Notes under the pieces: model-generated
Database searches by the model: none
Told to the model about the DNA's origin: nothing
What the model saw: the letters and a program-made list of their open reading frames with translations, nothing else
In this document: positions 1-36,605 of the stretch, in pieces
Numbering within the stretch: the stretch's first letter is position 1
Layout: every line of letters starts with the position of its first letter
Translations under genes and position numbers: made by a program
Origin: Pseudomonadota bacterium
GTDB taxonomy: Bacteria; Pseudomonadota; Gammaproteobacteria; Steroidobacterales; Steroidobacteraceae
DNA length: 36,605 bases
Direction: 5' to 3'
Assembly: GCA_025355245.1 (NCBI GenBank)
Contig: JANXZZ010000274.1
Coordinates: forward strand, 1 to 36,605

Positions 1-588
1 GTGCGCGGCAAGCCAGTTGTTGAGCAGCAACCGGTAGCCCGCGCCCATGCTCAGGGTGAAGCGGTTGTCGCCCGCGAAGTGCGTCGCCCCAAAGCCGCCG
101 GTCACGTAGAGCGCGGAGTTGAATGCCCGGTGCCCGATGAAGACCTCGCCCGGGAACAGGTTGTAGCCGAACGCGAGGTCGTAGTACGTCAGCACCCGCT
201 GGCTTTCGGTCAGCAGCTGCGCGCCGCCCGACAATCGCTCGTAGCTGGTGAGCCCGGTGTTGGTGCGCCCGATCAGCCCCTCGGCGAAGAAGTCTTCGCT
301 GATGTGGTACGACAGGCGCGCCCCGTAGACCGGGTTGACGCCGAAGTCCTCGGTGCTGAAGGTCCCGACATAGGGGCCGATCTCGAAGTTCGAGTGCTTG
401 ATCTGCGGCGTCTTGATCTTGCGGCGCTTGACCGTCGGCTCCACGACAGCCGGGGCCGAGCCGTCGGCGGCAGTGGCCTCGACCGGCACGGGCTCCTCGG
501 CGTGCTTCCGGTGGAATGGCCACCAGGAGCAACCGCTGAGCGCGACGGCGCACGCGATCAGAAGAAGAACGCGAATCCGGCTTTCCAT
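1..588 (-). CDS. Outer-membrane beta-barrel lipoprotein (3' end outside the window)
   Basis: The minus-strand frame opens with ATG at 588 and stays open to the window edge, giving 196 codons with no stop. The N-terminus is a lipoprotein signal with a lipobox ending LSGC, putting the lipidated cysteine at residue 20. A short basic, proline-rich linker follows (to about residue 60). From about residue 66 the protein alternates polar and aromatic/hydrophobic residues (for example EIGPYVGTF, LTYYDLAFGYNLF, ALYVTGGFGATHF) as expected of a transmembrane beta-barrel. The style matches the outer-membrane barrel family common in myxobacteria (TIGR04565, from memory). The start overlaps the end of the SH3/barrel gene by 31 bp, so the two are probably translationally coupled. 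It is presumably an outer-membrane partner of the upstream proteins. The family is a judgement by eye and the C-terminus is unseen. Confidence 0.85.
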   Translation of the reverse strand, partial: MESRIRVLLLIACAVALSGCSWWPFHRKHAEEPVPVEATAADGSAPAVVEPTVKRRKIKTPQIKHSNFEIGPYVGTFSTEDFGVNPVYGARLSYHISEDFFAEGLIGRTNTGLTSYERLSGGAQLLTESQRVLTYYDLAFGYNLFPGEVFIGHRAFNSALYVTGGFGATHFAGDNRFTLSMGAGYRLLLNNWLAAH

Positions 589-1331
589 TCGTTCCGGTCC
601 TCATTTGAATCGAGCTTCGTGAAGATCACGTAGTGGCGGTAGTCCGCGCGCAGGATGAAACGGCGGGTCAGGTACCACTTCGTGCCGAGCCCGTAGTAGG
701 CGATCTGCTGCGTGCGCTCGGGCGGCGCAATGATCGTCGCCTTCGGCTGGATGCGGATGACACCCGTCCCGAGGTCGACGAAGGGCGCGATCCGCCAGTC
801 GGGGCGGGGAGAGTGCGCGAGGCCGAGCATCACCATCGTGCTGTTCGATGCGTGGCCGAGGGTCTGGGACAGGCTCAGCTCCGTCGACAGGTTCGGGTTG
901 AGCGAATAGCCCAGGTAAACCGTGTTGACGTTGCCGCCGCCGAAATTGCCGGTCATCGCGCCGAGTTCATAGGGCTGGTTGTCGAAATCGCGGTGGCTGA
1001 GGTCCTCGAGCGGCAGCTTGGCGCCGCTGGCGAGCAGCGTCTCCTGCATGTTGTCGAGGTACGCCCAGCCTTCCGCGTCGTGCTCGTCGCGGATCCGAAA
1101 CCAATCCGTGCGCCGAAACAGGATCTCGATCTTCTCGCCGCGCGCGATCACGCGAAACACCGGGTAGCCGCCACCCGGCCCGGTGCGCAGCTCGAGATAG
1201 GGGTCAGCCACCGACACTTCGACGTAGCGACCGGCATCGCGGTCGAAGTGACGACGGTTGTCCGCCGAGTGCGCTAGTCCCGCTGCAGTGACCAGAATAA
1301 GTAAGGTGGCGAGCTTCAGGACTGTGCGCAT
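558..1331 (-). CDS. Exported SH3 domain plus beta-barrel outer-membrane protein
   Basis: This 257-residue protein starts at ATG 1331, four bases after the stop of the haem lipoprotein gene; an in-frame upstream start would lie inside that gene. Residues 1-23 form a Sec signal peptide with likely cleavage after AHSA. Residues about 38-93 look like a bacterial SH3 domain (VADPYLELRTGPGGGYPVF, then DWFRIR and GWAYL). Residues about 118-257 are beta-rich and end in FAFFF; a terminal phenylalanine is the usual signal for barrel insertion by BAM. SH3 domains of this kind often bind peptidoglycan, so the protein may connect the wall to the outer membrane. It lies in a tight operon between the HzsA-like lipoprotein and another barrel. 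The domain layout is visible; the role is inferred. Confidence 0.92.
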   Translation of the reverse strand: MRTVLKLATLLILVTAAGLAHSADNRRHFDRDAGRYVEVSVADPYLELRTGPGGGYPVFRVIARGEKIEILFRRTDWFRIRDEHDAEGWAYLDNMQETLLASGAKLPLEDLSHRDFDNQPYELGAMTGNFGGGNVNTVYLGYSLNPNLSTELSLSQTLGHASNSTMVMLGLAHSPRPDWRIAPFVDLGTGVIRIQPKATIIAPPERTQQIAYYGLGTKWYLTRRFILRADYRHYVIFTKLDSNEDRNEWKAGFAFFF

Positions 1332-1335
1332 TCGA

Positions 1336-4116
1336 TCAGTTTGCGGGTGGTGGAATCGAGAACGGGTTGTTGTAGTACTGGCCGCCGAGATCGAGCCACT
1401 CGGTCGCAAGCTCGAGCTCCGGCGCGCTCAACCAGCCAGCGTGGGTGCCGCCGGCGGCAAACTCGCTGAAGAACGCCGCAGACGCATTCGCGCCTCCGCC
1501 GCTCATCGGCGGAGTCACTTGCAACGGTACCATCGTCGGCAAGCCGGTCACGGGATCCGGCGGGCCCGGCACAAGGATGGGTTGCATAGTAACAGGGTCG
1601 AGTTTGTCGTGCGGGAACAGCAGCTGACAGAAGGAGGTGAACTCCTCCTGCACGCACGGATTGGTCGCAGCCGGTGTGCTCGAGAGATCGAGCTGGCCCG
1701 CCGGCACCTGGGCCACGTTGGCCGTCGTCGTCGGGGCGTGACAACCGGTGCAAGTCTGATAGGGCTTGGTGGTATTGGGATCGACCGCGGTAATCGAGCT
1801 GCGCGGCGTGACCCAAAGCGAGGCGATGTGCAGCGGGTAATGGACGATCAGGCGGCAGTTCCCCTGCCAATTGGTCTCGCAGTTCGAGCTCACCGGAGCC
1901 GGTGTCGCGAGCAGCGAATTGGGCCAGGAGAACGCCGGATCCGGCGTGCCGACCCCGGTCGGCGTCCAGACGTCGGAGAAGGCGAGGTCGACGTTGGGTA
2001 CCGCGGCGCAGGCGGTGTCGACGCAGGTGACCTGCACGGCCGAGCGGTACTCGGCCATTGTCTCGCCGGCGTTCGGGCCGCGCGGCGCGGGGACGACGGT
2101 GCCCATCCGGTCGGTGACGGTCAGCGCCGTGTTCGGGAACGGCTGGCCAGTCGTCGGCGCGCCGGTATTGACGAGGCTGAACAGCCCGGCGCGACCGTGC
2201 GAGGTCGAGGGGGCCCCATTCACGTTCTGCTGCTCGACGTGGCAGCCGTTGCACGTGACGATTTCGCCGGTGCGCACCTGCAGCCAGGCGCGGTGGCGCG
2301 GGAAAGCGCTGTCGAGGCGGCGCCCGTTGGCATCGAGGATGCTGATCTGGAACGGAATGTCGGTGGGCACGGCGACGCGGACCGAGCCGTCCGGCTCGAT
2401 CGGCGCGTAGCCGATCATCTCGCGCATGAAGTTGCCGGCGGCGCCGAAGGCGTAGTTCGGGAAGGCGTTGTTCGACAGCACTTCCTTGTCCGGCAGGCTG
2501 ACCGCCTTCTCGATGCGGATGAAGCGCGGGCGCAACGGGTTGGCGGCGCGTATGGTCGGGTCGCGGACCGCGGCGATGCCGCCGGGGGCGGTATCGACGC
2601 CGTCGAAGTCGTAGACACTCTTTATATTGAGGATACCGACGCCCTCGGCGGCGAGCGTGAAGCTATAGGTGCCGGTGGTGGTCGGCTGTGCGTCCGGGAT
2701 CGGCGTCGGCACCGGATTGCGGGGCTCGAGCGCGACGGCGTCCGTGTACATGAACCCCGTGGCCGGCACGACGATCGGCAGTTGGGTGTTGTTGCGCGGA
2801 TCGTAGATCCAGATGCTGTAGATCGTCGGCGCCGGCACGACCCCGGCCTTCGCCAGGTTGTCGCTCGTGCACGGGACCGTCAGCGTCTGGTCGATGAGAC
2901 GGCACTGCGTCCAGCTCACGAGCAGCCGGTTTGTGCCGTCCCAGAGCGGATACACGCTCGAGAAGCGGCCGCCCGGCGAGGGCGGCGCGGGAGTGGTCGA
3001 GTTGGCGGGCGCCGGCGTCGTGACGACGTCGTTGACCACGAGCGGCGACTGGCCGGTCGCGCCAGCCGCGACCGTCGCGCCGTGGGCGGTCTGGGTATTG
3101 TCGTCGAAGTTCACCGGGTCGATGAGCACCGGGTCGCCGCCGAACTGCGTGCCCGCGAACGGGATCAGCAGCGCGACGAGCTTGCCGTCCGGGCGCGAGC
3201 GCGCACGCGTGAACTGGACCACCGAGCCCGGCGTGCCGGTGTCGTGGCTGTTGCGGCCGTAGAGCAGCTGCTCGTTGCCGCCGTCCGGCTGGATCGCGTA
3301 CAGGTGCATGCCCGCGTTCGAGTTGATGTCCCAGCGGGTGAACACGATGCGACCGTCATTGAGGACCGCGGGATCGAGGTCGTGGCCGGTGTTGAACGAG
3401 ATCTGCTTGATGTTCGTGCCGTCGGCGTTCATGACGTGCAGGACGAACGCGGGGACGTTGCGATCGCCCTCGATACCGGCCGCGAACTGCTCCTCGCCCT
3501 GGTCGATCAGCACCGCCTTGGCGTCGTGCTGGCGCGTCGAGGAGAATACGATGCGTCCGTCCGGCAGGTAGTGGGCCCCCACGTCGTGGCCGAGACTCGC
3601 CGCGATCGGATCAGCGATGACCTGGCGCAACTTCGAGGTCGTCGTGTCGTACTCGTAGATCGCCCAGTGTGGCTGCTCGTCGGCCTTGGTGTTCTTCATG
3701 AGCGGCGGGCGCAGCGAGAAGATCAGCTTCGTGCCGTCGAAGGACACGTCGAGATCGCGCGCGTCCCAGAGGCCCTTGGTGATCGATCCCGTGATGTTGA
3801 CCTCGGTCGCGCTCGGGCTCGCGGACTGACGCAGGTAGACGTCGGCCGGGCCGTTCCAGACGCGTTGCACGCGCAGGTCGTCGACCAGCGTGATGGCATT
3901 CGGATCGGTCGGGTCCGGCAGCGTCCGCTTGATGTACGCGATCGCGAAGTCCGGTGACACCGGATCGTTCGACCCGCCGCTGTTGCCGAGGCTGATGCCG
4001 CTGTTGCTGCCGCTCACGCCGTCGCTGCTCGAGCATGCGGCGAGCGCGGCCGCCAATGCGCCAACGAGCAGGAGGCGCCAGCAGCGCTTCAGCAGGGTCG
4101 AGATAGTCGTAGTCAT
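1336..4116 (-). CDS. HzsA-related lipoprotein with PD40-like propeller and two CxxCH haem motifs
   Basis: The product is 926 residues from ATG 4116, chosen because GAGGA sits 5 bases upstream and a lipobox (LAAC, Cys28) follows at the right distance; an ATG at 4134 lacks a ribosome site. Residues about 110-330 contain propeller-like repeats (DVSFDGTKLIFS, YLPDGRIVFSSTR, VLNDGRIVFTRWDIN). Two c-type haem motifs follow, CNGCH (Cys622, Cys625, His626) and CTGCH (Cys789, Cys792, His793). This order and the text around NTGHDLDPAVLNDGRIVFTRW recall the hydrazine synthase alpha-subunit family, whose members outside anammox bacteria have no assigned reaction. It is not evidence for hydrazine synthesis, since no beta or gamma subunits are nearby. 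The lipoprotein is probably anchored in the outer membrane. It leads an operon with two barrel genes and diverges from three further exported proteins, two of them haem proteins. Confidence 0.93.
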   Translation of the reverse strand: MTTTISTLLKRCWRLLLVGALAAALAACSSSDGVSGSNSGISLGNSGGSNDPVSPDFAIAYIKRTLPDPTDPNAITLVDDLRVQRVWNGPADVYLRQSASPSATEVNITGSITKGLWDARDLDVSFDGTKLIFSLRPPLMKNTKADEQPHWAIYEYDTTTSKLRQVIADPIAASLGHDVGAHYLPDGRIVFSSTRQHDAKAVLIDQGEEQFAAGIEGDRNVPAFVLHVMNADGTNIKQISFNTGHDLDPAVLNDGRIVFTRWDINSNAGMHLYAIQPDGGNEQLLYGRNSHDTGTPGSVVQFTRARSRPDGKLVALLIPFAGTQFGGDPVLIDPVNFDDNTQTAHGATVAAGATGQSPLVVNDVVTTPAPANSTTPAPPSPGGRFSSVYPLWDGTNRLLVSWTQCRLIDQTLTVPCTSDNLAKAGVVPAPTIYSIWIYDPRNNTQLPIVVPATGFMYTDAVALEPRNPVPTPIPDAQPTTTGTYSFTLAAEGVGILNIKSVYDFDGVDTAPGGIAAVRDPTIRAANPLRPRFIRIEKAVSLPDKEVLSNNAFPNYAFGAAGNFMREMIGYAPIEPDGSVRVAVPTDIPFQISILDANGRRLDSAFPRHRAWLQVRTGEIVTCNGCHVEQQNVNGAPSTSHGRAGLFSLVNTGAPTTGQPFPNTALTVTDRMGTVVPAPRGPNAGETMAEYRSAVQVTCVDTACAAVPNVDLAFSDVWTPTGVGTPDPAFSWPNSLLATPAPVSSNCETNWQGNCRLIVHYPLHIASLWVTPRSSITAVDPNTTKPYQTCTGCHAPTTTANVAQVPAGQLDLSSTPAATNPCVQEEFTSFCQLLFPHDKLDPVTMQPILVPGPPDPVTGLPTMVPLQVTPPMSGGGANASAAFFSEFAAGGTHAGWLSAPELELATEWLDLGGQYYNNPFSIPPPAN

Positions 4117-4369
4117 CGGCGTCCTCGCTTCCATCGCGCCACTCACACCAGCTAGCCGTCGGCTGGCGCGAAAGAAGCGACGGACATGATGTCGTTCACG
4201 CGCACCAGATTCTGTTAACACGCTCACAGGCTTCTCCGCGGGGCGCTGCGTTTTCGCTCCATTTCAAGCATTCGCGCGCACTTAATCAGAGCATTGCTCA
4301 CTTCCAGATTAACCCGCGAGGGCGCTCGTGCGTAATGTCGCCCGGGCGCGACTTGCAGTCCTATTGGGA

Positions 4370-4386
4370 TGCAGTTCACGACTGCA
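4370..4386. promoter_or_regulatory. Palindrome, possible regulator site
   Basis: TGCAGT and ACTGCA form perfect 6-bp arms around the 5-base spacer TCACG. The site lies about 45 bp upstream of the proposed -10 of the rightward operon, a position suiting an activator, and about 250 bp from the leftward start. No specific regulator family is recognised. Confidence 0.35.
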
Positions 4387-4431
4387 GCATTGTCGCTGTC
4401 CTGAGACATTACTGGGGCTAAATCCCGTCGA

Positions 4432-4437
4432 TATAGT
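4432..4437 (+). promoter_or_regulatory. Candidate -10 element of the rightward haem-protein operon
   Basis: TATAGT matches the sigma-70 -10 consensus at five of six positions and would start transcription about 30 bases before the ATG at 4475. At a 17-base spacing the -35 position reads TTACTG, a poor match, which fits a promoter needing an activator. Confidence 0.35.
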
Positions 4438-4474
4438 CCTCGCGATTTTTCAACTAGGCCGCGGGTTAACTGCC

Positions 4475-5695
4475 ATGAAAGCACCGACGCTCTTGAGCTC
4501 GACGCACGGCGCACCTCCGAAGGGACGCACGCTGCTCGCGGCCGTCACGACCGTACTGGCGCTCGCCGCGCTGACCAGCGCAACGGCAGTCGCCGGTTCG
4601 CGCGAGCAGGCGATGCGCATCCACGATCGCCTGAACGGCACGCCCGCCTCGCAGGCGTTGCTCGATTCCATGCAGGCGGACATCGACGCCAACAACCCGA
4701 CGGGGGCGGCGCTGCTCGCGATCGACGACCCGAACGGGATGTTCTACACCGTGGTCCTCAAGAATCTCGTGACGCCGTGGACCAACGTCCCGCAGACGGT
4801 GTTCGCACCGCTCAACGACTACACCGCGACGGTCATCGGCATGGTGCGCGACGAGGTCCCTTTCAACACGTTGCTTTCGGCTGACATCATCTATATCGGC
4901 CAGAGCAGCCTGGGACTTCCTGCCTACTCGAAGACCGACAACAACCACTACTCCGCGATGGAGACGAACGGCGTCAACCTGATGACAGGTCTCACCACCC
5001 AGACCCAGTCGGGCGTGACGGGTCTGCCGGCGGCGGCGACTGCCGGTGTGCTCACCTCGCGCGCGGCGGCCCAGGCGTTCTTCGACGTCGGCACCAACCG
5101 CCGGATGTTCCGCTTCACGATGATCAACCACATGTGCGCGGACCTGACGACGGTCATGGACCAGACGCGGCCCACCGACCGCATCCGCCAGGACGTCAGC
5201 CGCAGCCCCGGCGGCAACAGTCGCGTGTTCCTGAACAACTGCGTCGGCTGCCACGCGGGCATTGACCCGATGGCACAGGCCTTTGCCTTCTACGACTTCA
5301 CCTACGCGAGCGACCCGGCCACCGGACAGATCGTCTACACGCCGGGGACCGTCGTCGGCAAGTACTTTCACAACAATACGACCTTCGCGCCAGGCTTCAT
5401 CACGCCCGACGACAAGTGGGACAACCGTTGGCGCTCGGGACCGAACACGCTGATGGGCTGGGATCCGACCCTGCCGGGCTCGGGCAACGGTGCCAAGTCG
5501 CTCGGCCAGGAAATCGGCGCCAGCGACCAGTTCGCGCAGTGCCAGGTGACCAAGGTGTTCCAGGCCGTGTGCCTGCGTGCGCCCGCGGACGCCGCCGACC
5601 GCGCGCAAGTCAGCACGATCAAGAGTGATTTCAAGCAGGGCTACTCGCTGAAGAAAGTCTTCGCCGAGACCGCTGCCTATTGCATGGGCAATTGA
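4475..5695 (+). CDS. Exported mono-CxxCH protein with DUF1588-like haem motif
   Basis: This is a 406-residue protein. The frame is open back to 4328, but ATG 4475 is chosen because it gives a signal peptide (basic residues, then a hydrophobic stretch about 18-38, cleavage near AVA-GS at 41). Its ribosome site is weak. The haem motif CVGCH (Cys256, Cys259, His260) is followed by AGIDPMAQAFAFYDF. The pattern CxGCHxxIDPxxxAFxxFD is typical of DUF1588/DUF1585-type cytochromes of planctomycetes and myxobacteria, where they accompany DUF1501/DUF1552 proteins. The same pairing is seen here with the third gene of the operon. Extra cysteines near the C-terminus (QCQVTKVFQAVC) could form a disulphide. 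It is predicted to be periplasmic or extracellular, with no known reaction. Confidence 0.88.
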   Translation: MKAPTLLSSTHGAPPKGRTLLAAVTTVLALAALTSATAVAGSREQAMRIHDRLNGTPASQALLDSMQADIDANNPTGAALLAIDDPNGMFYTVVLKNLVTPWTNVPQTVFAPLNDYTATVIGMVRDEVPFNTLLSADIIYIGQSSLGLPAYSKTDNNHYSAMETNGVNLMTGLTTQTQSGVTGLPAAATAGVLTSRAAAQAFFDVGTNRRMFRFTMINHMCADLTTVMDQTRPTDRIRQDVSRSPGGNSRVFLNNCVGCHAGIDPMAQAFAFYDFTYASDPATGQIVYTPGTVVGKYFHNNTTFAPGFITPDDKWDNRWRSGPNTLMGWDPTLPGSGNGAKSLGQEIGASDQFAQCQVTKVFQAVCLRAPADAADRAQVSTIKSDFKQGYSLKKVFAETAAYCMGN

Positions 5696-5708
5696 GGGAG
5701 CATCGATC

Positions 5709-8249
5709 ATGAACTCTATTGCCACCCGCAATAACCTTCTGCCGCTTCGCGGGCTGCGCCTGAACGGCAGCTGGCTCGGCGTCCTCGCGGCCTTCGCGGC
5801 GAGCTTCATACTCGTTGGCTGCGGCGCGGGAAGCGCGCCGACGGCGGCGACCCCCGGTGCCGGCGGCGGCCCGACGCAGAGCGCGCAGAGCTACACGGGC
5901 CCGGCGCCCGCGAGCTCCGACGTGCAGGCCTTCGCCGTCAACCTCTGGAACAACGTCAAGACGCAGGACCGCTGCGGAGCGTGCCACATCCAGGGCAACC
6001 AGTCGCCGATGTTCGCGCGTAGCGACGACGTCAACCAGGCCTACACCGCCGCGCAGACGGTCGTCGACCTCGCGCAGCCGGCCAACTCGATCATGGTCAC
6101 GAAGGTCGGCGGCGGCCACCACTGCTGGCTGGCCGACAACTCGGCCTGCGCCGACACGATCACGACCTGGATCAAGAACTGGGCGGGGGTGGCGATCGGC
6201 GCCTCGACCGCGCAGATCCAGCTGGTCGCGCCGACGCTCATGGATGCGGGCGGCTCGCGCTCCTTCCCGGCCGACTCGGCGCTGTTCGCGAGCACCGTGT
6301 ACCCGCTGCTCACGCAGTACTGCTCGCGCTGCCACTCGCCGGCCGCGCTGACCGCGCAGTCGCCGTTCTTCGCACAAGCTGACGTCGACGCGGCCTACGC
6401 GGCGGCACTGCCGAAGATGAACCTCGACACGCCGACCCTGTCGCGCTTCTACCAGCGCCTGGCGTTCGACTTCCACAACTGCTGGGGTGGCGACTGCGTT
6501 GCTTCGTCGGCCGCCATGCTGGCCGCGATCCAGTCCTTCGCGAACCAGGTCCCGGTCACCCAGGTCGACCCAAAGCTGGTGATCTCGAAGGCGCTGACCC
6601 TGTATGACGGCATCGTGTCCTCCGGCGGCACGCGCGTCGAGACGGGCCTGATTGCCAAGTTCGAGTTCAAGACCGGCACCGGCACGGTCGCCTACGACTC
6701 GAGCGGCGTCGAACCCGGGCTCGACCTCAACCTGAGTGGCAACGTCACTTGGGTCGGCGGCTGGGGCGTGCAGGTGGAGAGCGGCGGCAAGCTCCAGGGC
6801 ACGACCATGGGCAGCGCCAAGCTGCACGACATGATCCTCAATAGCGGCGAATTCAGCGTCGAGGCGTGGGTCGCACCGGACAACGTCACGGCCACGAACG
6901 CCTACATCGTCAGCTACTCGGGTGGCGACACCGCGCGCAACATCACGCTCGGCCAGACGATGTACAACTACGACTTCGCGCTGCGCAGCACCACGACCAA
7001 TGCGAACGGTCAGCCGCAGCTCTCGACGCCGAATGCGAACCAGGTCCTGCAGGCGACCCTGCAGCACGTCGTGCTGACCTACGATCCGGTGAACGGTCGC
7101 CAGATCTACGTTAACGGCGGGCTGGTCGCGAGCGGTGACCCGCAGAAGGGGGGCTCGCTCTCCGAGTGGGACAACACCTTCGCGCTCGTCATTGGCAACG
7201 AAGTCTCGGGCACCAAGCCCTGGTCCGGCGTCATCAAGATGGTTGCCTTCTACAACCATGCGATGAGCGCGGCCGACGCGCAGACCAACTTCGCCGCCGG
7301 TATCGGCGAGCGCTACATGCTGCTGTTCAACGTCGACAAGTTCACGGGGCTGTCGCAGTCCTACGTGATGTTCGAGGTGAGCCAGAACGACAGCTACTCG
7401 TACCTCTTCAACAAGCCGGTGTTCCTGAGCCTTGACCCGGCCACGACCTTCAGCAACCTGGTCGTGAAGGGCATGCGCATCGGCGAGAACGGTGCCGAGC
7501 TGGCCGTCGGCCAGGCCTACGCGCCGCTCAACACGACCGTGTCCGGCCAGGGTTTCGACCCGACGAAAGGCCCGCAGACGAGCGTGTCACTGACCCGCAT
7601 CGGCACGGTGATCGAGCTCAACAAAGGACCGGCCTACGACCAGTTCTTCCTGAGCTTCGAGCAGCTGGGTACCGCGACCAACGTGCATACCGACCCGGTG
7701 GGCATTGCGCCGACGCCGGTGGACGTGGCGCGGCCGGCGGACCTCGGCGTGCGTACCTTCGAGCGCATCAACAACTCGCTGGCCATCATGACCACGGTGC
7801 CGGTCACGACACCGGAAGTGCAGACGCTGTTCCAGAGCCTGGAACAGGCGCTGCCGGCAACCACGAATTTCCAGTCCTTCGTGGCCTCGCACCAGATGGC
7901 GGTTGCGCAGCTCTCGATCGCCTACTGCGACTCGCTGGTCAAGAGTCCGTCGCTCTCGGCGGCGTACTTCCCCGGCTTCAGCTTCGCCGCCGCGCCCTCC
8001 GCAGCGTTCGCCAGCACGGCGTCGACCAACCTGATGCTGACGCCGCTGATCGACCACATGCTGAGTGCCAACACGGCCGCGAACAAGTTCCTGGCCACGC
8101 AGCCGACCGCGGCGTCGGTGACGACTGAGGTCAACAACCTCATTACGAAGCTGACGGCGTCCGTGAGCTCGGATGCCGCCGGAACTGCAACTATCGTCAA
8201 GGCGTCGTGCGCAGCGATTGCGGGCAGCTCCGCAATGCTCGTGCAGTGA
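5709..8249 (+). CDS. Large lipoprotein with two CxxCH motifs and a LamG-like domain
   Basis: The protein has 846 residues from ATG 5709, with GGGAG upstream and 13 bases after the previous stop. The N-terminus is a lipoprotein signal with lipobox LVGC (Cys38) followed by a glycine/alanine/proline linker. Two c-type haem motifs lie in the first quarter: CGACH (Cys89, Cys92, His93) and CSRCH (Cys205, Cys208, His209), each followed by text resembling planctomycete-type cytochrome domains. Residues about 313-532 resemble a LamG/concanavalin-like jelly-roll (GLIAKFEF, FSVEAWVAP, HVVLTYDPVNGRQIYVNG, LVIGNE). LamG domains bind carbohydrate or protein ligands. The last 300 residues are unrecognised. 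The combination suggests a surface-anchored haem protein that docks on a ligand. Its partners are the proteins encoded on either side. Confidence 0.9.
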   Translation: MNSIATRNNLLPLRGLRLNGSWLGVLAAFAASFILVGCGAGSAPTAATPGAGGGPTQSAQSYTGPAPASSDVQAFAVNLWNNVKTQDRCGACHIQGNQSPMFARSDDVNQAYTAAQTVVDLAQPANSIMVTKVGGGHHCWLADNSACADTITTWIKNWAGVAIGASTAQIQLVAPTLMDAGGSRSFPADSALFASTVYPLLTQYCSRCHSPAALTAQSPFFAQADVDAAYAAALPKMNLDTPTLSRFYQRLAFDFHNCWGGDCVASSAAMLAAIQSFANQVPVTQVDPKLVISKALTLYDGIVSSGGTRVETGLIAKFEFKTGTGTVAYDSSGVEPGLDLNLSGNVTWVGGWGVQVESGGKLQGTTMGSAKLHDMILNSGEFSVEAWVAPDNVTATNAYIVSYSGGDTARNITLGQTMYNYDFALRSTTTNANGQPQLSTPNANQVLQATLQHVVLTYDPVNGRQIYVNGGLVASGDPQKGGSLSEWDNTFALVIGNEVSGTKPWSGVIKMVAFYNHAMSAADAQTNFAAGIGERYMLLFNVDKFTGLSQSYVMFEVSQNDSYSYLFNKPVFLSLDPATTFSNLVVKGMRIGENGAELAVGQAYAPLNTTVSGQGFDPTKGPQTSVSLTRIGTVIELNKGPAYDQFFLSFEQLGTATNVHTDPVGIAPTPVDVARPADLGVRTFERINNSLAIMTTVPVTTPEVQTLFQSLEQALPATTNFQSFVASHQMAVAQLSIAYCDSLVKSPSLSAAYFPGFSFAAAPSAAFASTASTNLMLTPLIDHMLSANTAANKFLATQPTAASVTTEVNNLITKLTASVSSDAAGTATIVKASCAAIAGSSAMLVQ

Positions 8250-8271
8250 CGGAACCATCGAGGCAATCCCC

Positions 8272-9873
8272 ATGATCATCCGGAACAAGCCGCCCCGTAC
8301 GCTCAAGCTCCACGAGCCGATCCGGCACGAGAGCGCGCACAAGCGGCCAGTGACGCGTCGTGACTTCCTGGCGCAGGGCTTCCTGAGCGGGGCGGGGGCA
8401 CTCATGGTGCCGACTGCGCTCGGTCTCATGATGAACCCGCGCACGGCACGGGCACTCGATTCGGACATCCTGGCGCAGAAGGTCGCCTGCGGCATCACGG
8501 CCGGCGCCGGCAAGATTCCGTTCATCGCCTTCGACCTCGCGGGCGGCGGCAACATCGCCGGTAGCAACGTGCTGGTCGGTGGCGTCGGTGGTCAGTCGGA
8601 CTTCCTGACAGCCGCGGGCTACGCGAAGCTGGGCCTGCCGGGCACGATGACGCCGAACCTGGCGAACCAGATCGAGAGCCGCCTCGGGCTCCTGTTCCAC
8701 AAGGATAGCGCGCACGCGCGCGGCATCATCGAGCGCACCTCGGTGACGACGCAGGCGTTCACGAACGGCGCGGTGATACCGGCGCTGTCGAACAACGACA
8801 CGAACACCAATCCCCACAACCCGATGTACGGCATCGCGATTGCCGGTGCGCGCGGCGACCTCCTGACCCTGATCGGTTCGGAGGCCTCGCAGTCGGGCGG
8901 TAACTCGATGGCGCCGCTGTCCATGGTCAACCCGGCGCTGACGCCGACGGTCGTCCGCCAGGCCAGCGACGTGACCGGCCTCGTCAACACGGGCGTGCTC
9001 GGCACGCTGTTCTCGAACCCGGCCGACGCCGTGTCGGTGCTCGAGTCCATGTCGCGCATCAGCGGCCAGAAGCTTGCCAATGTGACGACGCTGCTGCCGA
9101 CCGATGCCTCGGTCAAGGCCGCGGCGAACTGCAACTACGTCAAGTCCGCGTACCTCGCGGAGAACTACTCGAACCCGGCCGCGCTCAATCCCGACCTCGA
9201 TCCCATGATCGTTGACCAGACCGCGACGCGCGGCACCGGCATCTTCAGCCAGGCCGAGTACCAGGCGAACAAAGACTTCCAGATGACCGCGGCCATCATG
9301 AAGATGGTAATCAGCGGCTACGCGGGCGCGGGCACGGTCGAGATGGGTGGTTACGACTACCACGGCATGGGCCGCTCGACCGGCGAGGTACGTGACCTCA
9401 ACGCCGGCCGTTGCATCGGCGCCTGCCTCGAGTACGCGGCGCGCATCCAGAAACCGCTGATGATCTACGTGTTCAGCGACGGCGGCATCTCCGCCAACAA
9501 CGTCATCGACACATCCGTCGATGGCCGCGACAAGTTCATGTGGATCTCCGACAACGAGTCGGCTGCCGCCACGTACTTCCTGGTCTACAACCCGACGGGT
9601 CAGCCGCAACTGTCGACGGCTGCCAGCATGACGGCGGTACAGCACCAGCAGATCGGCATGTACACCTCCGACGGCTCGGTCGATGGCGCCGGAAGCCCGG
9701 CCGCGAGCAGCGTGCTGCTGCTGGTCGAAACCGTGCTCCTCAACTACATGGCGCTGCACGGCCAGACCGGTCAGTACGGACAGGTGTTTCCGACCCAGGC
9801 GCTCGGCGGATCCGCGATGCTCGACAAGCTCGCGGCCTTCAACCCGATCGTCAACGGGACCATCCCCGGGTAG
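8272..9873 (+). CDS. Tat-exported DUF1501-like protein
   Basis: The product is 533 residues from ATG 8272, preceded by GAGG eight bases upstream. A Tat signal is clear: TRRDFL with the twin arginines at residues 29-30, a hydrophobic stretch about 34-52 and a cleavage site near ARA-LD (about 61). Tat export implies the protein folds, perhaps around a cofactor, before crossing the membrane. The region VEMGGYDYHGMG and the following LEYAARIQKPLMIYVFSDGG resemble the core of DUF1501 proteins (alkaline-phosphatase-like fold), though the family is divergent and related proteins often carry a misleading 'GspF' label. It closes the operon with two CxxCH proteins, an arrangement known for DUF1501 with planctomycete-type cytochromes. 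The reaction is unknown. Confidence 0.87.
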   Translation: MIIRNKPPRTLKLHEPIRHESAHKRPVTRRDFLAQGFLSGAGALMVPTALGLMMNPRTARALDSDILAQKVACGITAGAGKIPFIAFDLAGGGNIAGSNVLVGGVGGQSDFLTAAGYAKLGLPGTMTPNLANQIESRLGLLFHKDSAHARGIIERTSVTTQAFTNGAVIPALSNNDTNTNPHNPMYGIAIAGARGDLLTLIGSEASQSGGNSMAPLSMVNPALTPTVVRQASDVTGLVNTGVLGTLFSNPADAVSVLESMSRISGQKLANVTTLLPTDASVKAAANCNYVKSAYLAENYSNPAALNPDLDPMIVDQTATRGTGIFSQAEYQANKDFQMTAAIMKMVISGYAGAGTVEMGGYDYHGMGRSTGEVRDLNAGRCIGACLEYAARIQKPLMIYVFSDGGISANNVIDTSVDGRDKFMWISDNESAAATYFLVYNPTGQPQLSTAASMTAVQHQQIGMYTSDGSVDGAGSPAASSVLLLVETVLLNYMALHGQTGQYGQVFPTQALGGSAMLDKLAAFNPIVNGTIPG

Positions 9874-9887
9874 CCGGCGAACGCCGG
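9874..9887. repeat. Hairpin directly after the DUF1501-like gene
   Basis: CCGGCG and CGCCGG are perfect 6-bp arms around AA, starting on the base after the stop codon. There is no T-run, so it may stabilise the transcript end or assist Rho rather than act as an intrinsic terminator. Confidence 0.3.
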
Positions 9888-9972
9888 GAGTCCGCGGCCG
9901 CTGCCGCCCGCCCGACGGGGGCGGGGAACGGGTCGCTGTTCGCGGGGCCGCGGGATCCGGCATGCTTGCCGT

Positions 9973-11328
9973 ATGGGCAAAGCCGACCTCGCGAGCCTCC
10001 TGCAGTGTCCCCGCTGTCGTCGCGCCGGACTGCGAGCGGGGCCCGAGTGCTTCGAATGCAGCGCGTGCGCCGCGCAGTACCCCTCGCTCGGCGGCATCCC
10101 GTGGCTGTTCGCGGATCCCGAGCGTGCGCTCGGTGACTGGCGCAACCGACTCGGCCAGTACCTCGAGGAGTTCGGCGCCGCCACGCGCGCCGCGGAGGCC
10201 GACCGGGCGCTCACCACCCGATCCTTCACGCGCGAGCGTCTCGACCGGCTGATCGAGGGCTACCGGGAGCAGCAGCGCCTCGTGACGGAACTGCTGGCGC
10301 CGTTGCGCCTCGCTACGACGTCGCTTGGCCAGGCGACGCAGCAGGCCTTCGCGACGCGATTGCCGCTGTCGCAGGACCTGCATTCCTACTACGCCAACGT
10401 GCATCGCGACTGGGTCTGGGGCGACACCGAGAACCAACGGTCGCTTGAGGTCGTGCAACAGGCCTTGGGAGGCGTCCGCGAGCGCGTTCTGGTGCTGGGT
10501 GCGGGGGCCTGCCGACTGGCCTACGACGTGCACCAGGGAGGCGCCGCGCCGCTCACGGTCGCGCTCGACCTCAACCCGTTGCTGCTGCTGACGGCGCGCC
10601 GGGTCGTGGCCGGGGAGACGGTCGAACTCATCGAGTTTCCGCTCGCGCCACGCGGCCTCGCGGACGTCGCGGTGCGCCGCGAGCTGCGCGCGGCGGCGCC
10701 CGCGCGCGCGGGTCTCGAACTCGTGTTCGCGGACGCCTGGCAGGCGCCGTTCAAGCCGCAGAGCTTCGATGCGGTCATCACCCCCTGGCTCATCGACATC
10801 GTCGATCTCGACTTTGCCGCGATCGCCGCACACGTGAATCGACTGCTGGCGCCGGGCGGCCGCTGGGTCAACTTCGGCTCGCTGGCATTCCCCTGGCGCC
10901 GTCCCGGGCTGCGACTCAGCCGCGAGGAGCTGCCGGCGGTGCTGGCCGAGACGGGCTTCGGGCCGCCGACGCTCGAGGAGGTGGAGATCCCCTACATGCG
11001 CTCGCCGGCGAGCCGCCACTCGCGCCTCGAGCAGGTCGTGGTGTTCGGGGCGGACAAGCTGCGCCGCACCCCGCACGAACCCGAGCCACCGAGGCTGCCG
11101 GACTGGATCGACACGCACGACCGGGCCGTGCCGCGGATCCCGGCGCTGGCACTGGCGGCGGACGCGAGCCGCATCCAGGCCGTGCTCCTTGCGCTCGTCG
11201 ACGGGGAGCGCAGCATCGATGAGCTGGTGCGCATCGTCAGCGAGCAGGGACTCCTGCCAGCCGACCAGGCGCGCAGCGCCATCCGCGGACTCCTCGAACG
11301 CTTGTATCTCGCCGGCGAGCGAGTCTGA
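9973..11328 (+). CDS. SAM-dependent methyltransferase with N-terminal zinc ribbon
   Basis: This 451-residue protein begins with a Trm112/zinc-ribbon-like module: cysteine pairs CPRC (12, 15) and CSAC (29, 32), with one more cysteine at 26, then YPSLGGIPWLF. A Rossmann methyltransferase core follows, with motif I VLVLGAGACRLAYDV at about 173-187, acidic motif VALDLNP, then DAWQAPFKPQSFDAVITPWLIDIV and LAPGGRWVNFGSLAF. The phrase WVNFGSL recalls carnosine N-methyltransferase-like (N2227) proteins. The last 60 residues (DGERSIDELV and on) look like a small winged-helix or regulatory tail. The start ATG 9973 has only a weak ribosome site. It is 99 bp from the DUF1501-like gene and separated from the next gene by a spacer with a terminator-like hairpin. 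The substrate is unknown. Confidence 0.88.
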   Translation: MGKADLASLLQCPRCRRAGLRAGPECFECSACAAQYPSLGGIPWLFADPERALGDWRNRLGQYLEEFGAATRAAEADRALTTRSFTRERLDRLIEGYREQQRLVTELLAPLRLATTSLGQATQQAFATRLPLSQDLHSYYANVHRDWVWGDTENQRSLEVVQQALGGVRERVLVLGAGACRLAYDVHQGGAAPLTVALDLNPLLLLTARRVVAGETVELIEFPLAPRGLADVAVRRELRAAAPARAGLELVFADAWQAPFKPQSFDAVITPWLIDIVDLDFAAIAAHVNRLLAPGGRWVNFGSLAFPWRRPGLRLSREELPAVLAETGFGPPTLEEVEIPYMRSPASRHSRLEQVVVFGADKLRRTPHEPEPPRLPDWIDTHDRAVPRIPALALAADASRIQAVLLALVDGERSIDELVRIVSEQGLLPADQARSAIRGLLERLYLAGERV

Positions 11329-11414
11329 ATCGGATCGTGAACTGGATCACGCCGGTGAGGCGTGCGTACGCCGATCTCTGTCGCCATGCAGCGACGAATT
11401 CACTGCGAAAACAG

Positions 11415-11429
11415 CCGTAAAACGGTTTT
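11415..11429 (+). terminator. Possible weak intrinsic terminator after the methyltransferase gene
   Basis: CCGT and ACGG pair around AAA and are followed directly by TTTT. Upstream adenines could extend the pairing into the T-run. The stem is short, so termination is likely to be partial. Confidence 0.35.
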
Positions 11430-11464
11430 GTGAAGCGCCGATCACTCTCAAATGGCCGCGCGCG

Positions 11465-11470
11465 TTGACA
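11465..11470 (+). promoter_or_regulatory. Candidate -35 element ahead of the riboswitch
   Basis: TTGACA is a perfect sigma-70 -35 hexamer. The -10 at a 17-base spacing (11488-11493, GAGCTT) is poor, but a start near 11500 would place the riboswitch at the very 5' end of the transcript, as is usual for such elements. Confidence 0.4.
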
Positions 11471-11504
11471 CTGCGAATCGCGCATGCGAGCTTTACAGAA
11501 TCTG

Positions 11505-11580
11505 CCAAGGCAAACTCGTCGCGAGGCGAGGACGCAAAGCTTCCGGTCCGCGAATTGACGGACAGCGGGGTTGCCGCGGG
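11505..11580 (+). promoter_or_regulatory. Cyclic-di-GMP-I (GEMM-I) riboswitch aptamer
   Basis: The element matches the GEMM-I consensus throughout. The 5' strand reads AAGGCAAAC. A 6-bp stem, 11515-11520 with 11525-11530, is capped by the GNRA tetraloop GCGA. It is followed by the hallmark segment GACGCAAAGCTTCCGGTC (11531-11548), which contains the tetraloop receptor and ligand-contacting bases. A second stem pairs GTCCG (11546-11550) with CGGAC (11559-11563). The 3' strand AGCGGGGTTGCC (11564-11575) pairs back to GGCAA (11509-11513), closing the junction. Known members bind c-di-GMP and control motility, surface and secretion genes. This one should control the TlpA-like gene and the envelope-machine genes behind it. 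Whether the ligand turns expression on or off is not visible. Confidence 0.93.
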
Positions 11581-11607
11581 TGCGTGCTTCCGGATCCGGA
11601 CCACGCA
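11581..11607 (+). promoter_or_regulatory. Strong hairpin after the aptamer, possible expression platform
   Basis: TGCGTG (11581-11586) pairs with CACGCA (11602-11607), and inside it TCCGG pairs with CCGGA, giving about 11 base pairs in one interrupted stem. No T-run follows, so it is not a classical terminator. It could compete with the 3' strand of the aptamer, or shape access to Rho or to the downstream leader. Confidence 0.45.
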
Positions 11608-11679
11608 CGTTGCGATGACCACAGTCGTGCGAGACGCGCGATTTGCGGGCGCTGCCTGGGGCTCGGGTGTCGGGAGTTC

Positions 11680-12237
11680 ATGGCCGCCGTGGTTCAGCGT
11701 CGTTTCACGCTTCGTCGACTCTCGACCTGGGCGCTTGCCCCGTTCGCTATTGCGTTCGTCATGGGCGCACCGGCGCGCGCGGCCGATCGTGCGGCCAGCC
11801 ATCCGCTGATCGGCAAGCCCGCCCCGGAGCTCGTCGAACGAATGTTCACGGGCTCGAGCCGCAATTTTCGCCTTTCGGAGCGGCGCGGCGAAGTCGTCGT
11901 CGTCGGCTTCTGGACGAGCTGGTGCGGGTCGTGCCGTGCGTACCTTGAGCGCCTCGGCAAGCTCAATGCGACCTACGCCAGTGCCGGTCTCGTGGTCGTC
12001 GGCGTGAGCCTCGATGACAAGCCCACCTCTGCGACCGAGCTCGCGCACGCGCTCGGCGTCCGTTTTGGCAACGTATTCGATGCCGAAAAAGTGCTGGGCC
12101 GTCGATTCCAGGTTGGCGATGTACCGCTTACGCTGCTGATCGACCGCAACGGCGTCGTGCGCTACTCGCACGGCGAGCTGGATCCCGCGGGCGATGCTGC
12201 CCTGCTCGCCGAGCTGCGGCGATTGCTTGACGAGTGA
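11680..12237 (+). CDS. TlpA/ResA-like periplasmic thiol-disulphide oxidoreductase
   Basis: The product is 185 residues from ATG 11680, with GGGAG just upstream; the frame is open further back, but that part overlaps the riboswitch. A signal peptide or N-terminal anchor spans about 12-34, with cleavage possible after ARAA. The thioredoxin-fold core has VVVVGFWTSWCGSC with catalytic Cys82 and Cys85, then VVGVSLDD, VGDVPLTLLIDRNGVV containing the cis-proline, and a C-terminal helix. TlpA/ResA proteins reduce periplasmic disulphides, often on apocytochrome CxxCH motifs or on copper-site proteins. Several CxxCH proteins are encoded 2-10 kb upstream. It is the first gene behind the c-di-GMP riboswitch and on the same strand as the envelope-machine genes. 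The specific partner is inferred, not shown. Confidence 0.92.
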   Translation: MAAVVQRRFTLRRLSTWALAPFAIAFVMGAPARAADRAASHPLIGKPAPELVERMFTGSSRNFRLSERRGEVVVVGFWTSWCGSCRAYLERLGKLNATYASAGLVVVGVSLDDKPTSATELAHALGVRFGNVFDAEKVLGRRFQVGDVPLTLLIDRNGVVRYSHGELDPAGDAALLAELRRLLDE

Positions 12238-12253
12238 GCCCACGGAGACATCG

Positions 12254-12397
12254 ATGGATAGCCCGCACATTGCTGTAGCCATACTCGGCACCGGTCACGG
12301 CGTAACCCGCCGCCGGCCGTTGCCGGCGCGCCGCGCAAAGGCGTCGTGGATTGTCCGCTGGCTTGGTTGGATTACCGGCGCGCGAGCGCGCACCTGA
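12254..12397 (+). CDS. Possible 47-residue small protein
   Basis: ATG 12254 is preceded by GGAGA at ideal spacing, 16 bases after the TlpA stop, and the frame ends at TGA 12395-12397. The peptide starts with a mildly hydrophobic stretch (HIAVAILGTG), continues with an arginine/proline-rich middle (RRRPLPARR) and ends with a tryptophan-rich amphipathic segment (WIVRWLGWITG). It fills most of an otherwise empty 177-bp gap in the operon. No family is recognised. It could be a true small membrane-associated protein or a chance frame in a leader. Confidence 0.4.
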   Translation: MDSPHIAVAILGTGHGVTRRRPLPARRAKASWIVRWLGWITGARART

Positions 12398-12414
12398 AGC
12401 AGAAGGTCCCGACG

Positions 12415-13053
12415 ATGGCAATCACCTCAATTCGTGTCCTGCTCGCACGCGCCGCGCTCGGCTGTGCGCTACTGCTCGCCGTCGCGGGCTCCGGCTGGGC
12501 CCAGACACCGGCGGCTCCGGCGGCGGCGTCGGCCGCGTCGGCAGCACCCGTCCCGGCGGGCGCCTCCGCCGACGCCGCGGCAAGCCCGGCCGTGGCGGCG
12601 GGGGACTTCAAAAGCCTCGACGGCGACGTCCAGGGCCTCAAGAGGGAGGTACTCGACCTCAACCGGGACCTGTTCCTGCTCGAGGAAGAACTGCTGTTCC
12701 CGGCCAACACCCAGGTCGCGGTGTTCGTATCGCTCGACGTTGGCACCTTCTTCGAGCTCGACTCCGTGCAGCTCAAGCTCGACAGCAAGGAAGTCGCGAA
12801 CTACCTCTACACCGATCGCGAGGTGGAGGCCCTCAATCGCGGCGGCGTCCATCGTGTGTTCATTGGCAACCTCAAGACCGGCAAGCACGAGCTTGTCGCG
12901 TTTTTCACCGGCAAGGGCCCGCACGAGCGCGACTACAAGCGCGGCGCGAACCTCAACTTCGAGAAGGGAGTCGGCGCGAAGTACCTCGAACTCAAGATCT
13001 CTGACCGGCAGAGCGCGCAGCAGCCCGTATTCACGATCAAGGAGTGGGAGTGA
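12415..13053 (+). CDS. Exported coiled-coil/beta-domain protein of the envelope-machine cluster
   Basis: The protein has 212 residues from ATG 12415, with AGAAGG eight bases upstream. The signal peptide ends at GWA-QT (29/30). Residues 31-63 are an alanine/proline linker. Residues about 64-95 (DGDVQGLKREVLDLNRDL, then EEELLF) have heptad-like spacing and probably form a short coiled coil. The rest appears to be a beta-rich domain (TQVAVFVSLDVG, VHRVFIGNLKTGKHELVAFF, KYLELKISD). I know no named family for it. The neighbouring TPR gene starts at GTG inside its stop codon, so it belongs to the same machine. It may be a periplasmic connector. Confidence 0.88.
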   Translation: MAITSIRVLLARAALGCALLLAVAGSGWAQTPAAPAAASAASAAPVPAGASADAAASPAVAAGDFKSLDGDVQGLKREVLDLNRDLFLLEEELLFPANTQVAVFVSLDVGTFFELDSVQLKLDSKEVANYLYTDREVEALNRGGVHRVFIGNLKTGKHELVAFFTGKGPHERDYKRGANLNFEKGVGAKYLELKISDRQSAQQPVFTIKEWE

Positions 13054-15011
13054 GTCGAGGCGGTCAACGTAGGCCCGAGGTGCGCCGCGTGCGCCGTTCG
13101 CTCGCCTGCCTGCTCGCCCTTGCGTTGCCGCTCGCGGTTGCGACGGCGACCCCGCGCGCGACGCCCACGCCCGGGAGCCTGCCGCCGATCAAGGTACAGG
13201 ACCTCTACTACGGCGACGTTCTTTTCTATTTTTTCCAGGATGACTATTTCGAGGCGCTGACGCGCCTGACGGCGGCGCAGGAGAAGAATCGCCTGCAGCA
13301 TCATGCCGACGACGCGGAATTGCTGCTCGGCGGCCTGTACCTGTCCGTCGGCCAGCACCGCGAGGCCGGCGAGATCTTCGCACGCGTCCTCGATGGCAAG
13401 AACGTGCCGGCCGCGGTGCGCGATCGCGCGCGCTTCTTCCTCGGCAAGGTATGGTACCTGCGCGGCTACCTCGACAAGGCGGCTGAGACACTGGCCGCGG
13501 CCGGCAAGGCCGGACTCTCGCCGGAGATGGAAGCCGAGCGTCGCATGCTGCTCGCGCAGTCCCTGATGTTCGAGGGCAAGTACCCCGAGGCGATCCGGAC
13601 GCTCGAGAACTGGAAGGGTCCGATCACCTGGCAGGCCTACGCCCAGTTCAACCTCGGCGTCGCGCTGGTGCGCAGCGGCAGGCTCGACGAGGGCGTGCGG
13701 TTGCTTGATGCGGTCGGCAAGCTCGACCGCAGCAATCGTGAACTCGACGCGCTGCGCGACAAGGCAAACCTCGCGCTTGGCTTCGCGCTCCTGCAGGCCA
13801 ACAAGCCGCTCGAGGCGCGCCCGATTCTCGAGCGGGTGCGGCTCGACGGACCGCTGTCGACCAAGGCGCTGCTCGGCGTCGGTTGGGCGGACAGCGCCTC
13901 GGAGAAGTACCGCGAAGCACTCGTGCCGTGGACCGAGTTGCACGGCCGCAACCTGCTCGACTCGGCCGTGCAGGAGAGCTATCTCGCCGTCCCGTACGCA
14001 TTCGGCAAGCTCGGCGCCAATCGGCAGGCAGCCGAGGCCTACGAAACCGCGATTCACGAGTTCTCGGCGGAAAACGCGCGGCTCGATGAATCGATCACGG
14101 CGATCCGCAAGGGCGGTCTCATCGAGACCATCGTCAAGAACGAGTCGAAGCACCAGCTCGGCTGGTTCTGGCAGCTCTCGGCGCTCCCGGATGCACCGGA
14201 ATCCCGCTATCTCTTTCACCTTCTGGCGCGCAACGAGTTCCAGGAAGGACTCAAGAACTACCGGATGATGCGCTACATGGAGCGCAATCTCGACGGTTGG
14301 GCGAATAGCGTCGACGCCTTCGATGACATGCTCGCGACACGCAAGCAGCGCTACACGGAAAAGCTGCCGGTCGTACTCGCCAGGCTGCAGGGCGTCGACG
14401 TCGAGGAGCTGCAGCACAGGCGCACGGAATACGAATCGAGCGTCGCGGCCGCGGAGTCGACCGGCGATCGCGCGGCTCTCGGCACGCCGCGCGAGCGCGC
14501 GATCTGGGCGCAGGTCGAGCAGATGGAGGCGGTATTGGCGACGGCGGGCGATGATCCGGACAACAACGAAGCGCGCGAGAAGCTGCGCCTCGTGAAGGGC
14601 GTCATCTACTGGCAGATGAACGACGGCTTCAAGGCGCGCGCCTGGGCGGCGCGCAAGGACCTGCGCGACGTCGCGCAGGCACTGCGCGAAACCGAGAAAC
14701 GCTGGTCGCTCGTGCAGGAAGCGAAGACGGCGGTGCCCGACCGGAACGGTGAGTTCGGCGAGCGCATCGCCGGGCTGCGTCCGCGCATCGGCGCGGCCCG
14801 CGACCGGTTGGCCGCGCTCGAGCGGGCGCAGGCCGATTACCTTGCCGAAATCGCCGTGACCGAGCTCGCCTCCCAGAAGGAGCGCATCTCGACCTACATG
14901 CTGCAGGCACGCTACGCGCTCGCTACAATTTACGATCGCGCTGCCGCCGACCAGCAGAAAGCCCCGCTCGCCGCGCCGCCGCCGGCCGCCGAACCGGACG
15001 CTCCCAAATGA
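13050..15011 (+). CDS. Exported TPR protein, GltE/AglT-like in position
   Basis: No ATG is available at the N-terminus. GTG 13050 is chosen because AAGGAG lies five bases upstream and it overlaps the previous stop as GTGA; GTG 13044 would have no spacing from that site. The 653-residue product has an arginine-rich start and a hydrophobic signal (SLACLLALALPLAVA) ending near residue 33. TPR-like helical repeats fill about 45-330 (for example YDVLFYFFQDDYFEAL-type and AAVRDRARFFLGKVWYLRG). The C-terminal third is strongly helical and charged, with likely coiled coil (about 520-630). Periplasmic TPR proteins of this size accompany TolQR-type motors in the Myxococcus Glt and Nfs machines. A scaffold role is inferred from context. 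Confidence 0.92.
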   Translation: MSRGGQRRPEVRRVRRSLACLLALALPLAVATATPRATPTPGSLPPIKVQDLYYGDVLFYFFQDDYFEALTRLTAAQEKNRLQHHADDAELLLGGLYLSVGQHREAGEIFARVLDGKNVPAAVRDRARFFLGKVWYLRGYLDKAAETLAAAGKAGLSPEMEAERRMLLAQSLMFEGKYPEAIRTLENWKGPITWQAYAQFNLGVALVRSGRLDEGVRLLDAVGKLDRSNRELDALRDKANLALGFALLQANKPLEARPILERVRLDGPLSTKALLGVGWADSASEKYREALVPWTELHGRNLLDSAVQESYLAVPYAFGKLGANRQAAEAYETAIHEFSAENARLDESITAIRKGGLIETIVKNESKHQLGWFWQLSALPDAPESRYLFHLLARNEFQEGLKNYRMMRYMERNLDGWANSVDAFDDMLATRKQRYTEKLPVVLARLQGVDVEELQHRRTEYESSVAAAESTGDRAALGTPRERAIWAQVEQMEAVLATAGDDPDNNEAREKLRLVKGVIYWQMNDGFKARAWAARKDLRDVAQALRETEKRWSLVQEAKTAVPDRNGEFGERIAGLRPRIGAARDRLAALERAQADYLAEIAVTELASQKERISTYMLQARYALATIYDRAAADQQKAPLAAPPPAAEPDAPK

Positions 15012-18000
15012 GCGCTTCGCGGCTGGTCGTCGCGCTGCTCCTGAGCGCCGCGTTCGCGGCGCCGGCCGTCAGCGCCGCCGCCAAGAAGGCGCCGACGATT
15101 GCCGATCTCAGCAGCAAGCAGGTCGAGGTGTACCCGGACGACGCGGTCAGCGGCAGTACCGAGCGCGCCCGCGAGAACTACGCCGCGTTCCTCAACCTCG
15201 AGAAGGGCGACGCGGCGCTGCGTGCCGAGGCGATGCGCCGGCTCGGCGACCTCAAGCTCGACGCCGGGGAAGTCGACCGCATCGAGAAGAACCTGGCCGA
15301 GGGCTCGCCGCTCGACACGACCGACGCCATCCTGCTGTACACGAAGCTCCTCAAGGCCTACCCAAAGTACGAGCGCAACGATTCGGTGCTCTACCAGCTG
15401 GCGCGGGCCTACGAGGCCGACCAGAAGGACGACAAGGCCCTGGCGACGCTCGATGAGCTCGTGCGGCGCTATCCCGCGAGCCAGCATCGGGCGGAGGCGG
15501 ACTTTCGTCGCGGCGAAGTGCTGTTCATGGCGCGCCGCTGGCCGGAGGCGACCGGCGCCTACGCGAGCGTGATCACGATCGGGCCGCGCTCGGAGTTCTA
15601 CGAACAGAGCCTTTACAAGCACGGCTGGGCGCTGTTCAAGCGCGGTGATTCGGAAGGGGCCCTCGATTCTTTCTCCAAGCTCCTCGACCGCCGGCTGCTC
15701 GATGCCAACGGCAAGGAGCGCGACCTCGAAGGTTTCACGCGCCCGCAGCGTGAACTGGTCGAGGACACGCTGCGCGTCTGCGCGATCACCTTCTCCTTTG
15801 ACGAGGATGCCAAGGGCATCGACGCATTCATGAGTCGCCACGGCAGCAAGCCCTACGCGCATCTCCTGTACGCGGGACTCGGCGACCTCTACGTGAGCAA
15901 GGAGCGCTGGACGGATGCGGCGAACGCCTATCGCGCCTTCGCGAAGCGCGAGCCGGACCACGACGTAGCGCCGTTGCTGCAGATGCAGGCGATCGAGGCC
16001 TACAAGCGCGGCGGATTCGCCTCGCTGGTCCTCGATGGCAAGCGCGAGTACGTGCAGCAGTACCGCCTCGGCTCGACGTTCTGGGCCAACCGCAAGCCCG
16101 GCGACGCACCGCTCGTGGTACGCGAGCTCAAGACGAACGTGAAGGACCTCGCGTCCTTCTACCACGCGCAGGCCCAAGGCTCGAAGCTGCCGGCCGACTA
16201 CCAGGAAGCGGCGCGCTGGTATCGCGAATTCCTGCAGTCCTTCCCGGACGATCCGGAGGCCGCGGCCACCAATTACCTGCTCGCCGATACGCTCTTCGAG
16301 AGCCACCAGTATCGCGACGCCGCCGTCGAATACGAGCGCACCGCCTACGCATACCCGCCAAACGCCAAGTCCGCGACGGCGGGTTACGCAGCGCTCGTGG
16401 CGTACGAGAAGGAAGAGGCCGATCTCAAGGCCGAGGCGCGCATGGCCTGGCACCGCCAGGCCCTCGAGAGCGGATTGCGCTTCGCGACCAGCTTCCAGGA
16501 GCACCCCGAAAGCGTACCGGTGCTGGTGCGAACGGCTCGTGAACTCTACGACCTAAAGGACTACGCGAAGGCCGTCGACGTCGCCGATCTCGTGCTCGCC
16601 CGGCGCCCGCCGGTCGACGTCGAGAAGCAGCGCGTCGCCTGGACGGTCATCGCCAACGGCCAGTTCGAACTCGGTCAGTTCGACAAGTCGGAGGGCGCGT
16701 ACCTGCAGGTGCAGACGCTGCTGCCAGCCAATGACCCGCAACGCCCCGCCATCGACGAGCGCGTCGCCGCGTCCGTATACAAGCAGGGCGAGGCGCGCAA
16801 GGCCGCCGGCGACGATGCGGGTGCGGTCGAGGACTTCCTGCGCGTCGCCAAGCTCGCGCCGGGTGCGAAGATTCGCGCGACCGCGGACTACGACGCGGCC
16901 GCGCTCCTGATCGGGCTCAAGGAATGGCCGCGCGCCATCGACGTACTCGAGGGATTCCGCCGCAATTTCCCGACGAGCGAGTTGCAGCCGGAGGTAACGC
17001 GCAAGCTCGCCGCGGCCTACCTCGAAGGCGGGCGGCCCGGCCAGGCGGCCGCCGAGTTCGAACGCATCGCCGTAGCGCCGGGCGGGTCCACGGACCTGCA
17101 GCGCGAAGCGCTCGCGCAGGCCGCGACTCTCTACGAGAAGTCCGGCGACCTCGCCAAGTGCGTCAGCAGCTTGGAGAGTTACGTCAAGCGCTTCCCGGCG
17201 CCGTTCGATGCGGCCATGGAAGCCCGCGAGAAGCTCGCCGAGATCGCCCAGCAGCGGGGCGACGCGCCGCGCCGCTCGGCGCTGCTCGCGGAGATCGTCG
17301 CGGCCGACGGCGTGGCGGGCTCCGCGCGCACCGACCGCAGCCGCTATCTCGCGGCGCGCGCCTCGCTCGAGCTTGCGCAGCCGACGCGCGATGAGTTCAA
17401 CTCGATCCGCCTGACGCTGCCGCTCAAAAAGTCGCTCGAGGCCAAGCGTGCTGCGATGCAGCACGCGATCAAGGCCTACGAGGCGGCCGACCGCTATTCG
17501 GTCGCCGAGGTCTCGACCGCGGCCACCTACGAGATGGCGGAACTCTATCGGCACCTGAGCGAGGATCTCCTCAAGTCCGAGCGGCCGAAAACCCTCAAGG
17601 ACGAGGAGCTCGAGCAGTACAACCTCCTGATCGAGGACCAGGCGGACCCGTTCATCGAGAAGGCGATCGAGATCCACATGGTGAACGCCGTGCGCGCCGC
17701 GCAGGGTGTCTATGATCTCTCCGTTCGAGCGAGCTTCACGGCGCTGAGCAAGCTCAAGCCCGCGCGCTTTGCGAAGCTCGAGGAAAACGAGGACCTGGTC
17801 ATCGACGCGGCCGCGGGCGCTGCGCCCGTCGAGCCGCCCGCAACGCCGGCGACCCCACCGACCGGCAAGCACGCTGCCGCCCCGGTCGCACCACCGCCGG
17901 CACCGCCCGCGGTGCCGCTGCCGATCGCGACGCGCTTCCAGGAGGCGGTCGTCGCCGCGGAGCAGGGCAACAGCGCGCGCGCGATCGCCGAGTTCAGTGC

Positions 18001-18418
18001 GCTTCAGGATGCCGCGCCGACACTCGCGGGCCCCTCGCTCAATCTTGGAATCGTCCAGGCCCGCCAGGGCAACTGGGCGGAGGCCGAGACCGCGCTTGGC
18101 GAGGCCGCGAAGCGCAATCCGGCGAGTGCCATTGCTGCCGCCGAGCTCGGCGCGGTGTACCGCCAGCTCGGACGCTTCCCGGACGCCGAGCACGCCTACG
18201 AGCGGGCGCTGCAACTCGATTCAAATATGCCGAGGACTCACCGGAACTTCGGCGTCCTGCTCGACCTCTATCTGCAGAAGCCGGCGGAAGCACTCCTCCA
18301 GTACGAAAGCTCGCTCGCCCTCGTGGGCGGCGACGACAAGCAAATGTCCGCCTGGATTGCCGAGATCAAGCAGCGCCTCGGGGCCGGCCCCAAGAGCGCC
18401 CGCGCGGAGGCGCAATGA
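15008..18418 (+). CDS. Very large exported TPR protein, GltD/AgnA-like in position
   Basis: This 1136-residue protein starts at ATG 15008, overlapping the previous stop as ATGA. Residues 1-23 form a signal peptide (VALLLSAAFAAPAVSA). TPR-type repeats run through most of the length, including VLYQLARAYEADQKDDKAL, SLYKHGWALFKRGDSEGAL, NLGIVQARQGNWAEAE and AAELGAVYRQLGRFPDAEH. A proline/alanine linker at about 936-973 separates the main superhelix from a last TPR module (about 980-1110). The size, repeat style and location beside a second TPR protein and a TolQRR set resemble GltD of Myxococcus, a periplasmic component of the gliding complex. It likely spans or organises the periplasm as a scaffold. 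Sequence homology to GltD was not tested. Confidence 0.93.
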   Translation: MSASRLVVALLLSAAFAAPAVSAAAKKAPTIADLSSKQVEVYPDDAVSGSTERARENYAAFLNLEKGDAALRAEAMRRLGDLKLDAGEVDRIEKNLAEGSPLDTTDAILLYTKLLKAYPKYERNDSVLYQLARAYEADQKDDKALATLDELVRRYPASQHRAEADFRRGEVLFMARRWPEATGAYASVITIGPRSEFYEQSLYKHGWALFKRGDSEGALDSFSKLLDRRLLDANGKERDLEGFTRPQRELVEDTLRVCAITFSFDEDAKGIDAFMSRHGSKPYAHLLYAGLGDLYVSKERWTDAANAYRAFAKREPDHDVAPLLQMQAIEAYKRGGFASLVLDGKREYVQQYRLGSTFWANRKPGDAPLVVRELKTNVKDLASFYHAQAQGSKLPADYQEAARWYREFLQSFPDDPEAAATNYLLADTLFESHQYRDAAVEYERTAYAYPPNAKSATAGYAALVAYEKEEADLKAEARMAWHRQALESGLRFATSFQEHPESVPVLVRTARELYDLKDYAKAVDVADLVLARRPPVDVEKQRVAWTVIANGQFELGQFDKSEGAYLQVQTLLPANDPQRPAIDERVAASVYKQGEARKAAGDDAGAVEDFLRVAKLAPGAKIRATADYDAAALLIGLKEWPRAIDVLEGFRRNFPTSELQPEVTRKLAAAYLEGGRPGQAAAEFERIAVAPGGSTDLQREALAQAATLYEKSGDLAKCVSSLESYVKRFPAPFDAAMEAREKLAEIAQQRGDAPRRSALLAEIVAADGVAGSARTDRSRYLAARASLELAQPTRDEFNSIRLTLPLKKSLEAKRAAMQHAIKAYEAADRYSVAEVSTAATYEMAELYRHLSEDLLKSERPKTLKDEELEQYNLLIEDQADPFIEKAIEIHMVNAVRAAQGVYDLSVRASFTALSKLKPARFAKLEENEDLVIDAAAGAAPVEPPATPATPPTGKHAAAPVAPPPAPPAVPLPIATRFQEAVVAAEQGNSARAIAEFSALQDAAPTLAGPSLNLGIVQARQGNWAEAETALGEAAKRNPASAIAAAELGAVYRQLGRFPDAEHAYERALQLDSNMPRTHRNFGVLLDLYLQKPAEALLQYESSLALVGGDDKQMSAWIAEIKQRLGAGPKSARAEAQ

Positions 18419-18906
18419 CAGCAGCAGCCCCTCGGGTTCTGATAGCCACCCTGATCCTCTGTGGAGTCGCAACGGCGTACGCGCAGACGACGCCCGCCGC
18501 CGACGACGCACAGGCGCGAGCCCGTGCCCGGGCGGTCCGGGACGCGGAGCCGGCCGTCAAGGAAGCGCCGCCGGCGCGGCCAACGCCGCCGCCGTCCGCG
18601 AAGCGCGCGCCTGCCGCGGCCGCCGACAAGGGGCCCAAGGCGGCCGACCGCCTCGACCTCGACACGACGCAGATCACCGGCAACCGCGAGCTGCCGAAAG
18701 TCATGGTCATCGTGCCCTGGAAGCGGTCGGATATCGGCGATCTGATCGGCCGGCCGGTGAACAGCCTGGTCGACGAGGCCCTGCAGCCGGTCGACCGCGA
18801 GGTCTTCCGCCGCGAGATCGACTATTACGGGGCGTTGACACCCGACCGTCCCCGCAACGAGACGCACGTCACAGGTGCAGCGCCGAAAGAGCTTCCTGAG
18901 AAGTAA
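18415..18906 (+). CDS. Small exported protein of unknown function
   Basis: The product is 163 residues and overlaps the large TPR gene as ATGA. The signal peptide ends near AYA-QT (23/24). Residues about 25-80 are a low-complexity alanine/proline/arginine stretch. A compact conserved-looking block follows (GNRELPKVMVIVPWKRSD, then IGDLIGRPVNSLVDEALQPVDREVFRREIDYYGAL). I know of no characterised function. The link with the TPR and ExbB genes suggests a periplasmic subunit contacting the motor or the TPR scaffold. The polar linker would allow it to reach across the periplasm. Confidence 0.87.
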   Translation: MTAAAPRVLIATLILCGVATAYAQTTPAADDAQARARARAVRDAEPAVKEAPPARPTPPPSAKRAPAAAADKGPKAADRLDLDTTQITGNRELPKVMVIVPWKRSDIGDLIGRPVNSLVDEALQPVDREVFRREIDYYGALTPDRPRNETHVTGAAPKELPEK

Positions 18907-18987
18907 GCCACGGTTTTTGTAACATAAGTTCAGTGAAATGGGTCGGCCCAGCCGGCACAACGCGCAGGATCCAACGGAGCAGCCGAG

Positions 18988-19704
18988 ATGAATGCCTACG
19001 ATCAAATTGTCATGTTCTTCAAACAGGGAGGTTTCTTCCTGTATCCGATCGCGCTCATCTGGGCGATCGGTATCGTCATCGCGATTGAACGTTTCGTGTA
19101 CCTGACGCGAGTCGGTACCGGCAATCGACGCCACTGGGAAGAGCTGCAGCCGCTTTTTGAAGCGGGCAACTACAAGCAGGCGATGAACGTCGTCCAGCAG
19201 TCGGGAACTGCACTGGCGCAGGTCATGAAGTACGGTCTCAGCCGTATCCAGACCGCGCGTCGCCGCGACGACATCGAGAAGGCCATGGAGGAAAGCCTGG
19301 TCGAGGTGATTCCCCGCATGGAGCGGCGGACCCACTACCTCGCTGCGCTTGCCAACATCGGCATGCTCATGGGCCTGTTCGGCACGGTGCTTGGACTCAT
19401 CCGGGCCTTCGCCGCGGTCGCTACCGCGAATCCGGCGGAGAAGGCGAGCCTGCTGTCGGCCAGTATCTCGGTCGCCATGAACAACACGGCGCTCGGCCTG
19501 CTGGTCGCGATCACCTTGCTCCTGTCGCACCTGTATCTCGAGACCAAGACGACCAACATCGTCGACAGCCTTGAAGTCGCGAGCATCAAGTTCCTTAACA
19601 CGCTCACCGAGCGTCAGCAGCGCGCGGCGGCTGCCGGCGCGGCGGCGGCGGCCGCGGCACCCGTTGCGCGGTCGAGCGGCGAGGTCCGTGGGGCGCGCGC
19701 ATGA
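18988..19704 (+). CDS. ExbB/TolQ/MotA-family proton-channel protein (AglR-like)
   Basis: The 238-residue protein has GGAG eight bases before ATG 18988. It shows the family layout: a first membrane segment (about 15-36, FFLYPIALIWAIGIVIAIERF), a cytoplasmic helical region (40-120), then two membrane segments (about 128-150, ALANIGMLMGLFGTVLGLIRAF, and about 165-187, VAMNNTALGLLVAITLLL). The GLFGTVLGLI and NNTALGLLVA patterns are signatures of the family. The tail is an alanine-rich extension. With two ExbD/TolR proteins it should form a proton-driven stator-like motor in the inner membrane. The 81-bp gap upstream is the largest in this run and could hold a secondary promoter, though none is convincing. 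Confidence 0.96.
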   Translation: MNAYDQIVMFFKQGGFFLYPIALIWAIGIVIAIERFVYLTRVGTGNRRHWEELQPLFEAGNYKQAMNVVQQSGTALAQVMKYGLSRIQTARRRDDIEKAMEESLVEVIPRMERRTHYLAALANIGMLMGLFGTVLGLIRAFAAVATANPAEKASLLSASISVAMNNTALGLLVAITLLLSHLYLETKTTNIVDSLEVASIKFLNTLTERQQRAAAAGAAAAAAAPVARSSGEVRGARA

Positions 19705-20183
19705 GCGGATCGACGCTAGCGCGTCGCCAGACGCGCAACCATGCGCGTTACAAAGGTCGGAACGACGTCAACATCGTTCCGATGCTCGACATCTTTACGA
19801 TTCTGCTGTTCTTCCTGATCTTCACGGCTGTGTTCTCGCGTACCCACATCGTCGAGCTGAATCTGCCGGCGCAGAGTTCGGAACCCCTCAAGCTGCCCGA
19901 GGGCCTGGTGCTGGAGGTCGTAGTTAGAAAAGGCGGCCTCGAGGTACAGGACAAGAACACCGGCTTCCTCCAGGGGATGCCGGTCACCGAGCAGGGCTAC
20001 GACTTTGACGGGCTCACGGCCTACCTGAGCCGCGTCAAGGCGCGTTACCCGGAGTTGAAGACGGCGACGGTACTGCTCGAGCAGGACATCCCCTACGACA
20101 CGATCGTCGCGACCATGGATGCGGTGCGGTCCTTCGAGGGCACCCTGGACGGCAAGCCGGCACGCGGCGAGCTGTTCCCGTAG
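19701..20183 (+). CDS. ExbD/TolR-family protein 1
   Basis: The 160-residue product overlaps the channel gene as ATGA. A short basic cytoplasmic tail precedes the single membrane helix at about 27-46 (IVPMLDIFTILLFFLIFTAV), whose aspartate at residue 30 is the family's proton-carrying residue. A periplasmic alpha/beta domain follows (about 50-160), with VELNLPA near the membrane and the usual C-terminal DTIVATMDAVR helix. ExbD/TolR proteins pair with ExbB/TolQ and transmit proton flow to periplasmic partners. Having two ExbD paralogues next to one ExbB parallels AglQ/AglS with AglR in Myxococcus. Confidence 0.95.
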   Translation: MSGSTLARRQTRNHARYKGRNDVNIVPMLDIFTILLFFLIFTAVFSRTHIVELNLPAQSSEPLKLPEGLVLEVVVRKGGLEVQDKNTGFLQGMPVTEQGYDFDGLTAYLSRVKARYPELKTATVLLEQDIPYDTIVATMDAVRSFEGTLDGKPARGELFP

Positions 20184-20206
20184 ATCTCGCTCGGAGATGC
20201 GCCTAC

Positions 20207-20722
20207 ATGATTGCCTCGCGCCTCACACGCAACCGCAAGCCCGGCGGCCACCACCGCGGTCACGGCATGCCCGCGCTGGTGCCGATGATCGACATGCTCG
20301 TGATTCTGGTCGTGTACATGCTCGTGCACACCGCCGACTACGAGATCCTGCCGAACACGAAGAACATCACGATCCCGCAGTCCATTTCCGAGTCGCGGCC
20401 CCACGAATCGACCGTCATGATGGTCACGAAGGACACGATCTTCGTGAACGGCACGGCGACCGCCGCGACCGCCGACATCGATGCTGGCAAGGCGACCGCG
20501 ATGGCCGCGCTCAAGACGAGCCTGTCGGAGGAGACGAAGAAGCAGACGCTGGCCGCGACCAACGATCCGGCCGCGCGGGAAGTCACGGTCATGGCCGACA
20601 AGGGCCTGCCCTACAGCCTGCTGAAGAAGATCATGCTGGCCGCAACGGCGGCGGATGTCGGCAAGCTGTCGCTCGCCGTCATTGAAAAAGAGCGGGCCTA
20701 TACTGGCCTGAACCCTGGTTGA
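20207..20722 (+). CDS. ExbD/TolR-family protein 2
   Basis: This 171-residue paralogue of the preceding gene has GGAGA nine bases before ATG 20207. The basic, histidine-rich N-terminus leads to a membrane helix (about 24-42, LVPMIDMLVILVVYMLV) with the key aspartate at residue 29. The periplasmic domain (about 48-165) differs from its neighbour by a longer middle section rich in alanine and threonine, and ends with EVTVMADKGLPYSLLKKIMLAA, a typical TolR/ExbD C-terminal motif. The two proteins probably form a heterodimer inside the ExbB pentamer; this is inferred from the gene number. Confidence 0.95.
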   Translation: MIASRLTRNRKPGGHHRGHGMPALVPMIDMLVILVVYMLVHTADYEILPNTKNITIPQSISESRPHESTVMMVTKDTIFVNGTATAATADIDAGKATAMAALKTSLSEETKKQTLAATNDPAAREVTVMADKGLPYSLLKKIMLAATAADVGKLSLAVIEKERAYTGLNPG

Positions 20723-20744
20723 GAATCCTCGCACGGGCCCCACG

Positions 20745-21656
20745 ATGACTTCGCTAGCCAGCAACTACCGCGTATTTGAACTGCCGTGGAGCGCCAACGC
20801 CGATCAGGAGCGTCGCTTCAAGCGGATGCTTCGCATCGCGATCGGGATCTGGCTCTTTATCGCCATCCTGACCCAGGTGCTGCCCACACCGGAGCGGCCG
20901 GTGGCGCCGCCGATTCCAGAGGAAGTGATCAAGCTCGTTTTGACGCCGCCGCCGCTGCCGCCGAAGCCGGTCGACGAGAAAAAACCCGAGCCCAAGCCGA
21001 TCGTGAAGCCCGTCATCCCGCCGCCGGTCGTCGACAAGGTCGACCTCGCGAAGAAGAAGGCGCAGAAGGCGCTCAACCAGGTCAAGGATGAGCTCGCCGA
21101 CCTGCGTGCCGCGCTCAACACCGAGCTCTCGAGTGCCAAGCCGCTCAACGCCAAGGTCGATGGACCCGCGCGCGCGGAACGCTCCCTCATCACCTCAAAC
21201 CTGACCGGCGGCAGCGGTGGCATCAACACGGCCGCGTTGAGCTCCGGTTTCGGTGCGGGCCCCGGCAACCTGCACGGCCACTCGACCACGGCGGGCGTGC
21301 AGTCCTTCGCCGACCAGATTCGCAAGGATCATGCCGAGGCGACGCGCACCGGCGGCAGTGGCAAGGCCTCCCGCAGTCGCGAAGAAATCGAGATGGTGTT
21401 CGATCGCAACAAGGCGGCGATCTACTCGCTCTACAACCGCGCGCTGCGCGAGAATCCGCAGTTGCAGGGCAAGGTAGTGGTGCAGCTGACGATCGCGCCG
21501 ACCGGCGAGGTCACGGACTGCAAGATTCTGTCGAGCGAACTCAAGGACGAGGACCTCGAGCACAAGCTGATCGCGCGAATCAAGATGTTCCGCTTCGATG
21601 ATCGGGACGTCGAGATCATCACGACGACCAAGCCGATCGACTTCTTCCCGGCCTAG
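20745..21656 (+). CDS. TonB-like energy transducer with AgmX/PglI-type C-terminal domain
   Basis: The 303-residue protein has a cytoplasmic N-terminus and one membrane helix (about 28-46, LRIAIGIWLFIAILTQVL). A proline/lysine-rich periplasmic stretch follows (about 48-100, with PPPLPPKPVDEKKPEPKP), the hallmark of TonB-type transducers. Residues 100-135 are helical, and a glycine/serine-rich linker spans about 150-205. The C-terminal domain (about 215-303) contains EEIEMVFDRNKAAIYSLYNR, GKVVVQLTIAPTGEVTDC and PIDFFPA. This pattern fits the AgmX/PglI (myxobacterial) branch of TonB C-terminal domains, found in GltG and GltJ-type proteins. It should couple the ExbB/ExbD motor to the periplasmic TPR scaffold or outer-membrane barrels. 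It ends the run, 18 bp from a convergent gene. Confidence 0.94.
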   Translation: MTSLASNYRVFELPWSANADQERRFKRMLRIAIGIWLFIAILTQVLPTPERPVAPPIPEEVIKLVLTPPPLPPKPVDEKKPEPKPIVKPVIPPPVVDKVDLAKKKAQKALNQVKDELADLRAALNTELSSAKPLNAKVDGPARAERSLITSNLTGGSGGINTAALSSGFGAGPGNLHGHSTTAGVQSFADQIRKDHAEATRTGGSGKASRSREEIEMVFDRNKAAIYSLYNRALRENPQLQGKVVVQLTIAPTGEVTDCKILSSELKDEDLEHKLIARIKMFRFDDRDVEIITTTKPIDFFPA

Positions 21657-21674
21657 CCGGGCCCGGCGCCGACG

Positions 21675-22709
21675 CTAGCGGGGGACGCCGTCCGCTCCCC
21701 CGGCCGCAGGCTGGCGAGTGCCGAGCGGGGCCCGCGTGCGGGCCCCTTCCAGAATCAGAATCCCCGCGAGGATCAGTAGCGCGCCGATCCACTGCGCGGC
21801 CCGCAGGCGCTCGTCCAGCAGCCAGGCGCCGAGCAGCATCGTCGCCGGCGGCCCGACCGTGCTCACGAGCGCCGCGCGCTCGGCGCCGAGACGCCGCACG
21901 CCCTCCGCCATCGCGAGCATCGGCACCACGGTCGCGACGATCACGAGCGCGCCGACAAGGCCGGCGTCCCGGCCCGGCCACGCGGCCGCTGACAGCCCGT
22001 GGCGAAAGCCGTAGTCGACCACGAGGCACGCCGTCGCGGCGGCCGAGCCGCACACGGTGAACACCGCCGCCCCGAGCACGCCGGTCCAGCGGTCGCTCGC
22101 GAGGTAGTAGACCGCCATCGTGAACGCGCACGCGAGCACGAGACCCGAACCGCCGAGGTTCCGCGTCAGCACGGCGAGATCGAAGCCCGAGACCACCAGC
22201 ACGATGCCGGCGTAGGTGACGCCGAGCGCGACCAGCACGTGGCGCGGCGGCAGCTGTCGCCTGAGGAGTGCGTAGAGCGCGACGACCATCGTTGGGTAGG
22301 CGAACAGCAGCACGCGCTCGACACCGACATCGAGCGTGGTCAGCGCGTAGAAGTCGAGCGACGACCCGACGTAGTAGCAGAACGCACCCGCTGCGGCGGC
22401 GCCGAGCAGCGCGGACCGCGGTGCCGCGCGCAGCGCTCCCGGCTTCAGGCGCCAGAGTGTCCAGGCCGAGATGATCGGCAACGCCAGCACCGAGCGGGTC
22501 ACCAGCACGGACGCGGCGTTCCAGCCGTCGGCGTAGAGGAACTTGGCGAAGATCCCCTTGGTCGCAAAGCACACCGCAGCGAGTGCCGCGAACGCGATAC
22601 CGGCGCACGCGCGTCCGCGCGCACTGGGCCGGGAGGCGCTCAGTGGCGCCTCGCTCGGAATCGACGCTGGGTGCTGCGGCGGGAAGGAGCCATCGGTGGG
22701 TGCGGGCAA
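21675..22709 (-). CDS. EamA/DMT-family membrane transporter
   Basis: The 344-residue protein has about ten hydrophobic segments arranged as two EamA repeats (first about 35-165, second about 185-320), such as ACAGIAFAALAAVCFATKG at the start and VSTVGPPATMLLGAWLLDERL in the second repeat. The GPPATMLLGAWLLDERL text is typical of the second half of DMT exporters. No ATG or GTG is available early in the frame. TTG 22709 is the most upstream start and gives an N-terminal polar tail of about 32 residues; the start is therefore uncertain. It lies 64 bp after hexR on the same strand and may be cotranscribed with zwf-hexR. The substrate is unknown (metabolites or amino acids in known members). Confidence 0.88.
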   Translation of the reverse strand: MPAPTDGSFPPQHPASIPSEAPLSASRPSARGRACAGIAFAALAAVCFATKGIFAKFLYADGWNAASVLVTRSVLALPIISAWTLWRLKPGALRAAPRSALLGAAAAGAFCYYVGSSLDFYALTTLDVGVERVLLFAYPTMVVALYALLRRQLPPRHVLVALGVTYAGIVLVVSGFDLAVLTRNLGGSGLVLACAFTMAVYYLASDRWTGVLGAAVFTVCGSAAATACLVVDYGFRHGLSAAAWPGRDAGLVGALVIVATVVPMLAMAEGVRRLGAERAALVSTVGPPATMLLGAWLLDERLRAAQWIGALLILAGILILEGARTRAPLGTRQPAAGGADGVPR

Positions 22710-22773
22710 GGGCGGTGAGCGACTCTACGCGAGGCGCCGCCCGCCTGCACCCGCGCAGCCCAGCGGCCGGGCG

Positions 22774-23676
22774 CTAGTCGATGGACTGCAGGCGCTTGTC
22801 CCGAAGGCTCGCCTGGCTGCGTTCCAGCCGGTCCATGAGCTCGGGGCCGAGCCTGAGCGCGACCCCGACCGAGAGCACGTCGATCACGGCGAGCTGCGCG
22901 AGCCGCGTGGTCATGGGTGAGTAGACGTCCGGGTCCTCGTCGACCGAGAACTCGATCGCCACCGTTGCGCGGGTCGCGAGCGGCGAGCCGGGCGGCGCGA
23001 TCACGATGACTGCGGCCCCCGCCTCGCGCGCGATTTCGACGCTCGAGATGAGGTCGATCGTCCGGCCGGTGCTCGAAATGGCAACGACGACGTCGCGCGG
23101 GCCGAGCATGGTCGCCGCCATGCCGTGCACGTGCGCGTCGGAGTAGGAGACCGCCTGTAGCCCGAGCCGGAAGAACTTGTGGCGCGCATCGGCGGCGACG
23201 ATGCCGGAGCTGCCGAGGCCGTAGAACTCGATGCGGCGCGCACCAGCGAGGAGCGCGATCGCCTCCTCGAGGCGTGCCGGCTGCAACTGGCTGCGCACGT
23301 CGATCAGCGTGCGCGCCGAGCGCTCGAAGATCTTCGCGGCGAGGTCCGCCGGCGAGTCGTCGGCGGCGACATCGCGGTAGAGCAGGGATGCGCCGCTCGC
23401 GAGGCTCTCCGCGAGTCGCAGCCGCAGCGCCGGGTAGCCGTCGAGCCCGAGCGAACGGCAGAAGCGGATCACCGTCGGCTCGCTGACGCCCGCACGCTCG
23501 GCGACCGTCGCGAGGGCACTGCCGAGCACCCAGGCCGGGGCCGACAGGAGCACACCCGCCACCTTGGCCTCCGCGGGCGACAGCGTGTCGAGCAGCGCCG
23601 CGATCCGCTTCAGGAACTCCGGGTCACCGCGCGGCACCGCGATCTGCGCCGCGGGCTGGGCCTCGACGCCGCTCAT
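22774..23676 (-). CDS. hexR: HexR, MurR/RpiR-family regulator of sugar catabolism
   Basis: ATG 23676 overlaps the zwf stop as ATGA and gives 300 residues; the longer open frame upstream is a shadow of zwf. The N-terminal RpiR-type helix-turn-helix (about 20-95) includes [27 protein letters not shown] sugar-phosphate domain follows (about 135-265), with [18 protein letters not shown] and [11 protein letters not shown], the serine-rich loops that bind the effector. HexR of proteobacteria represses zwf, edd, eda and related genes and is released by 2-keto-3-deoxy-6-phosphogluconate. The operon with zwf and two matching operators in the zwf/edd spacer strongly support this name. Confidence 0.94.
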
Positions 23677-25175
23677 TGTTCGTCGTGCCACGCGAAGCCG
23701 TCGCGTGCGATCAGCGCGTTCGCGGTGGCCGGGCCCCAGCTGCCGGCCGCGTAAGGTCGGGGGCCGTCGTCGTCCGACGACCAGGCCGCGCGGATCGGGT
23801 CGATCCACTGCCACGCGGCGTCGACTTCGTCGCGGCGCATGAACAGCGTCAGATTTCCCTGCATCGCGTCCCCCAGCAGGCGCTCGTAGGCCTCGAGCGG
23901 CCGCGCCTTGAAGGACTCCCCGAGGTCGAGCGCCAGGTCGACGGGCCGCAGGCGCATCGCCTCGCCCGGACTCTTCGCGAGAATCCTGAGGATGATGTGT
24001 TCCTCCGGCTGCAGGCGGATGACCAGCCGGTTGGGAGTCTGGGCGCTGAACGGGCCGTCGAAGATGGAGTGCGGGACTTCGTGGAAAGTAATCACGATCT
24101 CCGCAACGTGCTCCTGCAGGCGCTTGCCGGTGCGCAGGTAGAAAGGCACGCCGGCCCATCGCCAGGTGTCGATCTCCGCCTTGATGGCGACAAAGGTCTC
24201 GGTGCTCGAGTCGGCGGCGACGCCGCCCTCGTCGAGATAGCCCTCGACCTTCGCCGCGCCGATCACGCCGCTGCGGTACTGGCCGCGCACCGTCTTGAGA
24301 AGCGCCTCGGAATCGCCGATTGGCCGCAGCGCACGCAATACCTTGAGTTTCTCGTCGCGCACTGCGTCGGCCGCGCTGCTCGCGGGCGGCTCCATCGCGA
24401 GAATGCACAGCAGCTGTAGCAGGTGGTTCTGCACCATGTCGCGCAGCGCACCCGTGCGATCGTAGAACTCGCCGCGCCCCTCGACGCCGAGCTGCTCGCC
24501 GACCGTTATCTGCACGTGCTGGACCTGGCCCCGCCGCCAAAGCGGCTCGAACAGCGTGTTTCCGAAGCGCAGTGCCAGCAGGTTCTGGACCGTCTCCTTG
24601 CCGAGGTAGTGATCGATCCGGTAGATCTGGCGCTCGCTGACGAGGGCGCCAACGGTGTCGTTGATGCGCGCTGCGCTCGCGGCATCCTCGCCGAGTGGCT
24701 TCTCGAGCATGATGCGCGAGTTCGCCGTGACGATGCCGGCCGCCGCGAGCTCGCGACAGATCGCCGCGAACAGGTCCGGCGCCGTCGACAGGAAGAAGAG
24801 GCGTACCGCGTCGGGGCGAGCGCGCAGCACCGCGGCGAGTGCCGCGTAATCGGAAGCCACCGTCGCGTTCACGCGCACGTAGTCGAGGCGTGCCGCGAAG
24901 GCGGGCCAGGTCGCCGCGTCGAAGGCGGTGCCGAGGTACTGCCGGCATGCGGCTTCCGCCCTCGCGAGGTAGGCCTCGCGACCGATGTCCGAGCGCGCGA
25001 CGCCGACGATGCGGGCGTCAGCCGCCAGCTGCGCGTCGCCAAAGCGCCGATAGAGCGCCGGCAGGAGCTTGCGCATCGTGAGGTCGCCGGTGCCGCCGAA
25101 CAGCACCAGATCGACGGACGGGGGCGCGGCGCGGGTGCCGATGCGTTGGCCGGCCGAAGGGCGATCTGCGCTCAC
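23673..25175 (-). CDS. zwf: Glucose-6-phosphate 1-dehydrogenase
   Basis: The product is 500 residues, the normal length. The start is GTG 25175, with GGAG five bases upstream. The NADP-binding loop reads [20 protein letters not shown] (GGTGD at 27-31). The signature RIDHYLGKE, holding the catalytic histidine region, lies at about 184-192, and [15 protein letters not shown] and [15 protein letters not shown] are further conserved blocks. The enzyme oxidises glucose-6-phosphate to 6-phosphogluconolactone, feeding the Entner-Doudoroff route encoded divergently. It is followed directly by hexR. A HexR-type operator sits 15-29 bases before its start. No 6-phosphogluconolactonase gene is present in the window. 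Confidence 0.98.
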
Positions 25176-25189
25176 GAGCTCTCCAGGAA

Positions 25190-25204
25190 TGTAGCTAAAT
25201 TACG
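25190..25204. promoter_or_regulatory. HexR operator near zwf
   Basis: TGTAGCTAAATTACG matches the HexR palindrome TGTAATTAAATTACA in 12 of 15 positions. It lies 15 bases upstream of the zwf start, where a bound repressor would block transcription of zwf-hexR. Confidence 0.8.
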
Positions 25205-25305
25205 ACACAAATAATCAGGGCTGGTCGCCAAGGACGGACAATACCACGTTAAGCGACTGTTTATTGTGAAGATCATGAGTCAGACCAAGGAGGCGTCACA
25301 TAAAA

Positions 25306-25320
25306 TGTAGTAGAATTACG
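25306..25320. promoter_or_regulatory. HexR operator ahead of edd
   Basis: TGTAGTAGAATTACG matches the HexR palindrome at 12 of 15 positions. The -10-like hexamer TAGAAT (25311-25316) lies inside it, so binding would cover the edd promoter directly. The ATG of edd is 50 bases downstream. Confidence 0.8.
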
Positions 25321-25370
25321 GTTCTTTGATTCGCTTTGGCCAGTTCCGAACCACGGACGACTCGACCGCA

Positions 25371-27209
25371 ATGTCGATCACGACGACGCACTACCCGCTG
25401 CATCCCACCGTCGCCGCCGTGACCGAGCGCATTCGTGCGCGCAGCGCAGCCGGACGCGGGGCCTATCTCGCGCGGATTGCCGCCGCGAGACATCGCGCTG
25501 CCAGCCGCGGGCGCCTGTCGTGCGCGAACCTCGCGCACGTCTTCGCCGGTGCCGCAGGCACGGACAAGGGCGAGCTGCGCGCCGGCCGCTGGCCGAATCT
25601 CGCCATCGTATCGGCCTACAACGACATGCTGTCGGCGCACCAGCCGCTCGAACGCTATCCCGCGCTCATCAAGCAGGCGGCGCGCGAGGCGGGCGCGGTG
25701 GCGCAGTTCGCCGGCGGCGTCCCGGCGATGTGCGACGGCGTCACGCAGGGGCGTCCGGGCATGGAGCTGTCGCTTTTCAGCCGCGACGTAATCGCGATGT
25801 CGACCGCCGTTGCGCTCAGCCACGATGCCTTCGATGCGGCACTGTGCCTCGGCGTGTGCGACAAGATCGTTCCGGGTCTCGTCATCGGTGCGCTGGCGTT
25901 CGGTCACCTGCCGACCGTGTTCGTACCGGCGGGGCCGATGCCATCCGGCATGCCGAATGCCGAGAAATCGCGGATCCGTCGCGAGTTCACCGAGGGCAAG
26001 GTCGATCGTGCCGCGCTTCTCGATGCCGAGGCGAAGAGCTATCACTCGGCCGGGACCTGCACGTTCTACGGCACCGCCAACAGCAACCAGATGCTGATGG
26101 AAGCGATGGGGCTGCACCTGCCCGGAAGCGCCTTCGTGCCCCCCGGTACCCCGTTGCGCGACCGGCTGACCGCGCACGCCGCGACCCTCGCCGCCGGCAT
26201 CACTGCGCTCGGCGCGAACTACCGGCCGATCGGCGCGATCATCGATGAGCGGGTGGTCGTGAACGGCATTGCGGCGCTGCTCGCCACCGGCGGCTCTACC
26301 AACCACACCATTCACCTGGTCGCGATGGCGGCGGCGGCGGGCATCACGATCAATTGGGACGATTTCGACGAGCTGTCGGCGATCATCCCGCTGCTCGCGC
26401 GCGTGTATCCGAACGGCCAGGCCGACGTCAACCACTTCCAGGCGGCGGGCGGCACCGGTTTCGTGATCCGCGAGCTGCTCAAGGCCGGGCTCGCGCACGG
26501 CGACGTGCTGACCGTGGTGGGTGCCGGCCTGTGGCGGTACACGGAGGAGCCTTACCTGGCGGAGGGCGAGCTGCGCTGGCGCGCGGGGGCGAGCGAGTCG
26601 CTCGATACCGGCGTGCTGCGGCCCGTGGCGGCGCCGTTCCGCGCCGATGGCGGCGTCCGGGTGCTGCGCGGCAATCTGGGTCGCTGCGTCATCAAGGTGT
26701 CCGCGCTTGAGTCCCGCGACTTCGTCGTCGAGGCGCCGGCGATCGTGTTCGACACGCAGGATGCGGTCGTGGCCGCCTTCAAGGCGGGGCAGCTCGAGCG
26801 GGACTTCATCGCGGTGCTGCGATTCCAGGGGCCCCGCGCCAACGGCATGCCCGAGCTGCACCAGCTGACGCCGCTGCTCGGTTCCCTGTTGTCGCGCGGC
26901 TTCCGGGTCGGGCTCGTCACCGACGGGCGCATGTCCGGCGCGTCCGGGTCCGTGCCCGCGGCGCTGCACCTCACGCCCGAGTCCGCCGCCGGCGGGCCCC
27001 TTGCGCGGGTGCGCGACGGTGACATCATTCGCCTCGACGCCGAGGCGCGCACGCTCGCGGTCCGCGTGGATGCCGGCGAATTCGCCGCGCGCACGCCCGC
27101 GGCGTTCGACGCGACGCCGGTGTTCGGGTTCGGGAGGGAGTTGTTCTCGACCTTGCGGGCGGCGGTTGGCGATGCCGAGAGCGGCGCACGCGCGGTGGGA
27201 GCCTACTGA
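25371..27209 (+). CDS. edd: Phosphogluconate dehydratase
   Basis: ATG 25371 gives 612 residues, near the usual 600-610; the earlier in-frame ATG at 25326 lies beside the operator and is unlikely. The IlvD/EDD family iron-sulphur cysteines are in [19 protein letters not shown] and [15 protein letters not shown]. Other conserved blocks are [28 protein letters not shown] and [18 protein letters not shown]. The enzyme dehydrates 6-phosphogluconate to 2-keto-3-deoxy-6-phosphogluconate, which is also the HexR effector. The stop abuts the eda start, and regulation by HexR is expected from the operator upstream. Confidence 0.98.
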
Positions 27210-27842
27210 ATGATGCTTCGACAGATCCTGTCGCGTGCCGCGGTGGTCCCGGTGATCACCATTCGCGAGCTATCGCGCGCGGTGCCGCTCGCGCAGGCGC
27301 TCTGCGCGGGCGGCCTGACCGTGCTCGAGGTCACGCTGCGCTCCGCTGCGGCGCTGCCTGCCATCGAGGCGATCCGCAAGGCCGTGCCGACCGCGGTCGT
27401 CGGTGCGGGCACCGTCGTTTCGCGCGAGCAGATGGCAGCCGCGCTCGGCGCCGGCAGCCAGTTCGTGGTGTCGCCCGGCTTCAGTGCGGGGCTCGCCGCT
27501 GACGCACGCCGTGCCGGCGTCGCGTTCCTGCCCGGCGTTTCGACGGCGACCGAGCTCATGGCCGCGCTTGAAGCCGGACTCGACACACTGAAATTCTTTC
27601 CGGCCGAGCAGGCCGGTGGGATCCCGATGCTGAAGGCGCTGCACGCGCCGTTTCCGCAGGTTGGCTTCTGCCCGACCGGCGGCATCTCGGCCGCGAAGGC
27701 AGCCGAATACCTCGCACTACCGAACGTGCTGGCGATCGGCATGTCGTCGGTGGCGCCGCTCGAGCTCATCGAGGCGGAAAACTACGCGGGCATCACGGCG
27801 CTGGCGCGAGCCGCCGCAGCCTGGCGGTCGCCGGCCGCCTGA
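27210..27842 (+). CDS. eda: KDPG aldolase (2-dehydro-3-deoxy-phosphogluconate aldolase)
   Basis: The 210-residue product starts at ATG 27210, immediately after the edd stop, with GGGAG eight bases upstream; a second ATG at 27213 is possible. The class I aldolase barrel shows the catalytic glutamate in LTVLEVTLRS (Glu40), GAGTVVSREQ in the middle, and the Schiff-base lysine in TLKFFPAEQAGG (Lys128). FCPTGGIS forms the phosphate-binding loop. It splits KDPG into pyruvate and glyceraldehyde-3-phosphate, completing the Entner-Doudoroff pathway with edd. The pair is evidently cotranscribed. Confidence 0.98.
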   Translation: MMLRQILSRAAVVPVITIRELSRAVPLAQALCAGGLTVLEVTLRSAAALPAIEAIRKAVPTAVVGAGTVVSREQMAAALGAGSQFVVSPGFSAGLAADARRAGVAFLPGVSTATELMAALEAGLDTLKFFPAEQAGGIPMLKALHAPFPQVGFCPTGGISAAKAAEYLALPNVLAIGMSSVAPLELIEAENYAGITALARAAAAWRSPAA

Positions 27843-27876
27843 CGCGCCTCCGGAGCGCCCGGGCGCCTGCGCCTGC

Positions 27877-27882
27877 TATCAT
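27877..27882 (+). promoter_or_regulatory. Candidate -10 element of ppc
   Basis: TATCAT lies 40 bases before the ppc ATG in the 80-bp gap after eda and is the only good -10 hexamer there. No clear -35 is visible. Confidence 0.3.
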
Positions 27883-27922
27883 TTTGGCCGTGGTCGCGCC
27901 TGTGGGGCGCCTTGCAGGCGCG

Positions 27923-30643
27923 ATGTACCGGCAAAACATCCAATTTCCCGCCAAGGATGCTCCTCTTCGCGAGGACGTCCACGCGCTTGGCGCGCTGGTC
28001 GGCGAGATTCTCCTCGAGCAGTGCGGGGAAGCGCGGTTCGCGCTCGTCGAAGGCGACCGCGTCGCCGCGATCCGCCGCCGCGAGCGCGAGCCCGAGGGCG
28101 AGACGGAACTCCTCGCGCGCACGCGCGGCCGCGATCCCGGCGAGGCACGCGACCTCGTGCGGGGGTTCTCGACCTGGTTCCAGGTCGTCAATCTGGCCGA
28201 AAAGGTTCATCGGATCCGCCGGCGTCGAGAGTACATCGCGAGCTCGACGCAGCCGCAGCCCGGCGGCCTCGACGACGCGCTCGGACGCCTGAAGCGCGAG
28301 GGAGTCTCGCGCGAGGAGCTGATGCAGAGGCTGGCGCGAGTCTGCGTGTACCCGGTCTTCGCGGCCCACCCTACCGAATCCACCCGGCGCACGATCCTGC
28401 GCAAGCAACAGCGCATCGCCGAGCTGATGCTCGAGCGACTCGACCCGTCGATGACGCCAAACGAGCGGCGCGTGACCTGGGAGCAGATCCGCACCGAGCT
28501 CACTTCGGGGTGGCAGACCGAAGACCATCCGCGCGAGCGCCTCACGGTTGCCGACGAGCGTGAACACGTCCTGTTCTATCTGTCCGAAGTCCTCTACCGC
28601 ATCCTGCCCGGGTTCTACGAAGAACTCGCCGGTGTCGTCAGCAAGATCTACGGCGGCGAGGTGCGACCGCGCGACCTGCCGCGCGTGCTGCGCTTCGGCT
28701 CCTGGGTCGGCGGCGACATGGACGGGCACCCCGACGTCCACGCCAAGGCGATCCGCGAGACCCTGCAGCGTCACCAGCTGGTGATCGTCAACGCCTACTT
28801 TCTGGAGGTGCAGCGCCTCGGCGAACGATTGAGCCAGAGCGCGAGTCGCATCGGCGTGTCGCGCGCGCTGCAGTCGCGAATCGACGAGTACACGGCGCTG
28901 GTGCCGGCGGCGCACGAGGTGGCTCCCGCGCGCCACGACCGCATGCCGTACCGGATGTACTGCGCCCAGCTGGGCGTGCGGCTGCGCAACACCTACGAGG
29001 GCCGGCCGAACCACTACGAGAATGCCGGGCAGTTCCGCGCCGACGTGCAACTGATGGCTGACAGCCTCGCCGCGCACAAGGGCGAACGCGCCGGCCTGTT
29101 CTATGTCGAGCGCCTGCTGCAGCGCATCGCCACCTTCGGCTTCCACCTCGCGACGCTCGACGTGCGCCAGCACGCTGACGTACACCGCGCCGTCGTCGGG
29201 CAGGGGTTGGGCGATGAAGGCTTCGTGAGCGGTCCGCCCGAGGAGCGCATTGCGCGCCTCAGACTTGCGCTCGAACGCGACGAGGGTCCCAGCCGACCGC
29301 TCGATGCCGTGGGCCGGCGCACGCTCGCCGTGTTTGAGCAGCTGCTGCATTGCCGGCATCGCTTCGGTCGCGAGTCGATCGGCGACTACGTGATCAGCGG
29401 CGCCGAGGGCCTCGATGACGTGCTGGCCGTCATCCTGCTCGCGCGCTGGGCCGAGATGGTCGACAAGCGCAACGGCCAGGTGCCGCTCGACATCGTGCCG
29501 CTGTTCGAGACGGTGCCCGCGCTCGCGGCCTGCGGGGTGACGCTGCGCGCGTTGCTGGCTGAGCCGATCTATCGCGAGCACGTCACGGCGCGCCGCGAAC
29601 GACAGGGAGTGATGCTCGGCTACGCCGACAGCAACAAGGACAGCGGCTTCGCCGCCTCGCGCTGGGCCCTTCACGAAGCACAGGCGCTGCTCACCGATAC
29701 CGTCGAGGGCACCGGTGTCGAGCTCGTGATCTCGCACGGCCGTGGGACGGGCGGCAGCCGTAGCAGCAGCCGTCCCGAGACGCTGCTGCGCAGCGCGCCG
29801 GTCGGCAGCTTCAACGGCGTGCTGCACGTCACCGAGCAGGGCGAGGTCATCAACAACAACTACGGGCTGCGCCCGATCGCGATGCGAAGCCTCGAGCAGG
29901 CGCTCGGCGCTGCCTGCACGGCCGTGTCCCGTCCCGGTCGCCGCGCGGCGGTAGAGCCCGCCTTCGTCGCGACGATGCGCACGCTTGCGCAGGCGAGCGC
30001 GGTGGGCTACCGACGCCTGCTGCACGAATCCCCGGGCTTCTACCAGTACTTCCGCGCGGCGACGCCAATCGACGTCATCGAGCGGATGCAGATCGGCTCA
30101 CGCCCGGTCCTGCGCGGCGGGCTCGAGAGCTTCCGCGCGCTGCGCGCGGTGCCGTGGGGCTTCGCGTGGAGCCAGAGCCGGCACCTGCTGCCGAGCTGGT
30201 ACGGCATCGGCATCGGCCTCGACGCGGCCGCGGCCGAGCACGGCACCGAACTCCTCGAACGAATGCTCGCGCAATGGCCGTTCTTCGAGGTGTTGCTGGA
30301 CGACGCGGAGTTCGTGCTCGCCAAGGCCGACATGGACATTGCGCGCTGGTATTCGGAGCTCGCTGCCGAGGGCCACCGTGGCCATTTCCAGGCGGTGCGG
30401 GCGGAGTACGAGCGCGCCGAAGCGTGGATCCTCAAGCTGCGGGGTGAGCGGTGTCTGCTCGACGGCGAGCCGACCATCCAGCGCGGCGTGAAATTGCGCA
30501 ATCCGTACGTTGATCCCATGCACCTGATGCAGATCGACCTGTTGCGCCGCTGGCGCGCGACCGAGCGGCAGGACCTGAAGCTGCTGGACGCGCTCATTGC
30601 CAGCATCAGCGGAATCGCGCAGGGCCTGCAGGCGACGGGGTAG
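27923..30643 (+). CDS. ppc: Phosphoenolpyruvate carboxylase
   Basis: ATG 27923 gives 906 residues; the frame extends 13 codons further to a TTG, but the N-terminal domain aligns by eye with known enzymes from the ATG. The catalytic histidine block is PVFAAHPTESTRRT (His149). The substrate loop region is SHGRGTGGSRSSSRP (604-618), in which both loop arginines (607, 613) keep their usual six-residue spacing but the following glycines are serines. Other conserved parts are GSWVGGDMDGHP, GYADSNKDSGF, TEQGEVI and the C-terminal RNPYVDPMHLMQ and terminal QATG. The enzyme carboxylates phosphoenolpyruvate to oxaloacetate, replenishing the TCA cycle when sugars enter by the pathway encoded upstream. 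Confidence 0.96.
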   Translation: MYRQNIQFPAKDAPLREDVHALGALVGEILLEQCGEARFALVEGDRVAAIRRREREPEGETELLARTRGRDPGEARDLVRGFSTWFQVVNLAEKVHRIRRRREYIASSTQPQPGGLDDALGRLKREGVSREELMQRLARVCVYPVFAAHPTESTRRTILRKQQRIAELMLERLDPSMTPNERRVTWEQIRTELTSGWQTEDHPRERLTVADEREHVLFYLSEVLYRILPGFYEELAGVVSKIYGGEVRPRDLPRVLRFGSWVGGDMDGHPDVHAKAIRETLQRHQLVIVNAYFLEVQRLGERLSQSASRIGVSRALQSRIDEYTALVPAAHEVAPARHDRMPYRMYCAQLGVRLRNTYEGRPNHYENAGQFRADVQLMADSLAAHKGERAGLFYVERLLQRIATFGFHLATLDVRQHADVHRAVVGQGLGDEGFVSGPPEERIARLRLALERDEGPSRPLDAVGRRTLAVFEQLLHCRHRFGRESIGDYVISGAEGLDDVLAVILLARWAEMVDKRNGQVPLDIVPLFETVPALAACGVTLRALLAEPIYREHVTARRERQGVMLGYADSNKDSGFAASRWALHEAQALLTDTVEGTGVELVISHGRGTGGSRSSSRPETLLRSAPVGSFNGVLHVTEQGEVINNNYGLRPIAMRSLEQALGAACTAVSRPGRRAAVEPAFVATMRTLAQASAVGYRRLLHESPGFYQYFRAATPIDVIERMQIGSRPVLRGGLESFRALRAVPWGFAWSQSRHLLPSWYGIGIGLDAAAAEHGTELLERMLAQWPFFEVLLDDAEFVLAKADMDIARWYSELAAEGHRGHFQAVRAEYERAEAWILKLRGERCLLDGEPTIQRGVKLRNPYVDPMHLMQIDLLRRWRATERQDLKLLDALIASISGIAQGLQATG

Positions 30644-30671
30644 GGCACGCCGCCACCGAGGCTCAAGCGCC

Positions 30672-32042
30672 TCAGCACTCGGGTACGTTGACTGCGAGAC
30701 CGCCTTGCGAGGTCTCCTTGTAGATGGAGGACATATCCTCCCCGGTCTGCCGCATCGTCGCGATCACCTGATCGAGCGACACCTTGTGGCTGCCATCGCC
30801 GCGCATCGCGAGCCGCGCGGCGTTGATCGCCTTGACCGCGCCCATGGCATTTCGTTCGATGCACGGGATCTGCACGAGCCCGGCGATCGGATCGCAGGTG
30901 AGGCCCAGGTTGTGCTCCATGCCGATCTCCGCGGCATTCTCGATCTGCTCGTTGCTACCGTTCAGGGCGGCGACGAGGCCGCCAGCGGCCATCGAGCAGG
31001 CAACCCCGACCTCGCCCTGGCAGCCCATCTCGGCGCCCGAGATCGATGCATTCTTCTTGTAGAGCATGCCGATCGCGCCGCCGACGAGCAGGAAACGCAG
31101 CACGCCCTCGTCGGCGGCTCCGGCCTCGAAGCGCCGGTAGTAGGAGAGCACCGCCGGAACGATACCGGCGGCGCCGTTCGTGGGGGCCGTCACCATGCGG
31201 CCGCCGGCTGCATTTTCCTCGTTGACTGCCAGCGCGAAGGCGTTGACCCAGTCCATCACGTGCATGGGCGATGCCGATCCGGACTCGATCAGCTGACGGT
31301 ACAGCTTCGGCGCGCGCCGCCTGACCTTGAGTACGCCGGGCAGCAGGCCCTGGGCGGCAAAGCCGTGTTCGATGCAGGTCTGCATCACCGACCAGATGCG
31401 TAGCAGCGCCGCGCGCGTCGCGCCTTCCTCGCGAAACGATGCCTCGTTCGCGAGCACGAGTTCGTACAGATCGAGGCCGTTCTGCTTGGCGGTTTCGAGG
31501 AGCTGATCGGCGGAAGCGAACGGAAAGCGCACGGCGACCGGCGCGGCTGCGGCTGAGGGGGCGTCGAGCTCGTCGGCGCGAGCGATGAACCCGCCGCCCG
31601 TCGAGTAGTACTCCTCGCGACAGAGCACGTTCTTCCCGGCATCGAGCGCGGTGAAGCGCATGCCGTTGGAATGCCCCGGAAGCGTCTGGTCGCGATGCCA
31701 GAGGAGGTCCATCGGTTCGTCGAACGCAATCTCGCGTCGCCCGGCGAGCATGAGCCGCCCGCTGCCGCGAATGCGTGTCAGTGCGGGCTCGATCGCCGCG
31801 GGATCCATGCCTTCGGGGGTGTGACCCTCGAGCCCGAGCAGGATCGCGCGATCGGTGCAGTGCCCGCGGCCGGTGAGCGCTAGCGAGCCGTACAGCTGCG
31901 CGCCGACCTGCGTCGTGCGCTCGAGCAGGCCACGTTCGACAAGGTCGAGCGCGAAGCGCCGGGCGGCATTCATCGGTCCCATCGTGTGGGAGCTCGAGGG
32001 TCCGATGCCGATCTTGAAGATGTCGAGGACGCTGAGTGTCAT
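30672..32042 (-). CDS. sdaA: L-serine ammonia-lyase (one-chain, iron-sulphur type)
   Basis: The product is 456 residues, matching SdaA/SdaB. The N-terminal beta-domain opens [21 protein letters not shown]. The C-terminal catalytic domain has the [4Fe-4S] cysteines at 341 (MGCQGEVG), 383 (LTCDPIAG) and 394 (QIPCIERN). The very last residue is Cys456; in the Legionella enzyme a C-terminal cysteine occupies the active site and caps the cluster, and the same tail lock is likely here. It deaminates L-serine to pyruvate and ammonia. The gene converges on ppc with only 28 bp between stops, where GAGGC (30658-30662) and GCCTC (30669-30673) can form a shared hairpin. Confidence 0.97.
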
Positions 32043-32078
32043 CGCGACAGTCTGACGCGCGGCGTAGCGCGCGGCAAT

Positions 32079-33167
32079 TCAGCTTGGCTCGCCATCCGGT
32101 TTTCTTTTTGCTTCGGCCGCGGCCGCCGCGCCCTCGTTCGCGAGGCGCACGCTCGATTCCCCGTGGCCGAGCTCCGTCGCGACGCTTTTTAGTACGTCGA
32201 GGTCGCGTGCAGTGCGGGCCGCGAATCGACCGCCCTGTTGCCACCACGCCTCCACCTCGCCGAGCGCCTCCGTGCGCCGGCCGAGAATCAATAACCGGCC
32301 GACCAGCTCGGCGGTCAGCCGCTCCGCCATGCGCCGGTCCTCCCAGGCCGCCGCGCGATCGCGAAACCAGCGGTAGGCTTCGGGGTCCGTCGGCGGGGGA
32401 CCGAGTGCGTGCGACAGAGTCTGCAAGGCCTCGGCGCTGTTACCGGCGCGCACGCTCGCGTAAATCGCGTCGATTTGCCGCGCCCGGAGGCGTGCCGTAC
32501 CCGCGTCCGCCTTCTCGGCCTCGCGCTCCGGCGACTCCCAGGCATCGAGTCCGAGCTCGAGTCGATGCTCGTAGAGCGCTCCGCCGATGCAAGTCGCGAC
32601 CGCGTAGAGCGCGAACTGGAGGCAAGCGAGCAAGAGCAGGCTCGGCAGATGCGGCGCGACCGCGACGAACAGAGCCGCCACGCCGCAAATGATGGCAATC
32701 AGCAGCAGGTAGCTGAGCCCGAGCCCGCGCGCGATGGCGAACAGCGCCGGCGGCCAAACCGCCCGCCCGAGGTGGCCTTCGACCGCGAGCACCGCGAGGG
32801 AAGCCGGAAAGCTCGCGAGTGCCAGAACCGCCACGGCAATGGCGCCGCCAACGTTGCCGCCCTGGCGGAGCGACCAGACGAGATAGGCGACGCCGGCAAG
32901 CGCCAGGGCTTGCAGCAGCGGGCGCGGCTCGTGCCACGGCGCGGTCATCTCGATCGTCAGGACCGGAGGCGGGAGGCCGCGCGCCGTGTAGTCGACCAGC
33001 AGGTACGTGTAGCACCAGACCCACGAGGCGAGCACGGCGCCCAGCGGCAGTCCCAGCCACCCGGCCGCTCCCGCCAGCATCCCGACGGCGCTCACGACCA
33101 GCATCAGCACGAGCGGTGGGCCACTGAGCGGCCTGAGCGCGTAGCGGAGGATTGCGGCGGCAGCCAT
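32079..33167 (-). CDS. Membrane protein with DUF4013-like N-terminus and soluble helical tail
   Basis: ATG 33167 yields 362 residues; a start at 33191 would add eight codons without a ribosome site. The first about 225 residues contain six or so hydrophobic segments (for example PPLVLMLVVSAVGMLAGAAG, LLQALALAGVAYLVWSL and LSYLLLIAIICGVAALFV). The remainder is a charged, helical cytoplasmic or periplasmic domain with TPR-like spacing (IDAIYASVRAGNSAEALQTL and RRMAERLTAELVGRLLILGRRTEAL). It stands alone 36 bp upstream of the sdaA start on the same strand, so the two may be cotranscribed. No specific function is recognised. Confidence 0.85.
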   Translation of the reverse strand: MAAAAILRYALRPLSGPPLVLMLVVSAVGMLAGAAGWLGLPLGAVLASWVWCYTYLLVDYTARGLPPPVLTIEMTAPWHEPRPLLQALALAGVAYLVWSLRQGGNVGGAIAVAVLALASFPASLAVLAVEGHLGRAVWPPALFAIARGLGLSYLLLIAIICGVAALFVAVAPHLPSLLLLACLQFALYAVATCIGGALYEHRLELGLDAWESPEREAEKADAGTARLRARQIDAIYASVRAGNSAEALQTLSHALGPPPTDPEAYRWFRDRAAAWEDRRMAERLTAELVGRLLILGRRTEALGEVEAWWQQGGRFAARTARDLDVLKSVATELGHGESSVRLANEGAAAAAEAKRKPDGEPS

Positions 33168-33219
33168 GTGGCGATTATGCGCGCGACGCACGCCCCGCCG
33201 ACGAGGCGCAGCGATTCGC

Positions 33220-33225
33220 TAGAAT
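33220..33225 (+). promoter_or_regulatory. Candidate -10 element of the LOG-family gene
   Basis: TAGAAT lies 28 bases upstream of the ATG at 33254, in the 86-bp divergent spacer. No -35 match is evident. Confidence 0.3.
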
Positions 33226-33253
33226 GGGACCCCCGGCGCTACCGAGGCGTGCG

Positions 33254-33847
33254 ATGACCGAGGAATTCGCGACTACCGTGTGCGTCTACTGTGCGTCGAG
33301 CAGCAGCTGCGACGCCGAGTATCACCGTGCCGCCGCGCGGCTCGGCGAACTCCTCGCCCGCGACGGCCGCACGATCGTCTACGGCGGCAGCCGCAACGGT
33401 TCGATGGGTGCGCTCGCGGACGGGGCGCTCCGCGCCGGCGGGCATGTCATCGGCGTCCTGCCGAAATTCCTCGAGGAACTAGAGGTCGCGCACGGTGGCT
33501 TGTCCGACCTGCTGATCGTCGAGGACATGCGGACCCGCAAGCACCTGATGCTGTCGCGCAGCAGCGCGGTCATCGCGCTGCCGGGCGGTTGCGGCACCTT
33601 CGAGGAGCTGCTGGAAGCGATCACGCTCAAGCGGCTCGGCGTGTTCCTCGGGCCGATCGTGATCGTGAACACCCGCAATTATTTTGCGCCGCTGTTGAGC
33701 CTGCTCGAATCCGCGGTCCGCGAGCGGTTCATGGACCAACGGCACCTTGCGATGTGGCAGGTCGTCGCCACGCCGGAGGAAGTTGGCGCGGCGCTCGGGG
33801 CCGCACCACCCTGGTCCGCTGCGGCGCGCAGCTTCGCGGCCCTGTGA
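33254..33847 (+). CDS. LOG-family cytokinin riboside 5'-monophosphate phosphoribohydrolase-like protein
   Basis: The 197-residue product from ATG 33254 has the TIGR00730 family layout: VCVYCASSSSCDAEY at the start, IVYGGSRNGSMG (about 41-51), DMRTRKHLML (91-100) and the hallmark PGGCGTFEE (110-118), whose glycine-rich loop and glutamates form the active site. LOG proteins cleave nucleoside monophosphates to free base and ribose 5-phosphate. The usual YGGGxxGLMG is altered to YGGSRNGSMG, which keeps most glycines. It faces the DUF4013-like gene and probably has its own promoter. The physiological substrate in bacteria is commonly unclear. Confidence 0.93.
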   Translation: MTEEFATTVCVYCASSSSCDAEYHRAAARLGELLARDGRTIVYGGSRNGSMGALADGALRAGGHVIGVLPKFLEELEVAHGGLSDLLIVEDMRTRKHLMLSRSSAVIALPGGCGTFEELLEAITLKRLGVFLGPIVIVNTRNYFAPLLSLLESAVRERFMDQRHLAMWQVVATPEEVGAALGAAPPWSAAARSFAAL

Positions 33848-33983
33848 GCGCCCTTGGCCGCTGCCTGCCGATGCGTCGCCGGCGAGGGTTGCGGGTACCA
33901 CTCGACCTTTCGGCGCGGGAGCCGCACGCAGCGCGTATGGCCGGCGCGTTGCTGACCCTGCCAGAGCGTGCGCGCAAGTCGGG

Positions 33984-34001
33984 GTCGGGCCGGGGCCCGA
34001 C
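33984..34001. repeat. Perfect inverted repeat in the gap before the GNAT gene
   Basis: GTCGGGCC and GGCCCGAC form perfect 8-bp arms around GG, within the 213-bp gap after the LOG-family gene. It has no T-run and may end transcription or stabilise RNA. The rest of the gap holds no supported gene. Confidence 0.4.
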
Positions 34002-34060
34002 GCGCGGTCGCGCGGGCGGCGCAAGCCCGCCCAAGCTCACCGCCGCGGCGGGAACCTGAC

Positions 34061-34564
34061 GTGGCGGAACCCGTCGCAGCGCCTGCACTTCGACTTGCCG
34101 GTCCGGGCGATGTCGAGTTCGTAATGGCAACGGAGCGCCTGCCGGGCTACGACGTGCTCACGGCACGCTGGACGCGCGAGCAGCACCTGTCCGCGCTCGG
34201 GCGCGCGGATACCCGCTACCTGATCGGCGGCTCCGCGCGCGCCGAGCGCGAGGGATTCGCGATCATCGAGAACATCAACGACGTTGACGAAGGCGCCAAG
34301 CTCAAGCGCATCGCGGTCGAGAACCCCGGCACTGGCTTTGGCGGTCCGTTTCTCGCCGGCGTCGTCGAATGGGTATTCGCATCGACACCCGCCGAGCGCC
34401 TCTGGCTCGACGTGTTCACGTACAACGAGCGCGCCCGGCACGTCTACCGTCGCGCGGGTTTTCGGGAGGACGGGCTGCTCCGCCAGGCCTACGTGCTGCC
34501 GAGCGGCGCACGCGCCGACCGCGTCATCATGTCGGTGCTTCGAAGCGAGTGCGCGCGCCGTTGA
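34061..34564 (+). CDS. GNAT-family N-acetyltransferase
   Basis: The frame is open upstream to 33968, but the N-terminal part there is arginine-rich and without structure, so GTG 34061 is chosen (167 residues); its ribosome site is weak. The acetyl-CoA fold appears as LRLAGPGDVEFV at the start, LKRIAVENPGTGFGGPFL in the motif A region and WLDVFTYNERARHVYRRAGF (about 110-130), typical of RimJ/RimL-like N-acyltransferases. It lacks the canonical RxxGxG/A loop, showing NPGTGFGG instead. The acceptor is unknown. Its stop overlaps the next gene by four bases, so the pair is likely an operon. Confidence 0.85.
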   Translation: MAEPVAAPALRLAGPGDVEFVMATERLPGYDVLTARWTREQHLSALGRADTRYLIGGSARAEREGFAIIENINDVDEGAKLKRIAVENPGTGFGGPFLAGVVEWVFASTPAERLWLDVFTYNERARHVYRRAGFREDGLLRQAYVLPSGARADRVIMSVLRSECARR

Positions 34565-35292
34565 GCTCCTTGATCGCACCGCTGGCGTTGCTGCTGCTCG
34601 CGCCCGCCGGCGCGCCCGGCGCGGCACCCGTGAACGCTGCGGCAGCGGCTGCGGCGCCGGCCGCCGCGCCTCTCGACATTGTCACTCGCCTGCCGACCCG
34701 CGAAAAAGTCGTCGTCCTCAGCTTTGATGCCTGCGAGGCCGTGGAGCGCATGAGTCTCGACCGGAGCATCACGGACCTGCTGGTCGCGCGGAGCATCCCG
34801 TTCACCGTGTTCGTCGGTGGCCGCTTCGCCAGGGACAACGCGACGGCGCTGCGCGAGCTCGCCAGCCATCGCTTCGTCGACCTCGAGAACCACACCTGGA
34901 GCCACCCGCGCGACATGCGCACGCTCGAGGACGAGCGCGTGCGGTCCGAGGTGCTGCGTGCGGCGGCGATGATCCGCGAGGTTAGCGGGCGCAAGACGCG
35001 CTTCTTCCGGTTTCCGGGCGGCAATGCCGACGAGCGCACCGTAGCGCTCGTTGAATCCCTCGGCTACACCGTCGTGCACTGGCGCTGGCCCGAAGGCGAT
35101 CCGGATCCTGCGATCGATGCTGCGGCTCTCGTCAAGCAGACGCTCGAGCGGACGCGTGCTGGCGACATACTCATCTTCCACGTGAACGGCCGCGGCTGGC
35201 ACACGGGCGAGGCGCTGCCGGCGATTCTCGAAGGGCTCGCCGCGAAGGGCTTTCGCTTCGTCAGCCTTCCCGACTACCTGCCGGCGCGCTGA
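34561..35292 (+). CDS. Exported polysaccharide-deacetylase-like protein
   Basis: No ATG precedes the domain. TTG 34561 overlaps the GNAT stop as TTGA and gives 243 residues starting with a hydrophobic export signal (LIAPLALLLLAPAGAPGAAP). The NodB-like domain has VVLSFDACEA (55-59 region), HTWSH with metal-ligand histidines 111 and 115, FFRFPGGN and LIFHVNG. The usual catalytic TFDDG is SFDAC here: the first aspartate is kept and the second, the metal ligand, is alanine. Activity on cell-wall or chitin-like N-acetyl groups is therefore doubtful, or the metal site is altered. Length is near the family minimum. Confidence 0.83.
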   Translation: MSSLIAPLALLLLAPAGAPGAAPVNAAAAAAAPAAAPLDIVTRLPTREKVVVLSFDACEAVERMSLDRSITDLLVARSIPFTVFVGGRFARDNATALRELASHRFVDLENHTWSHPRDMRTLEDERVRSEVLRAAAMIREVSGRKTRFFRFPGGNADERTVALVESLGYTVVHWRWPEGDPDPAIDAAALVKQTLERTRAGDILIFHVNGRGWHTGEALPAILEGLAAKGFRFVSLPDYLPAR

Positions 35293-35383
35293 GCGTGATC
35301 GATGCGCGCGACGGCGCGCGGGCTTGCGGCCTTCGCGACGGCGTGCGAACGTACTTGGGCTCGTGCGTTAAAGGAAAACTCAT

Positions 35384-36605
35384 ATGCTTGGCGCATTGAT
35401 TCTCGGGGCCGCGGTCAGCGGATTCTCACACCCCGCGCCGAGTCCGGAGGCGGATCTGCCCGTCGCCGTTTACCGCGAGCGACGCGAGCGCGTGATGAAG
35501 GCGCTCGACGGCTGCATCGGAATTCTCTCCGCGCAGGGCGCCGTGTCCGGCATCACCGAAGACTTTCGCCAGGATCCCGATTTTTTCTGGTTGACCGGTA
35601 TCAACGAAGCGGGTGCTTCGCTGGTGCTTGCACCGAAGTCGCCCTACGGCAAGGTGACGCTATTCCTCAAGCCCCGCGACCCCGAGGCGGAGCGCTGGAC
35701 CGGTCCGCGCGAGGCGATCTCGCCCGAGCTCAACGACCGCTTCGGCGTTGACAAGGTGCGCCGCGGTAGCCCCCAGCGGCTGCTCGAGAGCGCCGGCCTC
35801 GAGCACGACTGCGTCGCAATCATTGCGCCCGCGACGATGGCAAAGGACGAGCGCGACGATGCGGAGCTGGCGTTGCGCCTGTCGCAGCGCTTCGGCGTGC
35901 GCCTGGCGTTTCGCCGCGCGCTGCTCGAGCAGTTGCGCGAGCGCCACGATGCCAACGAGCTTGCACGCATGGAACGCGCGATCGCGAGCACCGTAGCCGG
36001 CCACGAGGTTGCCGCACGCGCCACGGTCGCGGGCATGTCGGAGCGCGACGTGCAGACGCAGATGGAGTACGCATTCTTCGCCGCCGGAGCGACCGGCCTC
36101 AGCTACCCGTCGATTGTCGGCGCGGGCCCGGACGGTGCGGTCTTGCACTGGGACAAGAATTCGCGCGTGCTCAAGCCGGGCGATCTGGTCGTCATCGATG
36201 CCGCGGCCGAGTACGGGCGCTACGCCGCTGACGTGACGCGCACCTACCCGGTGTCCGGCCGCTTCACGCCCGAGCAGGCCGAGGTCTATCGCGCGGTCTA
36301 CCAGGCGCAGGAGGACATCATGGCGGCGATCCACTCCGGCGTATCGATGGCCGATCTGCAGCACGTTGCCGAGGAATCGCTGCGCAAAGCCGGCTTTCTC
36401 GCCGACTTCATCCACGGTTTCGGGCACTTCGTCGGTCTCGACGTCCACGATGCCGGCGACTACGAGAAGCCGCTGCCGGTCGGCGCGGTGTTCACCGTGG
36501 AGCCCGGGGTTTACCTGCCCGCGAAGGGCTTTGGCGTGCGCATCGAGGACGAGGTCGTGATGACGGACAAGGGCTATCGCTTGTTGACCGGCGCGCTGCC
36601 GCGCA
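35384..36605 (+). CDS. M24-family Xaa-Pro aminopeptidase (aminopeptidase P-like; 3' end outside the window)
   Basis: ATG 35384 has AAGGA eight bases upstream and the frame runs 407 codons to the right edge without a stop. A short hydrophobic N-terminus (LGALILGAAVSG) may be a weak signal peptide. Residues about 20-170 form the creatinase-like N-terminal domain (DFFWLTGINEAGASLVL). The pita-bread domain carries all five metal ligands: Asp272 (VVIDAAAEYG), Asp283 (AADVTRTYPV), His348 (HGFGHFVGLDVHDAG), Glu373 (VEPGVYLP) and Glu388 (RIEDEVVMT). The enzyme removes N-terminal residues before proline using two manganese ions. Family length suggests that only about 20-40 residues are missing. Confidence 0.95.
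   Translation, partial: MLGALILGAAVSGFSHPAPSPEADLPVAVYRERRERVMKALDGCIGILSAQGAVSGITEDFRQDPDFFWLTGINEAGASLVLAPKSPYGKVTLFLKPRDPEAERWTGPREAISPELNDRFGVDKVRRGSPQRLLESAGLEHDCVAIIAPATMAKDERDDAELALRLSQRFGVRLAFRRALLEQLRERHDANELARMERAIASTVAGHEVAARATVAGMSERDVQTQMEYAFFAAGATGLSYPSIVGAGPDGAVLHWDKNSRVLKPGDLVVIDAAAEYGRYAADVTRTYPVSGRFTPEQAEVYRAVYQAQEDIMAAIHSGVSMADLQHVAEESLRKAGFLADFIHGFGHFVGLDVHDAGDYEKPLPVGAVFTVEPGVYLPAKGFGVRIEDEVVMTDKGYRLLTGALPR

Follow-up and report, generated by a model that had tools for sequence, protein, structure and literature searches.

The window, by which we mean the whole stretch of 36,605 nt analysed here, carries on its forward strand a run of genes in the order tlpA-X2-TPR-TPR-X5-exbB-exbD-exbD-tonB, and ahead of the first of these lies a cyclic-di-GMP-I (GEMM-I) aptamer. 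The features on which the following account draws are these:

1-4227, reverse strand: possible accessory module (HZS_alpha/PD40 protein, SH3+barrel protein, OMP_myx_plus-like barrel), cut by the window's end
11465-11470, forward strand: TTGACA, possible -35 box of a leader promoter, recurring in the leaders of relatives
11500-11581, forward strand: c-di-GMP-I (GEMM-I) aptamer with P1, P2 and P3, from the RF01051 and RF03167 scores and standard helix pairs
11580-11608, forward strand: hairpin right behind the aptamer, without a T run, from the sequence and minimum-energy folds
11654-11684, forward strand: hairpin pairing the Shine-Dalgarno-like GGGAG (11672-11676), from the consensus fold of 8 genus leaders
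11680-12237, forward strand: tlpA-like thiol-disulfide protein gene (Pfam AhpC-TSA 7.7e-18, Redoxin 7.6e-16)
12415-13053, forward strand: X2, exported protein without known family, previously unannotated, the marker gene of the cluster
13044-15011, forward strand: TPR protein, GltC-like by place (weak TPR matches; start codon uncertain)
15008-18418, forward strand: TPR protein, GltD-GltE fusion-like (TPR matches)
18415-18906, forward strand: X5, exported-looking protein of 163 aa, at nearly the same place in relatives
18988-19704, forward strand: exbB-like (AglR-like) motor gene (MotA_ExbB 1.1e-25)
19701-20183, forward strand: exbD-like gene 1, AglQ/S-like (ExbD 9.4e-16)
20207-20722, forward strand: exbD-like gene 2, AglQ/S-like (ExbD 4.9e-13)
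20745-21656, forward strand: tonB-like gene with an AgmX/PglI C-terminal domain, GltG-like (NF033768 68.3 bits, cut-off 40)

A scan of the entire window (cmscan, Rfam 15) returned a sole match, at 11500-11579 on the forward strand, to RF03167 (62.7 bits against a cut-off of 59, E 1.1e-12). The first-pass annotation had named RF01051 instead and had proposed an Infernal check with that family, which came out positive, with 62.7 bits at 11499-11578 against a cut-off of 35. Every segment by which it had recognised a GEMM-I RNA was found again on the forward strand in the region it had given, namely GGCAAAC at 11509-11515, the GCGA tetraloop at 11521-11524, GACGCAAAGCTTCCGGTC at 11531-11548 and AGCGGGGTTGCC at 11564-11575; the extent it had proposed, 11505-11580, is slightly short, as P1 pairs 11500-11505 with 11576-11581. 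All pairs of the helices are standard (6/6 in P1, 8/8 in P2 and 12/12 in P3), and across 28 aligned aptamers of the order, the window's own and 27 from its genome and relatives, 9 of the 22 predicted pairs are kept with changes on both sides. The residues described as contacting c-di-GMP in Vc2 are G20, A47 and C92 (PMC4744006; similar in PMC3764141), and the window has this canonical set at 11509, 11536 and 11575 respectively, the placement of C92 resting on our own alignment to Vc2 numbering; none of the 28 aligned aptamers departs from G20 or A47. The RNA match is far beyond chance and the aptamer is real, a further member of an already known riboswitch class, and its identity as c-di-GMP-I is upheld by both the covariance model and the ligand-contact residues.

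The list of downstream genes given previously (TlpA, TPR, ExbB, ExbD and TonB) is right but incomplete, in that it omits the genes at 12415-13053 and 18415-18906 and the second ExbD; the reading of these genes as those of a trans-envelope machine also stands, and a closer name is possible, as in domain content and order the run resembles the Agl-Glt core complex. The exbB and two exbD motor genes stand together, all with Pfam matches above the cut-off. X2 has no match in Pfam or NCBIfam, and its AlphaFold2 model, a helix with beta strands (pLDDT 79), has no match in the PDB at E <= 0.001; X5 has no Pfam match. One MotA/ExbB, two ExbD, an AgmX/PglI TonB-like protein and TPR proteins, all in one run, are shared with the Agl-Glt (Luciano et al. 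2011, PMC3169522) and Agl-Nfs (Wartel et al. 2013, PMC3858216) systems of Myxococcus, the Group B core of Agl-Glt being given as aglR, Q and S with gltC, D, E and G and one extra gene in one region (PMC3169522). The window differs from Myxococcus Agl-Glt in that its equivalog scores are far under the cut-offs, the tonB-like gene reaching 44.5 bits for GltG (cut-off 650) and the tail of the second TPR protein 39.3 bits for GltE (cut-off 225). In 25 of 45 loci the final 200 residues are encoded in a different frame or beyond a stop codon, which together with the sub-threshold GltE match of this tail suggests that the second TPR protein is a GltD-GltE fusion. We know of no gliding in the group of bacteria to which the window belongs. 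The stand-alone Agl-Glt core complex has been called of unknown function in Gammaproteobacteria (PMC3169522), and Wartel et al. suggested that the core complex may be a basal transport machine, the Agl-Nfs version of Myxococcus moving a surface polymer (PMC3858216).

Within the order GEMM-I aptamers are found in 47 of 60 genomes, the window's own included, and a model trained on the 28 aligned aptamers was run over the cluster regions of relatives. There are 41 type-1 clusters in relatives, of which 39 can be judged, those of G019 (L066) and G004 (L083) having too little upstream DNA, and the window itself stands outside the count. The aptamer lies 0.6-1.2 kb upstream of X2 in 16 of the 39 (weakly in two, with 37.2 bits in G005 and 33.6 bits in G012) and some 7 kb upstream, where it leads a longer run, in three (G045, G058 and G059); in the remaining 20 none was found in the upstream DNA, at least 1.5 kb each, and no cluster of a relative has one on the strand opposite the operon. 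For this tally L082 was taken as type 1 by its other genes (TonB 58%), against the scripted split at 50% X2 identity, L090-L097 are outside it as they have no X2 match, L090 being counted as a sister by its TonB gene, and a partial TonB match in G024 (C1:1830438) was left out. Among the best 80 of 419 confirmed named loci, 70 of which span at least 1.5 kb upstream, the aptamer is within 1.2 kb upstream of X2 in 20 and at about 7 kb in one, and all 21 aptamer matches in these 80 loci (1.21 Mb) are upstream and on the operon strand, one of them weak (L181, 28.9 bits); this set shares organisms with the 39 clusters and the two are not independent. By simple arithmetic (3 aptamers in 4.04 Mb) the chance of an aptamer in a given 1.5-kb stretch of one strand is ~0.0006. 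The placement is common to relatives from several families, and the named relatives among the loci include Steroidobacter and Woeseiaceae. Tandem GEMM-I aptamers ~240 nt apart were seen in G059 and G046 (L004 1501-1832, L005 1501-1827). Two aptamers also stand upstream of the cluster of G046.

How such an aptamer might act on the operon can be considered from the leader. A promoter would lie just upstream of the aptamer: TTGACA is found 34-37 nt 5' of the aptamer in 17 of 29 leaders (L154, among the 29, has too little upstream DNA to judge), and no consensus -10 at normal spacing from it was found in the window. In the G003 leader (L101 5841-6300), judged by eye, a promoter-like stretch is kept and the aptamer has decayed. 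The start of tlpA, ~100 nt past the aptamer, is probably ATG 11680 or GTG 11689, of which only the GTG is kept across the genus. The hairpin at 11580-11608 is not kept in the genus alignment, and that at 11654-11684 has 0-3 broken pairs in the 8 leaders, with one pair changed on both sides and little covariation. The window leader holds no intrinsic terminator, which rules this out as the output; a script found terminator candidates in 9 of 29 tlpA leaders, and by eye only that of L116 has a compact stem directly before the T run. Because no intrinsic terminator is present, we would place the output at the translation start or at Rho-dependent termination, such that c-di-GMP would close P1 and closure of P1 would change one or the other at tlpA. 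A model in which the aptamer releases the Shine-Dalgarno sequence was also rejected, as in 7 of the 8 genus leaders the change in its exposure when the aptamer is imposed is within one SD of shuffled controls, and exceeds this in only one. The conserved GTG is less exposed with the aptamer imposed in 7 of the 8, as would be expected of an OFF switch; this is a raw count with no null for the GTG, and we therefore do not lean on it for the sign of control, an ON and an OFF switch appearing to us equally probable.

Taken together, it is likely that a functional c-di-GMP-I aptamer sits in the 5' leader of a tlpA-tonB operon that is predicted to encode a proton-driven, envelope-spanning complex of the Agl-Glt type. 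What is observed here is the fold of the aptamer, its contact residues and its placement, which recurs in relatives of several families. The genes from tlpA to tonB would form one transcript, although co-transcription of tlpA and X2 is not given, since 178 nt separate them, and the machine would serve the surface-attached state, a role suggested by the GEMM-I aptamers that precede pilus-assembly genes elsewhere in this genome and large surface-protein-like genes in relatives.

The RF03167 label that cmscan prints would make this RNA a c-di-GMP-I-GGC variant, sensing a different ligand. The name of that family, read together with its consensus, appears to list positions 20, 47 and 92, and its consensus at position 47 is G where the window RNA has A. 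Furthermore, a scan of 20 loci with 22 aptamers gave the label to 7 of them, the window's own included, and the 6 others, all of the order, likewise have A47, so that it does not track the residue; the A at 47 and the labelling of these other A47 RNAs make the label misleading, and with RF01051 scoring exactly as well we reject GGC as the identity of the RNA and hold the variant reading to be very improbable. The cGAMP (c-AMP-GMP) riboswitches of Geobacter are GEMM-I variants of the same fold family, and G20A is the change that has been used to turn a GEMM-I aptamer toward cGAMP binding (PMC6274999); the window has G, not A, at this position (11509), so a cGAMP reading is unlikely and was set aside. 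With RF01051 the RNA shares model score, P1-P2-P3 fold, GNRA tetraloop, the three contact residues and placement in a leader, and it differs in the Agl-Glt core-like operon downstream and in a leader without an intrinsic terminator. It is accordingly filed under c-di-GMP-I, with c-di-GMP as its predicted ligand.

The aptamer could also be a relic that is decaying in the genus, with its regulation lost. It is lost in G003, weak in G005, changed in core residues in G012 and altered from C92 to U in G011, and the window copy has the lowest score of the three GEMM-I aptamers in its genome; against this, the pairs of P1, P2 and P3 and the three contact residues are intact in the window, and in the 28 aptamers of the order pairs are kept through two-sided changes, so that we regard a relic as quite unlikely. 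The aptamer of G012 (L105 6057-6136, 33.6 bits) has G at 47 and C at 48 and thus a damaged or altered pocket. The other alternative is that the switch controls only tlpA, that is a redox protein, and that the machine genes have their own promoter. The 178-nt gap between tlpA and X2 speaks for this, and it holds a strong hairpin without a T run (by eye), but the later genes overlap or nearly touch, tlpA precedes X2 in relatives irrespective of whether an aptamer is present, in G045, G058 and G059 the longer aptamer-led run includes tlpA, and no sigma-70-like site was found in 11300-12450. Control of tlpA alone would therefore seem unlikely, and a c-di-GMP-responsive leader for the operon as a whole is what we retain.

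Counts of signalling genes agree with c-di-GMP as the ligand, with genome size and kinship confounded in the trend. The window's genome has 23 GGDEF matches; among the 60 genomes GEMM-I is missing in 13, and the five that are free of GGDEF are all without GEMM-I. In the genus GGDEF matches number 14-26 in the 8 relatives that have GEMM-I and 5-7 in the 6 that lack it, yet G029 and G049, with 15 and 20 matches, have no GEMM-I.

In Gammaproteobacteria as a whole the cluster is common, X2 being found in 58 of 274 genomes of the class, own genome included (E <= 1e-8). Sixty of 69 X2 places outside the order were taken, the 9 weakest being left out, and none of these 60 cluster loci (50 genomes, 1.07 Mb) has an aptamer by a model built within the order; some weak matches go missing in searches that span more than 40 genomes. 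GEMM-I occurs elsewhere in 11 of the 50 genomes (RF01051, 17 places), and none of the 17 shares a contig with a cluster examined. A class-wide fixed link between aptamer and cluster is ruled out by the 0/60, and as no aptamer was found in the upstream DNA of 20/39 clusters within the order or at 60/60 loci outside it, it is better seen as a clade-specific input than as a fixed feature of the machine.

Seven loci of relatives (L084-L090) hold a diverged sister type of the cluster with an X2 of ~40% identity, L090 lacking the X2 gene. In all 7 an aptamer lies between tonB and the longest downstream open frame, 37-70 nt before that frame, which runs for 1255-1695 codons to the end of the retrieved DNA in six and for 122 codons to the contig end in L090. 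The L085 protein, the one that was scanned, contains DUF11 repeats together with an isopeptide-forming fimbrial domain, and by eye the remaining ones are alike, with two kinds of N-terminus. These arrangements allow a wider, tentative suggestion, which we think doubtful as a whole: the stand-alone core may be a proton-driven machine that exports or moves a surface adhesin or polymer when the cell is attached, with c-di-GMP riboswitches wired to the machine and, in the sister version, to the giant repeat-rich surface protein encoded immediately after it, the machine's presumed cargo.

The remaining GEMM-I sites of the window's genome, which has 3 in all, are also of note. The second aptamer (L097 8399-16074) heads pilM, pilN, pilP and secretin genes, behind which a Big_1 protein is encoded, and a GEMM-I aptamer, there of the cGAMP type, likewise heads pilM in G. 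metallireducens (PMC9262584). The strongest of the three (L096 9096-10388) heads a 354-aa protein that belongs to no known family and matches SPOR below threshold. A further GEMM-I aptamer, in G012 (L095 418-498), stands directly 5' of a 967-aa protein with repeats that by eye look Ig-like.

In the open-licence literature, searched by title and the start of the abstract, no link between the aptamer and this orphan machine was found, whilst tables in GEMM papers may list such genes, and no open-licence paper was found in which a c-di-GMP riboswitch comes together with ExbD. The nearest related report is work on Bdellovibrio in which cGAMP affects gliding, and in its accessible text riboswitches are named only for Geobacter (PMC9140294). 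The cluster is common in Gammaproteobacteria and is likened to a core of unknown function, and a c-di-GMP aptamer hints at when the machine is used; its position at the head of the cluster in one order indicates which signal to vary and which cell state to examine. Work in culture on this question looks feasible, because two strain-named records, Steroidobacter agaridevorans SA29-B (L162) and Peristeroidobacter agariperforans KA5-B (L177), have the same arrangement.

Finally, further parts of the machine may be encoded elsewhere in the window. The longer aptamer-led run of G045, G058 and G059 opens with HZS_alpha/PD40, a 173-aa protein, SH3+barrel and an OMP_myx_plus barrel and continues with TlpA, DUF3570 and X2, and homologues of its first, third and fourth genes lie at the left end of the window, 1-4227 on the reverse strand (34, 40 and 38% identity to the G045 proteins by tblastn), here apart from the operon and inverted. 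The HZS-like gene of the window has a Pfam HZS_alpha match of 2.3e-13, and matches to the HZS-like protein are found outside the order at 25 of 60 loci and within it at 7 of 55 fetched loci. The proteins of this accessory module could belong to the outer part of the machine. Between the module and the riboswitch, at 5709-8249 on the forward strand, lies a gene for a large Laminin_G_3 (concanavalin-like) protein, and the region 25326-32042 holds ordinary central metabolism, with an Edd-type dehydratase, KDPG aldolase and PEP carboxylase on the forward strand and a serine dehydratase on the reverse strand.
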